Shown: positions 1 to 64,000 of the stretch, piece after piece
How the letters are laid out: every line of letters starts with the position of its first letter
Numbering within the stretch: the first letter of the stretch is position 1
NCBI GenBank assembly: GCA_903901015.1
Contig: CAIUPH010000004.1
Location: forward strand, 100,219 to 164,218
Direction of reading: 5' to 3'
DNA length: 64,000 bases
Source: Candidatus Bathyarchaeota archaeon
GTDB lineage: Archaea; Thermoproteota; Bathyarchaeia; Bathyarchaeales; Bathycorpusculaceae
Notes under the pieces: generated by a model
What the model was told of the DNA's origin: nothing
Seen by the model: the letters and a program-made list of their open reading frames with translations, nothing else
The model's database searches: none
Made by a program: the position numbers and the translations under genes

Positions 1-310
1 CACAATCGGATTTTGAAATGTAGCTTGAGCAAGTTTCTGCCAACTCTTGTCTGAGGGCGATTCTAATTTGGAATTTTGAACAAATCGCAGGTTCGGAATA
101 ATTGTTTTGTTTTGTTTTTGAGAAGGAACATTTACTGCATTTTTTTTCAATATTTCCTTTTTTGTTGATGACATCTGGAGAACTTAATTGTCTGGCTTTC
201 CAATATTCATATTCAGAACATTCTTTTTGAAAACAGTCTTGACAGCGACCATAATTTTTAGATAATTCTTTCAAACTAACTGTTTTACCACATTTTTGAC
301 AGGTGCCCAT
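1..310 (-). CDS. zinc-ribbon protein, truncated by the window edge
   Basis: Reading frame from an ATG at 310 running off the left edge. The first 35 residues hold a CxxC pair near the N-terminus (residues 4-7) and a second pair about residues 23-26, a typical zinc-ribbon spacing, with another CxxC about residue 57. A second frame opens at an internal ATG near position 171 and also runs off the edge, so the gene may end or shift frame near an A8 run around 150. It belongs to the left integrated element. Function unknown. Confidence 0.45.
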   Translation of the reverse strand, partial: MGTCQKCGKTVSLKELSKNYGRCQDCFQKECSEYEYWKARQLSSPDVINKKGNIEKKCSKCSFSKTKQNNYSEPAICSKFQIRIALRQELAETCSSYISKSDC

Positions 311-396
311 GTTAAGTATCTTCTCTCAGAAAAGCAAGTAGGTTAGCAAGAGAAAATAAAGATATTGAGCGCGCGTAGAAATATAACCTGCTCTGT

Positions 397-777
397 TTAT
401 TGTGGTCTGCCTGCTGGGTCAATTTTAGAATTTGCTTGTTTTTCAATCAAGTAGGGTAATGAGGGGTTTTCTTTGTTCAAGGATAATTTTGTGCCTTTCT
501 TGACGGCATACCAGTGTCCTTTTCCTCCTGTTGTGGAGAACATTATGCCTGACATGACATTTCGGCTGATTATGCCAGAGTAAACGGTGTTGTTTTCTTC
601 GTTTGGGGCTCTCTTGAACCGCCAAATTATGGCTCCGTCCACCTCTGTCAATGTGCCCTCGTTTGCTCCTGCCAAGTACCCGAAAGTTCCGTCAAAATTG
701 AAGTAAATTTGTGTGCAAAAGTAATTACCTTTAGGTCCCCAGTCAAAATGCAGAGTCCACCAACCAGTAGAATTCAA
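397..777 (-). CDS. hypothetical 126-aa protein of the left element
   Basis: The frame starts at a TTG preceded by GGTGA six bases upstream and ends at 397. The protein is rich in aromatic residues and glycine in alternating short segments, suggesting a small beta-barrel-like fold, and has no signal peptide or metal motif. I do not recognise a family. It is the last gene on the minus strand before the integrase half and may belong with the zinc-ribbon gene upstream of the window edge. Confidence 0.45.
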   Translation of the reverse strand: MNSTGWWTLHFDWGPKGNYFCTQIYFNFDGTFGYLAGANEGTLTEVDGAIIWRFKRAPNEENNTVYSGIISRNVMSGIMFSTTGGKGHWYAVKKGTKLSLNKENPSLPYLIEKQANSKIDPAGRPQ

Positions 778-1017
778 ACTTATTCACCAAAGAATGATTT
801 AGCTCCCTCATTAGAATATGTTTTTCTTTTTCCTTACCCAAAATCCAATTTGATTAATATTCAGAGAAGTGTTAGAGCACGCTATCCTTAACTGACCTTA
901 GTAAAGAGTCTTTTACAAGAAGCCTTATAATGAAAACCAGTTCCAGAATGAAAGCAAATGACTTAATCTTTGCAGTTAATTTTTTCCTATTTTGTCAGGG
1001 GATACATAAACTCGGTT

Positions 1018-1034
1018 CCACGTACAAAACGTGG
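1018..1034 (+). promoter_or_regulatory. inverted repeat over the integrase ribosome binding site
   Basis: CCACGT and ACGTGG face each other across five bases, and the right arm runs into the GGAG ribosome binding site (1033-1036) of the integrase. The equivalent position before the second int(N) copy carries a similar repeat (10924-10938) although the flanking DNA differs. It could be an operator or an RNA hairpin that hides the binding site. Confidence 0.55.
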
Positions 1035-1045
1035 AGATTAACAAA

Positions 1046-2098
1046 ATGATAAATCAAGTCAGTTCAACAATCGAGTTAAATCCCGAATTAGCCAATTTAG
1101 CTTATGAAATGGGTTTAAACGCGCCAAAAATCTGTGAAAACGCCCTTAAAACGGCAATAAGCTGCCTTAAAGGCGTAAACACGAATTATTGTTTGGTGGA
1201 CGAGGCGGGATTTGAACCCGCGACCTCCACGATGCCAACAGGGACAGAAACAAGCTCCTTTTCAGAAAAAAAGGCTGAATTAATCATTAAACCTGAAACC
1301 CTTGAAGCCTTTGCGGAATTCATGACCGTAAACATGCGGCTCGAAAAAAGAACTGTTCGAGAAACTAAATCAAATATTCGCAGGTACTTAGATTGTTCCA
1401 ACTATGTTGTGAACTATGAAACCGTCTCGAAATTTCTTAAAGCATATATGGTCAAGTCCTCAAGAACTTACAATGCTCAATTAACCAGCCTGCGAAGATT
1501 CGTTAGGGACTTTCTTCATGCACCGGAGAGCATTTTGGATTTTAAAATGGCACCAGTCGATTTGTTAGGAAAAAACATAACGTTGCCTTCAAAGGAACAA
1601 CTGAAAAAGGGTTTTGAAGCGTTGACTGAGGACGGCGAGAGAGCGTTGTACTTGTTTACATTGTCAACGGGTTTAAGACGCAGCGAAATCATGGGGTTAA
1701 ACAAGGACAAAATTGACTTCAAAATCAGAAGCGTTGTTCCGCTGCATTTTACACGCGTAAAGCGTTCTGGCATTACTTTCTACAATGCAGAAACCGAAGA
1801 GTACCTAAACAGATACTTAGCATCAAAACCAGACGATGCCAAAGTCTTCAGGTTATATCCAAAGAAGTGTAAGCTGATGTGGCGGAAAGCCAGCGAAGCA
1901 GCTGGCGTTAAGATTTCGCCCCAAATTTTACGAATTTGGTTTTCAAACGAATTAGGGGAACAGTTAGTTCCGGATCGCTTCGTTGATATTTTCGAGGGCA
2001 GAGCGCCCAGATCAGTTTTAGCGAAAAATTATACTGCAAAAGGTATTGAAAGATTGAAAGTCATTTATGACAAAGCAAACCTTACTTTATTTTGTTAA
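1046..2098 (+). CDS. int: SSV/pNOB8-type tyrosine integrase, chimeric but intact
   Basis: Tyrosine recombinase of the archaeal type whose gene contains the attachment site. Residues about 51-64 are encoded by the 3' half of tRNA-Ala read in sense, giving the stretch VDEAGFEPATSTMP. The C-terminal catalytic domain shows the first arginine in TGLRRSE, a second arginine in the LRIWF box and a likely nucleophilic tyrosine in KNYTAKG near the C-terminus. The start is ATG 1046, nine bases after GGAG, rather than GTG 1031, which lies in the binding site. Codons before the core come from the left element and codons after it from the right element. Ends 17 bp inside the convergent regulator gene. May be active, since the reading frame is complete. 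Confidence 0.85.
   Translation: MINQVSSTIELNPELANLAYEMGLNAPKICENALKTAISCLKGVNTNYCLVDEAGFEPATSTMPTGTETSSFSEKKAELIIKPETLEAFAEFMTVNMRLEKRTVRETKSNIRRYLDCSNYVVNYETVSKFLKAYMVKSSRTYNAQLTSLRRFVRDFLHAPESILDFKMAPVDLLGKNITLPSKEQLKKGFEALTEDGERALYLFTLSTGLRRSEIMGLNKDKIDFKIRSVVPLHFTRVKRSGITFYNAETEEYLNRYLASKPDDAKVFRLYPKKCKLMWRKASEAAGVKISPQILRIWFSNELGEQLVPDRFVDIFEGRAPRSVLAKNYTAKGIERLKVIYDKANLTLFC
1194..1239. other. left attachment core (tRNA-Ala 3' half copy)
   Basis: 46 bp identical to 11099-11144, that is the tRNA-Ala(GGC) gene from the anticodon arm to the encoded CCA. Identity stops right after the bases of the anticodon loop, the crossover region known for SSV-type integrases. The 5' half of the tRNA is absent here, so this is not a tRNA gene. 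Confidence 0.9.
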
Positions 2099-2741
2099 TC
2101 TTCTCTTTCGACGTCTCATTTGCACTTTCTCGTATCATTTTGACGGCATCATCTATAAACGCTATATTCTTTTTCCATTCTGGAATTTCTGACGGATTAA
2201 TTCTTTGGTCAACTAAATTTTTTGGCACAACATTACCCAGCGAATCTATGTAAAAATCTTCTCTACGGGCAACTTCAATTGGCACTATTTTTTTTAGTAT
2301 TTTGAATATCTGGGTTGTTAAGACAAAGAAAAGTGTTTCTTCTATTAGATAGTAGTCGTTTTTGGTCATTTCCAATTCTTCTTCAGTAATTGCTCTACGG
2401 TTCAAATTCGCCGCATAATTTGAAATTTTTTTAGCCGCTCCTTCAACACTTGAAGCAGTATTCTTAGGAAGTGAGGCAAGTGATGCCTCTATTTCTTTTG
2501 CAAAATTGTCTATCATCCTCTGTAGTCTAACTTTTTCAAGGCGTCGATATGAGACATTCTTTTGGCTAACTTGAACTCTTTCAATTATTCCTTCATCAAC
2601 CATAACTGAAAGGTATTTGCTCACAGTCACCGTACTTAACTTTGATTTTTTGTAAATTATTCCAGCTTTTACTGGCGAGCCATCAGAGGGCATTAAGTCG
2701 AGAATATTGTTTTTTATTGATTCGGACCAACGATTGTTCAT
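2082..2741 (-). CDS. winged-helix transcriptional regulator
   Basis: 219-aa protein. Residues about 8-70 form a winged helix-turn-helix: a first helix NNILDLM, a recognition segment STVTVSKYLSVMVDEGIIERV and a wing. The rest is helical with a hydrophobic segment (FFVLTTQIFKILKKIV) that may be a dimer or ligand interface. It converges on the integrase gene and overlaps its last 17 bp. It may be the element's repressor, by position only. ATG 2741 has no strong ribosome binding site. Confidence 0.7.
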   Translation of the reverse strand: MNNRWSESIKNNILDLMPSDGSPVKAGIIYKKSKLSTVTVSKYLSVMVDEGIIERVQVSQKNVSYRRLEKVRLQRMIDNFAKEIEASLASLPKNTASSVEGAAKKISNYAANLNRRAITEEELEMTKNDYYLIEETLFFVLTTQIFKILKKIVPIEVARREDFYIDSLGNVVPKNLVDQRINPSEIPEWKKNIAFIDDAVKMIRESANETSKEKINKIK

Positions 2742-2842
2742 TGTGATACACTACAATTATTTTATTATACTAAAACAATATTTAAGCATTTTCTTACTTT
2801 GCCTATTGCCGTAAATTCGGCTTCATAAAAAAGGTGTAAACA

Positions 2843-2974
2843 ATGGTTGAATTGCCAGAATTAGGGTGTCCAAAATGCAATCATGTTTGGACTCCAAGAG
2901 TTAAAAACCCGGAAAAATGCCCAAACTGCGGGCATAAACTATCGAAAGAGAACGAGGTGAAAACAAATGAATGA
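2843..2974 (+). CDS. 43-aa zinc-ribbon protein
   Basis: Short frame with two CPxC-type pairs, CPKC at residues 9-12 and CPNC at 26-29, separated by 13 residues, a compact rubredoxin-like zinc ribbon. Its last 8 bases overlap the start of the 291-aa gene in a shifted frame (ATGAATGA), indicating translational coupling. Divergent from the regulator at 2741, so it probably heads a two-gene operon. Specific role unknown. Confidence 0.75.
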   Translation: MVELPELGCPKCNHVWTPRVKNPEKCPNCGHKLSKENEVKTNE

Positions 2975-3842
2975 ACAAAAACTTAAAAAAATAATTGAAG
3001 AAAGCGGAGTCATTGTTTCCTTAACAAGAATGCCTTCGACGTTACATTACCCGCTGGATTCAGCGGAAGCTCAAGAGCGTTATGCAAAAGAAAAAGAAAG
3101 CAACTTTCAGAAAGCAATCCTTGAAGGCGCTTATGACATAGCTACATCGTTAGGTGCATTTGGCGGTTCATCCTCATCATTCCAAGCAACATCACCTGAA
3201 GTTCACAAAAACACACTCATCAACCTCAACTTTGCCCAATTAATATCGAATGCAGGAGAGATTACTCAAGAAATTGAAAAATTGAGAAGCGCTAAACCAC
3301 TACTTTCGAGATTAATTGATGCTAACGCCAAATCTCAATGGGAACTTTGTGGAACAATTACAATTGAAACATCAAACAAGGTAAGCAGTTACACTGAAAA
3401 CGATTGGGAATCGCATGAAACAAAGATAAAAGGCAAAGAAGCAGTTCTCGACATGGCTATGCTCTTTTATGAAAAGATTCTCGCTGTCTATGACGCAGAA
3501 ATAGTTGAAAGAAAAAAATCTCCCAAGATTAAGGAACTCGCCAAGAACCTTACTTCCAACGTAAAACAAGCTGAAAAAATACTTCCAACCATAGTCAAAG
3601 CCAACGAGAGGGCTCAAAAAGCTCTAGCGCAAGGGCAGAAACCGGATCTTAAAACGTGCAATGTCTACATTGATGCAACCACTGAATTATCGGAACTAAG
3701 CAGCCAATATTCTGTTCTAAAAAAAGAAATCGATTTTCTAACAAATGAAAGAATCCCAAACCTTCCAGACTTTCCGATGTTGAGCCAGAATGACATTTCA
3801 GCAGATCACCCGATTAAGCAAGAATGGAGGCGTTTTGCCTAA
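2967..3842 (+). CDS. element-encoded hypothetical 291-aa protein
   Basis: Hydrophilic, mostly helical protein with heptad-like stretches around residues 95-120 and 175-265, and a low-complexity GGSSSS patch near residue 65. No transmembrane segment and no catalytic motif that I recognise. It is coupled to the preceding zinc-ribbon gene by an 8-bp overlap and is followed by the structured segment and terminator at 3861-3991. I cannot assign a function; a structural or replication-accessory role would be a guess. Confidence 0.65.
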   Translation: MNEQKLKKIIEESGVIVSLTRMPSTLHYPLDSAEAQERYAKEKESNFQKAILEGAYDIATSLGAFGGSSSSFQATSPEVHKNTLINLNFAQLISNAGEITQEIEKLRSAKPLLSRLIDANAKSQWELCGTITIETSNKVSSYTENDWESHETKIKGKEAVLDMAMLFYEKILAVYDAEIVERKKSPKIKELAKNLTSNVKQAEKILPTIVKANERAQKALAQGQKPDLKTCNVYIDATTELSELSSQYSVLKKEIDFLTNERIPNLPDFPMLSQNDISADHPIKQEWRRFA

Positions 3843-3860
3843 AACGTTGGAAGCCACATT

Positions 3861-3991
3861 CCCGTAAAAGGCTCGGGCAGCTTACACCGCAAGCGTTTAA
3901 TCGCGGAATTTTCCGCACAGTAGGGGGTTTTCAGTTCTTTGCCCCCTTCTTCACCTCTGGCGCTTAGAGGCTCCTGCTTAGGAGGTTTTTT
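3861..3991 (+). ncRNA. GC-rich multi-hairpin segment, candidate structured RNA
   Basis: A GC-rich island in AT-rich DNA with consecutive hairpins: CCCG/CGGG (3861-3877), GCGGAA/TTCCGC (3903-3916), GGGGG/CCCCC (3923-3946), CCTCT/AGAGG (3954-3970) and CTCCT/AGGAG followed by a T run (3971-3991). The last one is a plausible terminator for the 2843-3842 operon. The row of hairpins could instead be a small RNA or a replication-origin structure. Confidence 0.45.
3971..3991 (+). terminator. hairpin plus T-run terminator
   Basis: Stem CTCCT/AGGAG with a four-base loop, followed directly by GTTTTTT. It lies 130 bp after the stop of the 291-aa gene and closes the structured segment. Confidence 0.6.
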
Positions 3992-4059
3992 ATTTGTATT
4001 TCGCTGCCGGGCTTTGCGGAAAGGATGTGGCTTTCAAACTATCATTGGAGCATGAAAAC

Positions 4060-4167
4060 ATGAAACAAATTCAATGCAAGGCAACACGCAGTTGCGATTT
4101 AAAAAACAACGATCACACACGAAACATACGTTTACGTAATACAAAGGTAGGTGATAAAATTGATTAA
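4060..4167 (+). CDS. 35-aa leader-like small protein
   Basis: ATG 4060 stands nine bases after a GGAG, the spacing used by most genes in this window, which supports real translation. The peptide is short and basic and contains two cysteines; no family recognised. Its last 8 bases overlap the TTG start of the next gene, so it may be a coupled first cistron. The palindrome at 4127-4138 lies inside it. Confidence 0.5.
   Translation: MKQIQCKATRSCDLKNNDHTRNIRLRNTKVGDKID
4127..4138. promoter_or_regulatory. TACGT/ACGTA palindrome, candidate RHH operator
   Basis: TACGT and ACGTA separated by TT, just before the ribbon-helix-helix gene at 4160. A related sequence (ATACGTAAACG) recurs inside the inverted repeat at 5528-5547 at the end of the second RHH gene, which suggests a shared binding site. 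Confidence 0.4.
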
Positions 4168-4792
4168 AGCTAAACCCATGAGAGTAATTTCAATTAGAGT
4201 TTCAGAAGAAGATGCTGAATTCCTAAAGTCATTGCCTAATGCATCAGAATTGATAAGAAAAGCAATTGATGAAGAAAAAAGAAAACAAAGAATGCTTTCA
4301 GAAAAAGGATTACCTTTAGAAATAGTTAGCGAGATAGCACAAGCATACACCAAACACAAAATTGAATGGCTTCAAGACGATAATTTAGATCAAAAAGCTC
4401 ACAGTGAAACACTTTCAAGCCCATTGCTTGACATAGCGCAACTTACGCTGGATTGCCCGAACCCTTACAGTTCAAACAAAGAATTAGCATGCCTTCCAGA
4501 GTCAATGAGTCTTGATGAATTCTGCGAAGAACTTCAAAGTAAAGAGGCAAAGGCATTCATTCAAAGGATAAAAGACAAAATAATTCAACATCATAATGAT
4601 AAAACAATCAATATCTCTTTGGATGCTGATGAACTTGAAACTGTTCGCAAGATTTTCGATGAAGCTAAAATGCTGCTTCAAGAAGGCTACCGTAAAACAT
4701 TCCACAAACTTCCACCTGACGACTGGCATCTAACGATCATTGACGGCAGAGCATTTCATGACCACAATAGACTACGCTATAAGCTTCCTTAG
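4160..4792 (+). CDS. ribbon-helix-helix DNA-binding protein, 210 aa
   Basis: The N-terminal 45 residues match a CopG/Arc-type ribbon-helix-helix: a beta strand MRVISIRVSEED followed by two helices (AEFLKSLP, ASELIRKAIDEEKRKQ). The remaining 160 residues are a helical acidic domain with no recognised motif. TTG 4160 is preferred because GGTGA lies five bases before it; GTG 4151 sits in the binding site and ATG 4178 is a further option. A T-rich stretch at 4810-4835 may end transcription. Likely an element regulator or plasmid copy/partition protein. Confidence 0.6.
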   Translation: MIKAKPMRVISIRVSEEDAEFLKSLPNASELIRKAIDEEKRKQRMLSEKGLPLEIVSEIAQAYTKHKIEWLQDDNLDQKAHSETLSSPLLDIAQLTLDCPNPYSSNKELACLPESMSLDEFCEELQSKEAKAFIQRIKDKIIQHHNDKTINISLDADELETVRKIFDEAKMLLQEGYRKTFHKLPPDDWHLTIIDGRAFHDHNRLRYKLP

Positions 4793-4880
4793 GAAAATAC
4801 GAAGTATGCATGTTGCAACTCTTTTTTTCTTTTTGTTTATAATAAAACCTTGGCTTACTGTCATAGTTAATTTTTAATGT

Positions 4881-5117
4881 TTACCGTTCTGAATTCACTT
4901 CTAAGTCTTTTAAGTTCATCTTAATTTTTCGGTTTATTGCGATTGAAAACAATGCAACCATTGCTATGATTGGGACAGTGGCGTTAAAGGGGGTTGATTG
5001 AGTGAAGACACAGATTATTCCCGCAAAACCCATCGCGCAAGCCATAAAAACACAGAGGTACAGATACAACTCTGCTGCCGGTTTTGGTTTTATCGACTTT
5101 CTTTTGCGTTTAGTTAT
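4881..5117 (-). CDS. small two-helix membrane protein with apparent ATA start
   Basis: The frame has no ATG upstream of the first membrane helix, but an ATA codon at 5117 is preceded by GGAGGAT with a ten-base spacer. From there the 78-aa product begins with a basic segment (MTKRKRKS), then two hydrophobic helices (about residues 17-38 and 46-64) and a charged tail. A TTG at 5069 would remove the basic segment. A ten-codon ATG frame ends in the TAA that overlaps the ATA, so reinitiation or frameshifting is also possible. Same layout as the gene at 59873. Confidence 0.5.
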   Translation of the reverse strand: MTKRKRKSIKPKPAAELYLYLCVFMACAMGFAGIICVFTQSTPFNATVPIIAMVALFSIAINRKIKMNLKDLEVNSER

Positions 5118-5328
5118 TTTCGCCTATCCTCCTCAAATGCCATTTATTATTTTGCTGATCTATATTGTATATTAAAGCTCAATACTCAATACAGTAACTT
5201 ACGATTTAATAAATATTACGAATTCATACTCTTGCATCATTTTTCTCGTAAAAAAATAGTTGTTGTTGATTTGAAATTCATAAACCTATTTAATACTAAA
5301 AGAAGAACCAATACTTCAGGAAATTTAA

Positions 5329-5538
5329 ATGAAAAAAAAAGTTAGAACAACCATCGCTATCGACAAAGAACTGATGGATTGGATTCTTGAAAAGATCACA
5401 GAAAAACGTTTTGCCAGCGTGTCCCACGCGATGGAATATTCGGTTAAACGAGTAATTGATCGAGAAAGGGAAGACATTCATTTTGGAGTAATTGATAAAG
5501 AGAAACCATTCGTCTCCAGTAAAAAATGTAATACGTAA
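5329..5538 (+). CDS. ribbon-helix-helix regulator, 69 aa
   Basis: Short protein with the pattern of a CopG-like ribbon-helix-helix: strand VRTTIAIDKELMDWI, then helices around KRFASVSHAMEYSVKRVIDRE. ATG 5329 follows GGAAAT. Such proteins bind palindromic operators as dimers, and an inverted repeat lies directly over its stop codon (5528-5547), with a related palindrome before the other RHH gene. Likely an element-encoded repressor. Confidence 0.7.
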   Translation: MKKKVRTTIAIDKELMDWILEKITEKRFASVSHAMEYSVKRVIDREREDIHFGVIDKEKPFVSSKKCNT

Positions 5539-5547
5539 ACGCATTAC
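5528..5547. promoter_or_regulatory. GTAAT/ATTAC inverted repeat
   Basis: GTAAT and ATTAC separated by ten bases, overlapping the stop codon of the RHH gene and containing TACGTAAACG, which resembles the palindrome at 4127. Possible operator or weak terminator. Confidence 0.35.
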
Positions 5548-5631
5548 AACCCCTTTTTCCCTTATGTTTCAATCGCGACTTCGCGAGGTCTATCTCAAAG
5601 CTCTTTAAGCAGAACTTATGAACGAATAATC

Positions 5632-6039
5632 ATGCTAACACTAACTCAAATAAAAGCACTCACAGATATCAGCTATGTTCCCTTTGGTATTATTCTATTA
5701 TTAGCTCCAATTGATGTGTTCATAAAAGTAGCGATTTTCTGTTTCTCGATGCCCGCAGCATTTTTGGGTTTGTTAAATCCTGAGAAAGATGAAAAAACGA
5801 AAATGGTATATGATGTTATGAACTTTTTTGTTCAACCACTTTTTAGATTTCAGTTTGCTATGTCAGGGACAATTATTGCTTTATTGTCGCCTGAAACATC
5901 ATCTGTTTTAGCTTTGTCGGTTGCCTTACCTTTTATAGTTATTCTCACATACGTTTCGATTGGCTGGTTCAAAGCGGTATTATCGGCTTCAGGTAAAAAA
6001 GATCAAAAGCGACCTTTTATGCGAAATCCATTTTCTTGA
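5632..6039 (+). CDS. element-encoded membrane protein, 135 aa
   Basis: About three to four transmembrane helices: residues 13-30, 31-47, 72-95 and 97-118, with a charged loop (NPEKDEKTKM) and a basic C-terminal tail (KKDQKRPF). No transport or enzyme signature. Small multi-span membrane proteins of this kind are common in archaeal viruses and plasmids, so the context fits, but no function can be given. Confidence 0.6.
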   Translation: MLTLTQIKALTDISYVPFGIILLLAPIDVFIKVAIFCFSMPAAFLGLLNPEKDEKTKMVYDVMNFFVQPLFRFQFAMSGTIIALLSPETSSVLALSVALPFIVILTYVSIGWFKAVLSASGKKDQKRPFMRNPFS

Positions 6040-6151
6040 CCTAATTTAATCCGTTTCAAAAGTTGTTGTACTTTTCGATGCTTCTTCGTCTGCCTCTGCC
6101 TCAAGGTTTAAGACGCCTTAAGACGATATGATTCGAGAAAACAAGAAGTAG

Positions 6152-6283
6152 ATGGATAAAGTCCATCCTTTAGAGAACGTTCGCCGCATACGTATCGTGG
6201 CAGTAAACGGTGAATATATCGCAAAACGCTCTTCCTTTCGAACGCTAAAACGTGAAGTAAATACCAAAATAAGGCTAAAATGA
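6152..6283 (+). CDS. possible 43-aa basic protein
   Basis: The only open frame of note in the otherwise gene-free stretch 6040-6514. The predicted peptide is strongly basic in its C-terminal half. No clear ribosome binding site and no recognised domain, so this may be chance. The rest of 6040-6514 shows only AT-rich sequence. Confidence 0.3.
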   Translation: MDKVHPLENVRRIRIVAVNGEYIAKRSSFRTLKREVNTKIRLK

Positions 6284-6514
6284 TAGTATTTTTATGTTTA
6301 CCAGAATAATTTTACTCGATTTTTAACGAAAAAACGTATTAAAAAGTCTGAAAATTTAGGTAATTATACTTTTTTATGATTGGATGAAAATACAATTCGA
6401 TAACGTACTTTGCTCATCGCAAAACATTGGAGAAATAGTGTTCAATTGAGTTGACAAGTTTAAAATTTTAACAACCTTCAAATTTATTCAACTACGAAAT
6501 TGCAACCGAACAGT

Positions 6515-7480
6515 TTATTCGATCTCTCGGACACCTTCTTTCGTAATCGCCCATCGCTTATTTTGTATTTGATCGATCAACTCGGGTAATAACGGGAATT
6601 CGGTCGTCTCTCCTTCAAGGGCGTTGTGAACAGCGAAAGCACTTAGTTGAAAAACCTTGCATGCCAAGTTCTCTGACTTGAAATCTATACCCTTGTCATA
6701 AGATATATCGAACAAAAGACTGTCCTTGGAAAAGAACTCTATTTTATTTTCTCCGTTGTCAACAATCTTGATATAATTACCCAAAGCTGTCTTCAAAATT
6801 TCGAAAAATCTTTCTTCAATATATATCCTATCTTTGCTAATCCCAAAATGACTGCCTTTACTTTCAATAATAAATGCTCGGCTAAATGCGGTATTCATTT
6901 GAAATTCTGCAGGATAATAGACAAATTCTTGTTTTAGAAAATCCTTAGTCTTTTCCGTAATGCACTCAGGATTATAATGTAGAAACGATTGACCAGTTAT
7001 TTTAACAGGGGCATATTGAATTCGCTCTCCTCCAGCGAAAACCGATCTAAAACCAAAACCTGCAGATCTCGCCTGTCCCACGAGAAAATAATGGACGCAT
7101 AAATTATCCCTCAAATAATACATCCATAATTTTGGGTCATACATGCTATCCGCACCTAAAACATCTATTGTTTTCGCTATTCCATCATTCAGAGCTAAGA
7201 CATGCTCAGACGGATTAGGTGGAAACTGGACAATTTTAGGTGAACCCGCAGAAATGTAAACACTGCTTAACAAATTAATCAAACCTGTTTCTTGAAGTTT
7301 TTCCAGGTTCCAGTTGCAATCAGACAATGCCTTACCAAAACCCGTTATATCATACCAAAAGCAAAGTGAGTCAACAGATTTGAGGTTTTTTTTCTGAGCA
7401 AATATTCTAAACTTCTGCATCTCCCATTGCTCTTCCGTAAGATGAGGCTCCTTCATTTCCTCGTTTTTATTTTCAGACAT
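6515..7480 (-). CDS. element-encoded hypothetical 321-aa protein
   Basis: Soluble protein without membrane spans, starting at ATG 7480 behind GGAGAG. The N-terminal 20 residues are charged and helical; the remainder is a mixed alpha/beta sequence rich in aromatic residues. I see no nuclease, ATPase or helix-turn-helix motif. It stands alone on the minus strand, divergent from the regulator operon at 7713; the shared 230-bp upstream region would hold both promoters. Function unknown. Confidence 0.6.
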   Translation of the reverse strand: MSENKNEEMKEPHLTEEQWEMQKFRIFAQKKNLKSVDSLCFWYDITGFGKALSDCNWNLEKLQETGLINLLSSVYISAGSPKIVQFPPNPSEHVLALNDGIAKTIDVLGADSMYDPKLWMYYLRDNLCVHYFLVGQARSAGFGFRSVFAGGERIQYAPVKITGQSFLHYNPECITEKTKDFLKQEFVYYPAEFQMNTAFSRAFIIESKGSHFGISKDRIYIEERFFEILKTALGNYIKIVDNGENKIEFFSKDSLLFDISYDKGIDFKSENLACKVFQLSAFAVHNALEGETTEFPLLPELIDQIQNKRWAITKEGVREIE

Positions 7481-7712
7481 TCCCTTAAAACTCTCCTTTT
7501 TAAGACGATGATTGCCTAATTAGGGTCATTTGCATATTTACGCAAATCGTTTAAAAGCTTTAGTGGGTTGCCAACACTGAAAACTTGTGCAAACAAACGC
7601 CGAACTATTCATGATTTTTTATGGCATATACATGATAACTTAACAAAAATGAGTAAACTTTTTAAGCAAGCACTATATTGGTAAAATACCATAAAGAGTG
7701 GGGATAAAGAGT

Positions 7713-8000
7713 ATGGACAAAGACCCTGAGACTAGAAAACTTTTAGAAAAGATTCTTTCAGTCTTGAAACTAACAAACAGCAAGGTTATCGAAGAACAAA
7801 AGCAATCAATTTTGAAAAATGAAATCAAGAAAAAGATATACGACCTTTGTGATGGAAAACACACAGTAAATGATATAGCTGTTGAGATAAAAACCACTCA
7901 ACCTAACGTTTCTTATCATTTGTCATCGCTTCTCGAATCTGGGCTGGTCTTATATGACGATGTAGGCGGTAAGAAATACTACTTTAAATCCCTGGAGTAA
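7713..8000 (+). CDS. HTH operon gene 1: ArsR-like winged-helix protein
   Basis: 95 aa. A 40-residue N-terminal helix is followed by a winged helix-turn-helix: KKKIYDLCDGKHTVNDIA, TTQPNVSYHLSSLLESGLV and a wing ending in KKYYFK. ATG 7713 follows GGGGAT by seven bases; the GTG at 7698 lies upstream of that binding site. First gene of a nine-gene operon. Its core closely parallels gene 7 (LCDxKHTxxDI), so the two look like duplicates. Confidence 0.75.
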   Translation: MDKDPETRKLLEKILSVLKLTNSKVIEEQKQSILKNEIKKKIYDLCDGKHTVNDIAVEIKTTQPNVSYHLSSLLESGLVLYDDVGGKKYYFKSLE

Positions 8001-8005
8001 TATCC

Positions 8006-8392
8006 ATGAGCGAAAAAACTGGCGTCCAAAGTCTTTCTGAGAAGATAGATGAACTTATTTTCTGGACAAAATTTTCAGCTATGACAACATTCGTACCTCT
8101 CTTAACTAACGCATTGCGTACTGAAATTGACAAGTTAATTTATGAGCTTTCGGATGGAAAGAGAAGCTCAAGGGAAATAGCGCAAATAGTTTGCTCGACA
8201 GGCAGAAAAACTACTCATGTTACAGTAGGAAACATGTGGGAAAAATGGACACTTTTGAATTTAGTTATTCCTGCAACAAGAAAAGGTCGGGTTAAGAAAG
8301 TTGTATCCTTGGAATCAATCGGTATCTCTGTGCCCAAGTATCCAAGCAATGCCCCTAATGAAGTACCTGATGGTGAGATAACTCATGAGTGA
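8006..8392 (+). CDS. HTH operon gene 2: winged-helix protein
   Basis: 128 aa. After an N-terminal segment with WTKFSAMTTF comes LIYELSDGKRSSREIAQIV, a helix-turn-helix, then a wing region and a VSLESIGI segment. The same order (WTKF.GM, YELSDGRSSLEIA, SLKEVGVEIP) occurs in gene 3, showing recent duplication. ATG 8006 follows GGAG by eight bases and the stop overlaps the start of gene 3. Confidence 0.72.
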   Translation: MSEKTGVQSLSEKIDELIFWTKFSAMTTFVPLLTNALRTEIDKLIYELSDGKRSSREIAQIVCSTGRKTTHVTVGNMWEKWTLLNLVIPATRKGRVKKVVSLESIGISVPKYPSNAPNEVPDGEITHE

Positions 8393-8762
8393 CGATAAAA
8401 ACATCAAGGAAATTTTAAAAGAAATTTTGAAATGGACTAAGTTTGAGGGTATGCAAAAAGTAAAGCAAGTTTTGGTAGATAATCTTGATTCGGACGTTAA
8501 GAAACTTACATATGAACTTAGCGACGGGCGTTCAAGTCTAGAAATAGCCAAAGCAGTCGGTATTGCAGAGCACACCGTAAGAAATTACTGGAAAGATTGG
8601 TCAATCATTGGAATTGTTGAAATTCATCCAGAATTAAAAAAGCGTTATCGCCAAATTTTTTCACTGAAAGAAGTGGGCGTTGAAATCCCAAAATCTAAGG
8701 CACTGTCTGGAATAATAATACAAGACCACGAGGCAACCGAAGGTATAGATGATGAACAATAA
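8385..8762 (+). CDS. HTH operon gene 3: winged-helix paralog of gene 2
   Basis: 125 aa. It shares with gene 2 the WTKFEGM segment, the YELSDGRSSLEIAKAVGI helix-turn-helix with recognition helix EHTVRNYWKDW, and the SLKEVGVEIP tail. The start overlaps the gene 2 stop by 8 bp and has GGTGAG upstream. The SDG-R-S-EIA motif resembles archaeal single-domain regulators. No sensor domain is present. Confidence 0.72.
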   Translation: MSDDKNIKEILKEILKWTKFEGMQKVKQVLVDNLDSDVKKLTYELSDGRSSLEIAKAVGIAEHTVRNYWKDWSIIGIVEIHPELKKRYRQIFSLKEVGVEIPKSKALSGIIIQDHEATEGIDDEQ

Positions 8763-9054
8763 AACAAATGATGATAAGATAATCGAACTACTTGAAGAAT
8801 TGAATGCTAATATTGAAGTTCTATCGAAAATAACCGCTTTGACCCTCAGGAAAGACACTCTGTTCAAAGACAAAGATACTAAGCAAGGACAAATTGAAGT
8901 TTTGGAGGCTTTGAAACTTCCTGATAATGTGATTGCTCTTGTTATTGGAAGTACCGTAGATTCTATTCAGTCATCGAGAAGCCAAAAGAAAGCTAAAGTT
9001 AAAAACAATCAGAAAAACGAAACAGAGAAGAAGGAAATGCAGGTGAAACAATGA
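8749..9054 (+). CDS. HTH operon gene 4: small HTH-like protein with basic tail
   Basis: 101 aa. An N-terminal heptad-like helix (IIELLEELNANIEVLSKI) is followed by LKLPDNVIALVIGSTVDSIQS, which fits a minimal helix-turn-helix, and a highly charged lysine-rich tail. Two ATG codons in tandem (8749, 8752). Overlaps gene 3 by 14 bp and gene 5 by 4 bp. The HTH is less clear than in gene 5, but the layout is the same. Confidence 0.62.
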   Translation: MMNNKTNDDKIIELLEELNANIEVLSKITALTLRKDTLFKDKDTKQGQIEVLEALKLPDNVIALVIGSTVDSIQSSRSQKKAKVKNNQKNETEKKEMQVKQ

Positions 9055-9302
9055 ACGACAAGGCATCTAACGAAAAACTTGACAAAATAATCAAAAGATT
9101 GGATATTATAACTGTGGTTTTGCTTAAACAGGCTGGGTTTAAAAGAAAAGAAATCGCAGATGCGTTAGGCGTTAGCGAAAAGACAATTCAACGTTTAGTA
9201 CCTGTTTCCAAAATTAATGGATCAAAAGTGAAGAAAATAGAAATTGAAGAGAAAGATGAAATTGAGAAAAATGTTGATGGCGAGGGGGATAAGAAGGCTT
9301 GA
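9051..9302 (+). CDS. HTH operon gene 5: minimal HTH protein
   Basis: 83 aa. A first helix (LDKIIKRLDIITVVLLKQAG) leads to a textbook helix-turn-helix FKRKEIADALGVSEKTIQRL, then an acidic/lysine-rich tail. ATG 9051 overlaps the preceding TGA and follows AGGTGA. The domain resembles sigma-region-4/Trp-repressor-like HTH units but without other domains. Confidence 0.72.
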   Translation: MNDKASNEKLDKIIKRLDIITVVLLKQAGFKRKEIADALGVSEKTIQRLVPVSKINGSKVKKIEIEEKDEIEKNVDGEGDKKA

Positions 9303-9490
9303 GTGAAGAAAAATCTAAAGCGAAAAAAGATGAACTGAAGGAACTTCAATCGATTAGAAATTTGCTAATTTTACAGTTGCTTAAGAGTGGAGCAACATCT
9401 GAAGAAATTGACAAGGCAACTGGTATGGGGGCAAGTAACATTCGAGGGATGTTTCCACGAATTAAGAAGAATGTAACCGCTTTAGAGTAA
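9299..9490 (+). CDS. HTH operon gene 6: minimal HTH protein
   Basis: 63 aa from a TTG start that overlaps the previous TGA (TTGA). Layout as in gene 5: helix IRNLLILQLLKSGA, then TSEEIDKATGMGASNIRGMFP as the HTH. It is almost nothing but the HTH unit with a charged N-terminus, so it probably acts as a dimer or with its neighbours. Confidence 0.68.
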   Translation: MSEEKSKAKKDELKELQSIRNLLILQLLKSGATSEEIDKATGMGASNIRGMFPRIKKNVTALE

Positions 9491-9510
9491 CATTAAGAGG
9501 CGAGAGGAAA

Positions 9511-9798
9511 ATGATGAGTAAAGAGCAATTTGAAAAGATTTCAAAGACTTTGGATAATATTGACAGTAAGTTGACAACTCTTATTGTGCTTCAAAAAAGA
9601 GCAAGCCCTAAACCCAAAATAGGAAACGAAGAAGCGAAAATCTTGAAGCTTTGCGATAAGAAACACACTATCGATGACATTGTAAAAGAAACAGGTAAAA
9701 CAGAAGATAACGTTAAGGTTACACTAAGTAACTTGAGAAGTAAAGGGCTCATCAGATCAGTCGAATTAAAAGACAAACTCGTATATGAGGAGATATAG
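9511..9798 (+). CDS. HTH operon gene 7: winged-helix paralog of gene 1
   Basis: 95 aa. N-terminal heptad helix (LDNIDSKLTTLIVLQK), then ILKLCDKKHTIDDIVKETG, recognition segment TEDNVKVTLSNLRSKGLI and a wing. The LCDxKHTxDDI stretch and spacing match gene 1. Start at ATG 9511 or 9514 after GAGAGGA. The 20-bp gap to gene 6 is the largest in the operon. Confidence 0.72.
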   Translation: MMSKEQFEKISKTLDNIDSKLTTLIVLQKRASPKPKIGNEEAKILKLCDKKHTIDDIVKETGKTEDNVKVTLSNLRSKGLIRSVELKDKLVYEEI

Positions 9799-9810
9799 AA
9801 GGGGATAAAA

Positions 9811-10248
9811 TTGCCGAAAAACAATAGAGACAAAGAAATTGATCAAATAAAGGAAGATATTAGAGATATACGGAACGACATTAACGAAATAAAAGGCAAT
9901 ACTCACAACATAAGCAGAATACTTACTATTGGACAACGAGAGACCATTAAGCAAGACCTAATCAGCATGCTATCAAATTCTCCCAAGAGACTTCAAGTAT
10001 TGCTTCTAACAAAAGACTACATAGACAGGGAAGAATTGTGTATGAAATTAAAGACTGATCCACGAAATCTAAACAGTTTCTTGGATCCTCTTCAAGAAAA
10101 AGGGTATCTTTCTGATAAGAAAGTTGAAGGAAAGAAACAATACAGAAGAACTGACCTGATCAATCAAGTTGGTTTTGAAAAGATTCCAGAAATCGCCATT
10201 TTAATTAGAGAGTTAGAAACAAGAGCAGGTAACGCGGGTGAATTATAG
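9811..10248 (+). CDS. HTH operon gene 8: coiled-coil winged-helix protein
   Basis: 145 aa from TTG 9811 behind AAGGGGAT. Residues 5-35 form a heptad coiled coil (IDQIKEDIRDIRNDINEIK), residues 45-110 a winged-helix-like domain with REELCMKLKTDPRNLNSFLDPLQEKGYL, then a helical tail. Longest of the soluble members. Overlaps the membrane-protein gene by 11 bp. Confidence 0.68.
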   Translation: MPKNNRDKEIDQIKEDIRDIRNDINEIKGNTHNISRILTIGQRETIKQDLISMLSNSPKRLQVLLLTKDYIDREELCMKLKTDPRNLNSFLDPLQEKGYLSDKKVEGKKQYRRTDLINQVGFEKIPEIAILIRELETRAGNAGEL

Positions 10249-10864
10249 CACTATTCAGTCAATAATTCTTCCAGCATATATCATCGTTTATTTTATAACA
10301 CTTGTTGCTCTTTTTAAAAAATATAAGGCGTCTAAAGAGGAAAGAAAAAGGTCTATAGCTCCGCTTTTCTTAATCAATTTAATCCTTTTTGTTGCGCTTG
10401 TGGCAGGAATTACTTTTTTGTACAATTTGTCACCAAACATTACACAGTTTGTAATAATTTATGGTCTTCTTACGATAGGCGTTTTTACAGTTACCTTGGA
10501 AGTGCCAGGTTTTATAATGTTAAGCGGTTTCGATGAAAAATCGGTAACAGTGTTGCAAGAAATAAAAGCTGATCTAATTAAAAGTCGGTTTAGATTTACT
10601 GAAGGCATTGAAGGTATACACAAATCTTTGGCTAAGAACAAACAGATCTTGACAGAACTGCATGCTTATGATCAAATAGAATATTACGAAACTTCAAGTA
10701 CTGAGATGAATCAGTCAAATACGTCAGTCATTGATTTACTGGTCATGTCCTTAAATCAGTGGATTAAGGAATGCGAGGAGAAAAGCAAGCATCCATTCCC
10801 GAAAATGGTTGATATCTTTTCACTTGCAGGTTTGAGCTTCTTAATTGCCCAACTTCTAAAGTAA
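10238..10864 (+). CDS. HTH operon gene 9: membrane protein with cytoplasmic tail
   Basis: 208 aa from GTG 10238. Three hydrophobic helices at about residues 8-28, 42-62 and 69-92 (the last two nearly adjacent), then a hydrophilic 100-residue segment with a predicted amphipathic helix (SVTVLQEIKADLIKSRFRF) and a final hydrophobic stretch (VDIFSLAGLSFLIAQLL). Translationally coupled to the eight regulator genes. It may anchor one or more of them at the membrane or serve as a sensor; this is inference from the operon only. Confidence 0.65.
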   Translation: MNYSTIQSIILPAYIIVYFITLVALFKKYKASKEERKRSIAPLFLINLILFVALVAGITFLYNLSPNITQFVIIYGLLTIGVFTVTLEVPGFIMLSGFDEKSVTVLQEIKADLIKSRFRFTEGIEGIHKSLAKNKQILTELHAYDQIEYYETSSTEMNQSNTSVIDLLVMSLNQWIKECEEKSKHPFPKMVDIFSLAGLSFLIAQLLK

Positions 10865-10878
10865 ATAGAATTTTCTAT
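10865..10878 (+). terminator. palindrome after the HTH operon
   Basis: ATAGAA and TTCTAT separated by TT, directly after the last stop codon of the operon and followed by a short T run (GATTTTTA). Weak terminator candidate. Confidence 0.35.
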
Positions 10879-10923
10879 AGATTTTTAGCCGTTATTCCTA
10901 TAAAGTCCTAACCGGACAACAGA

Positions 10924-10938
10924 CACGTTACGAACGTG
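10924..10938 (+). promoter_or_regulatory. inverted repeat over the int(N) ribosome binding site
   Basis: CACGTT and AACGTG around a three-base spacer. The right arm reaches the GGAG at 10938-10941, which stands nine bases before ATG 10951. Counterpart of the repeat at 1018. Confidence 0.55.
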
Positions 10939-11098
10939 GAGATCAGAAAAATGTTAACACAAGTCAGTTCAACAATCGAGTTAAACCCTGAATTAGCGAA
11001 TTTAGCCTATGAAATGGGTTTAAATCCGTCTAAAATATGTGAAAATGCCCTTAAATCGGCAATAAGGTGCCTTCAAGGCGTAAACATGAATAAGTGTT

Positions 11099-11144
11099 TG
11101 GTGGACGAGGCGGGATTTGAACCCGCGACCTCCACGATGCCAAC
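11099..11144. other. right attachment core inside tRNA-Ala
   Basis: 46 bp identical to 1194-1239. It covers the tRNA from its anticodon arm to the CCA end. The tRNA remains complete on this side. Confidence 0.9.
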
Positions 11145-11176
11145 GTGGCGATCATGCCAGACTGATCTACTCGCCC
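11099..11176 (-). tRNA. tRNA-Ala (anticodon GGC), CCA encoded
   Basis: Folds into a full cloverleaf. Seven-pair acceptor with the G3-U70 wobble that identifies alanine tRNAs, D stem GATC/GATC, anticodon stem CCACG/CGTGG with loop TTGGCAT (anticodon GGC), T arm GCGGG/CCCGC with TTCAAAT loop, discriminator A and an encoded CCA. No intron. It is the integration target of the elements to its left. Confidence 0.95.
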
Positions 11177-11378
11177 AAATTTTACCTGGCTTCTGAAAGT
11201 TACCCTGCCTCGTTTAATAAGCATTTCTTATGCTGTTCACCTATACCTAACAACATGAAGCTTAAGGCGTTGTTTTTTTGGAAATTTTTTGGCTTGAATT
11301 CCATTTCTGAAGGTTTATGCGGCGTAGCTTTTTATACGGCAAACGCAAATAGAAAAGCCAAGCAAGGTGCAAAAAAAC

Positions 11379-12431
11379 ATGCCTAAAGTCAAAGTTGCAT
11401 TAATCGGCGTTGGAAACTGCGCCTCATCGTTCATTCAGGGCATCCAGTTCTACGGAAAACTCGAGAAGCCCCAAGACTGTTTTGGATTACGCCACCCCGT
11501 TCTGGCGGGACTGAGCCCCAAAGATATCCAAGTGGTCGCGGCCTTCGATGTGGATGACCGCAAGGTTGGCAAAGACCTCTCCCAAGCAATCTTCGCTGTA
11601 CCCAATAACGCGCCAAAAATTTGCGACGTTGCATCGATGGGCGTTAAAGTTACCAAGGGACCGTTGCTTGATGGTGTTGGAGACCAAACTAAAAAAATCG
11701 TTCAAGCCAGCAAAGCACCTGACGCAGACGCAGTTAAAGTCCTCAAGGCATCAGGCGCAGAAGTCATGGTTAACCTGCTTCCATCTGGCGCTGCAAAAGC
11801 CACCCAGTGGTATGCAGAGCAAGCCCTCGCCGCGGGATGCGCTTTTGTTAACGCTACCCCCAACTTCATCGCAAGCGACCCATCATGGGCAAAGAAGTTT
11901 GAAGCCGCAAAGCTTCCCCTTGTCGGCGACGACTTAGTCGACCAAGTCGGCTCAACCGCCCTTCACAAAACCCTACTCAAACTGCTCTCAGACAACGGCG
12001 TGCGAATCGACGAAACCTACCAACTTGACGTTGGCGGAGGAACCGAATCCGTCGACACAATGGATCGCACACGCGATGCCAAACGCCAAATAAAAACCGA
12101 ATCCGTAGCAGCGGCAATCCCATACAAAGCCGAAATCGTCGCGGGCTCAACCGACTACGTGGATTTCCTCCAGAACAAACGCGACAGCTACTTCTTCATA
12201 AGCGGCGCATACTTCTGCAATGCACCCATGAAAATCGACCTTAAATTCCAAACCGTTGACGCGCCAAACGCAGGGTCAGTGCTCTTCGACGTTGTCCGCG
12301 CAGTAAAACTTGCCTTAACCAACAAAGTTAAAGGCGCAGTGGAGCCAATTTGCGCTTACGGGTTTAAGCGTCCGCCCAAGATGGTGTCGCTTGAAGAAGC
12401 AGACGCACTGTTCAAAAAATTCTTAGCTTAA
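11379..12431 (+). CDS. ino1: myo-inositol-1-phosphate synthase
   Basis: Converts glucose 6-phosphate to L-myo-inositol 1-phosphate with internal NAD+ redox, the precursor of archaeal inositol phospholipids. The N-terminal Rossmann motif GVGNCASSFIQG is present, followed by the family core DDLVDQVGSTALHK and the TDYVDFLQNKRD stretch. 350 aa, the usual archaeal length. ATG 11379 is preferred over GTG 11367, which forms part of the AGGTG binding site. It converges with the phosphoglucose/phosphomannose isomerase gene, overlapping by 9 bp; both act on hexose phosphates. Confidence 0.92.
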   Translation: MPKVKVALIGVGNCASSFIQGIQFYGKLEKPQDCFGLRHPVLAGLSPKDIQVVAAFDVDDRKVGKDLSQAIFAVPNNAPKICDVASMGVKVTKGPLLDGVGDQTKKIVQASKAPDADAVKVLKASGAEVMVNLLPSGAAKATQWYAEQALAAGCAFVNATPNFIASDPSWAKKFEAAKLPLVGDDLVDQVGSTALHKTLLKLLSDNGVRIDETYQLDVGGGTESVDTMDRTRDAKRQIKTESVAAAIPYKAEIVAGSTDYVDFLQNKRDSYFFISGAYFCNAPMKIDLKFQTVDAPNAGSVLFDVVRAVKLALTNKVKGAVEPICAYGFKRPPKMVSLEEADALFKKFLA

Positions 12432-13532
12432 GCTAGATTTTTCTAGCTCGCTAATTATTTTCTCTTTCACCCCATTCTGTTGCAAGGTATCTTTCAAGAT
12501 GTTTATGGTTTTTACCGGTGTCGGGTCTACTCCGCGCACAACGGCTAAGTAGACGCTTATGAAGTCGCCCACGAGAATGGTTGACAGCATCTTTGCCAAG
12601 GTGCTTTTGCCCTGCGCCTCCAAATCGAACATTACTAAACCCACTTTCTCCATGATTTGTTTGGTGACTTCAATTCGGCTCTCGATTTCCGCGGGTTCAT
12701 CGACGTCGCGGATAAATATCACTGAGTACCATCTGCATTGTTCGCCCCTGCCTTCCCACCCGACGATTTCGTTGTGGTCAAGCTCTGGGAAGTATTCCCA
12801 TTTGGCGGCGGATTTGCTGTTCTCGTTAAACTGCTGCTTAAACCGCTGGGCAACGCTGCGGTAAAAGCCAAACCCGTAAACCACAGGGGTTGATTCACCG
12901 ATGTTTATGGCGACGTTTTTTGCGAAGTTTTCGTTGGTTGGTTTCTGGGGTGAGTTTTCTTCGCTGATTTTTTCGAGAAAGCTGAACGCTTCGTTTAGTT
13001 CTTGTGTTACGCCTTTGGCTAAGCCTGCTTTCTCAATGTACACCAGAAGCGGCACAAGCATGTAGGGCAATGCAGCTCGCGGAGGCATTCCAGCAGGTAC
13101 CTGCAGGTGAGGCACTTTGTATTTTTTGGCGTATTTAATGAGTGCGCCGCCGCTGCTTATGCAGTAAATCATGCATTTACGTTTGAGCGCATCTAGAAAA
13201 CTGCTGAGGGTTTCTTCGGTGTCGCCTGAGTAGCTTGTGATGAAAACCAAAGTTTTTTTGTTGGCGTATGCTGGCAGCTTGTATTCTCGGCTGACTTCGA
13301 TGGGTATGGAAAGTTGGGTTTTTGCCCAGTCCTTGAGCAGGTCGCCACCGATTGCGGAGCCGCCTAAACCAGCTACAACGATGTTGCTGGGCTTGGGGTA
13401 ATCAACGATGATTCTATCGGCGTATTTTGCTGCTTCACGGTAATGTTTAGCTGCGTTAACAGAAAAATCAATCATACCGCTCTTATCCACTGTGCTTATT
13501 CTTTCAACGTTATCTAAAAGTGCTGTTGGCAT
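12423..13532 (-). CDS. bifunctional phosphoglucose/phosphomannose isomerase
   Basis: Archaeal SIS-domain isomerase interconverting fructose, glucose and mannose 6-phosphates. The first SIS domain has GLGGSAIGGDLLKDW and TSYSGDTEETLSSF, the sugar-phosphate-binding signature, and later residues include ELDHNEIVGWEG with the catalytic histidine region. About 369 aa. ATG 13532 follows GGAGGACT closely, so the upstream 13 in-frame codons are not used. It feeds glucose 6-phosphate to the neighbouring inositol-phosphate synthase. Confidence 0.9.
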   Translation of the reverse strand: MPTALLDNVERISTVDKSGMIDFSVNAAKHYREAAKYADRIIVDYPKPSNIVVAGLGGSAIGGDLLKDWAKTQLSIPIEVSREYKLPAYANKKTLVFITSYSGDTEETLSSFLDALKRKCMIYCISSGGALIKYAKKYKVPHLQVPAGMPPRAALPYMLVPLLVYIEKAGLAKGVTQELNEAFSFLEKISEENSPQKPTNENFAKNVAINIGESTPVVYGFGFYRSVAQRFKQQFNENSKSAAKWEYFPELDHNEIVGWEGRGEQCRWYSVIFIRDVDEPAEIESRIEVTKQIMEKVGLVMFDLEAQGKSTLAKMLSTILVGDFISVYLAVVRGVDPTPVKTINILKDTLQQNGVKEKIISELEKSSLS

Positions 13533-13623
13533 ATTGGAGTCCTCCAAATAACACGCAGTTTTATATCTCATCCCTGCCTTTTAAGCACACCGCAGACGAG
13601 TAAGCGTAAAGGACACGAGTAAC

Positions 13624-14478
13624 ATGAATAGACATAAACTTTCAATCGCGATTCCAGCATCCGCAATCTCCGACACCCCGCATCCACGGGAGAAAACAGC
13701 TAAAATCGGACTGATTGGGCGGGCAGCCGCGATTTTTCGAGTAGACGAAATCATAGTTTACCCTGACAACCCCAAAATGGATCAGCGCAGGGACATAGAT
13801 TACATGGCTCTTCTTCTCAACTACTTGGAAACACCTCAGTACCTGCGGAAAACGCTCTTCAAACTCGACCCTGATTTAGAGTTTGCGGGAATCCTGCCTC
13901 CGCTGCGCACGCCGCATCATCCGACAAGCGGCAAAACCAAGCATCTTCAGGTAGGCGAGTACCGTGAAGGCGTGGTGATGTCTGAAGTTAAAGATGGGTT
14001 GATGGTGGATATTGGGGTTCAGCAGCCAGCATTGCTTAGGCAGAAACAGTTTGCTGTGGGCAAACGCTTAACCCTGCAGGTAGTTAACGTGGGCAGGCAG
14101 ATTGACGTGCAGGCTGCAAGCCGCGAAGATGTTCCGCAGTATTGGGGCTACAGGGTAAAGGTGGAGGAACACTCGTTTGGGCAGCTGCTAAAAAACGGCA
14201 GTTTTGATTTGAAGATTGCCACCGCAAGGATAGGCAACGATTTCATGGATGTTGCCTCAAAGATTGGCGAGAAATGGCGAGGTAGCCAGCGGGTTTTGGT
14301 GGCTTTCGGTGCTCCCTCGCGTGGGCTGCATGAAATCGTTGAGGATGAAGGCTTGAAGCTCGATGGATTGGTGGATTTCGTAGTTAATACGGTTCCTAAT
14401 CAGGGCACGGTGACGGTTCGCATGGAAGAGGCGCTTTTGGCTTCCTTAGCCATTTTCAACGTCCATTTCAATTGCTAA
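13624..14478 (+). CDS. SPOUT-family RNA methyltransferase (COG2106/MTH1 type)
   Basis: 284 aa. The N-terminal IAIPASAIS start, the KIGLIGRAAAIFRVDEIIVY segment and the C-terminal VNTVPNQGTVTVRMEEALLASLA motif are typical of the MTH1/C9orf114 SPOUT family, in which a small OB-like insert (about residues 105-170) interrupts the knotted methyltransferase fold. VLVAFGAPSRGL is the SAM-binding loop. Human relatives methylate uridine N3 in rRNA; the archaeal substrate is not established. Divergent from the isomerase gene, sharing a 90-bp promoter region. Confidence 0.8.
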   Translation: MNRHKLSIAIPASAISDTPHPREKTAKIGLIGRAAAIFRVDEIIVYPDNPKMDQRRDIDYMALLLNYLETPQYLRKTLFKLDPDLEFAGILPPLRTPHHPTSGKTKHLQVGEYREGVVMSEVKDGLMVDIGVQQPALLRQKQFAVGKRLTLQVVNVGRQIDVQAASREDVPQYWGYRVKVEEHSFGQLLKNGSFDLKIATARIGNDFMDVASKIGEKWRGSQRVLVAFGAPSRGLHEIVEDEGLKLDGLVDFVVNTVPNQGTVTVRMEEALLASLAIFNVHFNC

Positions 14479-14549
14479 CCCTTTTCTTTGGGGTTTTTAG
14501 TTGGTTTTGGCTAAACAAATAAAAGCTTCTTTCGATTATTGAGAGGTCT

Positions 14550-15671
14550 ATGCCTACTATAGACCTTGCCATGCCCACGGCGCTTTTTATCGTCATAACG
14601 ATTGCTATGTTCCTCAACAAGCGTGTGGAAAAGAAATTAGTGGCAACGGTTGAGCAAAAAGAGTTCAAGACACGCGATGTCATTCTTCTCGTTGTCTTTA
14701 TGGCTGTTGTGATATCTGTCATCGCCTTCACAGCCATGGTTAATCCAGGAGGGGTTGTGCCGACCCTTCTGATGCTGATCTTTTTAGCGTCTTACTCAAT
14801 GTTGTTATTCACATTCTCATACGTGTTCACTAACTTGACAAAGACGCATGCACAAATTATTTCTGCAGCCTTCGGAATCTGCGGCTTGATTGCTGCCTTC
14901 GTGAGCTTTCTGGGTCCAGTTTCTGACGGTTACACAGTTTACAGGGCAGTAGCATTCTTTGTTTTCGCTGCATTTTGCCTCGGCATTGTGGTTTTCGAAC
15001 AGAAAAACATCGTTTCCAAAGCACGGTGGTACATAGCCGCTCAACCTCCAGCGTTATTCGTGCTCCTGTTCGTTTTCTTCGCTTTCCTTTACAATGGAAC
15101 CTTCAATATTTGGTTCCCGATTTTACTGGATGCTTTCGGATTCACCTTCGCTTTCCTCATAATCCTGTATCTTTCATCCTTGTTCACTTGGAAAACGGCT
15201 TTGATTTTTGCTGTGCTGCTTCCCATATTAGATACCACATTGGTCTTCACTGGACCCATGGTAGCAGCTGCGCAAACATTTACGGGGCTGGGTCTACCAG
15301 TTCTAGTTTGGCTGCCGAAATTGCCCCTTTTCATAAATTCGGCAGGCGCCATTCAACTCAGCGGCCTTGGGCTAGGCGACTTCTTCTTTGCAGGCGTCCT
15401 CTCAGTTCAAACCTTCAATAAATTCGGCAAAAAAACCGCGCTCATAACCACAGCGGCCATAGCTTTGTCTTTTGGAATCTGGGAAGCATTCTTACCCCAA
15501 ATAGATGCGTATTTCCACATCGGAGGGTTCCCAGCTACGGTGTGCATCATAACGGGCTGGGCACCAGTGATGGTTTGGAAAGTTCTGAGCACACGAAACA
15601 AACCCTCGGCTTTACCCATAGTCACGGAGCAGCCGCAAGCACCTGAAGAACAAAACTTGCCAATACAATAA
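14550..15671 (+). CDS. presenilin/SPP-like intramembrane aspartyl protease candidate
   Basis: 373-aa polytopic membrane protein with about nine to ten hydrophobic helices. Near residue 275 the sequence reads LSGLGLGDFFFAGVLS, matching the GxGD motif of presenilin and signal-peptide-peptidase-type proteases. The preceding helix has LLPILDTTLVF where these enzymes carry the first catalytic aspartate (YD in most, LD here), and VLVWLPKLPLF resembles the stretch between the two helices in archaeal homologs. The C-terminal PAL motif is not clear (GGFPATV). ATG 14550 follows GAGAGGT. Could alternatively be a non-proteolytic relative. Confidence 0.6.
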   Translation: MPTIDLAMPTALFIVITIAMFLNKRVEKKLVATVEQKEFKTRDVILLVVFMAVVISVIAFTAMVNPGGVVPTLLMLIFLASYSMLLFTFSYVFTNLTKTHAQIISAAFGICGLIAAFVSFLGPVSDGYTVYRAVAFFVFAAFCLGIVVFEQKNIVSKARWYIAAQPPALFVLLFVFFAFLYNGTFNIWFPILLDAFGFTFAFLIILYLSSLFTWKTALIFAVLLPILDTTLVFTGPMVAAAQTFTGLGLPVLVWLPKLPLFINSAGAIQLSGLGLGDFFFAGVLSVQTFNKFGKKTALITTAAIALSFGIWEAFLPQIDAYFHIGGFPATVCIITGWAPVMVWKVLSTRNKPSALPIVTEQPQAPEEQNLPIQ

Positions 15672-15882
15672 TCATTTAAACAATATTGATTGAAATTCTG
15701 TATGGAAAATTGAAGGATGATAACTTCACCTAATGAATCCTGAAAGTTAAGGCGAAAGCCTCGGGAGGATTTTTGACATAATTATTGCGAATGTTTTTCC
15801 CATTTATGTTCTTTACGGAGTTTAGTCACATCGCCTTTTTGGGGCATTCTTAGTTTGTTTAATTCCTAAGTGCCGTCACCAA

Positions 15883-15972
15883 CCTATTTGGATCCTAATA
15901 TCATATCATTGCAGAAACCTATAGAGGGTAGGCAAATCACTAAGGGGGGTAGGTCAGTATTGACTAAAAACC
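15883..15972 (+). repeat. dispersed repeat family A, copy 1
   Basis: In the 505-bp gene-free stretch 15672-16176. It carries the family landmarks TATTTGGATCCTAATA, AAACCTATAGAGGGTAGG, then GGTCAGTATTG and AAAAACCA. Related units lie at 24807-24858 and, on the opposite strand, at 38764-38899. Nothing else recognisable is seen in this intergenic stretch. Confidence 0.7.
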
Positions 15973-16176
15973 AGCGCATTAACATGTTGAAAAAATGCCC
16001 AAAAATTTGGCGCTTCACACAGCGGAGGTATCCAAACGCAATTAACTCCCCGTTTGGCTCTTGAAGACTCGCCGATTTGTTTGCCTCGTTTTTAAGGCTT
16101 AAAGCATCAGCAGCAAGGTAAAAGCTTTTATCTGTATACCTGTCCTCTTATTTTTTCACGTTTAAGGCGGAACTGC

Positions 16177-17082
16177 ATGGCTTTATCGGATAAAATCCAA
16201 AAACTCAAGAAAGAGAAGAAAGCTGTGATCTTGGCGCATAATTATCAGCGTCCAGAAATCCAGGATGTTGCTGACTACGTAGGTGACAGCATCGAGCTCA
16301 GCCGCAAAGCCGCGGAAGAGAAGGATGCCGAGATGATTGTGTTCTGCGCAGTTGATTTTATGGCTGAATCCGCAGCGATTCTCAACCCGACAAAGAAGGT
16401 GCTTCTGCCCTGCTTAGGCGCCCGCTGCCCCATGGCTCAGATGCTAACGGTTGACGAGATTCGGCGCGCCAAAAAACAGCACCCTGGCGCCCCCGTGGTC
16501 CTATACGTTAACACTTTGGCTTCATGCAAAGCCGAATGCGACGTCTGCTGCACCAGCGCCAACGCCGTCGAAGTCATAAAATCCCTCGATGCCAACACTA
16601 TCCTGTTTGGACCCGACAAAAACCTCGCACAGTACGTGAGCGAAAAAACAGGCAAAAAAATCATCCCGATTCCAGCAAACGGCTTTTGCCCAACACACCT
16701 CCTATTCCAACCCGAAGACGTCAAAGTCCTCAAAATGCAGCATCCAGACGCAATAGCAATCGTTCACCCCGAATGCAGCAGCGAAATGCGCAAAGCCGCC
16801 AACTTCATCGGTAGCACCTCAAAAATGTGCCGCTACGCCAAAGAATCCCCCGCCAAAGACTTTATCGTAGGCACTGAGGAAGGCATATTGCATAGGTTGC
16901 GTAAGGAGAATCCGACGAAGAACTTTTACCTTGCATACGAAGGCGCTATCTGCCCCAATATGAAGCTAACCACTCTTGACCGTCTCTACGACGCTCTCAA
17001 AGAGGAGAAGAACGTGGTTAAGGTTCCAGACGCCGTGGCGAAGAAGGCGCGTGCGTCGCTGGAGCGCATGTTCGAAATCTAA
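16177..17082 (+). CDS. nadA: quinolinate synthase
   Basis: Iron-sulfur enzyme condensing iminoaspartate with dihydroxyacetone phosphate to quinolinate in NAD synthesis. 301 aa. AHNYQRPEIQDVADYVGDSIELS is the N-terminal signature; cysteines for the 4Fe-4S cluster are in LPCLGARCPM, the CCTSANAV region and GAICPNM. HPECSSEMRKAANFIGST is also typical. No nadB or nadC adjoins it; neighbours concern nickel uptake. Start ATG 16177 fits the family. Confidence 0.93.
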   Translation: MALSDKIQKLKKEKKAVILAHNYQRPEIQDVADYVGDSIELSRKAAEEKDAEMIVFCAVDFMAESAAILNPTKKVLLPCLGARCPMAQMLTVDEIRRAKKQHPGAPVVLYVNTLASCKAECDVCCTSANAVEVIKSLDANTILFGPDKNLAQYVSEKTGKKIIPIPANGFCPTHLLFQPEDVKVLKMQHPDAIAIVHPECSSEMRKAANFIGSTSKMCRYAKESPAKDFIVGTEEGILHRLRKENPTKNFYLAYEGAICPNMKLTTLDRLYDALKEEKNVVKVPDAVAKKARASLERMFEI

Positions 17083-17107
17083 GCTTTTGGCTATTTCTTT
17101 TTAACTT

Positions 17108-17515
17108 TTAAACCGTCACGATTGTGGTTTTTAAGATTTTTACGCCCCGCCGCGTCGTCAACTCATCACTTAAATGGTGAATTTCCGACGCTTTACCCTT
17201 GACAGCGATGGCTTCAAGGCAGTCGCGTTCGCTGACGTGTATGTGCAGGGTGGAGGTGATTATTTTTGAGTGTTCATGTTGGGTTTCGGTTAGTTCACTT
17301 TCGAGGTTTTTCGCGTCATGGTCGTACACCATCAAAATGACGCCGGTTTGGATGGTGTCTGTTTCTTTTAGCCATTTGCGGTCGGACACGTAGAGCCTGA
17401 CGGCGTCCTGGATTGCTTTGCTTCGGCTTTCGTACCCCATTTTGCCGATGATTTCGTCGAAGTCTTTGAGGAGTTCGGGGGGGAAGGTTACGCCTATGCG
17501 GGTTACTTTTGGCAT
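17108..17515 (-). CDS. nikR: nickel-responsive regulator NikR
   Basis: 135 aa. N-terminal ribbon-helix-helix (TRIGVTFPPELLKDFDEIIGK, SRSKAIQDAVRLYV) and C-terminal ACT-like nickel domain with the expected ligands: histidine in HEHSK, HIH in LHIHVSERDC and the cysteine. Represses nickel uptake when nickel is plentiful. Divergent from a nickel/cobalt permease, with a perfect 28-bp inverted repeat in the shared promoter region, so its target is evident. It probably also controls itself. Confidence 0.93.
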   Translation of the reverse strand: MPKVTRIGVTFPPELLKDFDEIIGKMGYESRSKAIQDAVRLYVSDRKWLKETDTIQTGVILMVYDHDAKNLESELTETQHEHSKIITSTLHIHVSERDCLEAIAVKGKASEIHHLSDELTTRRGVKILKTTIVTV

Positions 17516-17570
17516 GTTTAGTCGCTTATTGATTGTTTGCGTTTTGTACCTAAAAGCTTTTATATTATAC

Positions 17571-17598
17571 GTAACACGTTTCTCAAATAAAGTGTTAC
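17571..17598. promoter_or_regulatory. NikR operator
   Basis: GTAACAC and GTGTTAC separated by 14 bases, 28 bp in all, the same overall architecture as the known E. coli NikR site (6-16-6). It lies just after a TATA-like element (TTTATATTAT, 17559-17568), so it would cover the start of transcription of the permease gene. Confidence 0.75.
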
Positions 17599-17611
17599 TG
17601 AGGAGCTTGTA

Positions 17612-18691
17612 ATGACAGGAAATCAGGCCACAGTCAATCTTTCACAAAGCGAAAAAGTAAGAATCGCCATAATCTTCTCCATACTCATAGCCATCACAGC
17701 CGTCGGATTCTCAGCAGCATTCATCATAGGAAAAATCGCCGTCGTCCTAGGCGGCTTAGGCATCGTAGCCTACGTTTTCGGATTGCGCCACGGCGTCGAC
17801 GCAGACCACATCGCAGCTATCGACAACACCACAAGAAAACTCATGCAAGAAGGAAAACGCCCCTATACCGTAGGACTGTGGTTCTCGCTGGGGCACTCAA
17901 CTGTGGTGGTTGCGTTAATTATCGCCTTGATATTTGCAACCCGCGCTGTCGCAGCCAACATCCCAGCCCTCCAAAGCACCGGCGCCATCGTCGGAACCCT
18001 GGTTTCAGGAAGCTTCCTTTGGATAATCGGCTTCATAAACGCCGTCATAGTCATTGGAATCTACAAGATTTTCCAAACCCTCAAACAGGGCAAACTAAAC
18101 CAGGAAGAACTCGACCACCTGCTCGAAAACCGCGGATTCATGAACCGCTTCTTCCGACCCCTCTTCAAAGTCATAACCAAACCCTGGCACATCTACCCCG
18201 TTGGCTTGCTCTTCGGCTTGGGCTTCGACACCGCTAGCGAAGTCGCCTTAATCGCCATAAGCGTAGGCATCGGAGTATCCACGAGCATTCCGCTCTATTA
18301 CATCCTCATTCTCCCATTGCTGTTCACCTGCGGCATGGTCACCGTAGACACCGCCGACGGCGTTGCAATGCGCGTTGCATACGGCTGGGCATTCCTAAAC
18401 CCAATCAGAAAAATCTACTACAACTTAACCGTCACAGTCATATCCGTTTTGGTAGCATGGGCAATTGGCACCATAGAGCTCTTGCAGGTGTTATCCACAG
18501 AACTGAACCTGAGCGGATTGTTCTGGAGTTGGCTAAACACCATTAACTTTGAAATGATAGGCTTCGGAATCATCGGTATATTCATCCTGTCCTGGCTGGT
18601 TTCATTCGGGTACTGGCGCGTCAAAAAATACGATAAACTGGAACCTTTCAATCAGGGCCAGCAGCCGCAGATAAACGCCAACGCCGCATAG
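17612..18691 (+). CDS. NiCoT-family nickel/cobalt permease
   Basis: 359-aa membrane protein with about eight helices. The signature RHGVDADHIAAIDN (HX4DH) in the second helix and the LGFDTASEVALI and LFTCGMVTVDTADG motifs identify the NiCoT family, which imports Ni2+ or Co2+ with high affinity. Since the promoter carries a NikR operator, nickel is the probable substrate, for nickel enzymes of C1 metabolism. GAGGAG stands just before ATG 17612. Confidence 0.92.
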   Translation: MTGNQATVNLSQSEKVRIAIIFSILIAITAVGFSAAFIIGKIAVVLGGLGIVAYVFGLRHGVDADHIAAIDNTTRKLMQEGKRPYTVGLWFSLGHSTVVVALIIALIFATRAVAANIPALQSTGAIVGTLVSGSFLWIIGFINAVIVIGIYKIFQTLKQGKLNQEELDHLLENRGFMNRFFRPLFKVITKPWHIYPVGLLFGLGFDTASEVALIAISVGIGVSTSIPLYYILILPLLFTCGMVTVDTADGVAMRVAYGWAFLNPIRKIYYNLTVTVISVLVAWAIGTIELLQVLSTELNLSGLFWSWLNTINFEMIGFGIIGIFILSWLVSFGYWRVKKYDKLEPFNQGQQPQINANAA

Positions 18692-18767
18692 ATAAGAAAA
18701 ACGTGTCCAAGCGCAAATTAACATTTTTTTGAAAAGTTTTTATCCACGATTTAATCATTTAAGGCTG

Positions 18768-19658
18768 ATGTCGGGCAAAGAATTTTTCACAAGCCGCTAC
18801 GAGCAATTAGGCTGGCAATACCATGAGGTTACGTTAAAGCAAGCCATCCGCGTTAACAACACCAACGCGAAAGGAAAAAAACTCATCGCAAGGCTAACAG
18901 AATTAGGTGTTCACACTCAAAAAATCCCTTTCCTTGACTCGGGTTATTGGGTGCTTGACTCAAAAGTTTCTGCTGGCGCAACCGCCGAATACCTGTTAGG
19001 CATGTATTCGATTCAGGAAGCCGCCGCACAAATTCCCGTCTCCGTCTTTACCCATTTGAAGGGCAAAAAGGTGCTCGATGTCGCTGCGGCGCCTGGCGGA
19101 AAAACTGTGCAGTTGGCGGATTTGATGGAGAACTTGGGCGGGATTGTAGCGTTAGATATTGATAAGTGGCGGTTGAACGCGTTGCTTAACCATTTGGAAC
19201 GTTGTCGCGTCAGTAACGCAGTTACTTACCTTTTGGATGCACGGCAAGCTCCAACCTTGAACTTAAAGTTTGACAGGATTCTGGTGGATGCTCCTTGCTC
19301 GGGCAATTTTGCTTCGGACAAAAACTGGTTCTTAAATCGAACCCTCAAAGACGTAGAGCGCAACGCTGGTTTACAGCGGGAAATCCTGACTGAAGCAGCT
19401 GGTTGCCTTTGCGACGATGGTGAAATGGTTTATTCCACGTGCTCGCTTGAGCCTGAAGAGGACGAGTTGAACATGGACTGGGCAATAAAAAACCTCAACT
19501 TACAAATCGAAGAAATATACTGCGAAGGTGAAAAAGGCTTAACAAGCGTTTTCGGCAAACAACTGGACCCATCAGTTAAACACTGCAGGCGGCTGTGGCC
19601 AGGCGAAACCCAAGGCTTCTTTGTGTGCAAACTAAAAAAACGGAGCCCAACACAATGA
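18768..19658 (+). CDS. RsmB/NOP2/Sun-family RNA (cytosine-C5) methyltransferase
   Basis: About 296 aa. SAM-binding motif VLDVAAAPGGKTVQLA, motif IV DAPCSG with the release cysteine and motif VI STCSLEPEE with the nucleophilic cysteine. The N-terminal part (residues 1-90) is a short substrate-binding domain. Methylates C5 of cytidine in tRNA or rRNA. Overlaps the following PUA-domain gene by 4 bp, which suggests the PUA protein helps bind the same RNA. ATG 18768 is chosen as the family start; 18729 would add 13 unconserved residues. Confidence 0.9.
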   Translation: MSGKEFFTSRYEQLGWQYHEVTLKQAIRVNNTNAKGKKLIARLTELGVHTQKIPFLDSGYWVLDSKVSAGATAEYLLGMYSIQEAAAQIPVSVFTHLKGKKVLDVAAAPGGKTVQLADLMENLGGIVALDIDKWRLNALLNHLERCRVSNAVTYLLDARQAPTLNLKFDRILVDAPCSGNFASDKNWFLNRTLKDVERNAGLQREILTEAAGCLCDDGEMVYSTCSLEPEEDELNMDWAIKNLNLQIEEIYCEGEKGLTSVFGKQLDPSVKHCRRLWPGETQGFFVCKLKKRSPTQ

Positions 19659-20128
19659 ACACCCGAGCAATAACAGATTTTGCAGCCCAATTCAGCGTCC
19701 AAATCGCGTTAAATGTGGATTTAATGGTTGAGAACTCTGGACGTTTCTACCTTGTGAATCCTGTTTTGAAACCCTTGATTCGCCAAGATTTCTTCTCGGC
19801 AGGTGTTTTTCTGGGTAAAGCCAAAGAGGGCAAGTTCTTTCCCAGCTTTAACTTGCTTGGGATGCTTGCGAAAAAGGAAGCTAACCGAATTGTATTGGAT
19901 AAGAAGGCAGCTTGGCTTTTCATCTGCGGCAGGGACGTTTTGAGAAAAAGTATCGTGCGTGTTGTGGGTCAGGGCAGGAAGGATACGAACACTTTGGTGT
20001 TCAACGATTTTGGCGAGTGTTTGGGTTTTGGCAGGATCGTTGAGAACCTGCGCGGTTCCGCCGTTGACAATGTTCTAGTGGTTAGGAACGTTTTGGATGT
20101 TGGGGATTTTCTGCGCAGGGAGCGCTAA
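19655..20128 (+). CDS. Nip7-like PUA-domain RNA-binding protein
   Basis: 157 aa. The C-terminal half has the PUA pattern: WLFICGRDVLRKSIVRV, then GECLGFGRIVENL and a final helix-strand region. The N-terminal half is a small alpha/beta domain as in Nip7/UPF0113 proteins of ribosome biogenesis. ATG 19655 overlaps the stop of the m5C methyltransferase gene (ATGA), so the two are made together. Confidence 0.75.
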   Translation: MNTRAITDFAAQFSVQIALNVDLMVENSGRFYLVNPVLKPLIRQDFFSAGVFLGKAKEGKFFPSFNLLGMLAKKEANRIVLDKKAAWLFICGRDVLRKSIVRVVGQGRKDTNTLVFNDFGECLGFGRIVENLRGSAVDNVLVVRNVLDVGDFLRRER

Positions 20129-20315
20129 TGGTTTTTAGAGTTTTTTTGTTTTTTGTTTATGGGTGGTGCGTCCACTTTTTGGTTGTTTGTGATAAATTTC
20201 AGTTCAACGTTTCGCCTTTTTAATGAACGTTTAGCTAAAGAATTTGGAGATAAACTTATATACGTTTATGTTTTAAGTGATTTCCAATACATATGAATTT
20301 AAAATGGTGAAACTC

Positions 20316-21776
20316 ATGGACGAACAAGTGAAGAAAGCCATTGAAACTCTAAAAACAAACAACATTCGATGGGTGCACTCAGCATTCGTCGATGTCCGAG
20401 GAATACTCCAAGATATGGTTCTGCCCGCAAGAGAATACATCAACGGCGCAGCATTCACAGAAGGCATCGGCTTCGACGGATCCTCTGTTAGAGGTTTCAA
20501 ATCCATCGAAGAATCCGACATGATATTCATGCCCGACGCAAAAACCCTCGCGATTATGCCCTGGGTTACAGAAGAAGGGCAGAAAAGCGCCATAATCCTT
20601 GGTGATTCACTGGAAGCTTTCGGCGGAAAAGAACCCTCAGTTACCTGCCCACGAGGCTACGTTGCAAAAAGGGCTGTAAAAGCAGCTAAAGACATGGGTT
20701 ACACCGGAATTTTTGCTCCTGAACTGGAACACTTCGTATTCACCTCAATCGACCCCACTAAACTAGTCTGGGACCTTTGGGCTGCTCCAAAAAGCGGCGA
20801 AGGAGACGCATGGGGCGCACCACGCGTTATGCCTGAATCCCCTGAAATCAAACCCGGCGGATTCATAGTGCGACCCAAAGAAGGCTATTACCGAACACCA
20901 CCCGAAGACACCACCGTCGCTTATCGAAACGAAGTCAGCCAAATCCTCGAAGACTACTTCGGCTTAACCATCGAAAAGCACCACCACGAAGTCTCAACAG
21001 TCGGCCAAGTAGAAATCGACTACAAATACGGCGAACTCCTCGAAACCGCCGACCGCGCATTGTACTTCAAATTCGTAGCTAAAAACATCGCAAAGAAACA
21101 CGGCTTAATCGCCACCTTCATGCCTAAACCCATCTACCTGGACAACGCCAGCGGAATGCACGTTCACTCATCGCTCTGGAAAGCTGGAAAGAACGTCATG
21201 TACGACGGAGCAGACGAGTACGCTGAACTGAGCCAACTTGGACGGTACTACGTGGGAGGCATCTTGAAACACGCAAAAGCCCTAACCGCCGTTTGCTGCC
21301 CAACAGTTAGCAGCTACAAACGATTAGTGCCAGGCTTTGAAGCTCCAATCTACGTCATGTGGAGCCGCAGAAACCGCTCTTCACTCGCAAGAATACCCCT
21401 TTACTACAAGGGCGCAGGTTTTGCTGCTCAGAAACGCGTTGAGTACCGCGGTGTTGACCCATCATGTAACCCGTACCTTGCCTTCAGCTGCATCATGATG
21501 GCTGGACTCGACGGTATAAAGCACAAGATTGAGCCAGGCGACCCAGTTGACCAAGACGTCTATAAACTAAGCAAAGCAAAACGCAAGGAACTCGGCATAA
21601 AAGAACTCCCGACCACACTCAAAGACGCGCTCGACGAGATGGAAGGAGACGAACTCATAAAGGAAACCTTGGGCAGCCACGTGTTCGATGCATTCATAGA
21701 ACTGAAGACCAACGACTGGAACCAGTACTGCCTCTACGTTTCGCCATGGGAAATAATGAAGTACCTGGACTACTAA
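20316..21776 (+). CDS. glnA: glutamine synthetase, type I (first of two)
   Basis: 486 aa. ATP-dependent amidation of glutamate. Visible family motifs: GFDGSSVRGF and the metal-binding stretch EIDYKYGE, MPKPIYLDNASGMHVHSSLW, and the NRSSLARIP arginine region. No adenylylation-tyrosine motif. ATG 20316 follows GGTGA. A TATA-like AAACTTATATACGT lies about 55 bp upstream, and the second synthetase has a near-identical promoter. A longer insert (about residues 145-205) sets it apart from the second copy, hinting at a distinct role. Confidence 0.92.
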   Translation: MDEQVKKAIETLKTNNIRWVHSAFVDVRGILQDMVLPAREYINGAAFTEGIGFDGSSVRGFKSIEESDMIFMPDAKTLAIMPWVTEEGQKSAIILGDSLEAFGGKEPSVTCPRGYVAKRAVKAAKDMGYTGIFAPELEHFVFTSIDPTKLVWDLWAAPKSGEGDAWGAPRVMPESPEIKPGGFIVRPKEGYYRTPPEDTTVAYRNEVSQILEDYFGLTIEKHHHEVSTVGQVEIDYKYGELLETADRALYFKFVAKNIAKKHGLIATFMPKPIYLDNASGMHVHSSLWKAGKNVMYDGADEYAELSQLGRYYVGGILKHAKALTAVCCPTVSSYKRLVPGFEAPIYVMWSRRNRSSLARIPLYYKGAGFAAQKRVEYRGVDPSCNPYLAFSCIMMAGLDGIKHKIEPGDPVDQDVYKLSKAKRKELGIKELPTTLKDALDEMEGDELIKETLGSHVFDAFIELKTNDWNQYCLYVSPWEIMKYLDY

Positions 21777-22038
21777 ACCAAAAGTAAGCGCGGCAGAACC
21801 TGAGGATAAACCTCAATCTTGCGCCTGTTTTTCTTTTTTTTAATTTTTTTTGTTTTTGCCAAAAATGCATATTTGTTCCATAAACAGTTAATTTCGCGTT
21901 CAAATTTCCAAAGCCTGCCACCAACTTAGTCGATAATTGTACATTTGCACGGAAAGTATGCATTAAAACTTATATGTGTTAAGTTTAAATGCTAATTCAG
22001 TAACAATATATCACAGCGCTGATAAGCGAGGATAAAAT

Positions 22039-23403
22039 ATGAGAAACTTCAAAAATCCAGCATGGAAAGAACAAGTTACCAAAGTTATCCAGCAAATCCA
22101 GGAACAAGACATAAAATTCGTTAGACTGCAATTCACCGACATAAACGGCATGCTCAAAAACATCGCCGTAAGCTCAAAGAACATGGAAACAATCTTTGAA
22201 AACGGCCAATCCTTCGACGGTTCATCAATCACGGGTTACCGACCAATCGAAGAATCCGACATGGTCCTGTTTCCAGATCCAACTACCTTCGCCGTCCTGC
22301 CATGGAGGCCAAAAGAGAAATCCTCCTGCAGACTACTCTGCGACATCTACACTCCGCAAAACAAACGTTTCGAAGGCGACCCCCGCTACGTTCTTGAACG
22401 CGCGGTTGAAAAAGCATCTAAAGCTGGTTACACTTTCATCTGCGCTCCTGAACTAGAGTTCTTCATCGTGAAAGAAAGCGAAACAGGCGGCTTACCAACC
22501 CCAATCGACTTAGCAGGCTACTTTGATTTTCACCCAAGCGATTTAACAGATGATTTACGGCGTGAAATAGCAGATACAGCCGAGGCATTCGGTATAGAAA
22601 TAGAGCTCAGCCACCACGAAGTCGCGTTGGGACAAAACGAAATCGACTTCAAATACGGTGAAGCACTTGAAACAGCTGACCGTGCCATAACCATGAAGAT
22701 GTGCGGCAAAGTAGTTGCTGCACGCGCAGGCTACGTAACTACCTACATGCCAAAACCATTTCAAGGCATCAACGGCAGCGGCATGCACGTCCACCAAAGC
22801 CTCTGGAACAAAGACATCACCCAAAACATGTTCTACTCAGACGACGCAAAGAACGGTTTTCTCTCTGACCTTGCAAGAAACTTTATCGGTGGACAACTCG
22901 CCCACGGACGAAAGATGGCGGCAGTCCTCGATTCATGGCCAAACAGCTACAAACGCTTAGTCCCAGGCTACGAAGCACCCGTCTACCTTGCATGGGCACA
23001 CAAAAACCGTTCACCCCTCATCCGCGTACCCAACTTCGGCGGAAGAAAAGGCGCAGCAAGATGCGAAATCCGCTGTCCAGATGGCTCAGGAAACCCATAC
23101 CTGCAATTCGCAGTGCTCTTAGCAACAGGGTTAGACGGCATAAAGAACCAGATTGACCCAGGCGACCCAGTTGAACTGAACGTTTACCACATGACCTATG
23201 ACGAACGCAAGGCACGCGGCATAGTTTCACTGCCAGAATCACTAAAAGAAGCACTCGACGAGTTCGAAACCAGCGATTTGATGCGTGAAACCCTCGGGCA
23301 AACTGCATTCGAGAACTTCCTCAAAGAGAAACGCAACGAATGGGACCTATACCGCACACAGGTAACCGAGTGGGAAGTCAACCGCTACATCAAACGACTC
23401 TAA
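22039..23403 (+). CDS. glnA: glutamine synthetase, type I (second of two)
   Basis: 454 aa, a typical GSI length. SFDGSSITGYRPIEESD, FICAPELEFF, the NEIDFKYGEALETADR metal site, INGSGMHVHQSLW and NRSPLIRVP are all present. Adenylylation tyrosine motif absent. Preceded by GAGGATAAAAT. It lies 262 bp after the first copy with its own TATA-like AAACTTATATGTG at about 21967, so the two are probably transcribed separately but co-regulated. Confidence 0.93.
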   Translation: MRNFKNPAWKEQVTKVIQQIQEQDIKFVRLQFTDINGMLKNIAVSSKNMETIFENGQSFDGSSITGYRPIEESDMVLFPDPTTFAVLPWRPKEKSSCRLLCDIYTPQNKRFEGDPRYVLERAVEKASKAGYTFICAPELEFFIVKESETGGLPTPIDLAGYFDFHPSDLTDDLRREIADTAEAFGIEIELSHHEVALGQNEIDFKYGEALETADRAITMKMCGKVVAARAGYVTTYMPKPFQGINGSGMHVHQSLWNKDITQNMFYSDDAKNGFLSDLARNFIGGQLAHGRKMAAVLDSWPNSYKRLVPGYEAPVYLAWAHKNRSPLIRVPNFGGRKGAARCEIRCPDGSGNPYLQFAVLLATGLDGIKNQIDPGDPVELNVYHMTYDERKARGIVSLPESLKEALDEFETSDLMRETLGQTAFENFLKEKRNEWDLYRTQVTEWEVNRYIKRL

Positions 23404-23410
23404 AAAAAAC

Positions 23411-23439
23411 AGCCCCTTTTTGGGCTCAACAATTTTTTT
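23411..23439. terminator. bidirectional terminator between glnA and hisS
   Basis: AGCCC/GGGCT hairpin with a T-rich loop, flanked by A-rich sequence on the left and a T run on the right. It separates two convergent genes and can serve both strands. Confidence 0.6.
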
Positions 23440-23443
23440 CTTT

Positions 23444-24718
23444 TTAACTTTTGATTTTTTCACCCAGTTTTTCAATTGGGATTGTGGTTTGCTGTCGATT
23501 CGCCAATTCCTTGAGCACAACCGCGCCCTCTGCGAGTTCTCTTTCGCCAACGATAACTGCATAATCTGCTTTGCGTTTGTCTGCGTCTTCCAGCGACTTC
23601 GCCATTTTTCTGCCCATAACCTCAAACTCCACTGTTATTCCCGCGGCTCGCAGTTGCTGTGCAATTTTTAATGCTTCAGACTTCATCGTTTCCGTGATAG
23701 GCACGACCACGACTTTCTTGCCTATTTTTGCATCGATGACTGTTTTCTGAGTTTGCAGGGCGATGGCAATTCTGTCGATTCCATGTGCGCAGCCGACTCC
23801 CGGTGTGGGTTCGCCGCCGAAGGCTTCGATTAGTTTGTCGTATCGTCCGCCGCCGCCCAGTGCGATGTCGAGTCCTGGAATGTGTATTTCAAAAATCATT
23901 CCCGTATAGTATTCTAAGCCGCGTGCGAAAGCTGGTTCAACAGTGACGGTTAACTCGGAGCTTTGAGTTACGAGTTTGAGCACTTCCGCAAGGTTATCAA
24001 CAGCAGATTTCGCCTTCTCGTAGCCTGCGAGGTAGGTTTGGAGTTGCTCAACCGTGTCAAGCCAATCGTTGCCCCTTATTGCAATCAACCCCTCCAGCAT
24101 GCTTCGGCATTTGTCGGATTCAACAAGCTTGAGCGCTGCCTCGTATTCTTTTTTGTCCATGCGCTGCAACACGGCGTTCTGGGTTTTCTCATCCACGCCA
24201 TCTTGGCTAAGGATGCCTCGAATTACACCGATATGGCCGATTTTGAATGCGTAACTATGCAGCCCCAAAGACTTCATCAAATTATTAGTTATCAAAACTA
24301 TTTCGGCGTCGCCTTCAGGCTTAGCTGAACCCATCAACTCAAAGTTTGACTGCCAAAACTCGCGGTAACGCCCACGCTGGGGCTCATCGTAGCGGTAGAC
24401 AGTGCCCACAGAGAAGAGTCTGAGCGGTTTAGGCTCGTTCTTAAGAGAAGTCGTGGCTAACCGCGCGATTGAAGCAGTGAACTCTGGGCGCAAAGCCACC
24501 AAGCGTTCGCCAAGGTCCTTGAAGATGAACATGCGCTGGCGGATTTCCTCGCCCGATTTAGCGCTGAGCAGTTCCAACGGCTCCACATGGGGGGTGATGG
24601 CTTCTTTGTATCCGTAGAGCAGAGCGGTTTCCCGTGCTTTTGTGATGATGTGTGTGAAGGCTTCTGCTTCTTCACCGATTAGGTCTCTCATTCCGCGGAC
24701 AGTTTGGAAAGCTGGCAT
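23444..24718 (-). CDS. hisS: histidyl-tRNA synthetase
   Basis: Class II synthetase, 424 aa. Motif 2 shows FSVGTVYRYDEPQRGRYREFWQ, the histidine-binding LARGLEYYTGMIFEI stretch is present as FARGLEYYTG, and motif 3 GVGCAHGIDRIAIAL follows. The C-terminal 90 residues form the anticodon-binding domain (VVVVPITETMKSEALKIA). AGGAG eight bases before ATG 24718 fixes the start. Ends with a basic tail. Could be HisZ in other contexts, but the histidine motifs and anticodon domain argue for HisRS. Confidence 0.93.
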   Translation of the reverse strand: MPAFQTVRGMRDLIGEEAEAFTHIITKARETALLYGYKEAITPHVEPLELLSAKSGEEIRQRMFIFKDLGERLVALRPEFTASIARLATTSLKNEPKPLRLFSVGTVYRYDEPQRGRYREFWQSNFELMGSAKPEGDAEIVLITNNLMKSLGLHSYAFKIGHIGVIRGILSQDGVDEKTQNAVLQRMDKKEYEAALKLVESDKCRSMLEGLIAIRGNDWLDTVEQLQTYLAGYEKAKSAVDNLAEVLKLVTQSSELTVTVEPAFARGLEYYTGMIFEIHIPGLDIALGGGGRYDKLIEAFGGEPTPGVGCAHGIDRIAIALQTQKTVIDAKIGKKVVVVPITETMKSEALKIAQQLRAAGITVEFEVMGRKMAKSLEDADKRKADYAVIVGERELAEGAVVLKELANRQQTTIPIEKLGEKIKS

Positions 24719-24806
24719 GCATTTGGCTCCTGTGATAGCTTAAGATGGCGCAGTTATTTCTTTTAAAGGCTCCTCACTGCTGCAAAAGAAAATCAATTTT
24801 TGCCAT

Positions 24807-24858
24807 CATATTTGGACCCTAATAGAAACTCATTGCACAAACTATAGAGGGGTAGGTC
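24807..24858 (+). repeat. dispersed repeat family A, copy 2
   Basis: Contains CATATTTGGACCCTAATA, CATTGCA and ACTATAGAGGGGTAGGTC in the same order as copy 1. It lies in the short gap between the hisS start and the methyltransferase stop. Confidence 0.7.
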
Positions 24859-24904
24859 GTATGAGCGTTTTTTTAAACCATTAGTTATGTTGAAATGAGC
24901 TGTC

Positions 24905-25708
24905 TTAGGGTTTGTAGGCTTCTACTTCAAGCCGCATCATACCCAAACGGACAGTGCCATCCGCATCGACGGGGTGGCCTTTGAGGTAGCGATCCACGAT
25001 TTCTTGCACGAACAAATCCCTTTTTTCTATGGGCAGCTGTTCGGTGTAGGGCAGCCACGTAGTTCGTACCCAGCCAGCTAATCCTTCTGCGCCTACATGC
25101 TTCATTTCCTTGGGAAAAAGCTCCACACGCATCGGCTTCAAACCCGCATCAACCAGCAGAGCATGATATTCTTCGGGACCCAGAAATGCGTAGGGAAACT
25201 TGAAGTCTTCAAAAAACACCTTCCACTGCTCCTTGGGCAATAATTCATCTAAGATGCAGAGCACGGCTTGGGCGTTTCCTTTACCCGCCAACTGAAACAG
25301 CAGTCTGCCTCCATGTTTCAGGCTTCGTTGAACATCTACGAGCACAGTTTTCTGGTCTATTATCCAGTGCAGCGCGGCATTGGAGAAAACAACGTCGAAT
25401 TCTTCGTGGAAAAGCAGTTTTCGAGCGTCCATAACTTGGAAGGAAAGGTTGGGATAATTTTTCTTGGGAAAAGTTGTTTGGGCGAGCTTTATCATTTGTG
25501 CAGAGGAATCTACCCCGACTGCTTTGCCGTTTGGCAGGCACTTGGATAGTTCAGCGGTGATTTTTCCATCTCCGCAGCCGATGTCCAAAAGCGCTTCGTT
25601 TCCCTTGAGTTTGAGTTTTGGAATAAGCTCTTTTGCCCATTGAAGTTGGTTCTGGGAATTCTTTGCGTAATCCTTGGCGTCCCACGCATAATTTTTGGAA
25701 TCAGTCAT
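24905..25708 (-). CDS. class I SAM-dependent methyltransferase
   Basis: 267 aa. Motif I LLDIGCGDGKITAELSK, the acidic end of strand 2 (VGVDSS) and FDVVFSNAALHWI mark a small-molecule methyltransferase like trans-aconitate methyltransferase or malonyl-ACP methyltransferase. ATG 25708 overlaps the last 8 bp of the tRNA endonuclease subunit gene, so it is translationally coupled. Substrate not predictable. An arsenite- or polyamine-type role is not indicated. Confidence 0.78.
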   Translation of the reverse strand: MTDSKNYAWDAKDYAKNSQNQLQWAKELIPKLKLKGNEALLDIGCGDGKITAELSKCLPNGKAVGVDSSAQMIKLAQTTFPKKNYPNLSFQVMDARKLLFHEEFDVVFSNAALHWIIDQKTVLVDVQRSLKHGGRLLFQLAGKGNAQAVLCILDELLPKEQWKVFFEDFKFPYAFLGPEEYHALLVDAGLKPMRVELFPKEMKHVGAEGLAGWVRTTWLPYTEQLPIEKRDLFVQEIVDRYLKGHPVDADGTVRLGMMRLEVEAYKP

Positions 25709-26276
25709 CTTGGTCGTCCTGATCAATCTTGCTAAAGCTCAACGGCGAAACTGAGTAATGCACGACTTCGCCGCGTCGGTTCACAGCAGCTAAGATTAGT
25801 TCTTTCTTTTGGCTTTTACATTTGGACAGTGCATCTGCGAGGTCGTTTACTGGGAGCGGTTTGCCTTCTTGCGTAATCATGATGAGGTAGGGGGCGGTGT
25901 CTTTGCCGTATGCTCCGCGGTCGTAGATGCGAAAGTCTATTCCGCCGCCAAAGCCTTCCCGCACGACGTAGCCGCGGCTGCGTAAATCGCGGTAAACCAG
26001 GTAGTTGACCCATGCGTTGTCGTTTTGGGCTTCGTAGCAGTGCAGAATGCCCTGGAAATCCGCGGTTTTGCCTTTTTCAGCTTTGATTTCAAGCATGCCC
26101 TTATCCAACAGGTAGAGCGATTCATAGAATGTGAGCGCGAAAACTTTTTTTTCGAGTGTGCCGTAGCCGCGGGAGGTGAGCGCGTCGATGTTGCTTTGCT
26201 CAGTGACGACGACGCCTTTCTCGGCGAGGACACCACTGGTTCGGAATTCCACTGGAGCCTTCTTGGGTTCACTCAT
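25701..26276 (-). CDS. endA: tRNA splicing endonuclease, non-catalytic (structural) subunit
   Basis: 191 aa, with the EndA fold: N-terminal domain, then LVYRDLRSRGYVVREGFGGGIDFRIYDRG. The tyrosine is present, but where the catalytic histidine should stand the sequence reads KDTAPYLI; the paralog at 41796 has VEHAPYMV there. The lysine region is KKELILAAV. This fits the crenarchaeal-type (alpha-beta)2 enzyme in which one paralog is structural. Lies 10 bp downstream of mtnA and overlaps the methyltransferase gene. It does not appear able to cut alone. Confidence 0.8.
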   Translation of the reverse strand: MSEPKKAPVEFRTSGVLAEKGVVVTEQSNIDALTSRGYGTLEKKVFALTFYESLYLLDKGMLEIKAEKGKTADFQGILHCYEAQNDNAWVNYLVYRDLRSRGYVVREGFGGGIDFRIYDRGAYGKDTAPYLIMITQEGKPLPVNDLADALSKCKSQKKELILAAVNRRGEVVHYSVSPLSFSKIDQDDQDD

Positions 26277-26286
26277 TACTTGATCG

Positions 26287-27327
26287 CTACTCTACTCTTT
26301 GACGCTGTACTTTTCCTTTTCTGAATTCACCAAAATCTTTGTTGTAGATTACGCGGTTTTCTGTTATGATGGCTGTGACGTATTTGAGTGGTGTTGGGTC
26401 AAAAGCGGGGTTCATTACGTTTACTCCGTTTGGGGCGATTTGTACGCCTCCTATGTGGGTGACTTCCTCGGGCTTTCTTTCCTCCACCTCGATGTCTGCG
26501 GCTTTGCGGGTTAAATCGAAAGTTGATTTGGGTGCTGCAACGTAGAAGGGGATTTTGTGCTCGTGCGCCAGCACGGCGACGCTGTAGGTGCCTATCTTGT
26601 TGAACACGGCATCCTGCACGATGCGGTCTGCGCCCACAATGACCAGGTTAACTAAGCCTTTACTCATAACGTACCCCGCCATGTTGTCGGTTATTAGGGT
26701 GACTGGGATGCCGTCGCGTTTAAGCTCATACGCTGTAAGCCTTGCACCCTGCAGTAATGGGCGGGTTTCGTCGGCGATGACTTTGATTTTTTTGCCTTCC
26801 TCCCAAGCCGCGCGGACCACACCCAATGCGGTTCCGTACTCAACGGTTGCGAGTTCACCCGCGTTGCAGTGAGTCAAAATGGTGTCGCCGTCTTTTATGA
26901 GGACTGAGCCGTTTTTTCCGATTGCGCGGTTTTGGGCGGCGTCTTCGTCCGCGATTTTCTCTGCTTCCCCGATAACTGCGGCCTTGATTTCTTCGACACT
27001 GCCTGAAACGCTTTTGGCTTTGTTTAATACTCTATCGACGCCCCAGAACAGGTTCACCGCGGTCGGTCGCTGGCGCTTAATCAAGGTGCCCGCGGTTTCA
27101 AGTTCCGCCAAAAACTTTTCTCTATTCTTCGCGGTTGAGTGGTAAGCCGCTAATGCTACGCCGAACCCAGCCGCCGCACCCAAAAGCGGGGCGCCTCGGA
27201 CACGCAGAACCTTTATGGCTTCAGCCATCTGGTCGACTGTCTTGATTTCCAATGTTACCTCTTGGAGGGGCAGTTTGGTTTGGTCGGGTGTTATAACGGT
27301 TCCGTTTAGCCATTTTATCATGCGCAT
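26287..27327 (-). CDS. mtnA: S-methyl-5-thioribose-1-phosphate isomerase
   Basis: 346 aa. Isomerises methylthioribose 1-phosphate to the ribulose form in methionine salvage. RVRGAPLLGAAAGFGVALA, THCNAGELATVEYGTALG with the catalytic cysteine, VGADRIVQDAVFNKIGTY with the catalytic aspartate, and VAAPKSTFDL are all present. Related ribose-1,5-bisphosphate isomerase and eIF2B-alpha proteins are less likely given these motifs. GAGGT stands upstream of ATG 27327. First gene of the mtnA-endA-methyltransferase run. Confidence 0.9.
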   Translation of the reverse strand: MRMIKWLNGTVITPDQTKLPLQEVTLEIKTVDQMAEAIKVLRVRGAPLLGAAAGFGVALAAYHSTAKNREKFLAELETAGTLIKRQRPTAVNLFWGVDRVLNKAKSVSGSVEEIKAAVIGEAEKIADEDAAQNRAIGKNGSVLIKDGDTILTHCNAGELATVEYGTALGVVRAAWEEGKKIKVIADETRPLLQGARLTAYELKRDGIPVTLITDNMAGYVMSKGLVNLVIVGADRIVQDAVFNKIGTYSVAVLAHEHKIPFYVAAPKSTFDLTRKAADIEVEERKPEEVTHIGGVQIAPNGVNVMNPAFDPTPLKYVTAIITENRVIYNKDFGEFRKGKVQRQRVE

Positions 27328-27395
27328 TTCAGTTACCTCAAAGGTGAATGTGAATATGGCTTAGTTGTGTTGGGATGCGTTAAAGATTTTCTGTT

Positions 27396-27788
27396 TTAAC
27401 GTTTGAAACGCTGCACTAAATCTAGCAAGTTGCCGTAGAGGTCCTCAAAAACCACGTCGACACCCCATGCTTGTATTTCGGGTTTGCCAAAGAACTTCAC
27501 GCCCTTCGCCTTCAACGCCTTGTATTCTTTTCGACAGTCATCGCTTTCTAAAGTGAGGAAAACATGGTCTCCCGCCTGCTTTCCCACCGCTTTGCGTTTT
27601 TCTTCAGTGTTAGCCACAACAAAAGTCAGTTCAAGGTCGGTTTGGTCTTTGGGCGAAACAGTAACCCACCGCACCTTCGGGGCAATTTCCTGATCTTGGC
27701 GTTTTTGGAATCCGAGTTTTTGGGTGTAGAATTTTAGGGCTTCATCTTGGTCTTTGACTAGTAGGGTTATGTGGCCGATTTTGTTCAT
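27396..27788 (-). CDS. glyoxalase/bleomycin-resistance (VOC) family protein
   Basis: 130 aa of two beta-alpha-beta-beta-beta units: GHITLLVKDQDEALKFYTQKLGF at the start and FGKPEIQAWGVDVVFEDLYGNLLDLVQ at the end. Histidine (GHI) and glutamate/aspartate positions allow metal binding. The family covers lyases, dioxygenases and resistance proteins, so the substrate is open. Placed 68 bp before mtnA on the same strand and may be transcribed with it. Confidence 0.8.
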   Translation of the reverse strand: MNKIGHITLLVKDQDEALKFYTQKLGFQKRQDQEIAPKVRWVTVSPKDQTDLELTFVVANTEEKRKAVGKQAGDHVFLTLESDDCRKEYKALKAKGVKFFGKPEIQAWGVDVVFEDLYGNLLDLVQRFKR

Positions 27789-27841
27789 TCTGTTATCACT
27801 CAGCTTTGTTAATAGAATTTGAAAAGGGGCTTAAGTTCGGC

Positions 27842-28594
27842 TTAAGCAGATGTGTCGTAGGGCGATTTGATGTGTGTAACGACTTCGACGGGGGAATCTT
27901 CGCCCGACTTTAGCCGTTTCTTCCATTCTTCCCCGACGGCGATTAGCGAGAAGATGCCTGAAACCTCCGCTTTGGATTTCTTTACGAGGTTCACGAGGGC
28001 TTCCTGGGTTTCGCCGCTCTTAATCATGTCATCCACCACGAGTACGCTGTCGCGTTTCTTGATGGATTCCTTGGGAATGTACAATGTTACGGTTACACCT
28101 GAGTCGCGACCTAAAATGTAGGTTTCTTCGAGGAAGGCTTTGACGCCGACTTCTTTGTTGCGCTTCGCCACGATTAGGTTTACGCCAAGTGAGTTGGCAA
28201 CCATGGTGGCGAGTGGGATGCCGTCGACGGCTGCAGTTAAGATTTTTGTTACGCGTTTGCCCGCGAAGTTTGCAAGTGCGTGGTTTGCGGCTTGCTGGAG
28301 GATGTTGTAGTCGCCGACGATTTCGGTGTTGTCAAAGTAACCGGTGTCATCGAATTTTATTCTGCTGCGCAGTTCCGCTTCTAAGCCGACGAGTTTGGTT
28401 AAAACACGCCAGAGCTGTTTGGCTCTCACGGTGTTTGGTAAGACGTGTCCTTTTGCATAGCGGCTAAGCACGGTGACTGGGAGACCTGTTTTTAAGGCAA
28501 GTTCCCGGTAGGTGATGTTTCGTTTGTATTTTGCGGTTCGTAGGAGCTCGATTGTCATTAATCGAAGTTTTAGGTCTTCTGCGTGAGTGCTCAT
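27842..28594 (-). CDS. GfcR-like regulator: HTH plus phosphoribosyltransferase domain
   Basis: About 250 aa. N-terminal helix-turn-helix (YKRNITYRELALKTGLPVTVLSRYAKG) fused to a PRTase fold whose PRPP loop reads VLVVDDMIKSGETQEALV. The same architecture is known for the haloarchaeal sugar-metabolism regulator GfcR and other PyrE-like archaeal regulators. ATG 28594 follows GGAG by nine bases. The ligand is probably a phosphoribosyl or sugar metabolite, but the targets cannot be read from the sequence. Confidence 0.78.
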   Translation of the reverse strand: MSTHAEDLKLRLMTIELLRTAKYKRNITYRELALKTGLPVTVLSRYAKGHVLPNTVRAKQLWRVLTKLVGLEAELRSRIKFDDTGYFDNTEIVGDYNILQQAANHALANFAGKRVTKILTAAVDGIPLATMVANSLGVNLIVAKRNKEVGVKAFLEETYILGRDSGVTVTLYIPKESIKKRDSVLVVDDMIKSGETQEALVNLVKKSKAEVSGIFSLIAVGEEWKKRLKSGEDSPVEVVTHIKSPYDTSA

Positions 28595-28620
28595 TTTTCT
28601 TATCTCCAATTTTACATCTA

Positions 28621-28872
28621 TTAGTTAATTATTATATGCCATTTAATATTGTGTCTTGCCAATTTATAACTTTCCATTAAACTATAAAAAGTTTCATTGA
28701 ACAACGCAATAAAGACATCAGAATTTCGTGAAATAAACAGTTTTTCCCTCTTAAAACCACGCAAAAGCTCACAGTGCCGCAACACGGCAAATTCACGTTC
28801 AAACCCCTCCGCGGACAAACTAAACCTCCCCATCAACTCCTCCCTGCTGACCCTGCCCCGCTCCAAAACCAA
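28621..28872 (-). CDS. possible winged-helix protein, 83 aa
   Basis: The segment SREELMGRFSLSAEGFEREFAVL has the rhythm of a helix-turn-helix, followed by ELLRGFKREKLFISR as a wing-like strand and a helical tail. The start is uncertain: TTG 28872 has no binding site, and the frame stays open further upstream. It lies 26 bp upstream of the PRTase regulator gene on the same strand and could be co-transcribed. Moderate support only. Confidence 0.42.
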   Translation of the reverse strand: MVLERGRVSREELMGRFSLSAEGFEREFAVLRHCELLRGFKREKLFISRNSDVFIALFNETFYSLMESYKLARHNIKWHIIIN

Positions 28873-28944
28873 CTCGATATGCCCACATAAAAATCAAGGT
28901 TTTTTAAATGGACCCGAGACTCCTATACCCAAGGGGGAACATAC

Positions 28945-29493
28945 ATGCAAAGGATTCAGCGGCTATTCATAATTGCGCTGTTCGGCTCCATAATCTTCGT
29001 CACCAACGTGTTCCTGCCGCCCCCGATAAACTACCTGATAATCGTTGTCGAGGCTGTGTTGCTCGCGATTAGCGGATTGTTCATCCCAAAAGGCGGCGCA
29101 ATGTACGTGGGCGCGGTCGGAGGGCTCTTAACAGCGCTGTGGAATGCTTCTCTGGGACCATTCACGTTTTTCTTCAGTTTCCTCTTCGGCGTATTCGTAG
29201 ACCTTTTCTTATTCACATTCAAAATCAAAGGTTCACGCGAAGGCGTAAACCGCAACAGGCTCATAGCGGCGATGGCTTTAAGCACGCTTTTAATTGCGGT
29301 CTCCAGTTATTCGGCGTTCGCCATCCTACCCCAATCCGTCAATCTTTCGGGTCTATCATTTGTTAGCTTGATTGTGCAGCGAAGCACCATGTTAGATATG
29401 ATGGTGGTGTTTATGGGTCCAGCAGTTGGCGCCGTGGCGGGTTATGCGTCTGCGTACCTTTGGAACAAGTACCTGCGCCATCTAAGCATCTAA
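28945..29493 (+). CDS. ECF-transporter-like S-component membrane protein
   Basis: 182 aa with about five to six membrane helices (residues 7-27, 29-46, 51-73, 78-97, 107-130, 150-175). GPFTFFFSFLFGVFVDLFLF and the overall length resemble substrate-binding S components of energy-coupling-factor importers. No ECF ATPase or T component adjoins, so it would use shared partners, or it is another small membrane protein. Ends 4 bp inside the convergent gene. Confidence 0.5.
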   Translation: MQRIQRLFIIALFGSIIFVTNVFLPPPINYLIIVVEAVLLAISGLFIPKGGAMYVGAVGGLLTALWNASLGPFTFFFSFLFGVFVDLFLFTFKIKGSREGVNRNRLIAAMALSTLLIAVSSYSAFAILPQSVNLSGLSFVSLIVQRSTMLDMMVVFMGPAVGAVAGYASAYLWNKYLRHLSI

Positions 29494-29756
29494 AACTTTT
29501 CTTTAATTTTTTGATCCACCACTTTGGCGATTATCAAGTTAGAAATAAACACACACTTAACCCCCAATAATTCGGCGAGTTCAGCGGGCTTCTGGTCCTG
29601 AGTCACCAAAACCAAACCGTTTTTCCCAGCGTACTCCACGATTTCCCTGTCCTTAGCGCTTTTAAGCCCCGCTTCCTGAGCCGTCAAAACCTCATAGCCC
29701 AAAGTCTCCAAGTACTCTTTTAAGCCAGCGTACATTTCGTCAAGAAGAATCTTCAT
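29490..29756 (-). CDS. PIN-like DUF5615-type protein
   Basis: 88 aa. It begins MKILLDEM and contains SAKDREIVEYA and GLVLVTQDQKP, the acidic positions of the small PIN-like family associated with toxin-antitoxin pairs and DNA repair. No antitoxin gene is next to it. Overlaps the convergent membrane gene by 4 bp. Likely a nuclease-fold protein; toxin activity is not shown. Confidence 0.62.
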   Translation of the reverse strand: MKILLDEMYAGLKEYLETLGYEVLTAQEAGLKSAKDREIVEYAGKNGLVLVTQDQKPAELAELLGVKCVFISNLIIAKVVDQKIKEKF

Positions 29757-29803
29757 GGCTTCTCCTTTGTGGGCTAAATTATTTAGCCTTTACCCATATC
29801 GGC

Positions 29804-30448
29804 TTAATCGATTAGGAGTATTCCGAAGGATTCTGGGTTCTTGGCAAACGGAAAAGTCACCATGATTCCTGCGTTAGCAGCGGTTTTCTTCACGTTCACG
29901 CCGACCGCGTCTTCGGACCAGCGTGCCAGATTGGGGTGGGCACAAATCTTGGTTTCGATGTTACATTTCTCGCAGAGCTGGCAGTGACCCGAAACAAACG
30001 AAATAGCTAAACTGTAGCCCTTGTTCATGGCGGCTTTCTCCAAATCCACCACGGTCTGCAGCATTTTGCGTTTGTCATCTTTCCAGTCCTGCCAGAACTT
30101 CGCCGCCTTCTCCTTAATTTCTTTTGATACGGTAGGGTCGGTTTCGGCAACCATGAGCTTTGCCAACACTTCCGGTTCAGCCTGCGCGTTTGAGGCGAAC
30201 TTCATGAACATAGCGTAACTGTATTCTGAAACGATTTTTCGGAATTCCTCAGCGGAGGGCGTGTAGGGTGGGCAGGCGAGGGTTTTGCCGTAGTGGTTGC
30301 AGCCGACTTTGCATTTGAGGACCACGCGGTCTTCGACGACGACTTTGCTTGTTGGAATGATTTTTGCGTCTGCTGCCCCTTTTTCGAGGGCTAATTTAAC
30401 GAGAAACTGATATTTTTCGGCGTTGTTTTGAGTTGGCATATTGTTCAC
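29804..30448 (-). CDS. cysteine-rich metal-binding protein (DUF2284)
   Basis: 214 aa. Cysteine sets CKVGCNHYGKTLACPPYTP near residue 50 and SGHCQLCEKCNIETKICAHP near residue 155 are the pattern of DUF2284 predicted metal-binding proteins, often found in anaerobes and likely to bind an iron-sulfur cluster. Role unknown; related genes sometimes sit beside corrinoid or redox genes, but not here. Confidence 0.78.
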   Translation of the reverse strand: MNNMPTQNNAEKYQFLVKLALEKGAADAKIIPTSKVVVEDRVVLKCKVGCNHYGKTLACPPYTPSAEEFRKIVSEYSYAMFMKFASNAQAEPEVLAKLMVAETDPTVSKEIKEKAAKFWQDWKDDKRKMLQTVVDLEKAAMNKGYSLAISFVSGHCQLCEKCNIETKICAHPNLARWSEDAVGVNVKKTAANAGIMVTFPFAKNPESFGILLID

Positions 30449-30595
30449 TGAGTTGTGGTTTGATGTTTTCTTTTGATATAAAGGTTCGTCGGTTTTAGAG
30501 CAGTCTTCAAACGTTGTTTCTTTGTGCAGAGAGGGTCTTAAGAGTGAGCTATCTTTTCCAGTTTAATTTTTAGGTTGTCTTGTTGTTTTGTTTGC

Positions 30596-30737
30596 GGTCC
30601 AGCTGCTTGTAGCTGTTTGCACAACCAGTCTGCAACCTAAACCGACCCTGAACCCAAAACACATTGTGCAGCCCAGCCTGCTGGTTGTTGTTGTTGTGTA
30701 TAGGGAACTTTTCACTACAACTACTAAAGAAAGAAAA
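30596..30737 (+). repeat. dispersed repeat family B, copy 1
   Basis: About 140 bp strongly similar to 47484-47620. Shared blocks include TTGCACAACCAG, AAAACACATTGTGCAGCCC and AGCCTG, followed by a TATAGGGA-type block and CTAAAGAAA. TTGCACAA and TTGTGCA within it can pair as a long-loop stem. It lies in the 510-bp gene-free stretch 30449-30958. Confidence 0.72.
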
Positions 30738-30805
30738 CTAAACGTGCTCAGGGCTAAAAAAGACGAAAAAACAACAAATTAGGCTTAAAATCCATATCCC
30801 GCAGA

Positions 30806-30820
30806 ACCATAAATTATGGT
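30806..30820. promoter_or_regulatory. ACCATAA/TTATGGT palindrome
   Basis: Perfect 7-1-7 inverted repeat about 140 bp before the SIS-domain gene. Possible operator; no regulator is evident. Confidence 0.35.
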
Positions 30821-30958
30821 CGAGCCGATGCAAACATGGGTTGGCGAGCGCAAGAATAATATAGCTAATCCTTGAATCATGTCTGAACTGAAGGGGCGGT
30901 TGGTATTAAGAGCAATGTCAGTTCTATTGGGTACGTTAACAGAATTCAAGAAAACATT

Positions 30959-32059
30959 ATGGGCATCAAGAAACGTGAGCTTGCGCCGTTGTATGAGGAC
31001 CTCACCGCTGCAGACTGCGTTATCTGCGGCGGATCAGGCAGATCGCTTTATTCACTCAACGCCGCCCTAAGCCAAATTGCACTAAGCCAAGTGGGCTGGC
31101 GAAACAAAGTTGTTTTAACACCCGACGACCCAGGGTTCCCAGGCAAAAACATGTACGACGCCGCAGGAGACCTGGAACGCCGCTACAAAAAAACGCTTTT
31201 GCTCATGAACTCGGGCAGCGGCTACAGCGACGACCCACTCGTCATGGCACAGGACCTTGCAAAGTACATAGACGAAAAAAAATCCACCCATTTCTCCATG
31301 GGGCTCTTAACGTCAACGTTGGAGTCGCCGCTGGCTGAAATCACCAGCAAATACGGACAAGTTGTCCAGATTAAGGGACGCGGCAAAAACAAGCCAGGAG
31401 CCGAATACGCTGAAACAGGCATGATGGGCGACATCTTCGAGCTCGGAACCCTTGAACTATTAAACAGCATGATAGAAGCCATATTCCGAAACCTCCCCGT
31501 CGGCGAAGTATTCCGATTATGCGAAGAAGAATTCCAGAAAGTCGGCGACATGATAGATGCCAACGTAAACTCAGAAACCTACACTAAACTCGTCGACATC
31601 ATGGAAAAACGAACCGACGTGTTCCTGGGCGGAAAAGGCACAGGAAACGAAATCGCCAAAATGACTGGCGTGCGGCTTTTCCACATTAAAAGTTTCTTGG
31701 GCGACAACGTTTACATCACAAGAGGCGTCAACACACCGCATCCACGAGCGGGCGACCTTGAAATCCTGCTTTCGTTCTCGGGCGAAACAAGACCAGTAAT
31801 CATTTGGGCGGATGTGCTCAAGAAATTCGGCGGCACAGTCTTCGCCATCACAGGCAACGCAGAATCCACGTTGGCTAAGAAAGCTGACTTGAAAATTGTG
31901 TTGCCTGAAGAAGTTAAGCCGTTTACGCCAAGGCGCTTCTACACTCGTGCAGCATACGTGCTAAGTCCACTGCCAGTTAGGCTTGCAGAGCGCCTCGGTG
32001 AACGTGGACTTAACCTGCCAGAATACATCATCAGCTGGTACCACTCCGTAACACAGTAA
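30959..32059 (+). CDS. two-SIS-domain sugar-phosphate isomerase-like protein
   Basis: 366 aa. First SIS domain starts at CVICGGSGRSLYSLNAA with LLLMNSGSGYSDDP; the second at DVFLGGKGTGNEIAKMTG with ILLSFSGETRPVI. The C-terminus VRLAERLGERGLNLPEYIIS is unlike glutaminase-linked enzymes. Proteins of this layout isomerise or bind phosphosugars; 6-phospho-3-hexuloisomerase is one relative, but that has a single domain. Start ATG 30959 lacks a clear binding site; a leaderless transcript is possible. No neighbouring sugar genes pin down the substrate. Confidence 0.7.
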   Translation: MGIKKRELAPLYEDLTAADCVICGGSGRSLYSLNAALSQIALSQVGWRNKVVLTPDDPGFPGKNMYDAAGDLERRYKKTLLLMNSGSGYSDDPLVMAQDLAKYIDEKKSTHFSMGLLTSTLESPLAEITSKYGQVVQIKGRGKNKPGAEYAETGMMGDIFELGTLELLNSMIEAIFRNLPVGEVFRLCEEEFQKVGDMIDANVNSETYTKLVDIMEKRTDVFLGGKGTGNEIAKMTGVRLFHIKSFLGDNVYITRGVNTPHPRAGDLEILLSFSGETRPVIIWADVLKKFGGTVFAITGNAESTLAKKADLKIVLPEEVKPFTPRRFYTRAAYVLSPLPVRLAERLGERGLNLPEYIISWYHSVTQ

Positions 32060-32147
32060 ACCCAAAAGACCCGCACATTTTTTGTGTGGGCAACACCTGT
32101 TTTTAAACATGTTAATGGCGCCAGAAAACGCCAATACCGCCCTGCCA

Positions 32148-33569
32148 TTAGGGATTTAGCCAAAACGGTTTACCTGAAAGGAACCCCGATAAAAACACTG
32201 TAAAGTCAGCATTGCCTTCATAGACTTCAACAACTTCGCCGTTAACGAGGACTCTGAGGTTTTCCTTGATTGCCTCCGCGATTAAATCGGCGACGCCCGC
32301 ATTTTTTCCTCCGTCCGCCAGCTTCTCCCTTAGCAGAGCGGCTGCGTCTGGGGTTTTGCGCGGAAGCTCCACCATCCAGCGTCCATCTTCTATGTAGGGA
32401 CCCGAAATCACCTGTTCGTTGCCTGCGTATTTAGCCAGGTACTTTACGCATTCAGCTTCGCGTTCAAGCGGCGGACCCAGATGCTTCTTGATGTTGGGCA
32501 GCACCTGCGCTTCAAGCTCAAACATAAATACGCTCGTGGCTTTTTCGCTTCTCCAAACCGCGTCTTTGAGGACTTTGAAATCATTCAGCTCAAGCATTGT
32601 TCGCAGGGAACGCTTTGAACGGTACAGTTGCCCCCAGAGAACATCGGGAACAGCGTTTAACTCGCCGATAACCAAAAACACAACGGTTGAGCCGCATTTT
32701 TCAAGCTGGTTCTCCAAGGCCTTAGTGGATAAAACTTCTGGTTTAGGCGGATAAAAGAACGTTTCAGATGGGTTCTCCAAAAAAGCCCGTGATGCACCGA
32801 TGAACTCGTAGAGTTTCTGGGGCTGAACGGCTGACGCGACGTTTCTTCCTTTATCCACGGGGTCAACGATTACTAAGGGCTCAGGAAAAAGAAGCGAAAT
32901 TTCATTTTCTCGTTCAGCATAAAAACCTTCAATGTCAATAACAACCCGCTTATTGTACTTTGCAAAGGCATGCAGTGTTGCCTCGAAGGAGCCGTACTTC
33001 ATGATTAAGAGTTCACAGAGATACCCGCTAAAGCCCCCGACTTTAATCTCAGCGCCGTAAACGCCGATGCCTTGCATGAACTTCTTCAGTAACCGAACGT
33101 CACCGCGCAACTGCTTATCCAAACGTGCCCTGATGTAGTTTGTGTGGTAGGGTGTTCGGTCGGTAGCGCTTTGCCATTCCCCCGATTTAGCATCATAGCA
33201 TGGCACAATGTCCACTTTGTAACCGTCGAGAAAAATTTGGAGGTAAGGGTGCTCAGCGAAACGTTCCAGCTGCTTTGCGTTTCCAGCTGCTTTCTTCGCG
33301 ATTTTTAATCCCACATCGCCGAGGTTTTTGCGTGGAATCGAAGTTGGCAACCGCATGAAAACGTCGATGTCAGGGTTTCCGCTCAGCCACGTGTCTTTAG
33401 CTATAGAGCCTTCAACACGCACGGTTGCCGCTACGCCTTCCCTTTGACATTCTAACGTGATTTTCTGCTCAAGCTCGCGGCTTAACGCCTCAACCTTGGC
33501 GTATTCCTCTTCTTTAGGCGTAATCTTCTCCAAAATTTGTTTGCTAATGGCTTCTAATTCTTTTGCCAT
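32148..33569 (-). CDS. cca: CCA-adding enzyme (class I, archaeal)
   Basis: 473 aa. Adds CCA to tRNA 3' ends. The nucleotidyltransferase signature VEGSIAKDTWLSGNPDIDVFMR has the GS motif and two catalytic aspartates, with the third in YKVDIVPC. The downstream FSGYLCELL and the tail domain are typical of archaeal class I enzymes. It precedes nothing on its strand but follows thpR by 10 bp, so the two tRNA-related genes form an operon. Confidence 0.93.
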   Translation of the reverse strand: MAKELEAISKQILEKITPKEEEYAKVEALSRELEQKITLECQREGVAATVRVEGSIAKDTWLSGNPDIDVFMRLPTSIPRKNLGDVGLKIAKKAAGNAKQLERFAEHPYLQIFLDGYKVDIVPCYDAKSGEWQSATDRTPYHTNYIRARLDKQLRGDVRLLKKFMQGIGVYGAEIKVGGFSGYLCELLIMKYGSFEATLHAFAKYNKRVVIDIEGFYAERENEISLLFPEPLVIVDPVDKGRNVASAVQPQKLYEFIGASRAFLENPSETFFYPPKPEVLSTKALENQLEKCGSTVVFLVIGELNAVPDVLWGQLYRSKRSLRTMLELNDFKVLKDAVWRSEKATSVFMFELEAQVLPNIKKHLGPPLEREAECVKYLAKYAGNEQVISGPYIEDGRWMVELPRKTPDAAALLREKLADGGKNAGVADLIAEAIKENLRVLVNGEVVEVYEGNADFTVFLSGFLSGKPFWLNP

Positions 33570-33579
33570 GGGTTATCAT

Positions 33580-34146
33580 TTAGGGACAGTATTCTTTGAG
33601 CGTTGAGTAAGCTGGACCATTGGGCGAGAGCTGGCTTTTCTTCAGCTTCAGGCAGTCGGCTCTTATGATGCCGAAGTCGTAGTTAGCTTGTTTAGTTACC
33701 AACTCGATTAACCGCTGTTTGTTTGCCCCTGTTCTGACGCGTGCGATGGTTAAATGTGGGCTGAATCCGTTAGGGTCTGGCGCGAATCCAAGTTCGTGGA
33801 TTTGGGGTTCAAGCTGCTCAAATATGCTTGTAAGCTGCTTTGCGCCATCGGTTATTCCTGCCCAAACTACCCGCGGATAATTAAGAGTTGGAAAAACCCC
33901 AAGCCCAGACAGTCGAATGTTAAATGGATTGAACTTCACGTTTTTCATAACTGCATAGATTTTATCCACCATCTCAGGGTTGATGTTACCCAGAAAACGA
34001 AGTGTAATATGGATGTTGGATGTCTCCACCATTTTTAGGTCTGCGTTGGTTTGCATCAAGAGTTTCTGCGCTGCGGCAACTCTGTTTAAAACGTTGTCGT
34101 TTTTCATGTCGAAAGCGATGAAGCTTCTAATTTGTGGTTCTGACAT
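33580..34146 (-). CDS. thpR: RNA 2',3'-cyclic phosphodiesterase (2'-5' RNA ligase family)
   Basis: 188 aa. The two HxTx motifs of the 2H phosphoesterase fold are HITLRFLG near residue 45 and HLTIARVR near residue 130. Opens 2',3'-cyclic phosphates or joins tRNA halves in vitro. Its position directly upstream of cca fits tRNA end processing. Confidence 0.9.
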   Translation of the reverse strand: MSEPQIRSFIAFDMKNDNVLNRVAAAQKLLMQTNADLKMVETSNIHITLRFLGNINPEMVDKIYAVMKNVKFNPFNIRLSGLGVFPTLNYPRVVWAGITDGAKQLTSIFEQLEPQIHELGFAPDPNGFSPHLTIARVRTGANKQRLIELVTKQANYDFGIIRADCLKLKKSQLSPNGPAYSTLKEYCP

Positions 34147-34248
34147 ATTGTTCCTTCACTAAATTTAACATATAACCCTCATAAATGCTTTTTAATGTAT
34201 GCATTCCCGAGATGCGTCTGCTTTTTTCTTTTCGAGTTCACACGGACT

Positions 34249-35016
34249 TTACGCGTCTGGGTTTTGGGCGGATGAAGGCTCTCTTTGGAAGTAGTATTTC
34301 AGCGGACTCGGCGGTTTCACTTCAGCGGGCTTTGGTTTCTCAGGCTCAGGTTGCTTCTCCGTTTCTTTTTTTGTTTCCAGCAATTTCTCCGTGCACAACT
34401 TCGCTTCGTCGCCTCTGCCTAATTTAGTCAATAGCACCCCTTTTATTATCAAGGCTTCCGTGAAATCGGATTTTAACCTTAAGGCTTGCTCGATGAAATC
34501 AAGTGCTTTTTGGTATTCGCCCTTGTTTGCAAGGGTTACTCCGATTAAATAGTGGATTTGTGGGTTGTTGGGTTTCTGTTTTAGTAGGTCGTTGTAGCAT
34601 TTTTGGGCGTCTTCAAACTTTTTTTGTTTCTGATAGAAAGTTGCCAAACTTAAATACAGATACATGTTGTCTGGGTCCAACTCGATTGCTTTAACCTCGC
34701 ATTCGGCTGCTTGGTCAAATCGACTCAGCATGCTGTATGTGGCGCCCTTCAGATGCCACGCGTTTGCGCTGCGGGGATCTACTTCGAGTATTTTGTCGTA
34801 GCATTTCAGCGATTCAACACATCTGCCCAACTGACCCAAGATTACTCCCTTCATGAGCCATGCATCAACATAGTTTTCTTGAAGTTTTATGGCTTCATCA
34901 ATTGATGTCAAAGCGCTTTCGAATTTACCTTGGTTTTTATAGGAAATTGCCTCTTTAAGCTTAACCGCAGCGTCAAAGTGCGTTGACGGTTTATTCTCTG
35001 ATTCGTTTGTAACCAT
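34249..35016 (-). CDS. tetratricopeptide-repeat protein
   Basis: 255 aa made of about six TPR units from residue 25 on, each with the spacing of small-large-small residues (for example AWLMKGVILGQLGRCVESLKCYDKIL and AWHLKGATYSMLSRFDQAAECEVKAI). The C-terminal 35 residues are low complexity, rich in proline, lysine and glutamate. A protein-interaction scaffold. ATG 35016 follows GAAGGT. Confidence 0.82.
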   Translation of the reverse strand: MVTNESENKPSTHFDAAVKLKEAISYKNQGKFESALTSIDEAIKLQENYVDAWLMKGVILGQLGRCVESLKCYDKILEVDPRSANAWHLKGATYSMLSRFDQAAECEVKAIELDPDNMYLYLSLATFYQKQKKFEDAQKCYNDLLKQKPNNPQIHYLIGVTLANKGEYQKALDFIEQALRLKSDFTEALIIKGVLLTKLGRGDEAKLCTEKLLETKKETEKQPEPEKPKPAEVKPPSPLKYYFQREPSSAQNPDA

Positions 35017-35236
35017 TACCTTCAAACCTCAAGTGGAACTTTTGTAGCCCATTTGATTAACGCTTGAAACTTCATTTATAATTAATCGCCTTGAAAACTA
35101 CAAAAGATTTGCTTGGGCACTAGTGTTTTTTTGGGAATTTGTATATTCTGCGGCTTTTAATTCAAATGAAACATGGAGGGCTCCCTCTATTCTCGAAGCT
35201 GGATTCACTTTAATTTAAATAGCTAGATTAATCCTG

Positions 35237-35325
35237 AACTCGGCTTTTCTGTGGGGGAAACGCCGCAACCTGAGTTAAACCGAAACGTGTTCGGCAGCTA
35301 ATTTAAAAACAAACTCTTTTTAATG
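35237..35325 (+). ncRNA. candidate small structured RNA
   Basis: In the 350-bp gap before the kinase gene. Two hairpins in a row: AACTC...GAGTT enclosing CGGC/GCCG (35237-35276) and CCGAA/TTCGG with a five-base loop (35280-35294). A TATA-like TTTAAATAG lies 20-25 bp before and a T5 run at 35321-35325 after. A second TATA-like AATTTAAAAAC nearer the kinase gene suggests the RNA is its own unit. Confidence 0.4.
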
Positions 35326-35365
35326 CAGACGATTGCTAATATGAAACCAAAAAAGGGTACTTAAC

Positions 35366-35932
35366 GTGAACGTTGACAAACTAGTTATTGGTTTAGCAGG
35401 GATGCCTGGCTCAGGAAAATCTCTTGTGGTGGAAACTGCACGCGAGCTGGGTTACGCCGTTGTAGCTATGGGCGACGTTGTCAGGCAAGAAACAGCCAAA
35501 TGCGGTTTAGAGCCAACGCCGCAGAACGTTGGAAAAGTCATGTTGAAACTACGTGCTGAAGGCGGAAACTACTTTATAGCCCAAAAATGCATCCCAAAAA
35601 TTGAGGAGCAAAAAAGCCCCAAAGTTTTCATCGATGGAGTGCGAAGCCTATTCGAAGTTGACATTTTCAAGGAACATTTTACAAAGTTTACCCTTGTGGC
35701 TGTGCATGCGCCGCCAGAAGTCAGGTTTACTCGTTTATCCCGTCGGGGGCGAAGCGATGATCCACCTAACTGGGCGGTTTTTCACGAGCGGGACATGCGG
35801 GAGTTGGGCGTTGGCTTGGGAAATACCATCGCTATGGCAGAGAAAATACTGATTAACGACAACAGCGTGGAACACTTTAAAATTCAAGTTAAAGATAATT
35901 TAGAGAGGATTGAGCGGAAATGGTTGAAGTAA
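35366..35932 (+). CDS. UPF0200-type P-loop nucleotide kinase-like protein
   Basis: 188 aa. Walker A GMPGSGKS near residue 12, then DVVRQET and FIDGVRSLFEVDIF as in dephospho-CoA-kinase-like archaeal proteins of UPF0200. The LSRRGRSDDP lid arginines point to phosphoryl transfer. The archaeal dephospho-CoA kinase proper is a different family, so the substrate is not known. Overlaps the UPF0201 gene by 13 bp; these two families are often neighbours in archaea. Confidence 0.8.
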   Translation: MNVDKLVIGLAGMPGSGKSLVVETARELGYAVVAMGDVVRQETAKCGLEPTPQNVGKVMLKLRAEGGNYFIAQKCIPKIEEQKSPKVFIDGVRSLFEVDIFKEHFTKFTLVAVHAPPEVRFTRLSRRGRSDDPPNWAVFHERDMRELGVGLGNTIAMAEKILINDNSVEHFKIQVKDNLERIERKWLK

Positions 35933-36318
35933 CAGTTTTTGTTGAAGCTGAAATATACCCCACAGAGAACGAAGACAGCGTTAAGGTAGCTGTCAACAAC
36001 TTTCTAAGCGACGCCACAACAACTATCAAACCCTGCGGTAAAGGCAGCACCCTAACCGCGGTGGCTAAGGGACAAAATTCACTGCTTAACCTGCGCAACA
36101 TGCTGCGCAACGACAGAATCCGCGACGCATCAAGAAGACTGCTCTTCAAATCCATCCGAGGAACAATGATTAGTTTCTGCCTGAATAAGCAGGTGGCTTT
36201 TTCGGGGCATGTTTCTTTCTCCGAGGAAACTGCTGAATCGCCGCTTGGACCCATAAAAGTCAACATTGAAACCGATAATCCAGAGGAGCTTATCGATTGG
36301 TTAGCGGAAAAAACTTAG
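35920..36318 (+). CDS. UPF0201 RNA-binding-like protein
   Basis: 132 aa. Starts VTVFVEAEIYPTENEDSVKVAVNNF and has the internal LRNMLRNDRIRDASRR stretch and FLNKQVAF region typical of UPF0201/COG1931, a small archaeal family related to ribosomal L5-like folds. Coupled to the kinase gene by overlap. Exact role unknown, presumed RNA-binding. Confidence 0.75.
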   Translation: MVEVTVFVEAEIYPTENEDSVKVAVNNFLSDATTTIKPCGKGSTLTAVAKGQNSLLNLRNMLRNDRIRDASRRLLFKSIRGTMISFCLNKQVAFSGHVSFSEETAESPLGPIKVNIETDNPEELIDWLAEKT

Positions 36319-36332
36319 CGGGAAGATAGGGT

Positions 36333-37352
36333 TTGGCTGAAAGGGCATCGGTGACTAAGTGCGGCGCGGTTTTGTTAGGTGACAGTGTTGCCTGCGACGC
36401 CTTTGACGCTTCAAGACCCCTGCGTGTGGTTACACATGCCCATGCAGACCACCTTTATGGATTAAAAAGCAGCCTAAAACACTGCGAAAAAGTTTTAATG
36501 ACTAAAGCCACCCGAGACCTCACAGAAACCCTCAACGACTCAATCAAACTCAAGGGTTCACCAACGGTAAAGACCCTCGAATATGGTAAAATCCTCAAGT
36601 ACAAAGACGAAAAAATTAGCCTCCTCAAAGCCGACCACATCCTGGGTGCCGCACAGGTTCTGGTGGAGGATGTAGGGGGAATACGGATTGTCTGGTCGGG
36701 GGATTTCAGGCTGGAAGGCACACAGGCAGTTGACTGCGACGTTTTAGTTGTTGAAGCAACGTATGGGAGTCCATCGTGCAGGCGCAACTTCGACGTTGAC
36801 GTACGCGAACTCTTGGTCTCCATGATTGAGAGTCGTCTGCGGGGCGGCGCGGTGTATGTGTTCGGTTACCATGGCAAACTCCAAGAGGTCATGCAGATTC
36901 TTCGGGATGCAGATGTTGCGGTGCCGTTCGTTATGCCTGAACGAGTCTATGAAGTTACCAAGGTATGTGAGCATCATGGCATGCGTCTGGGTTGCCTGTC
37001 GCTTTCCACTGATAATGAAGGAAAAGAACTTTTAGACGGTAACTTGCCCTGCGTCGCATTCTACCACATGAACCAGCGCCAGCATGTGGGTTTGCGTAAT
37101 GCGCGGATTTGCGTGAGCGGCTGGGAGTTTCGTTCGCCCTGCCGACAAATCGGCGACCGCGAACACTTGGTGGCGCTTAGCGACCACTCCGATTTTGACG
37201 GGTTAATCGAATACGTGAAACGCTCCAAAGCCAAACAGGTAATCACCGACAACTACCGAAGCAACGGCGACGCGTTAGCCCGTGAAATCAACAAGCGCCT
37301 AGGCGTTTGTGCCGTCGCTATGCCACGACGCAACGGTCAAACTACCCTGTAA
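36333..37352 (+). CDS. metallo-beta-lactamase-fold exonuclease-like protein
   Basis: 339 aa. HAHADH near residue 33 is the zinc-binding HxHxDH motif; ADHILGAAQVLVE, VWSGDFRLEGTQ and VVEATYG complete the CPSF/SNM1-type nuclease core. The C-terminal SDHSDFDGLIEYVKRSKAKQVI is the third motif of mRNA 3'-end and DNA-repair nucleases. TTG 36333 is used for lack of ATG; a GTG at 36351 is an alternative. Likely an RNA or DNA nuclease in the same operon as the UPF0201 gene, 14 bp upstream. Confidence 0.75.
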   Translation: MAERASVTKCGAVLLGDSVACDAFDASRPLRVVTHAHADHLYGLKSSLKHCEKVLMTKATRDLTETLNDSIKLKGSPTVKTLEYGKILKYKDEKISLLKADHILGAAQVLVEDVGGIRIVWSGDFRLEGTQAVDCDVLVVEATYGSPSCRRNFDVDVRELLVSMIESRLRGGAVYVFGYHGKLQEVMQILRDADVAVPFVMPERVYEVTKVCEHHGMRLGCLSLSTDNEGKELLDGNLPCVAFYHMNQRQHVGLRNARICVSGWEFRSPCRQIGDREHLVALSDHSDFDGLIEYVKRSKAKQVITDNYRSNGDALAREINKRLGVCAVAMPRRNGQTTL

Positions 37353-37427
37353 GCTCAATGTTTTATGCTCTGGGTTGGTTAAAGTTTAAAAGCCAAAAGC
37401 CAAACAGTCACATGCAAGTGAAATAGA

Positions 37428-38699
37428 ATGGCTAAGTCATCTGTAATTTCAGGCTTCTACAAGCTACCGCCCAAAGAGCGGTTGGCAATCATTAAAGATT
37501 TTGCGGGTTTAACCGATGAAGAAGTAGGTTTACTTGAGAACACTGGTTCTTTGCCCATGGATGTGGCTGATCACATGGTTGAAAACGTCATCGGCGTCTT
37601 CCCCGAGCCAATGGGAATAGGCGTTAACTTCCAGATAAACGGCAAAGACTACCTTATCCCTATGGCGACAGAGGAGCCAAGCGTAATCGCAGCCGCCAGC
37701 TACGCCGCCAAGATGGTTCGCGACGGCGGAGGCTTCCACACCAGCAGCACAGCGCCTATAATGATTGGGCAAATTCAGCTTGTCAAACTCAAAGACGCCA
37801 AAGCCGCTAAAAAACAGGTCTTAGACGCTAAAGCTGAACTTCTAAAGAAAGCCAACGACCAAGACCCCGTTCTCAACTCGTTTGGCGGAGGAGCCAAAGA
37901 CCTCGACGCCAGAGTCATCGAAACCACCATGGGGCAAATGCTTATCGTGCACTTGTTTGTTGACTGCCGCGATGCAATGGGCGCCAACGCTGTTAACACG
38001 ATGGCGGAAGCAATCGCGCCGCAAATAGAGCAGCTCACCGGCGGCCACGTTTACCTCCGAATTATCTCTAACTTAGCCGTTAAACGCCTCGCGAAAGCAT
38101 GGTGCACCGTGCCCAAGGAAGCGTTGGGCGGAGAAGCAGTAGTTGAAGGTATCGCATACGCCTCAGCATTCGCAGCCGCTGACCCATACCGCGCAGCCAC
38201 CCACAACAAGGGCGCCATGAACGGCATCATCGCTGTCATCTTAGCTACGGGCAACGACCACCGCGCCATCGAAGCCGGCGGACACGCCTACGCAGCATTC
38301 AACGGACCCTACACAACCTTCTCAAACTGGGTCCAGAACAAAAACGGCGACTTAGAAGGCTCAATCGAGTTACCCATGGCAGTCGGCTTAATCGGCGGCG
38401 CAGTAAAAACCCACCCCCTCGCCAGAATCGCAATGAAAATCCTCGCCGTCAAATCCGCCAACGAATTCGGAGAAGTCCTCGCCGCAGTAGGATTAGCCCA
38501 AAATCTCGCAGCTCTACGCGCACTCTCAAGCGAAGGCATCCAGCGCGGCCACATGTCGCTGCATGCAAGAAACATCGCTGTCACCGCAGGTGCAAAGGAC
38601 AAAATGGTTGATTTAGTCGCGGAGCGCATGGTTAAAGAACGCAAAGTCCGCGTTGACCGAGCCAAAGAAATCCTTGAAGAACTAACCAAGAAACAATAG
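37428..38699 (+). CDS. hmgA: HMG-CoA reductase, class II
   Basis: 423 aa. Reduces HMG-CoA to mevalonate, the entry step of isoprenoid lipid synthesis. The signature CRDAMGANAVNTM, MATEEPSVIAA and GHMSLHARNIA (catalytic histidine) identify it. Length and the N-terminal SGFYKLPPKERL match the class II (Pseudomonas-type) enzymes rather than the class I form of most archaea. Class II enzymes also occur in Archaeoglobus and relatives, and were probably acquired from bacteria. Confidence 0.92.
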   Translation: MAKSSVISGFYKLPPKERLAIIKDFAGLTDEEVGLLENTGSLPMDVADHMVENVIGVFPEPMGIGVNFQINGKDYLIPMATEEPSVIAAASYAAKMVRDGGGFHTSSTAPIMIGQIQLVKLKDAKAAKKQVLDAKAELLKKANDQDPVLNSFGGGAKDLDARVIETTMGQMLIVHLFVDCRDAMGANAVNTMAEAIAPQIEQLTGGHVYLRIISNLAVKRLAKAWCTVPKEALGGEAVVEGIAYASAFAAADPYRAATHNKGAMNGIIAVILATGNDHRAIEAGGHAYAAFNGPYTTFSNWVQNKNGDLEGSIELPMAVGLIGGAVKTHPLARIAMKILAVKSANEFGEVLAAVGLAQNLAALRALSSEGIQRGHMSLHARNIAVTAGAKDKMVDLVAERMVKERKVRVDRAKEILEELTKKQ

Positions 38700-38763
38700 T
38701 TCTTTCCCGCAATTTTTTTCTTTTTTTGTTTTAGCACTGATTTTTAATATTCTAATGGGTGGT

Positions 38764-38899
38764 TGGTTTTGAGCCAATACTGACCTACCCCCTATAGGTT
38801 TCAACATAGAACCTCTAATAGGCTCCAAATATGTTCGTGGCGCATAGCCTCCCCTCTATAGGTCCTGTGCATACCCTTGGATATTAGGATCCAAATATG
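38764..38899 (-). repeat. dispersed repeat family A, two tandem units
   Basis: Read on the minus strand, two units follow each other: CATATTTGGATCCTAATA with CCTATAGAGGGGAGG, then CATATTTGGAGCCTATTA with AAACCTATAGGGGGTAGG and TCAGTATTGG. The end of the second unit matches the end of copy 1 at 15972 (AAAACCA). Lies after hmgA in a 580-bp gene-poor stretch. Confidence 0.72.
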
Positions 38900-38982
38900 C
38901 CACTGAAAACGAGTTAGTGGTGGTAACCGTGCAATCACATAAACTAATATGCCCTTACGAAAACAGATTTTTGAGTCAAAAA

Positions 38983-39145
38983 ATGAACACACAAGTCGCC
39001 TATTCAACTCAAACATCAAAAACTGTACCCCAAACCCTAGAAGCCCCTAACGGAGGCTCTCAAACAACGCGGCTTTGGCGACCTAAAAGAACTCGCCCAG
39101 CACGTTGAACACCACCTAAAAGAAGCCCTCAACGCTGCCGTTTAA
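38983..39145 (+). pseudogene. possible frameshifted small gene remnant
   Basis: An ATG frame (MNTQVAYSTQ) stays open for about 30 codons, and an overlapping frame then encodes the protein-like helix LKELAQHVEHHLKEALNAAV before a TAA at 39145. One or two bases gained or lost near 39045 would join them. No homolog recognised, and the reading is uncertain. The other bases of 38900-39275 show nothing else I can name. Confidence 0.33.
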
Positions 39146-39275
39146 CTAAACTAAAAGACCGATTTTTACTCTTACAAATAATAGCATTCAAACTGCAAAG
39201 GCATCAGGTCAGTAATTCTTCATGGGAATGTTTTAATTGTTTAGGGCTTTTAACCAGATAAGCAGGTCTTCGAAA

Positions 39276-41048
39276 TTGAGCACTGAAGCTAAATGTTCCA
39301 AACCAGCATGCGACAAATTCGTTGCAGTTAACGAGTTAGCTAAGCGTAGGGGGTTTTTCTGGCCGTCTTTTGAGATTTACGGTGGAAGCGGCGGCTTCGT
39401 AACTTACGGTCCGCTCGGCTCGCGTCTGAAGCAGAATGTTGAGGCAAAACTGCGGGAATTATTCGTTAAGAAAATAGGGATTTACGAGATGGAGAATTCG
39501 GTGATTGCGCCGGGCAAAGTTTTCGAGGCTTCAGGTCACGTTGACCATTTTAAGGAGCCGATGGTGGAATGCCAAAACTGCCATCAACGCTTCCGCGCAG
39601 ACCATTTGCTTGAGGAAAAAGGAATTAGCAGTGCTGAAGCAGAGAAAATGACTCTTGAAGAGGTTGCGAAGGAAATTGAGGTTCACAGCGTTGTTTGTCC
39701 CGACTGCAAAGGCAAATTCGGCGCACCCACACGCTACTTAACCATGTTCCAAACCACGATTGGGCCATATTCGGGCGCGGTTGGATATGGCAGACCCGAA
39801 GCGGCACAGAACATTTTCGTGGAGTTCAACAGGCTCTACACGACTGCTCGGGAACGGTTGCCTTTTGGCTGCATCCAGATTGGGCATGCATTGCGCAACG
39901 AGATTTCACCACGCCAAGGTTTAATTCGGCTCAGAGAATTCACAATTGCAGATTTAGAGTTTTTCTTCGACCCTGAAGAACCAGCCTGCGATAAACTTGC
40001 TGACGTAGAAAATGAGGTTTTACCCATCTTGCTGTGCGAGACACGGCTCAAAGAATGCGAAGACGTAACCAACTTCACCGTCAGCGAAGCCCTTGACAAA
40101 AAAATCATCCGCTCCGAATGGCAAGCCTTCTTCATGGCACAGGCCAAACGCCTCCTCACCGAACTCGGCGTCCCCGCGGATAAACAGCGTTTCATAGAAA
40201 AACTCACATGGGAAAAAGCCCATTACAGCAGCCAGAGCTTCGATCAGGAAGTTCTCGTTGACCGCTGGGGCTGGGTGGAAGTTTCAGGTCATGCTTACCG
40301 CACCGACTTCGACTTGAGCTGCCATATGAAAGCCAGCGGCGTAGACATGACGGTTTACAAGGAATACGCATCTCCAGTCGAGAAGGAAGAGCTAACAGTG
40401 AAGCCCCTGATGGCTAAGCTTGGTCCAATCTACAAGGGCGACGCAGGGAAAGTTGCGGCGGAGCTCGCCAAGGTTCCAGCGCAGGAAATCGCAGATACCA
40501 TGAAGAAAGACGGCAGTTTCATGGCAGGGAACTATCAGGTTTTACCCGAACAGGTGGATATCAGCATGCAGAAAACCATCGTGCGGGGAACACGTTTTGT
40601 GCCCCATGTTGTGGAACCCAGTTTTGGCTCAGACAGACTTTTCTACGTGGCGATGGAATACGCCTACAACGTGAAAGACGACCGTGTAGTCATGAGTTTT
40701 CCACGCAGTATCGCGCCAATCCAAGTTGGCGTTTATCCATTGATGGGCAAAGACGGCTTAGACACTAAAGCCAAAGAAGTCCAAAAACTACTGGTAAGTG
40801 AAGGTTTCATGACGGAGTACGATGAAACAGGCTCCATCGGCAGACGCTACGCACGCGCCGACGAAGCAGGCATACAACTCGGCATCACAATCGACTACGA
40901 CACCTTAAGCGACGGCACAGTAACCATCCGCGACCGCGACAGCTGGCAGCAAATCCGCATCCAAATCAAAGAACTGCCCACAAAACTACACGAGTACTTC
41001 CAGGAAAAACTAAACTTTGAACAATTAGGAAGCGTTATCAAAAGTTAA
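39276..41048 (+). CDS. glyS: glycyl-tRNA synthetase (archaeal/eukaryotic type)
   Basis: About 590 aa. Class II alpha2 enzyme: RRGFFWPSFEIYGGSGGFVTYGPLG at the start, zinc-ribbon-like CQNCHQRF and CPDCKGKF insert (residues about 105-155), motif 2 ALRNEISPRQGLIRLREFT, SGHAYRTDFDLSCH, and motif 3 VVEPSFGSDRLFYVA. The C-terminal anticodon domain runs from QVGVYPLMGKDGL. TTG 39276 follows AGGT by eight bases; TTG 39237 would extend the protein by 13 residues. Confidence 0.93.
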   Translation: MSTEAKCSKPACDKFVAVNELAKRRGFFWPSFEIYGGSGGFVTYGPLGSRLKQNVEAKLRELFVKKIGIYEMENSVIAPGKVFEASGHVDHFKEPMVECQNCHQRFRADHLLEEKGISSAEAEKMTLEEVAKEIEVHSVVCPDCKGKFGAPTRYLTMFQTTIGPYSGAVGYGRPEAAQNIFVEFNRLYTTARERLPFGCIQIGHALRNEISPRQGLIRLREFTIADLEFFFDPEEPACDKLADVENEVLPILLCETRLKECEDVTNFTVSEALDKKIIRSEWQAFFMAQAKRLLTELGVPADKQRFIEKLTWEKAHYSSQSFDQEVLVDRWGWVEVSGHAYRTDFDLSCHMKASGVDMTVYKEYASPVEKEELTVKPLMAKLGPIYKGDAGKVAAELAKVPAQEIADTMKKDGSFMAGNYQVLPEQVDISMQKTIVRGTRFVPHVVEPSFGSDRLFYVAMEYAYNVKDDRVVMSFPRSIAPIQVGVYPLMGKDGLDTKAKEVQKLLVSEGFMTEYDETGSIGRRYARADEAGIQLGITIDYDTLSDGTVTIRDRDSWQQIRIQIKELPTKLHEYFQEKLNFEQLGSVIKS

Positions 41049-41125
41049 GTAAATATCTTTTTTAATGCACACACAAATAGGGTACATGATAAAATTAGGG
41101 TTAATTATAGACGAGGCAAACCGGT

Positions 41126-41785
41126 TTGACACTTCCAGCAGAAACAGAAGAGCGCGTTAAGCGTCGAGCGTTAAACGCTTGTCAGGATAACTTACGTAAA
41201 GTAGTGGATGTTTCCAGGAAAATTCCGCAGTTAGTCGAGTTTTTTGCGAGCGGAGACAAAGAAAACACACGCAAACTCCTAAGCGAAGTCCGCACGGGAC
41301 AAGAAGAAGTCATCAAGGCAAGACGCATGGTGTCTCAGGAGCTTGCTGAGATAGGTGCCATCCTGTTTGCGCGCGAAGACTTTCTAAGATTCACCAACCT
41401 GTCCAGCGAAATAGCTGACTTCTCCGAAGGCATCGCATATTACCTCGTCGAAATCATGGAGCACAACTGGGTAATCTCTCCCGACATAAAAAAAGACCTC
41501 CTCAAACTGTCGTTGGCAGTTTTAGATTCGGTGCTTAAGCTCCGCGAAACCATGATGGTCTTGAACTACGGGTCACAGAAAACCCTTGAACGCGCAAAAG
41601 ACGTGGAAATCGCCGAGCGCATCGTCGACGACCAGTACCGCGCCTTAACCATCAAGGTGCTCAGCAGCAAACTCGAAGTCCCAGTCCTCATGTTGCTGCG
41701 CGATGTGTTACAGCTTCTGGAAAACTCCGCGGATAAAGCTGAAGACGCAGCAGACGCAGCCCGCATGCTATCGTTCATAATGTAG
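41126..41785 (+). CDS. PhoU-like DUF47 protein
   Basis: 219 aa, all helical, with the two-repeat pattern of PhoU-like DUF47/TIGR00153 proteins (RKIPQLVEFFASGDKEN and RLKETMMVLN-type segments, EIAERIVDDQYRAL). Members bind metals and often sit beside low-affinity phosphate or metal transporters, but no transporter is next to this one. TTG 41126 follows GAGGCAA. Ten bases upstream of the catalytic tRNA endonuclease gene. Confidence 0.75.
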   Translation: MTLPAETEERVKRRALNACQDNLRKVVDVSRKIPQLVEFFASGDKENTRKLLSEVRTGQEEVIKARRMVSQELAEIGAILFAREDFLRFTNLSSEIADFSEGIAYYLVEIMEHNWVISPDIKKDLLKLSLAVLDSVLKLRETMMVLNYGSQKTLERAKDVEIAERIVDDQYRALTIKVLSSKLEVPVLMLLRDVLQLLENSADKAEDAADAARMLSFIM

Positions 41786-41795
41786 AGCCGCAAAC

Positions 41796-42350
41796 ATGCC
41801 GAAAATCAAGGTTGAACTCATCGAAAACTTCCTTGTAGTGTGGAACCCAAAAGAAGGCTCTGAACTCTACAAAACCGCGTACTACGGCAAACCCGTCGGC
41901 ATCCCTAAACCGAAAATCCCCGAGTTCGACGTGCCCTTGATTTTGGATTTGATGGAGGGTCTCTACCTTGCTGAGGTTGAACGCATCGAAGTCTACGAGA
42001 ACCCCGGCGAAGCACCCGTGAACCTGCGAAAGCTAAGGTTGAAAACCAAACAGCTCTACGAGGGGTTTGAAGAAAAATACGCTGTTTACCATGACCTACG
42101 GGACAGCGGCTTAATTGTTACGCCTGGAATAAAGTTTGGCTGCGACTTCGCTGTGTACAAGTATGGTCCAGGAGTGGAGCATGCCCCTTACATGGTGACC
42201 GTGAAGAAAGCGGGTTCCGACATTTCCGCCACTGAAATTGTGAAGAACGGCAGATTAGCCACGACGGTGCGCAAACGCTTCATAATCGCCGTGCCAGATT
42301 TAGCTTCGAAAGAAATTAAGTATCTCATTTTTAAGTGGTTTAAAGCGTAA
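41796..42350 (+). CDS. endA: tRNA splicing endonuclease, catalytic subunit
   Basis: 184 aa. The C-terminal nuclease domain keeps all three catalytic residues: tyrosine in FAVYKYG, histidine in VEHAPYMV and lysine in TVRKRFIIAVP. It cuts introns from pre-tRNA at bulge-helix-bulge sites. The paralog at 25701 has lost the histidine, so the enzyme is probably a heterotetramer of both. Last gene of a short run with the PhoU-like gene. Confidence 0.88.
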   Translation: MPKIKVELIENFLVVWNPKEGSELYKTAYYGKPVGIPKPKIPEFDVPLILDLMEGLYLAEVERIEVYENPGEAPVNLRKLRLKTKQLYEGFEEKYAVYHDLRDSGLIVTPGIKFGCDFAVYKYGPGVEHAPYMVTVKKAGSDISATEIVKNGRLATTVRKRFIIAVPDLASKEIKYLIFKWFKA

Positions 42351-42383
42351 CTTTTCTGTCATTGTTATGCTTGTTGGCTGTTA

Positions 42384-42551
42384 TTACTTCGATCTCGCCA
42401 TTTTCTTTTCCACCATTCCCGCTGATGCCTTAATTAGCTCCTGCTTCACAGGCTCCTTAACTTGCACTCCCTTAGCTAGGCCGCGTAACAACTCCGTTGG
42501 GTTCTCAACGATGTAATTATCGCTCTTCTTTTGAGCTTTAGTTTTTCCCAT
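42384..42551 (-). CDS. hypothetical small basic protein, 55 aa
   Basis: ATG 42551 gives MGKTKAQKKS; the frame is lysine-rich, then ENPTELLRGLAKGVQVKEPV suggests a helix and a basic tail. No domain recognised. Positioned between the endonuclease gene and the sugar nucleotidyltransferase, 28 bp downstream of the latter on the same strand, so possibly its operon partner. Confidence 0.55.
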   Translation of the reverse strand: MGKTKAQKKSDNYIVENPTELLRGLAKGVQVKEPVKQELIKASAGMVEKKMARSK

Positions 42552-42579
42552 TTTACACAAACTATTTCTCAATTACAAC

Positions 42580-43887
42580 TTAGTTTGCTATTATTGTCTG
42601 GTTCTGGAATTCTCCCCTGACGTGCTGGTGCGGGTAAACCTTCGATGCAGTAAGCCTGCAGCCCTCTTCCAATGTGACGTCGTCGGCGATTACTGAGACC
42701 GCAGCGATTTTTGTGGGTTTATTGCAGCTCGAGTTAACAACCACATGCCTGCCGATTATGCTGTCGCAGACTTCAGCGTTATCGCCGATGATGACGCGGT
42801 CCATCACTGCAGAGTTGGCGACCACGGCGTTCTTGCCGATCCGGGTGAAGTCGTCGATGCATGAATTAACTATTCGTGCTCCATCCTCAATCTGGCAGTG
42901 CCGACCAATCAACACGGCGCCTTCAATCCGGATTTTCTTCTGCTTAATCTTGCGGATAATTTCTTGGCGGCGTTTCTCCGAATCTGCGCTCTCACCCTGC
43001 ACCCAAATGGGGTTTTCCTCGTTTAATCGGCCACCGAAGTCGTTGAGAGTTGAAAATCCGCCTTCCAGCAGCTTCTTCATGGCTTCCAAGTAGCTCTTGG
43101 GTGTGCCCACATCAAACCAGCTGCCCTTGAGCGTGTAACCGTAGACTGGCCGCCCTGACTCAATGATGTAGGGGATGAAGTCGTAGCCGAAGTCCAAGCG
43201 GTTCTTTTCCTTGATTATTTGCTGTACGCCTTTTTCCTTGAAGATTTTTCTCACTTCAGGCGACAAAACATACAAACCTGTGTTTGCGAGGTTGCTTGGC
43301 GCATCTTTAGGCAATGGTTTTTCGACGAAGCGTTTAATGCAACCGCACTTATCGATGTCGGCTATGCCTAAGCCCTCCACGTTATCGACTTCCCGAAGCA
43401 CGATGGTTAAGCAGGCGCCTTTTTCCTTGTGAAAATCGATGAGACTTTTAACTTTGATGTCGAAGATGTTGTCGCCCTGCACCGCGAAAACGGGGTTGTT
43501 GAGTTCATAGTACTCCATGTTTATGCGTGCAGAATCCGCGCTTCCCAAGTCGGGTACGTTTGGCTGGTATTTTATATGGATTCGGGGTTTGATGTTGTAG
43601 CGCGCTGAGAATCCGTAGCCAGATTCGAAGTAGTCGTAGAGGTCTCGGTAGTTGGTGTAGCCTTTGACGCCGAATATGAAGTTGCGTATGCCCTGGCTTG
43701 CCAATGAAAGCAGCGAAAACTCCACCAGCGGCCTGTTGAGCAAGCGGAGGCAGGCTTTGCTGGTTTCCGCCGTCAACGGCAAGAGGCGCGTGGCTTTGCC
43801 GCCCACGGGAATTATGACTCTAATTTTTTCTGGAGCATAACTGTCTCCGACGAGTGGTGCGTAGTTGTCGCTCAAATGCTTCACCAA
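42580..43887 (-). CDS. sugar-1-phosphate nucleotidyltransferase with left-handed beta-helix
   Basis: 435 aa. N-terminal nucleotidyltransferase: VIIPVGGKATRLLPLTAETSKACL (G-G-x-R loop variant), AVQGDNIFD and FVEKPLPKD. C-terminal hexapeptide repeats begin near residue 320 (RIEGAVLIGRHCQIEDGARI, AVVANSAVMDRVIIGDNAEV). Makes an NDP-sugar (glucose or mannose type) for glycosylation; the base and sugar cannot be told. Start TTG 43887 or GTG 43884. Confidence 0.85.
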   Translation of the reverse strand: MVKHLSDNYAPLVGDSYAPEKIRVIIPVGGKATRLLPLTAETSKACLRLLNRPLVEFSLLSLASQGIRNFIFGVKGYTNYRDLYDYFESGYGFSARYNIKPRIHIKYQPNVPDLGSADSARINMEYYELNNPVFAVQGDNIFDIKVKSLIDFHKEKGACLTIVLREVDNVEGLGIADIDKCGCIKRFVEKPLPKDAPSNLANTGLYVLSPEVRKIFKEKGVQQIIKEKNRLDFGYDFIPYIIESGRPVYGYTLKGSWFDVGTPKSYLEAMKKLLEGGFSTLNDFGGRLNEENPIWVQGESADSEKRRQEIIRKIKQKKIRIEGAVLIGRHCQIEDGARIVNSCIDDFTRIGKNAVVANSAVMDRVIIGDNAEVCDSIIGRHVVVNSSCNKPTKIAAVSVIADDVTLEEGCRLTASKVYPHQHVRGEFQNQTIIAN

Positions 43888-44033
43888 TAACCTGTGTTGA
43901 TAGAAGTTGTTTGCTCTCCTTTTAAACTGTTTGCAAAAATCAGAAGCCCCAAAAAGGTGCTTTTGGTGTTCTTACGGTGCACAATTTTATAGGCAACCTC
44001 CAGTAACTTAACAGATAAAACGGTTAGAGCAGC

Positions 44034-44903
44034 ATGAGTAAACTCGGCGGATTCACACGGTTAATGCGACCAGTCAACTGCATAATGATGGGTTTCGCCG
44101 TACTCGTAGGCGCAGTTCTTGCATCTGCATCCCAATTTTCAGCCGTCAACTGGCTAAACATTCTCTTTGGGTTCCTAACAGGTTTCACTTTTTGCGCCGC
44201 CGCAATGGTCATCAACGACTACTATGACCGAAAAATCGACGCTATTAACGAACCACATCGCCCCATCCCCAGCGGTCTAATAAAAACACGCGAAGCCCTG
44301 AAGTTTATGGCGGCGCTGATAATCATAGGCTTCATATTTGCTATTCTGGTGAGCCCATTTTCTTTTGGCATTATTTGTTTTGGCGTAGCAGCAGTTTCTC
44401 TGGCCATCACTGCAACCTACATAACCGTGGGAAAAAAAAGTGGTTTGCCAGGAAACTTTCTGGTCAGCGTCTGCGTAGCCATACCCTTCATCTACGGCAG
44501 CGTAACCGCCATAGGAACCGTCGGGTTAAACGTGGTATTGTTCGCATCCATGGCTTTCCTCTCGAACACGGGCAGGGAAATAACCAAGGGCATAGTTGAC
44601 GTGAAAGGCGACAGCGCTGAAGGAGTCAAGACGCTTGCAGTGCGGTTTGGAGAAAAAAACGCGGCGATTGCGGCAGTGGCATTTTTCATTTTTGCGGTTG
44701 TATTGACGCCTGTAACGTGGTTTCTGGGGTTAGTGGGCGTCTGGTTTATTCCGTTTGTTTTAGTCACCGACATAGGCTTGATTGTTTGCTCGACGCTTTT
44801 GCTCTTTGACCATTCACGAGAGAAGGCGCGGCGAATCAAAAAAGTGGTATTGTACCTGTTCCTAGTGGGGTTGCTCGCGTACATCTTCGGGATTATCCGG
44901 TAA
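44034..44903 (+). CDS. UbiA-type geranylgeranylglycerol-phosphate geranylgeranyltransferase
   Basis: 289-aa membrane protein with about nine helices. NDYYDRKIDAINEPHRPIPSG is the first prenyl-diphosphate/Mg site and KGIVDVKGDSAEGVKTLAVRFG the second. This combination is typical of digeranylgeranylglyceryl-phosphate synthase, which adds the second C20 chain to make archaeol lipids. Other UbiA members cannot be excluded. ATG 44034. Confidence 0.85.
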   Translation: MSKLGGFTRLMRPVNCIMMGFAVLVGAVLASASQFSAVNWLNILFGFLTGFTFCAAAMVINDYYDRKIDAINEPHRPIPSGLIKTREALKFMAALIIIGFIFAILVSPFSFGIICFGVAAVSLAITATYITVGKKSGLPGNFLVSVCVAIPFIYGSVTAIGTVGLNVVLFASMAFLSNTGREITKGIVDVKGDSAEGVKTLAVRFGEKNAAIAAVAFFIFAVVLTPVTWFLGLVGVWFIPFVLVTDIGLIVCSTLLLFDHSREKARRIKKVVLYLFLVGLLAYIFGIIR

Positions 44904-44976
44904 TCAAAGGCAGTTTAGATTTCAAGCGTGTGAAGACTTTTAGGAGAAACAAGGGTTAGCTTAGTCGGGGATTGTT

Positions 44977-45267
44977 TTGAAACGCGAAGAAGCCATATCG
45001 GTCCTAAAAGAACTCCTCGGCAACTGCATAGGTCTTGATGGGCACTCTTTGGAGTTAGCGCCGCCCAACGCTCCCACACCGATGAAGGATTGCTACCAAA
45101 TTATCATAAAAGGCGTCCTCGATCAAGAAACAAAACAGCACATACAAGAAATAAGCACTGAACACAAACTCGCCAGCCAAACCGGCAACATGTGGAAAAC
45201 AAAGCATTCTATAAACAAAACAGAACCCGACACACTCATAATCTACAAGCCAAAAACTTTAGCTTAG
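44977..45267 (+). CDS. hypothetical protein, 96 aa
   Basis: Starts at TTG 44977 and is soluble, with a mixed alpha/beta pattern (EAISVLKELLGNC, CYQIIIKGVLDQETKQHI, TLIIYKPK). No family recognised. It follows the UbiA gene by 73 bp on the same strand. Small archaeal proteins of this size and composition are often species-restricted. Confidence 0.55.
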   Translation: MKREEAISVLKELLGNCIGLDGHSLELAPPNAPTPMKDCYQIIIKGVLDQETKQHIQEISTEHKLASQTGNMWKTKHSINKTEPDTLIIYKPKTLA

Positions 45268-45304
45268 AGCATCCCAGCTTACCTTCAAGCATTAAACCGT
45301 TATT

Positions 45305-45985
45305 TTAAGTACACATTGCTGCTCCGCATTTCTTGCAAAACGACGCCTGCAACCTATTCTTGGCTCCGCAAGGACCGCAAGTTGCCTCTTCGGGATTTTC
45401 TGTCTCAATTCTTATTTGTTTGCCACAGCCTTCACAGAAAAGGGCGTCAGCGTCATTTTTTGAACCGCAATATTTGCAGAAAAAATCTGCCGAGTCAGCT
45501 TCCTGAGCTTTCAACTCCAAGTTCCCAAAGATTGAAAGTTTATCCTTCAGCACTTCAATGGTTGGCAGTAAATCGATCAGGTGCCTGAACTGTTCTTTAT
45601 TGGGCGCAAATTTTGAGACGCACTCTGTGCTTAAGATGACAAATTTTGGTTTTTTCCCAGGAACCAGTTTGGCCTCTTCTATTTCTTCGTAGGTGTAAAA
45701 GCAGCTTTTTTTGCTGAGTTTTAGTTTTTCGTCAAGAGGTAAACTGTTGATTTCATTTTCTATTGTTTGCTTGTTTTTCCTCTTTTCATCTGGATTTATC
45801 AATGCTTCGGGTGCAATTCCAAAAAGGAAAGAACGGGGCGCTGAAACCTCGTCGAAACGAGTATTGTGCCCCATGCAAACGATGGCAATTCGCTTGTCGG
45901 TGAAATAGACGTCGTAGCGGGTGGGTGAATCGAGCGGTAACAGAATATCTTTGATGACTCCAAGTTGGCGTTCAGAATCTGGCAT
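45305..45985 (-). CDS. protein with two C-terminal zinc ribbons
   Basis: 226 aa. N-terminal 150 residues form an alpha/beta domain (ILLPLDSPTRYDVYFTDKRIAI) like membrane-associated regulatory domains of archaea, followed by two zinc ribbons: CKYCGSKNDADALFCEGCGK and CGPCGAKNRLQASFCKKCG. Similar zinc ribbons occur in archaeal proteins involved in regulation or membrane assembly. Function not known. Confidence 0.65.
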   Translation of the reverse strand: MPDSERQLGVIKDILLPLDSPTRYDVYFTDKRIAIVCMGHNTRFDEVSAPRSFLFGIAPEALINPDEKRKNKQTIENEINSLPLDEKLKLSKKSCFYTYEEIEEAKLVPGKKPKFVILSTECVSKFAPNKEQFRHLIDLLPTIEVLKDKLSIFGNLELKAQEADSADFFCKYCGSKNDADALFCEGCGKQIRIETENPEEATCGPCGAKNRLQASFCKKCGAAMCT

Positions 45986-46085
45986 CGTTTAGTCCCAGTA
46001 CAGATTAGTGCTTGATTACTTCTTAAGGTTTATGAGATGGGATATAGATTTTTTGTCAGAATATTTATCTGTCTGAAAAAACTTT

Positions 46086-46098
46086 TATCTGATAGATA
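46086..46098. promoter_or_regulatory. TATCT/AGATA inverted repeat before vapB
   Basis: TATCTGATAGATA ends four bases before the vapB start; a related TTTATCTG lies about 20 bp further upstream. Likely antitoxin operator for autoregulation. Confidence 0.45.
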
Positions 46099-46101
46099 TA
46101 A

Positions 46102-46335
46102 ATGTCTGAAAAAGTAAAAGTCGGCTTGCGCGGGCAAGTGGTAATTCCGAAAAAACTTCGCAAGAAATACAACATAGAAGAAGGAATCATAATCGAAATA
46201 GACGAAACAAAAGAAGGTCTGCTCTTAAAACCCTTCAACCCTGTAGCTGAACTCAAGGGGATCGGAAAAGGCGTCTTCGGCGACCCCGTGAAATACCAAA
46301 AAAAACAACGGGAAGAATGGGACAACAAACAATGA
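46102..46335 (+). CDS. vapB: AbrB/MazE-type antitoxin (VapB)
   Basis: 77 aa. Swapped-hairpin AbrB domain: VKVGLRGQVVIPKKLRKKYNIEEG and a C-terminal tail that would wrap the toxin (AELKGIGKGVFGDPVKYQ). The tail FGDPVKYQKKQREEW is typical of VapB partners of archaeal PIN toxins. Overlaps the toxin gene by 4 bp (ATGA), so the pair is translationally coupled. Confidence 0.88.
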   Translation: MSEKVKVGLRGQVVIPKKLRKKYNIEEGIIIEIDETKEGLLLKPFNPVAELKGIGKGVFGDPVKYQKKQREEWDNKQ

Positions 46336-46745
46336 AGATAGCCTTAGACACCAACGTTCTGATCTATTTTTTTGAAGGCATCGAACCCCAAGCAAGCAAA
46401 ATGGAAAGAATCTTAACCGCAATAATGAAGGGGCATGATGAGGGAATCGTTTCCACCATAACGATTGCTGAAGTCTTAACGGGCTTCTATTCGGCAGGAG
46501 ACACCGTGAAAGCCGCTAAAGTAAAGAGGCTGCTGTTGGATTGGATCCTTAACGGCTTCAAGATAGTGCCAGTCACGTTTGAAATCGCCGATTCAGCCGC
46601 CAGCCTTCGGGCAAAAAGGGGCGGAAGATTACCTGATGCGTTAATTGTAGCTACTGCAATCAACCTGTCTGCACGCCTTGTGTATTCTCAGGATAGAGAC
46701 CTTCAGCGGTACAGCCAGGAAATCAAAATCTGTGAATTGATGTAG
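46332..46745 (+). CDS. vapC: PIN-domain ribonuclease toxin (VapC)
   Basis: 137 aa. The four acidic residues of the PIN nuclease are present: aspartate in ALDTNVLIYF, glutamate in ITIAEVLTGF, aspartate in RLPDALIVATA and aspartate in YSQDRDLQ. Cuts RNA in a metal-dependent way. ATG 46332, not the longer 46317 start. Confidence 0.9.
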   Translation: MKIALDTNVLIYFFEGIEPQASKMERILTAIMKGHDEGIVSTITIAEVLTGFYSAGDTVKAAKVKRLLLDWILNGFKIVPVTFEIADSAASLRAKRGGRLPDALIVATAINLSARLVYSQDRDLQRYSQEIKICELM

Positions 46746-46819
46746 AAAGGTCAAGCGGGAAAAATTTTGTTTTTTTAAAATGCTCGCATTCTTGGGCGGT
46801 TCTTTGTAATGGATTTAAG

Positions 46820-47152
46820 TTACTGCCACCAATGCTCTTTGGGCGCAACGAAGAGAACGCTATCATTTTGCTTTAATTGGCACACCTTGCTTAAACCGTA
46901 TTTTTCTACTTTAACTTCATAGTCGCCCTCTGGAAGCTCAGCATTTACGTTTCCATTATCATCGGTATTCATGGAAAGTACCAATCTTTTGAATGGCGCG
47001 CCATTTTTGAGGTTTTCAGCCCACTGTTTGGGTGTTATGGGTTCCTTCTCTAATCTGAAAACTTGGACGTTAACATTGTTGATTGGTTGATTTTCCTTAA
47101 AATTAACGACTTTTATTGTAAGCTTGTAGGTCTTTTCCAAAATGGATTCCAA
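46820..47152 (-). CDS. beta-sandwich (carboxypeptidase-regulatory-like) protein, 110 aa
   Basis: Strands KLTIKVVNF, INNVNVQVFRL, and NVNAELPEGDYEVKVEKYG give the pattern of transthyretin/Cna-B-like beta sandwiches, with the NTDDNGNVNAELPEGDYEV segment typical of it. No signal peptide is visible, so location is uncertain. Function unknown. Confidence 0.6.
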   Translation of the reverse strand: MESILEKTYKLTIKVVNFKENQPINNVNVQVFRLEKEPITPKQWAENLKNGAPFKRLVLSMNTDDNGNVNAELPEGDYEVKVEKYGLSKVCQLKQNDSVLFVAPKEHWWQ

Positions 47153-47237
47153 ATTAAGTCATCGCCACAAAAAATCATCGGTTTAAAGATACAATTGGCA
47201 AATCCGACAAAGCATTCACGCGTAAACAACTCCAAGC

Positions 47238-47372
47238 TCAATATTCTCGGTCTTTTTTCCAGATGTTCAATGAGCATTGGCCCCAACAGTAACTGCTTGC
47301 TTTGTACATGCAGCCGCTGCAATTTGGAGAATCAAAATATCTACGATAAACCACAAAATCTGTCTCAAACAT
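47238..47372 (-). CDS. possible 44-aa cysteine-rich protein
   Basis: ATG 47372 opens a 44-residue frame with four cysteines spaced as C-x2-C-x7-C-x3-C (CSGCMYKASSYCWGQC), suggesting a metal- or cluster-binding knuckle. No strong ribosome binding site, and no family recognised. It lies in the otherwise gene-free stretch between the beta-sandwich gene and repeat family B. Confidence 0.4.
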   Translation of the reverse strand: MFETDFVVYRRYFDSPNCSGCMYKASSYCWGQCSLNIWKKDREY

Positions 47373-47483
47373 AGTATAGCGGGTCATGCATTTCAGTGTT
47401 TGCACCAGAAAATATTGGTCCTTTCAAAAACCCCCAGTAATTGATGGGTTTAGGTAGGTCGTGGTGCGTTGGTTGTAACCCGT

Positions 47484-47620
47484 CTTCTGCCGCCTGTGGC
47501 TGCTTGCACAACCAGAAAGCAGCCCGAACCTGACCCAGACGCCAAAACACATTGTGCAGCCCAGCCTGTTGGTAGATGATGTGTATATAGGGACTTTTCT
47601 GTTACAACTGCTAAAGAAAA
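47484..47620 (+). repeat. dispersed repeat family B, copy 2
   Basis: About 137 bp similar to 30596-30737, with the shared blocks GCTTGCACAACCAG, AAAACACATTGTGCAGCCC, the TATAGGGA core and CTAAAGAAA. Directly upstream of the ESCRT-III gene (start 47709). Confidence 0.72.
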
Positions 47621-47708
47621 TGTTCAGTTTAGTTTCCACGTATATACCTGCATGTTAGTAAGCATTAAGTACCCATGGCTCTGTATCGTTTTCAACGAGG
47701 ATATTAAC

Positions 47709-48359
47709 ATGTCTGAACGTTTCGCTAAAAAATGGGAACAGAAAAAAGACGAAGGCACATCATTCGGTAAAGCAATAAAAGAAACAATCACACCGCCCCC
47801 ACCACTAAAACCACAATTAGACAACGCATGCAGAAAACTCGAAATGCAAATCAGCAAACTCGACCAAGCAAACGAGCGTTTCACACAAAAAGACAAAGCA
47901 CTATTCGCCAAATTAGTCAACGCTTACACACAGCACGATCAAGCACACGCAAACATCTACGCAACTGAACTAGCTGAAATCCGCAAAATGGGCAAACTAA
48001 TCATGAATGCACGGTTAGCACTCGATCAAGTAGCACTGAGAATACGCACAGTATCAGAACTTGGAGACGTCGTTTCCGCGTTAGGACCATGCGTTGGCGT
48101 TTTGAGAAGTGTCAGCAGTGGCTTAGGCGGAGTTTTACCTGAAGCAGAAGGTGAACTTGGCGACATCGGCAACATGCTCAGCGGATTAATGTTCGAAGCA
48201 GGCTCAAGCAGCGGTATGTCACTGAACTTTGACACAGTAAACGAAGACGCATCAAAAATCCTATCCGAAGCAGCAACCGTCGCAGAACAAAGAGTCAGCG
48301 CAAACTTCCCTGATCTGCCACCTGGAATGCCGGGCGCAGCCAACAAAACAAAGACCTAA
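47709..48359 (+). CDS. cdvB: ESCRT-III (CdvB/Snf7-like) protein
   Basis: 216 aa. Two long helices from about residue 30 (ACRKLEMQISKLDQANERFTQKDKALFAKLVNAY and AEIRKMGKLIMNARLALDQVALRI) form the ESCRT-III core, followed by LGDVVSALGPCVGVLRSVSSGLGGVLPEAEGELGDI, a stretch typical of archaeal CdvB. The C-terminal region is disordered with proline-rich LPPGMPGA. It assembles membrane-remodelling filaments in cell division or budding. No cdvA or cdvC (Vps4) is adjacent. ATG 47709; the ORF upstream of it is not conserved. Confidence 0.82.
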   Translation: MSERFAKKWEQKKDEGTSFGKAIKETITPPPPLKPQLDNACRKLEMQISKLDQANERFTQKDKALFAKLVNAYTQHDQAHANIYATELAEIRKMGKLIMNARLALDQVALRIRTVSELGDVVSALGPCVGVLRSVSSGLGGVLPEAEGELGDIGNMLSGLMFEAGSSSGMSLNFDTVNEDASKILSEAATVAEQRVSANFPDLPPGMPGAANKTKT

Positions 48360-48610
48360 ACTGCCCGAGTAGTTTCTTCTCTTTTTCCTTTTCTTTTTCT
48401 TTTTTTTAAACCTCGAACTAATTTATCAAAAGCGCTGCACTTTTTCTGATAGGTTTACGGCTTTTTTCTTTAATTAATCATTTTCGGGTAGTGTTGAAAA
48501 AAGTGGATGCTATAATTACCATGATTTTCCTTTTTTGAAATTTAGCTGATGAACTAAGAAGGTTACTGCTCAAAAAATTAACCTCACAAATAACTGTTAA
48601 ACTAGCTATG

Positions 48611-48626
48611 ATGAATAATTATTCAT
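48611..48626. promoter_or_regulatory. ATGAATAA/TTATTCAT palindrome
   Basis: Perfect 16-bp palindrome in the gene-free stretch 48360-48735, before the small zinc-ribbon gene. Possible operator. The stretch otherwise begins with a T-rich terminator region (48380-48410) and holds nothing else recognisable. Confidence 0.35.
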
Positions 48627-48735
48627 GGTCAATAATTGTTATGGCGACCAAGCGGTATGTTCGATATCCCTTCCTTATGTGCCGTCACAGTAAAAGTTAT
48701 ATCAGCGGAAACAAGCTAAGATTCGATGAACTGCC

Positions 48736-48867
48736 ATGGCTAAGGCACCTCTTTGTCCTACATGCTACGTGGAAATGAAACCTAAATACAACAAGCAAAA
48801 ACTGGTAATCTACAATCAATGCCCCAAATGCGGCATGAAAATTCTCTTCACCCACTCAGGCCATTAA
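48736..48867 (+). CDS. 43-aa zinc-ribbon protein
   Basis: Frame with CPTC near residue 7 and CPKCG near residue 29 (spacing 18 residues), a compact zinc ribbon, ending in HSGH. Too short for a domain name; no operon partner. Such miniproteins are common in archaea and usually bind nucleic acid or protein partners. Confidence 0.6.
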   Translation: MAKAPLCPTCYVEMKPKYNKQKLVIYNQCPKCGMKILFTHSGH

Positions 48868-48953
48868 CTTGGCGTTTTACGATGTTCCAAGGATAAGATT
48901 CAGCATGCATTGGCTGTTACATTTTAGACTCCAAATTCGAGGCAATTGATGCA

Positions 48954-49690
48954 TTAAAGAAAGCCTACAAGCATCGAATTAACTAGAATATAATGCTTAA
49001 AAGCAACGAGTTCAAGCACATTTTTCCGCAATTTCTCAGTTATATCATGAAGCGCAAGAATAGATCCTTTGGATAGTAATGGTCTAATCGCTGGGAGATT
49101 TTGTTTAATTTCTGATACCGTATGGGTACAATCGCAAAATATAAAATTGAACTGGCCAGATCTAGCGACATCCTTGAAATCACCTTCCTTAATTGTAACG
49201 AGGTCCAGCAGTCCCAAACGTGACAAATTGGACTTCAGACTGGTGATCACATAATGATCTCTCAGTATTGGTCTAATATCTTCTTCAAATGACTGAAATA
49301 TACATGTTCCAAGCAGGTTTTTTGAATCAGCCAGATAGAAAAATCCCATTGCCCTGCGCGGTATTAAGAACCGCGTGTTTCCAATATTTGTTGTCATTAC
49401 TGGTCTAAAATTCTCAATCTTAGGATTTAGCTCTACGGTTGTGAACTCTTTCTTTTCAACACTGTCTCTGACGCCGTAGGCAATACATGCTGTTGAGCGC
49501 CCACCCAAGGACCTATTTCAAGAAACGGACCAGGTGTTGTTCTGGAAATCGCGTACAAAATTTGCTCTTCCGCAGGATGCATCCATCCTTTTACGCCGTC
49601 CAAGGAATAGTTGAACGGTATCGACTGGTATTCGTGTACTTTTCTCTTGTAAATTTCTAAAAGAGTATCCGTCTTTCCCGTATAGGTCAT
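48954..49690 (-). pseudogene. class I SAM methyltransferase with a frameshift
   Basis: Two overlapping frames make one protein: the upstream one from ATG 49690 ends FLEIGPWVG, and the other frame continues GRSTACIAYGVRD with the rest of the SAM fold (FIFCDCTHTVSEIKQNLPAIRPLLSKGSILALHD). Motif I is the join, where one base is missing near 49500 (GTGGGCGC should read GTGGGGCGC). So it is a recent frameshift or a homopolymer assembly error. Similar proteins are FkbM/cephalosporin-hydroxylase-like methyltransferases. Confidence 0.75.
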
Positions 49691-49910
49691 ACAGGTAATA
49701 GCTTCCTTGATTTATTCATAAAAGAGTGATACTTCTAATGTGTTGAAATTTTTTCTATGCTCTCTGTATTCTTCACCCATTGCTAATTTCAAGAGGGTGC
49801 CCTTTGTTATTTTGGAATATTCCGCGGTTGCTCTTCAAATCGGTTTAACTCGGTTGCCAACCCATCAAAAACAAATAGGCGACCTTACTACATCTGCCGC
49901 AGGGACAGTT

Positions 49911-50273
49911 ATGGAGCAAAAAAGAAAATTTAAGTCCATAGATGAATACATCGCTACTTTCCCCAAGAACGAACAATTAATTTTAGAACAGATAAAAATA
50001 GCAATTAAAGATGCCGCGCCGCAGGCACAGGAAACAATAAGTTATCAGATGCCCGCATTCAAACAAAACGGCATCTTGGTTTGGTTTGCAGCGCACAAAA
50101 ACCACATCGGGTTCTACCCTCGAGTGTCAGCCATCGAGGCGTTCAAAGACAAATTAGCCCATTACAAAGTAAGCAAGGGAACCATTCAATTCCCATTAGA
50201 TCAACCTATCCCGTTCGATTTGATTAAGGACATGGTGCGGTTTAGAGTAAAAGAAAACTTGGCTAAAACCTGA
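49911..50273 (+). CDS. DUF1801 (YdhG-like) protein
   Basis: 120 aa. SIDEYIATFPKNEQLILEQIKIAIKDAAPQAQETISYQMPAFKQNG and the KNHIGFYPR motif are typical of the DUF1801 family, which binds small ligands or iron-sulfur-related partners but lacks a proven reaction. The start is the ATG 49911; the frame upstream to 49740 is unconserved. Confidence 0.8.
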   Translation: MEQKRKFKSIDEYIATFPKNEQLILEQIKIAIKDAAPQAQETISYQMPAFKQNGILVWFAAHKNHIGFYPRVSAIEAFKDKLAHYKVSKGTIQFPLDQPIPFDLIKDMVRFRVKENLAKT

Positions 50274-50291
50274 TTTATCGCTTAGGACTGT

Positions 50292-50543
50292 TTAGTTTTC
50301 CCAAACTGATAGGGCAGACGGTTTCAGCGTGTTCGTTGAGATGAAGTAGCAGTCGCTGTCAAGAAGCAAACTTAGGTTGTGCTGAGTCACAAAATCTTTT
50401 ATGAACATAAGGTCGCTGTTGTTAACTGCGCTCTGCTCAAAAGTCAGTACGATTCCGTCTTTTACGGTATCAAGCATCTTTACGTCTAAACTGCAACTTG
50501 AACCAATTTCTCTCTTGAACACCATTGCCTCAAATATCTTCAA
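50292..50543 (-). CDS. hypothetical protein, 83 aa
   Basis: Short frame with alternating beta strands and a helix (FIKDFVTQHNLSLLLDSDCYFIST). No motif recognised. The upstream sequence has GGGGAAAAAAAATTTG with a weak binding site. It is placed between the DUF1801 gene and a decayed catalase, in a region of small and broken genes. Confidence 0.45.
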   Translation of the reverse strand: MKIFEAMVFKREIGSSCSLDVKMLDTVKDGIVLTFEQSAVNNSDLMFIKDFVTQHNLSLLLDSDCYFISTNTLKPSALSVWEN

Positions 50544-50762
50544 ATTTTTTTTCCCCTTTCCAAATTTAGCCGCTCACGTTAACCAAAAATGTGTCTTGGA
50601 TAACTGAATGCAAGCCTAAAACATAATATATATGTGCATATAGCCTTTTAAGGTTTCGCGTTTTAGAGCCAGAAAACGCTGTCTTACAGCTCAATACACT
50701 GCGAATAAGGGTTGAATCGAAAAATGAAAAAGAAAAATGGCTGAAATAAAAATCTAAGGCAG

Positions 50763-50981
50763 CTACAGAGCGATGCCTAAGCCATGTGCTACGCATTGCC
50801 CATATTCTTGGTCTGCTTTGTAATGCACGATCCGTTCGGGGATGCACTCGCGGTTGAAATGCGCCAGTTTCTCAATCAAATGCACCTCTTGAAGTATGAC
50901 GGGACCGTTGTTGCTGACTTACAGCGAGTTCTGGTCGTCAGAAACGGTAGCGCCCTGATTTGTAGTAAAAGTTTCTTTCAC
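50763..50981 (-). pseudogene. catalase remnant with in-frame stop and internal deletion
   Basis: From GTG 50981, after AGGAGAT, the frame reads the catalase N-terminus TTNQGATVSDDQNSL, an in-frame TAA, then [18 protein letters not shown] and IPERIVH. This then joins directly to [16 protein letters not shown], which resembles the very end of catalases. The frame is preserved throughout, so about 400 codons including the heme pocket were deleted in one piece. Nonfunctional; its presence hints that an ancestor coped with peroxide. Confidence 0.78.
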
Positions 50982-51136
50982 AAAATATCTCCTGCTTTGC
51001 TCTCAAAGCCTGTTCAACTACAGAGCAAGGTTGTTTAAATTTTTATTGCCTCTGCTGCAACGTTGGAGCTTCACGGGTTAATTCGGTAAAACACATGTTT
51101 TATAATGTCGGCTGATATTTTTTTAATCTTTAGCTC

Positions 51137-51478
51137 TTAGAAGACGCCAAGCACCTTAACCAACATGACCGCGATTGAAGCGACTGTTACCAAGAACATG
51201 ATTTTTCCCTTAGATTTACCTAAGCCGCCTGATTCTCCTTCGGTGGGAGTAAACTCGTATTCTTTAACTTCTTTAGACTTAGAGTTTATCCGCACTTTAG
51301 CGCTCGACTTAAGAGACGTCATTTCAACAACGTAGAGTTCCCCATCAAGAGACACCTTCATGGGGGTCCAACTGCACTTGTAGCCCAACCGCTTAAGGAA
51401 GTCCACTGTCAAAGCCGTAGCATTTTCGGCGTCGAACCGTGAAATCTCTGGTGAAACCTCGGTTGGTTCAGTAGACAT
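51137..51478 (-). CDS. hypothetical tail-anchored protein, 113 aa
   Basis: ATG 51478 (MSTEPTEV). Residues 10-80 form an alpha/beta domain (FLKRLGYKCSWTPMKVSLDGELYVVEMTSL) and the last 20 residues (IMFLVTVASIAVMLVKVLGVF) are a hydrophobic anchor. The soluble domain would face the cytoplasm. No family recognised. Confidence 0.58.
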   Translation of the reverse strand: MSTEPTEVSPEISRFDAENATALTVDFLKRLGYKCSWTPMKVSLDGELYVVEMTSLKSSAKVRINSKSKEVKEYEFTPTEGESGGLGKSKGKIMFLVTVASIAVMLVKVLGVF

Positions 51479-51617
51479 TGATCCTTCACGCGATGCCTGG
51501 AACAAGCTATACAATCAAATTGGTCACGGCAAAAGGAACCTCAGTCGTGACATCAGCAATAATGTACAGCCCATAGTTTGGGTTCTCATTTTGTAAAGTT
51601 TCTAAAGTCAGGTTTTG

Positions 51618-52682
51618 TTATTTGCTTTTGGATTTCTCGTAGGCTTTTGCGATGGCTTCGCTGGTTAACACACCCACAACCTTCTTTGGGGATTGCTTGT
51701 CAACGACTGGGATTAAATCGATTTTTTCGCGTGCCATAATCTTGTTGGCTTCAAGAATTGATTCATCCTCGACTATTGAAATGTTCTTCAGCGGCATCTC
51801 CTCAACCGCAAGAGCGCCGCGCTCCTCAGGTTTAACCTTCATCAACTCACTCCAAGTCACGACACCCTCGAAAACGCCGTCTTTCTCCACCAGCACGTCG
51901 TGGTAGCGGTTCTTGAACATGACTTCTAGGGCTTCAGCGATGCTTTGCTGTCGGTTCACTGAACCGAACTCAGATACCATAACATCCTTAACCCGTACGC
52001 CAGCCAAAGTCGTGGAAATAATGGTTTGCTCCGCTTCTTCACTGGCGCCAATGTAAACAAAAACTCCCACCAAAATCAACAGGAAATTGAGCCAGAAGCC
52101 TATGATAACCATGGCGATGCCGAAGATTTTTCCAATGTAAACCGCGTACCTTGTCGCGTCAGAATACTTCAAGCGTTCAGTAAGAAGTGCCCTGAAAACT
52201 CTTCCGCCGTCCATGGGAAACGCTGGAATCAAGTTGAAAGCCCCAAGAAGAATGTTCAACGTGGCTAAATCCGTCAGGGGGTTTCCAGTAATGGTTGTGA
52301 ATGTGGCGAGCGTGAATGCCTGCGTCGAAGTTAACAAGCTAACGGCTAAGAGTGCAACACCCAAAACCAGACTCGTAAGCGGTCCAGCAACCGCCATACG
52401 CCACTCCTGCGATGGGTTGTCGGTGATTTCTTCAATTTCGGAAACTCCGCCGATGGGGTAGAGAATGATTTTTCGAACTTTAATTCCATAGTGCCTTGCT
52501 ATGATGGAGTGTGCGAGTTCATGGAAAACCACGAAGACAAACAGGAACAGAACGATGAAGAACGTGTAAAACTGCATCGTCGGAATAGATAGGATGAGAA
52601 CTGCGATGATTAAAAGAATGAACGTGAAATGTAGTTCGATTGGGATTCCCCAAGCGGAACCTATCTTAAAAGAATATCGCAT
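51618..52682 (-). CDS. site-2 protease (M50) with two CBS domains
   Basis: 354 aa. Membrane zinc protease: HELAHSIIARH carries the HExxH motif in an early helix, and NLIPAFPMDGGRV the second zinc ligand motif. Two CBS domains (about residues 235-345, with VKDVMVSEFGSV and REKIDLIPVVDK) sense nucleotides. Family members cleave membrane-bound regulators. No obvious substrate gene is adjacent. Confidence 0.92.
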   Translation of the reverse strand: MRYSFKIGSAWGIPIELHFTFILLIIAVLILSIPTMQFYTFFIVLFLFVFVVFHELAHSIIARHYGIKVRKIILYPIGGVSEIEEITDNPSQEWRMAVAGPLTSLVLGVALLAVSLLTSTQAFTLATFTTITGNPLTDLATLNILLGAFNLIPAFPMDGGRVFRALLTERLKYSDATRYAVYIGKIFGIAMVIIGFWLNFLLILVGVFVYIGASEEAEQTIISTTLAGVRVKDVMVSEFGSVNRQQSIAEALEVMFKNRYHDVLVEKDGVFEGVVTWSELMKVKPEERGALAVEEMPLKNISIVEDESILEANKIMAREKIDLIPVVDKQSPKKVVGVLTSEAIAKAYEKSKSK

Positions 52683-52868
52683 AAAATAAAGTGGGGGCAG
52701 TTGGTTTTTAAAGTTTCGACAAACGATGTTTTTGATGCAGTTTCATCAAAAGTTGGCTCGTAACAGTTTTCGGCAGGTTTTTCCAAAAAATTCTAATAGC
52801 GACCCGTTGTATGAACGCTCGTTGGTTAAGCAACCATTAACGGTAAGTGTCAAGAGAGGGAGAAATGC

Positions 52869-53366
52869 ATGAATAAAAAAATTGGTTTAATCGTTTCTGT
52901 CTTATTAATCTGTGTTTTAGGCGCGGCAATCTATGCTACATCCATTGTGTCGCCATCTCAGCGGCCCACGAAGGAACTGGAATTTACGGTCAGCGGTTCA
53001 AGTGACTGCCTGAGGTTTCTGAATAATTCAGTGCCGACAATTTATGTGCCGTTCACTGTGGCGGCGCACCAGAACATGCAGCTCACGGTTAACTGTACAA
53101 AGATGCCCGGCGGCGTAAACGGTTGGACGGACGTGTACGTCTACAATGGCTACTGGAACGGCGGAACCAACAACACCTGCATCTCAAGCGACATATACCC
53201 GATTCTAAACGACATACAGAGCACAGAACTCGCAATACGCCTAAACAGTCCCTTCACAGAAACCTTCGGAGCATCATCAACCCTGCAGAGCTACACCGTG
53301 TTCTTTGTTGTGCCTCCAGGCGGGCAGCAAGCAACATTCCACGTAACATTAAAACCGGCGGTTTAA
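52869..53366 (+). CDS. secreted or membrane-anchored beta protein, 165 aa
   Basis: An N-terminal hydrophobic segment (residues 5-26) looks like a signal or anchor, followed by a beta-rich extracellular part with several N-glycosylation-type sequons (NNS, NCT, NTC). No catalytic motif recognised. ATG 52869 follows GAGGGAG. It lies 58 bp before a second secreted protein gene on the same strand. Confidence 0.65.
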   Translation: MNKKIGLIVSVLLICVLGAAIYATSIVSPSQRPTKELEFTVSGSSDCLRFLNNSVPTIYVPFTVAAHQNMQLTVNCTKMPGGVNGWTDVYVYNGYWNGGTNNTCISSDIYPILNDIQSTELAIRLNSPFTETFGASSTLQSYTVFFVVPPGGQQATFHVTLKPAV

Positions 53367-53424
53367 CCATCTTTTTTACTTTTTTAGCCAAACTATAATA
53401 AACAGAAAAACTGGACTATTCTTC

Positions 53425-54279
53425 ATGGGAATTCACTATAGTAAACTTTTTGTGGTTATCTGCATCGCAGTTTTGATTGTTTTTGTAGCGCCCAGCGTTT
53501 ATGTGGTTGCTGCAGAATCTTCTACAGCTAAACCTGTTGTACCAGCCTTCACTGCAAAGTTAGTTGACCGCTCCTACAATGTACCCGCCGCATCCTCAGT
53601 TGATTCCTACACAGGGCAAACCCTTACTACGCCTGCTCACCGAGTTGAAAACTACACCATAGACGTAACGATTCAAAAACCAGGCTTTCTAAGTGGAGGA
53701 GACACTGGGGGCTTCTGTTATAACGTTCGCGTTAAGGGACATTTTGGTGTTGATTGGTTCAACTTTTACCGCATAGGTGAGGGTCCGAAGCTCTCAAACT
53801 ATTCGAACTCTGTAACACTGACTTATATTTTAGACTTAATCACGCCGGAGAACGAACCAGCTTATCCCTCCAGAAACAATGATTTGGTTACCAGCGCTAA
53901 TTCTATTTCGGAGGTTCCGCCAAACTCTCAGCTTGACTTTCAGGTTGAAGCAATGACGGGTTACTGGACCCGTACAATCCAATTTGATTCAGAGCATTTT
54001 GTTGCTCAAGAAAGTGGATGGAGCAACACACAAACCGTAACCATCCCGGGTAATTCACCAACACCTTCACCGAATAATTACGTTTCGCCAACGCAAGCCA
54101 TGCCAACCGTCAACACTGGACCAATCATCAATACTTATCTGGGTTTAGACTATGGTGAAGTCATAATCATAGCCATTTTAGCTGTAATCGCTGTATTGTT
54201 GGTTATTCTGATAATGGTTATTCACCAACGAAAGCCAACTAAACAGCAGCAGGATTCAGTCTGCAATACGGTTAAATAA
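53425..54279 (+). CDS. surface protein with signal peptide and C-terminal anchor
   Basis: 284 aa. N-terminal hydrophobic helix (residues 7-29), an extracellular beta-rich domain with NYTI and NYS sequons, a proline/serine/threonine linker (NSPTPSPNN), then a membrane helix (about residues 245-267, VIIIAILAVIAVLLVILIM) and a basic tail. Typical of archaeal envelope proteins. Probably paired with the preceding secreted gene. Confidence 0.68.
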   Translation: MGIHYSKLFVVICIAVLIVFVAPSVYVVAAESSTAKPVVPAFTAKLVDRSYNVPAASSVDSYTGQTLTTPAHRVENYTIDVTIQKPGFLSGGDTGGFCYNVRVKGHFGVDWFNFYRIGEGPKLSNYSNSVTLTYILDLITPENEPAYPSRNNDLVTSANSISEVPPNSQLDFQVEAMTGYWTRTIQFDSEHFVAQESGWSNTQTVTIPGNSPTPSPNNYVSPTQAMPTVNTGPIINTYLGLDYGEVIIIAILAVIAVLLVILIMVIHQRKPTKQQQDSVCNTVK

Positions 54280-54313
54280 CTGCTCTGGGCTAAGTTTATT
54301 TGAGGTTGTCGGT

Positions 54314-54688
54314 TTGTCTGAATTTGTTTGGAATAAACCTGTTTTGTGCATTTTTAAGGAGCGGGATGTTAACCCTGAAATTGACCCGTTCGTTGTTGTG
54401 AAAGCAAAAAAATTAACCATAACTAAGGGCGCAGACGCCAAGTTTTCTGGCAGCATACTGGATTTCTTTACGCTTATGGGAGATGCCGACTACTTGACAA
54501 CTAAAGAAGGCGTAGCGGACCATTACGTGATGTGCTGGTTTGACGATACCGAGATGGATACGACTAAGGATTTGAGGCGTATAAGGGGCGTAACGTTCAA
54601 TGGGAAAACTGCCTGTGCCGCGAACGAGAAAACTGGCAAGAGAACCTATAACGCTTCTTTCAAGGCTGAACACGCCAAACTAAAGTGA
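54314..54688 (+). CDS. hypothetical protein, 124 aa
   Basis: Soluble alpha/beta protein starting at TTG 54314 with one DUF-like pattern: FVVVKAKKLTITKGADAKFSG and EMDTTKDLRRIRGVTFNGKTACAANEKTGK. I do not recognise a family. It follows the surface-protein gene by 35 bp and may be co-transcribed. Confidence 0.55.
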   Translation: MSEFVWNKPVLCIFKERDVNPEIDPFVVVKAKKLTITKGADAKFSGSILDFFTLMGDADYLTTKEGVADHYVMCWFDDTEMDTTKDLRRIRGVTFNGKTACAANEKTGKRTYNASFKAEHAKLK

Positions 54689-54828
54689 CTTTTCCACTTT
54701 TTGGTCAGCCATTAACCGTTTAGCAGAAATTTAAAACAGAATTATTTTGCGATGGATACACAGCATTTTGAACTGGCAATGCTCTCTTGTGTTAACTTTT
54801 TATTTTTTTTCTCTAAGGAGAGCCCAGT

Positions 54829-55038
54829 TTATTGGTTTATTCCTTTAATGACTAAAAAAAGGTGTGCAAAAATTATCAGACTAGCCACATATCCCAACCA
54901 ATCTGGAACCCTGAAACCATTGTAACTGGCGTAATTATAATCGGGAGTAATACTACCCACAATTACCATAGAAACCAAAATTGCAAAACCAATCGCAATA
55001 ACAATTACTCCCACCACTAACCTAAAATTGGCTTTCAT
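54829..55038 (-). CDS. small membrane protein, 69 aa
   Basis: Two hydrophobic helices (about residues 5-27 and 45-65) with a short extracellular loop containing a tyrosine-rich NYASYNG. ATG 55038 is preferred; GTG 55095 would add a basic head. No function. It is divergent from the fwd operon, with about 180 bp between. Confidence 0.5.
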   Translation of the reverse strand: MKANFRLVVGVIVIAIGFAILVSMVIVGSITPDYNYASYNGFRVPDWLGYVASLIIFAHLFLVIKGINQ

Positions 55039-55218
55039 TTTTTCACTAATGATGTATTTGTTTTGACCTTTCTTAAAAAATTTGGAACCACGCACAACTT
55101 GGTATTTTATGGTATTCTGTTTGCTTGTATCGACGTAGTTGCTTCAATAATTCTGCTCCCAATTCTGATTATTCTTAAATATAACTGGATAAATTTCTAT
55201 TGGGTAAGGTCGTAGACC

Positions 55219-55620
55219 ATGGTGGAGCAAAAGTTAAAGGCTACTCTAATTACTGGTAGGACAATCGATCAGGGCGTTGGGAAAGAAATGGGCAAGGGCT
55301 CAATCGAGTACTTTGAAAGTTCTTCTGTTTGTTTTATGGATAAAGCCGACATGATCCAACTTGGCATAAAGAGCGGAAGCAACGTTCAAGTATCCTCCAA
55401 GTACGGGTCAGTCATCGTTAAAGCAAAGAAGACAACACGCGGCGCCAGTCCCGGCTTGGTTTTCATCCCCTGCGGCTTATGGGCAAACGCCATCTGCGGC
55501 GACGAAACCTTCGGCATGGGCATGCCAATGTTCAAAGGCTTCACAGTAGAAGTCCAAGCAGCCCCAAACGAACCTGTCTTGACCTTAAATGAACTTCTCA
55601 AAAAAGAGTATGGACGGTAA
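55219..55620 (+). CDS. fwdD: formylmethanofuran dehydrogenase subunit D
   Basis: 133 aa. Molybdopterin-dinucleotide-binding fold: LITGRTIDQGVGKEMGK at the start and SKYGSVIVKAKKT and FIPCGLWANAICG later. It completes the cofactor site of FwdB. First gene of the fwdDBAC operon; a TATA-like CTTAAATATA lies at about 55174-55183, giving a leader of perhaps 12 bases. Confidence 0.9.
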   Translation: MVEQKLKATLITGRTIDQGVGKEMGKGSIEYFESSSVCFMDKADMIQLGIKSGSNVQVSSKYGSVIVKAKKTTRGASPGLVFIPCGLWANAICGDETFGMGMPMFKGFTVEVQAAPNEPVLTLNELLKKEYGR

Positions 55621-55625
55621 CTAAA

Positions 55626-57179
55626 ATGACCTCAGAAGTTAAATCAGTCGTTTGTCCAATATGCGGTTGCTTATGCGACGACCTTGAAGTAACCGTGGAA
55701 AATAACGAGATTGTTAAAATGAAGAATGGCTGCTCAGTCTGCGAAGCCAAGATGGTTCACGGCTACAAGAGCGAAGAACGCATCTTAAAGCCCATGATCC
55801 GAAAAGACGGCGAATTAGTCCCAGTGTCGATGGATGAAGCAGTGAAAAAAGCCGCCAAGATTCTTACAGACGCAAAGTACCCACTCCTGTTTGGCTGGAG
55901 CAGTTCAACCAGCGAAGCACAGCGCATAGGCGTAGAGTTAGCTGAAGAATTAGGTTCAGCATTAGATAACTGCTGCAGTGTATGCCATGGACCATCCGTT
56001 ATGGCTACACAGGAAATCGGAATACCCGCAAGCACGCTTGGCCAAATCCGCCACCGCGCAGACCTTATTGTTTACTGGGCATGTAATCCATGGACTTCTC
56101 ACCCAAGACACCTCGAACGCTACACCAGCTTCACTGATGGACGTTTCGAGAAGAGCGAGTGGAAGAGCTACATGCAGAAGATGAAGGGCGACGCAAGCAT
56201 GAAGAAAGTGCAAGCTGCGTCCAAACGAATAATCGGCAGCACAATTCCAGCGATGCGTCCAGACGCATGTGCTCTTAATGCGCCGCCTCAAACGATGCAG
56301 AAAGAAGGCCGCAAACTCATCGTCGTCGACGTCAGGAAAACCATGACGGCTGACGCAGCGGACTATTTTATCCAGGTTCAACCAAACAAAGACTACGAAA
56401 TAATCGAGGCTCTACGGTGTTTAGTAGGCGACCAAGAACTGGATGTTGACACAGTCGGCGGAGTCAAAGTGGAATACTTAAAAGACGTTGCAGATGCAAT
56501 GGTGAACTGCGAGTTCGGCGTAATCTTCTTCGGTTTAGGCTTAACTCAGAGCGCAGGCAGATTTAGAAACATCGAAAACGCAATCGCCCTAACAAGGGAC
56601 CTTAACCGAAAAACAAAATTCGTAATCTCACCCATGCGAGGACACTTCAACGTAACCGGTGCAAACGTGGTTTTCGCTTGGTCAACAGGCTACCCATACG
56701 CACTCGACTTCTCACAAGGGTACCCACAGTACAACCCTGGCGAATTCACAACCATCGACCTGCTAAGACGCGGCGACAACGACGCAACACTTGTCATTTC
56801 CGCAGATCCAGGCGCTCACTTTCCCAAAGCCGCAGTTCAAAACATGATGAAGCACCCCTTAATCACCATTAACCCAGACATGAACGCCATCTCAAGACTC
56901 GGCGACGTTGTGTTTCCAACACAGTGGTGCGGAATAGAATGCGAAGGAACAGCTTACCGCATGGATCACGTTCCGATTATGCTACGCAAAGTCGTTGAGC
57001 CACCAAAGGGCATTCTAAACGACGAGGAACTGCTGAAACGAATACTTGCCGAAGTTAGAGTAATTAAAGGTAAAAACCCCGACACCGAAACCAAAGCTGA
57101 AGTTAAAGAACGCAACAAACTGGCGCCCAGAATCGAAATTAAGCAAAGAAAGAAAGCGAAAAAAGTGGAGGTTGCTTAA
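55626..57179 (+). CDS. fwdB: formylmethanofuran dehydrogenase subunit B
   Basis: 517 aa. Catalytic subunit holding the Mo/W-bis-MGD site. N-terminal cysteines CPICGCLC and the later NGCSVC bind a 4Fe-4S cluster, and the metal ligand is the cysteine in NCCSVCHGPS (cysteine, not selenocysteine). VKNPVSxxx-type and TRDLNRKTKFVISPMRGH segments match the family. Reduces CO2 to formate, which FwdA condenses with methanofuran. Mo or W cannot be read from the sequence. Confidence 0.92.
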   Translation: MTSEVKSVVCPICGCLCDDLEVTVENNEIVKMKNGCSVCEAKMVHGYKSEERILKPMIRKDGELVPVSMDEAVKKAAKILTDAKYPLLFGWSSSTSEAQRIGVELAEELGSALDNCCSVCHGPSVMATQEIGIPASTLGQIRHRADLIVYWACNPWTSHPRHLERYTSFTDGRFEKSEWKSYMQKMKGDASMKKVQAASKRIIGSTIPAMRPDACALNAPPQTMQKEGRKLIVVDVRKTMTADAADYFIQVQPNKDYEIIEALRCLVGDQELDVDTVGGVKVEYLKDVADAMVNCEFGVIFFGLGLTQSAGRFRNIENAIALTRDLNRKTKFVISPMRGHFNVTGANVVFAWSTGYPYALDFSQGYPQYNPGEFTTIDLLRRGDNDATLVISADPGAHFPKAAVQNMMKHPLITINPDMNAISRLGDVVFPTQWCGIECEGTAYRMDHVPIMLRKVVEPPKGILNDEELLKRILAEVRVIKGKNPDTETKAEVKERNKLAPRIEIKQRKKAKKVEVA

Positions 57180-58877
57180 ATGACTGAGTTACTCATAAAA
57201 AACGGCTTCGTCTTCGACCCCATCAACAAGATTAACGGGGAAAAAATGGATATAGCCATCAAAGACGGCAAAATTGTCCATAAAGTTAGCGGCAAAGCCC
57301 AAGTTGTTGACGCCTCAGGCTTAACAGTTATGCCCGGCGGCGTTGATATTCACACTCACATTGCAGGCGGAGAAGTTAACACAGGCAGAATAATACGTCC
57401 AGACGACCACGTTAAAGACGTAGAACGCAAAACCGCCATGACCCGTTGCGGCACAGGCTACTCTATCCCATCCACTTTCACCACGGGTTACCGTTATTCA
57501 CGCATGGGTTACACAACCGTTATGAACCCTTCAATGGCGCCTCTTGAAGCCAAGCACACTCATGAAGAATTAAACGACATACCGCTGCTCGATAAAGCCA
57601 CTTATCCGTTGATAGGTGACTGGTGGTTTGTGCTGGAAAATTTGGCTAAAGGCGACATCGTAGAATGCGCTAAACATGTTGCTTGGATGCTGGATATAAC
57701 TAAGGGTTACGCCATAAAAATCGTTAACCCAGGAGGATTAGAATCTTGGGGTTTTGGCCACAACGTTCACAGCATCGATGACCAAGTTCCCAACTTCTGC
57801 ATTACCCCACGCGAAATCGTGACTGGACTAGCAAGAGTCAACGCGTTGCTAAACCTGCCTCACTCTATACATCTTCATACTAACAATCTGGGATTACCAG
57901 GCAACTACACCACAACGCTCGATACGATGAAGGCGCTGGAAAGCGTGCCATACAATGGCAAACCAGTTTGCCACATAACACACCTGCAGTTCGCAAGCTT
58001 CGCAGGCGACGGTTGGGCACACTTCCAATCAGCCTCAGAAGAAATATCCAGCTACATCAACGCCCACAACCACTTGACCTTCGACATGGGGCAAGTCATA
58101 TTCACAGACACCACAACCATGACTGCCGACGGTCCCTTCGAGTTTTCCCTCTACGAGCTGGGCGGCCACAACAAATGGGTCAACAGCGACGTTGAAACCG
58201 AAACCAGCGGCGGAATCATACCTTTCCACTACAAGAAAAACAGCCCAGTAAACGCGTTGCAATGGTCCATCGGATTGGAATTGGCTCTGCTAATTAAGGA
58301 TCCTTGGAAAATGTTTATGACAACCGATCACCCCAACGGCGGACCCTTCTTTGCTTACCCACGTGTTCTCGCTTGGCTATACAGCAAGAAAGCGCGTGAA
58401 GCAACACTTAAGCACTGTAACAAGAAAGCCCAGAAAAAGAGCCTGCTCCCAACAATTGATCGTGAAATGACGCTCTATGAAATAGCCATCATGACCCGTG
58501 CAGGTCAAGCAAAAGCGCTGGGACTACCGAACAAAGGGCAGCTTGGCGTTGGCGCAGATGCGGACGTTGCAATATTCAACATTAACCCTGAAACAATGGA
58601 TATAGCCCAGCAATTCAAGGCGGCACGCAAAGCCTTCAAACACGCGGCGTACACAATTAAAGACGGCAAAGTTGTTGTGAAAGACGGCGAAGTCGTGAAC
58701 AACACTACACCTGGCAGAACCATGTGGCTTGATGTCCAAACCAAAGACCCCTGCGTAATTGACGAGGAAATGAGACGCAAATTCAAGCAGTACTGGACAA
58801 TTGAATACGACAATTACCCAGTGTTCGACCATTACCTGAGGGTTCCAGAAAAATTAACCGTAAAGGCAAGTGTCTAA
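57180..58877 (+). CDS. fwdA: formylmethanofuran dehydrogenase subunit A
   Basis: 565 aa. Amidohydrolase superfamily: VDIHTHIAGGEVNTGR holds the first zinc histidines, LPHSIHLHTNNLG and HITHLQF further ligands, and MTTDHPNGGPF the catalytic aspartate. Joins formate to the methanofuran amine. Starts one base after fwdB, so the subunits are made in step. Confidence 0.93.
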   Translation: MTELLIKNGFVFDPINKINGEKMDIAIKDGKIVHKVSGKAQVVDASGLTVMPGGVDIHTHIAGGEVNTGRIIRPDDHVKDVERKTAMTRCGTGYSIPSTFTTGYRYSRMGYTTVMNPSMAPLEAKHTHEELNDIPLLDKATYPLIGDWWFVLENLAKGDIVECAKHVAWMLDITKGYAIKIVNPGGLESWGFGHNVHSIDDQVPNFCITPREIVTGLARVNALLNLPHSIHLHTNNLGLPGNYTTTLDTMKALESVPYNGKPVCHITHLQFASFAGDGWAHFQSASEEISSYINAHNHLTFDMGQVIFTDTTTMTADGPFEFSLYELGGHNKWVNSDVETETSGGIIPFHYKKNSPVNALQWSIGLELALLIKDPWKMFMTTDHPNGGPFFAYPRVLAWLYSKKAREATLKHCNKKAQKKSLLPTIDREMTLYEIAIMTRAGQAKALGLPNKGQLGVGADADVAIFNINPETMDIAQQFKAARKAFKHAAYTIKDGKVVVKDGEVVNNTTPGRTMWLDVQTKDPCVIDEEMRRKFKQYWTIEYDNYPVFDHYLRVPEKLTVKASV

Positions 58878-58878
58878 A

Positions 58879-59691
58879 ATGATAATTCTAATCTCCAAAC
58901 GAAAATTCGATGTCCCAGTTCAAGCAGCATGCATAAGCCCAGACGTATTCAAAGGCAAAACAACCGCTGAAATCGCAAACATGCCTGTCACCGAAGGAAA
59001 CCGTAACCTGAAACTCGGCGACCTCTTCGAAATCCAAGAAGATAACCTTGAAACCCCATACATCACCATCAACGGAGACGCAGGCAAAGTCAAACGAATC
59101 GGCTCCAATATGAAAACAGGCGAAATCGTCGTCAACGGCGACTGCGGCATGCACACAGGCGAGAAAATGGCAGGCGGCAAAATCACGGTAAACGGCAACA
59201 TAGGCGGCTGGTCGGGAAACGACATGAAAGGCGGTTTAATCGAAGTCCACGGCGACGCAGGCGACTACTTGGCTTCACCCTACAGAGGCACAGCTACAGG
59301 CATGAAGGGCGGCGTAATAATTGTTGACGGCAAAGTCGGAAGCGACTCCGGATGCTACCTGCACGGCGGCGTACTCAAAATCAAGGGCGGCGCAGGCAGG
59401 TTCCTTGGCTACCACATGAGCGACGGCGTAATCCTTGTCGACAAAGAAGTTGATGTTCGCCCAGGCGCATGTATGACCGGCGGCAAAATCGTAATCACAG
59501 GCACAGTAGAAGAAGTTATGCCATCATTCACAATCGACAGTGTTAAACCCAAAGTAAAAATCGACGACACCACAAACGTCGCAGGACCCTTCTACGTGTT
59601 TTTAGGCGACCTCGCAGAGCACGGTACGGGCAAAATCTTCGTTAACAAAGCATGCAACCCGCAAATGAAATTCTACGAAAAATACCTCTAA
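58879..59691 (+). CDS. fwdC: formylmethanofuran dehydrogenase subunit C
   Basis: 270 aa of glycine-rich beta-helix repeats (KMKTGEIVVNGDCGMHTG, GGKITVNGNIGG and GGVIIVDGKVGSDSG), the GltB-like domain that links FwdA and FwdB. ATG 58879 directly follows the fwdA stop; a GTG at 58870 overlaps that stop. fwdE, F and G (electron transfer) are not in the window after it. Confidence 0.92.
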   Translation: MIILISKRKFDVPVQAACISPDVFKGKTTAEIANMPVTEGNRNLKLGDLFEIQEDNLETPYITINGDAGKVKRIGSNMKTGEIVVNGDCGMHTGEKMAGGKITVNGNIGGWSGNDMKGGLIEVHGDAGDYLASPYRGTATGMKGGVIIVDGKVGSDSGCYLHGGVLKIKGGAGRFLGYHMSDGVILVDKEVDVRPGACMTGGKIVITGTVEEVMPSFTIDSVKPKVKIDDTTNVAGPFYVFLGDLAEHGTGKIFVNKACNPQMKFYEKYL

Positions 59692-59720
59692 TCTTTTCCT
59701 TTTTTCAAGCTAAATTTATT

Positions 59721-59868
59721 AGACCTTAGTCGTAATTGGCTACACTGGCGAAAATCACAAAATTTCCACCATTACCTATCCACTCAGATACGCTTTTCAC
59801 AAGATACCCACCACTAAACTACGAAAAAATCATAGTTTTTCTAGCACAACTAATTATGACTAAGGTCT
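59721..59868. repeat. 19-bp inverted repeat pair after fwdC
   Basis: Arms 59721-59739 and 59850-59868 agree in 17 of 19 positions (AGACCTTAGTC core), separated by 110 bp, with weaker similarity continuing inward. It lies between the fwd operon stop and the small membrane gene. Confidence 0.55.
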
Positions 59869-59872
59869 GCTC

Positions 59873-60115
59873 TTATTTTTGGAAGCTCTTTAACACTTTT
59901 CTTTTATCCAGGAAACTTATGAGAATCACTACTAGAAATGCAAGCAGGATTGTGGCTCCAACCATCGAGATGATGGCGAGGTAAATATCGATGGATTTCT
60001 TTAAGACGATATACCCGTAAAAATTGCTCACTGCACCGAAGACAAAGAATGCCTCTAACGCTAAGAGGCCTGCGATGGCTAATCGGTCGTTGTTTTTTCT
60101 TTTTTGCGGGGTTAT
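59873..60115 (-). CDS. small two-helix membrane protein with apparent ATA start
   Basis: The frame opens without ATG, GTG or TTG; ATA 60115 follows GGAG by nine bases. The 80-aa product begins with a basic segment (MTPQKRKNNDR), then a helix (LAIAGLLALEAFFVFGAVS), a loop and a second helix (IISMVGATILLAFLVVILISF), and ends with a basic tail. Layout and start resemble the element gene at 4881. An upstream ATG frame of 19 codons ends in the overlapping TAA, so reinitiation is possible. The rest of 59692-60303 is otherwise gene-free. Confidence 0.5.
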   Translation of the reverse strand: MTPQKRKNNDRLAIAGLLALEAFFVFGAVSNFYGYIVLKKSIDIYLAIISMVGATILLAFLVVILISFLDKRKVLKSFQK

Positions 60116-60303
60116 TTTGGTTCTCTCCTGTGAAAACTTGGATTATTAAGTTGGATCAGATGACGAGGCATATATGCAAAGCTGACGTTTTAAATTTTGT
60201 CTTACAGGTGAACGTGAACCATTTTTGGTTTCAGCATCGTTGAGGTAGCCGAATGCCTTATCAGATGCGCTGGGTTCAAAAAACACGGAAACAGAGGATA
60301 AGT

Positions 60304-61089
60304 ATGCGCCAGGTTGACATGACCCGCCTGGATTTATCGACGGGCAAAGCTGAGAAAACAGTGGATTGCGTGGCTGAAGAGGTTCCTCTCCAAATAACCC
60401 TAAACGCCTCTTACTCGTTTGTCATCTGGTGTTCTCCTTCGCAGTTTAAAGAACTCGCAGTCGGCTACTTGCTCTCCGAGGACATTCTAAAGTCGGTTGA
60501 TGAAATCCAAGAGTTAACCGCAAACGACGCAACACTTAATTGCCAAATTAAGCTCAAGGCGACGGTGGATTTGGATGAACGCATGAAAAACTCGCGGCGC
60601 AGCACACGCATAATTCCCCTCATAAAAGCCAGCACCTCACCCTACCAACACGACCAGAAAATTTCCACCGTAAAATCCAAACTCACCATCAAAGCCCAAA
60701 CCATCCTTGACGCCATCAACCAGATGAACAATTTAGCCAAGGGCTTCAAGGAAACAGGCGGGCTCCACGACTCAGGCATCTTCAAATCCGACGGCACAAT
60801 GGTTGCCTTCTCAGAGGATGTGGGCAGGCACAACACCGTCGACAAAGTCATAGGCGCCGCGTCACTGTCAAAGGCTGATTTTAGCCAGTGCTTCATGATT
60901 ATTACTGGGCGCGTGCCCGGCGACATGATTTACAAAGCCGCCAAAGTCGGTTTACCCATAGTTGCATCCGTTGCCGCGGTGCTCAATTCGGGTGTTTCCT
61001 CGGCGGAAAAAGCCAGCATCACACTCATTGGGTTCGTACGCGGCAAACGCATGAACATCTACACCGGCGAAGAAAGGATAATTCTGTAG
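60304..61089 (+). CDS. fdhD: FdhD-like protein lacking the usual cysteine motif
   Basis: About 261 aa. The FdhD core is clear (VAEEVPLQITLN, ELAVGYLLSEDIL, GGLHDSGIF, FSEDVGRHNTVDKVIGAA, TGRVPGDMIYKAA). But where FdhD proteins carry the CxxC loop the sequence reads NSRRSTRIIP, without cysteines. Canonical FdhD passes sulfur to the bis-MGD of formate dehydrogenase; this form would need another sulfur route or a different job on the Fwd enzyme. ATG 60304 follows GAGGATAAG. Placed directly before moeA. Confidence 0.82.
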   Translation: MRQVDMTRLDLSTGKAEKTVDCVAEEVPLQITLNASYSFVIWCSPSQFKELAVGYLLSEDILKSVDEIQELTANDATLNCQIKLKATVDLDERMKNSRRSTRIIPLIKASTSPYQHDQKISTVKSKLTIKAQTILDAINQMNNLAKGFKETGGLHDSGIFKSDGTMVAFSEDVGRHNTVDKVIGAASLSKADFSQCFMIITGRVPGDMIYKAAKVGLPIVASVAAVLNSGVSSAEKASITLIGFVRGKRMNIYTGEERIIL

Positions 61090-62367
61090 GTGCCTGCTAT
61101 GGACCGACCCGACATTAAACGAATGCCCAAACGCACAAACCCCTTGGACGCGCAAAAACAGCTCCTTGACGCCGTCCATCAAAACGTTATGCCCGCCGAA
61201 ACTGTGGCGCTACAGTATGCGCTGGGCAGAGTTTTAGCAAAGGACGCATTTTCAACAGTTAACATTCCCGATTACGACAAAACCTTCATCGACGGCTACG
61301 CAGTCAACACAGCCGAGACCAAAGATGCCTCAACTTCTAAACCCGCAGCCTTCAAAATAACTGGAAAACTGTTCCCAGCAGACTACCCAACCGCCATCCA
61401 AGTTGAAAAGGGCGAAGCGGTCTATGTTGCCTGCGGAGCACCCATCCCCAGAGGCGCAACCGCAACCGTGAAAGTCGAAGAAACAAGATTGAACAACGAC
61501 AAAATCGAAGTAATCCGTGAAATCTCCTCGGGCGAAGGCATAATTCCGCTTGGAGATGACATGCGAAAAGGCGATTTAATTCTGGGGAAGGAACAGGTGT
61601 TAAGACCTCAGGATGTCGGGGTTCTAGCATCGTTGGGATTGAGTGCTGTTGAAGTCGTAAGAAAACCCCGAATCGCAATACTCTCAGGCGGAGACGAATT
61701 AATCAAGCAAAGCAGCAAGAACCCCACTAGAATCGCAAACAACTACGCTCTTGTCGTGGCAGGCTTAGCTTCTGAGCTTGGCGCCGACGCGGAAATGGCT
61801 GGGATAATGCCCGATGCCCTTGAAAAAGTAACAGCGAAAATCGCCAAGGCTCTGACGGATTCGGATATTGTTGTTACGATTGGCGGGACATCGATGGGAG
61901 TCAAGGATTTTGTTCCAGACGCCGTCAACGCGCTTGGCAAACCAGGCGTGGCTGTGCAAGGTGTTTCGCTGCGGCCAGGCGCCGTTTCAGGTTTCGGAAT
62001 CGTGAACGGCAAACCCGTGGTTATGCTTCCTGGGCACATTGGCTCATGTATCGCAGGGTTCTACCTCTTTGCTGCACCCTTAATCAGCCAGTACCTCGGC
62101 ATAGACGGCGATGGAATGCTCCCGAAGTTGAGCGCTGAGTTGGCGGAAGATTTGGAGACGGGTCCACAGTTCCGATTCCAACTTGTCCATGTCAGACGAT
62201 TAGTTGGCAAATTCTTAGCTAAACAAGTCGAAGGCGGCTCCAGCGCATTGACAACCATCGTCAAATCGAACGGCTACATAATCGTGCCTCCGCACACCAC
62301 GCTGGCGAAGGGCAGCCGCGTGGAAGTTTACTTGTTTGGCAAACTCGAATTATCCCAAATCGTTTAA
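61090..62367 (+). CDS. moeA: molybdopterin molybdenumtransferase MoeA
   Basis: 425 aa. Inserts molybdate or tungstate into molybdopterin. IDGYAV, VACGAPIPRGATATVKVEE, the RIAILSGGDELI domain III loop and TIGGTSMGVKDF, plus MLPGHIGSC, are all typical. Starts GTG 61090 right after the fdhD stop (ATG 61099 possible). Ends 4 bp inside the convergent mobA gene. Confidence 0.93.
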   Translation: MPAMDRPDIKRMPKRTNPLDAQKQLLDAVHQNVMPAETVALQYALGRVLAKDAFSTVNIPDYDKTFIDGYAVNTAETKDASTSKPAAFKITGKLFPADYPTAIQVEKGEAVYVACGAPIPRGATATVKVEETRLNNDKIEVIREISSGEGIIPLGDDMRKGDLILGKEQVLRPQDVGVLASLGLSAVEVVRKPRIAILSGGDELIKQSSKNPTRIANNYALVVAGLASELGADAEMAGIMPDALEKVTAKIAKALTDSDIVVTIGGTSMGVKDFVPDAVNALGKPGVAVQGVSLRPGAVSGFGIVNGKPVVMLPGHIGSCIAGFYLFAAPLISQYLGIDGDGMLPKLSAELAEDLETGPQFRFQLVHVRRLVGKFLAKQVEGGSSALTTIVKSNGYIIVPPHTTLAKGSRVEVYLFGKLELSQIV

Positions 62368-63449
62368 CGGACTTTGGATGGGTACCTGTGTGCGTGCCCT
62401 TCTTTTCCCATTACCCATGATTCGCACCAGGATTTATCAGCCAAGGCGCGTTCGGCTAAGAGCAGGGCGCGGTTGTTTTCGTAGATTTTTGCTTCGATGC
62501 GGTAGCTGTTTGCTGCACGGAGGTAGGCTTCTTTGCCTTCAAAATCTAGTTCGGATTCGGACTGGACTTCTGACTGTTTGTGTGCCAGAGTTAACAAAGC
62601 CTCCCCAAGACTCTCCTCCGCCAAAGCAGCCCAGAAAAAAGAGTTACAAACCTCCAAATTACCCGCGCAAAACGCAAACGTCTTCTGAGCCTCCAACAAC
62701 TTACCCTCCTGAAGCTTTTTGGCACCTTCCCGCAAAAGCCACAAATCAGAAATCGACAAAACACCCAAGCTAAGAGGCAGGTTTTCTGTGACTGGACCGT
62801 GGGAGCGGCGAGTTTGCAGGCGAGTCAGGTCTTCTTTCGAGTTTATGTTGATGAAACTTTTGAGTTCGGGGTCGAGCGTTTTTATGTGGTTGACGGGGGA
62901 GACGAGTAGGGTTTTGCTGGCGCCTCTTGGAATGTCGTCTGAGCGGGGACGCTTTAGCTGGCAGAGGGTTTCGGCGATTTCAAGGCTGTGGGGTCGCTCC
63001 AGTACCATGATGAGTGTTTCAAGTCTTCCGTTGGGCCACATTGGAACCGCCACCTCAAAACCTTCAGCTTCGTTAAACATGTACTCGGCGACTTTGGGCT
63101 GCAGAAAAGGCATGTCACAGGGCAAAGTGAGGCAGTAATCTGCATGAACCGCTTTTAACCCTGACATGATTGCAACGTTTGGCCCGCTGATATGGCTGAT
63201 TTTTTCGTCGATAGAAATCTTCACGTTTAAGCAGTGTTTTCTTAAGATTTGAGCGTATTTTTTCTGTCGTTCCTCATCATTCACGCATACAACAACTTCA
63301 TCCACGACGCTTTGGACATTTTCAATGGCGTGGATTAGAAGGGGTTTTCCTGAAAGCAACGCGAGGGCTTTGTCCCGCCATTCTTCCCGTCCAGTTTGGA
63401 ATCTGCGGGCTTTTCCTCCTGCCAGTATTAGTGCGGCCCGTTTAACCAT
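62364..63449 (-). CDS. mobA: MobA-like molybdenum cofactor nucleotidyltransferase with C-terminal extension
   Basis: 361 aa. First 200 residues: ILAGGKARRFQTGREEWRDKALALL (nucleotide-binding glycine loop, arginine and lysine), TLPCDMPFL and SFININSKEDL, as in MobA, which makes molybdopterin guanine dinucleotide. A further 150 residues follow, helical and with repeat-like spacing (LREGAKKLQEGKLLEAQKTFAFCAG), unlike ordinary MobA of about 200 aa. The tail may bind a partner such as MobB or the target enzyme. Confidence 0.82.
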   Translation of the reverse strand: MVKRAALILAGGKARRFQTGREEWRDKALALLSGKPLLIHAIENVQSVVDEVVVCVNDEERQKKYAQILRKHCLNVKISIDEKISHISGPNVAIMSGLKAVHADYCLTLPCDMPFLQPKVAEYMFNEAEGFEVAVPMWPNGRLETLIMVLERPHSLEIAETLCQLKRPRSDDIPRGASKTLLVSPVNHIKTLDPELKSFININSKEDLTRLQTRRSHGPVTENLPLSLGVLSISDLWLLREGAKKLQEGKLLEAQKTFAFCAGNLEVCNSFFWAALAEESLGEALLTLAHKQSEVQSESELDFEGKEAYLRAANSYRIEAKIYENNRALLLAERALADKSWCESWVMGKEGHAHRYPSKVR

Positions 63450-63459
63450 GCTTGTTTCC

Positions 63460-64000
63460 TCAGTTAACGGTTTTTTTGCCTGATTTTTCTAGTTGCTCTT
63501 TGACGAGTGCGATGAGTTTTTGGCCTTCTTCAGGAATCTTGATTATTGGGATTTTGCCGTAGAGGGTGTTGGCTGAGTTTTTGGCGGCTACTCCCGTGAT
63601 GGCGATGACGGGTTCCACGGTTCCTTTGAGCGTTTCTTCGAGGCCCTCTGTGTTTTTAGCTGTGATAATTTTTGGTACATCGGGGCGTTTTGCGATTAAG
63701 CTATGGAAGCCTTCGATGAAGACAATATCCAGTTTCTCCTCCTCGAGCAGCGCGATTATTTTGTCTAAATCGTTTAGCGCCATCTCAGTTTTCTTGATGA
63801 TGTCTACTTCTTCGGGTGAAATGGCAACGATGACTTTGGCGCCTGCTTTGGCGTACCGCCAAGTATTGGTGCCTTCTGTATCCATTGTGAAACCCTTGTG
63901 ATGTACATGCTTAATCGAGCCAATCTGGTAGCCTTCAGCCGACAGATGCGAAATAAGATATTCTAAAGTTACTGTTTTTCCCGAACCGCTAACGCCAACA
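63460..64000 (-). CDS. mobB: MobB (molybdopterin-guanine dinucleotide adapter), partial
   Basis: The frame continues past the right window edge. P-loop GVSGSGKT near the edge, then YQIGSIKHVHH, MDTEGTNTWRYAKAGA and IVFIEGFHSLI, as in MobB GTPases that assist MobA in making MGD. The downstream 70 residues match the ferredoxin-like extension (AITGVAAKNSANTLYGKIPII) seen in some archaeal MobB. Ten bases before mobA, same strand. Confidence 0.85.
   Translation of the reverse strand, partial: VGVSGSGKTVTLEYLISHLSAEGYQIGSIKHVHHKGFTMDTEGTNTWRYAKAGAKVIVAISPEEVDIIKKTEMALNDLDKIIALLEEEKLDIVFIEGFHSLIAKRPDVPKIITAKNTEGLEETLKGTVEPVIAITGVAAKNSANTLYGKIPIIKIPEEGQKLIALVKEQLEKSGKKTVN

Follow-up and report, generated by a model that had tools for sequence, protein, structure and literature searches.

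A hybrid integrase gene at the junction of an SSV-type element and a putative int(N) relic in a Bathyarchaeia archaeon

Archaeal integrases of the SSV type (class I, or "suicidal"), known from SSV1, SSV2, pTN3, pT26-2, and TKV4, pose a puzzle, in that an element destroys its own integrase gene on integration and yet elements of this kind are widespread in archaeal populations (PMC8371274). In SSV1 and SSV2, multimerization is driven by the N part of the enzyme and Int(C) by itself is weakly active in vitro, and in S. solfataricus P2, int(N) is the transcribed half (PMC8371274). The known answers to the persistence of these integrases require a superinfecting element or homologous recombination. 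Chimeric suicidal integrases produced by homologous recombination between integrated elements have been described for TKV2/TKV3 by Badel et al. 2020, according to the summary in PMC8371274. Int(N) relics are found in Sulfolobus islandicus at the tRNA genes Ala-GGC, Pro-GGG, and Glu-TTC (PMC3718332), and tandem integrations in archaea were reported by Redder et al. 2009 and Krupovic et al. 2010 and 2019 (cited in PMC8371274 and PMC6563490). Split integrases, int(N) relics, tandem integration, and chimeric integrases are therefore already known. In the accessible literature, we found no description of a relic int(N) that restores a full integrase at a junction.

The locus analyzed here belongs to an uncultured Bathyarchaeia archaeon and lies in a stretch of 64,000 nt (the window, to which coordinates refer unless marked otherwise). 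The assembly is a metagenome-type draft of 117 contigs, and the hybrid junction described below rests on this single assembly. A 9.9-kb element of the suicidal-integrase type (element B, 1240-11094; period 9905 bp) is bounded on either side by an exact 50-bp copy of the 3′ portion of the tRNA-Ala(GGC) gene. The left att core (1190-1239), 46 bp of which are the 3′ part of the tRNA gene, is identical over 50 bp to the right core (11095-11144), and this exact common run ends within tRNA-Ala(GGC). The intact target gene on the attR side (11099-11176, minus strand) is the only tRNA gene of the window; an INO1-like inositol-3-phosphate synthase gene (11367-12431, plus strand) is the conserved right flank of this tRNA in congeners. 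The two int(N) stretches, at 1019-1239 and at 10924-11144, are direct repeats of 221 nt with 88% identity and a spacing of 9905, and the sequences upstream of the two copies show no relatedness past ~27 bp. Chance is ruled out for a repeat of this length that keeps one register, shares one tRNA core, and encodes a homologous protein in both copies. Insertion of element B into the 3′ portion of the tRNA-Ala(GGC) gene separated the element's own int(N), at the right end next to the intact tRNA, from its int(C) at the left end. As in other SSV-type integrases, the att site lies inside the integrase gene, integration into a tRNA gene breaks int into a small int(N) piece and a larger int(C) piece with the catalytic domain, and the tRNA gene is reconstituted beside int(N). 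The SSV-type anatomy proposed in the original prediction is thus borne out by the repeat, the cores, the tRNA, and the split integrase halves.

The cargo of element B consists mostly of small winged-helix/HTH proteins and unknowns. Ten of its proteins were tested against Pfam and PHROGs, and no capsid, packaging, or replication genes were recognized among them; nor was there a match to the spindle-virus structural genes that would mark a Fusellovirus or provirus. The 321-aa protein of the element (6515-7480) had no relatives in 91 family genomes, and a search of IMG/VR viral contigs returned no relatives.

At the left end of element B, int(C)B (1240-2098, plus strand), which encodes the core-binding and catalytic domains of a tyrosine recombinase, is joined in frame to a second int(N) copy, int(N)A (1046-1239, plus strand), which provides the start codon, possibly CcdA/RHH-like helices, and a tRNA-derived linker. 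The resulting ORF, int(N)A plus core plus int(C)B (1046-2098, plus strand), is open over 350 codons, as is the native integrase obtained by joining 10951-11144 to 1240-2098, and the two differ by 9 residues, all within the N half. The element's own int(N)B (10951-11196, plus strand) is open over 81 codons and reaches its end inside and beyond the tRNA gene. The intact gene is chimeric, as predicted, with an N half drawn from an int(N) copy other than the element's own. The 12% difference between the two copies also rules out 1-1239 as a collapsed duplicate of the right end, and their dN of 0.09 and dS of 0.34 indicate constrained coding divergence. One change in int(N)A, S27P, affects a nearly invariant position and, judged from the sequence, would be fitting for early decay. 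These two copies were the only close integrase matches in a genome-wide search.

The hybrid gene starts at ATG 1046, with a further GTG upstream at 1031, and a GGAG ribosome-binding-like motif precedes it within 1019-1045. A palindrome, CCACGTACAAAACGTGG (1018-1034, plus strand), lies in the same region, and its positional counterpart upstream of int(N)B is CACGTTACGAACGTG (10924-10938, plus strand). We considered these palindromes as a conserved operator and make no such claim, since several relatives carry varied palindromes and others none, and a 6-bp arm arose in 10% of shuffles. A sigma-70 promoter scan, a model unsuited to archaea, gave no match.

The integrase is a tyrosine recombinase by its matches to Pfam Phage_integrase (1.1e-7) and Phage_integr_3, the archaeal phage integrase family (6.7e-7), and the SSV1 integrase chains 3uxu/3vcf/4dks were matched at ~6e-7. 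The catalytic residues R211, K239, R296, and Y329 (numbered from ATG 1046) are kept and are invariant among relatives. The ORF encloses the att core, and the element carries int(N)B (at 10951) at one end and int(C)B (at 1240) at the other, as expected of an SSV-type split; a pNOB8-type (class II) integrase was rejected on the same grounds. An integrated SSV-type element would be expected to lack an intact integrase gene, whereas the ORF at 1046-2098 is intact, and we attribute this to the adjoining relic int(N), not to a different mode of integration. In the structure model, two N-terminal helices (13-21 and 26-43) are followed by a linker that is derived from the tRNA and disordered, and then by the recombinase domains. 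CcdA (PF07362) scored 0.0014 for int(N)B and 0.27 for int(N)A, both below the curated cut-off, and 1e-7 to 1e-5 for relatives. The best PDB folds for the integrase model were archaeal Xer/XerA, and the recombinase is nearer to these than to the SSV1 integrase by both sequence and fold.

The original prediction placed a second mobilizable element on the left, and the contig extends 100 kb in that direction. A search of the contig found no third copy of the att core, with 70 kb of left flank free of it, and a genome search found no second close int(C). A tandem would be expected to show a third att copy and a second set of element genes; the locus has two cores and one int(C). The left flank consists of chromosomal genes encoding VapC, a NapH-like protein, and an Obg/YchF-like GTPase. 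In a congener (G007), the VapC gene, tRNA-Ala, and INO1 are adjacent, which represents the empty site and puts the whole insert between the VapC and INO1 flanks. Because both flanks are fixed in this way, at most 2.36 kb of an older insert remains, between the VapC/PIN gene (L010:8489-8887, just outside the window) and int(N)A. The right part of this segment (1-1018) is a possible remnant of the older element: the GC content of the right 1.35 kb of the 2.36-kb segment is ~0.35, compared with 0.364 for element B and 0.44 to 0.48 for the chromosome. It contains a 126-aa ORF with no assigned function (397-777, minus strand) that has relatives in only two (85% and 59%) of the 90 other genomes of the family. 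A zinc-ribbon ORF on the left has distant relatives in many congeners. No integrase halves that would mark the left ORFs as genes of an older element lay near the copies of those relatives that were checked. No degenerate left core was seen beside the VapC gene, either by eye or at up to 20% mismatches, and Rfam gave no match on the left flank. We also noted, at L010:9844-9869, an oppositely oriented sequence resembling a tRNA T-arm, with no other match in the genome at up to 3 mismatches.

The arrangement is not unique: an int(N) lay directly upstream of int(C) in 7 of 62 distinct int(C) starts, in frame in 6, and the contigs of three of the seven carried a further int(N); the number is small, and some of the cases share ancestry. 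Three genomes, all from a single order, carry the signature of int(N)-core-int(C) at one end combined with int(N)-core-tRNA at the opposite end. The rebuilt form adjoins chromosomal genes in G044:C179 (~7.0 kb apart, tRNA-Val) and in G150:C25 (18.1 kb). In G150, the 3′ parts of the two int(N) copies are nearly identical, so local exchange between copies does occur. The rebuilt gene is not always kept, as it is broken in two of the cases outside the present locus, by a C-terminal frameshift in G044 and by an N-terminal frameshift in G083. Two intact genes (L141 and G033:C253), on short contigs or with element-like flanks, were left out of the junction cases, and a long ORF in G044:C158 was set aside because it did not match the int(C) profile. 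The canonical split form, in which int(C) starts at a tRNA T-arm and a matching core with int(N) lies several kb to its right, was seen in relatives such as L119, L127, L134, L226, L250, and L252. Solo int(N)-tRNA relics without int(C) look common in the order, going by sequence.

These observations are best explained, with a probability of roughly 0.75 for the account as a whole, by integration of element B at a core beside the relic int(N)A, rebuilding a hybrid integrase. We are still somewhat more confident of the anatomy and history of the locus taken by themselves, and two integrations at one tRNA-Ala gene, as originally suggested, are the simplest history. We take the left int(N) to be, most probably, a remnant of a previous integration: a related element A, to which int(N)A and the low-GC DNA point, would have used the same tRNA-Ala and then decayed by deletion, leaving int(N)A and a core beside the tRNA. 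Apart from int(N)A, and possibly ~1.4 kb, the older element would be gone. B would then have recombined with the relic core, so that int(C)B came to be joined in frame to int(N)A and not to bare flanking DNA. The hybrid gene would owe its upstream region, start codon, and possibly CcdA/RHH-like domain to A, and its core-binding and catalytic domains to B. Transcription from the relic's upstream region is predicted to yield an integrase that is active and encoded in cis with both cores. B could then be released as a circle with the native int(N)B-int(C)B gene, while int(N)A, the core, and the tRNA would stay behind in the chromosome, where further elements could land. In this way, B would escape the suicide of its integrase, and the full-length gene at its left end may let an otherwise trapped element leave again. 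That the predicted hybrid enzyme is really active is a tentative proposal, to which we give slightly under an even chance.

The strongest competing explanation, only a little less probable than an active enzyme, is that the fusion is an inert by-product, with int(N)A decaying, the gene unexpressed or inactive, and the element as trapped as other split ones. The S27P change and the broken genes in G044 and G083 point this way, and the rebuilt gene may be unnecessary, given some in vitro activity of Int(C) alone (PMC8371274); however, the ORF is open and in frame, with its catalytic residues and GGAG start region kept. An assembly or strain chimera, in which reads of a bare int(N)A-tRNA were joined at the 50-bp core to reads of a circle or cell carrying int(N)B-int(C)B, is conceivable in so fragmented a draft, where an exact repeat of this length is prone to short k-mer misjoins. 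We consider it improbable, because the divergence of the int(N) copies speaks against a collapsed right end, both flanks agree with what the empty site in G007 leads one to expect, and the independent assemblies of G044 and G150 share the architecture.

Two further accounts of the left int(N) appear very improbable to us. A complete second element on the left, with a hybrid integrase mobilizing either element, would account for the earlier integration that this int(N) implies and has precedent in archaeal tandems at one locus (PMC8371274; PMC6563490), but it is contradicted by the searches, which found no third core on the contig and no second close int(C) in the genome, and by the chromosomal left flank, syntenic with the empty site, which leaves so little DNA over. 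The leftward extension thus removed the live tandem from the original prediction and left the rebuilt integrase standing, with the left int(N) as a relic; as two att cores exist only for the 9.9-kb element, only B would be excisable. Equally doubtful is an old internal duplication of the element's own right end as the source of int(N)A: both int(N) copies are of one family, and local exchange is seen in G150, but the unrelated upstream sequences and the dS value argue against it, and duplication alone would not explain why the copy meets the left core in precise register.

With element B integrated beside a putative relic, the locus departs from each of the described systems. Unlike in other SSV-type integrations, int(C) is fused in frame to a different int(N) that was already there, giving a full gene while integrated, and the enzyme has a possibly CcdA/RHH-like N domain and a recombinase part closer to archaeal Xer/XerA than to the SSV1 integrase. 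As in TKV2/TKV3, whose chimeras are summarized in PMC8371274, new N/C combinations of related integrases arise that could explain how suicidal integrases persist and change; there, an inversion between two integrated copies is involved and a superinfecting integrase is still needed, whereas here, a single event, site-specific integration itself, yields an intact gene in cis. The isolated int(N) fragments at tRNA genes of Sulfolobus islandicus are likewise scars of past integration (PMC3718332), and they are described as scars, whereas here the relic has been taken into a new, full-length integrase gene as its 5′ part. The locus shares with archaeal tandems the repeated use of one integration site, but its older element is lost save for int(N) and possibly ~1.4 kb.

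Rebuilding of an integrase from a relic int(N), brought about by integration itself, offers a simple alternative to the known routes of persistence in a single step, and its clear sequence signature makes the rescue idea checkable in existing reads by way of excised circles. It is a more speculative, and at present rather unlikely, extension that int(N) relics in Bathyarchaeia serve generally as landing pads, at which a related element integrating in frame gains a full integrase and its integration becomes reversible. If it is true, the landing pads would be a cis-acting answer to the persistence of suicidal integrases, and selection might even favor keeping relic int(N) genes.

The 164.5-kb contig that holds the window (bases 100219-164218; assembly of 2.05 Mb in 117 contigs) carries an integrase ORF with its start at ATG 1046 (or GTG 1031) and its end at 2098. 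Another ORF, at 10951-11196, encodes a further int(N), the N-terminal part of such a gene. Their N regions form a 221-bp direct repeat, 88% identical and 9905 bp apart, with an identical stretch of 50 bp (1190-1239 and 11095-11144) at the core, the att sequence common to tRNA-Ala(GGC) and the integrase gene. On the right, the core forms the 3′ part of the tRNA gene (11099-11176, minus strand), and the sequence beyond it is the remaining tRNA; beyond the left core comes the C half of the integrase. In relatives, int(C) starts at the translated tRNA T-arm, a matching core lies several kb rightward, often with a tRNA gene called, and int(N) is found at the right end (L119, L127, L134 and others, also L226, L250, and L252). 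Because relatives show this same layout, the 9.9-kb segment is, judged by sequence, an integrated element (element B) whose own integrase was split on integration, with its N half (N_B) at 10951 and its C half (C_B) at 1240. When N_B is joined to C_B in silico, the integrase reading frame stays open over 350 codons, and tRNA-Ala is intact once the element is taken out.

The repeat, the core, and the open frame confirm the original prediction of two int(N) copies and an intact hybrid ORF at tRNA-Ala. Its claim that the N half of the intact gene, int(N)_A, comes from another int(N) than the element's own also holds: it differs from N_B at 9 residues, and the likeness of the two copies ends at about base 1019, with unrelated sequence farther upstream. 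They belong to one family, with dN of 0.09 and dS of 0.34, rough values from only 51 codons. At residue 27, where nearly all int(N) examined agree, int(N)_A has proline in place of serine (S27P), which fits the onset of decay. Named relatives of the integrase are mostly Bathyarchaeia MAGs. Upstream of int(N)_A, the stretch at 888-956 recurs on contigs C77 (84%) and C14 (78%) of this genome.

In the congener G007, the VapC gene, tRNA-Ala, and INO1 adjoin within approximately 300 bp, and this VapC gene is 77% identical to that in the left flank of our genome (L010:8489-8887). By sequence comparison, this arrangement shows an empty site, the two flanks of the insert belonging together. In our genome, 2.36 kb separates the VapC stop from int(N)_A; the right 1.35 kb may be residual element DNA, since its GC content (about 0.35) resembles that of the element (0.364) and not that of the chromosome (0.44 to 0.48). 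The ORFs of this possible remnant showed no tie to any known element. At the edge of the low-GC stretch, L010:9844-9869 (about window −375 to −350), lies GGAGGGTTCAAATCCCACCCCTTACG, which resembles a tRNA T-arm in opposite orientation to tRNA-Ala; allowing up to 3 mismatches, the genome showed no other copy. A whole-genome search with bases 1-2100 found the core only twice on this contig, and 70 kb of left flank, read with a tolerance of 20% mismatches, held no third copy. Apart from these two copies, the full integrase matched just one integrase, a distant one on a different contig. The SSV-type anatomy and the chimeric gene stand, but not a second complete element on the left: with no third core or other close int(C) found in these searches, and with the site empty in G007, a live left-hand element to be mobilized was not borne out.

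We infer that an element A inserted itself at tRNA-Ala and later underwent deletion, which spared int(N) and the core, and that element B afterward entered the same core. The final arrangement fits either integration order of A and B, since both yield an identical outcome.

When 163 genomes of the order were searched with an int(N) profile, only six of the int(N) lay in ORFs of more than 300 aa, and most of the others were in short ORFs. An int(N) immediately preceded seven of the 62 distinct int(C) starts (58 of which had 300 nt or more of sequence before them); six of the seven were in frame, and L124 (Bathyarchaeota JdFR-04) was out of frame. At L124, where int(N) occurs at 9843-10094 and 13519-13821, the left copy is a relic left of int(C) and the right one is in the int(C) frame; no integrase is rebuilt, because the relic crosses the shared tRNA core in a different frame. 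Three of the seven have a second int(N) rightward on the same contig: the window; G044:C179, where an MFS gene adjoins on the left and the other int(N), roughly 7.0 kb off, overlaps tRNA-Val; and G150:C25, with chromosomal-type genes on the left, the second int(N) 18.1 kb away, and a right tRNA not recognized by ARAGORN. The rebuilt gene is open in the window and G150 and broken in G044 (C-terminal frameshift) and G083 (N-terminal frameshift). The two int(N) copies of G150:C25 (L223, L224) are identical in their 3′ part and diverged in their 5′ part, pointing to local recombination between them.

Thirty int(N) loci had 11 to 19 kb of left sequence each: four of them showed int(C), in one case incomplete, eight had an att copy of at least 35 bp upstream, and approximately 20 had neither within that distance. 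Genes near some are, as read from their sequences, plainly chromosomal (Lon, 2-oxoacid dehydrogenase E2, threonine synthase, a radical-SAM enzyme, an M50-type peptidase), and some solitary loci could be ends of elements longer than 19 kb. L233 (G023:C2:141900-161899; 1713-3351 and 18905-19157) carries several copies of one att core (46 bp at 100%, others 88%), about 15 to 17 kb left of its int(N)-tRNA-Pro end, and looks like an array of repeated integrations. G039:C32:2486-6803 (L098, L111, L112) is a graveyard of integrations: within 4.5 kb it has, all on one strand, an int(C) plus the tails of two or more others.

The C half is a tyrosine recombinase (Pfam, PHROGs) whose catalytic R211, K239, R296, and Y329 are invariant among relatives. 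PDB sequence matches place archaeal Xer/XerA on top, with SSV1 integrase among the remainder, and the fold search agrees in returning XerA-like proteins. The AlphaFold2 model (mean pLDDT 78, pTM 0.55) orders two N-terminal helices, a disordered tRNA-derived peptide (43-75), a core-binding domain, and a catalytic domain. By this domain layout, int(C) contains the entire recombinase, int(N) contributing the upstream region, the start codon, and a small domain. That domain is weakly similar to CcdA, of the ribbon-helix-helix (RHH) antitoxin family, a likeness significant in relatives. Palindromes at 1018-1034 and 10924-10938 (CCACGTACAAAACGTGG; CACGTTACGAACGTG), just 5′ of both int(N) start codons, overlap a GGAG motif, and some other int(N) have different palindromes at the same place; a 6-bp arm arises in 10% of shuffles. 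They might serve the RHH-like N domain as an operator or form a hairpin that acts in translation. Elsewhere in the element, seven small proteins encoded in a run on one strand (7698-10248), mostly coiled or winged-helix/HTH, look like diverged relatives of each other, and a 321-aa protein (6515-7480) had no match in Pfam or PHROG and no relative among 91 family genomes.

Earlier work has described how SSV-type integrases split, int(N) relics beside tRNA genes, reuse of one site, and chimeric integrases arising via homologous recombination (PMC8371274, PMC3718332, PMC6563490). An intact gene rebuilt by integration beside an int(N) relic was not found in the literature searched, in which Redder et al. 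2009 and Badel et al. 2020 are represented through a review, and priority is uncertain. Multimerization of the SSV1 and SSV2 integrases is driven by the N part, and Int(C) alone is only weakly active in vitro; for two elements integrated in S. solfataricus P2, int(N) is the one half that is transcribed (PMC8371274). Since the N part multimerizes and int(N) is the transcribed half in these systems, rebuilding would by analogy restore expression and assembly of the integrase. The hybrid enzyme is predicted to excise B as a circle carrying the native integrase, and int(N)_A, the core, and the tRNA would stay behind, ready for the next visitor.
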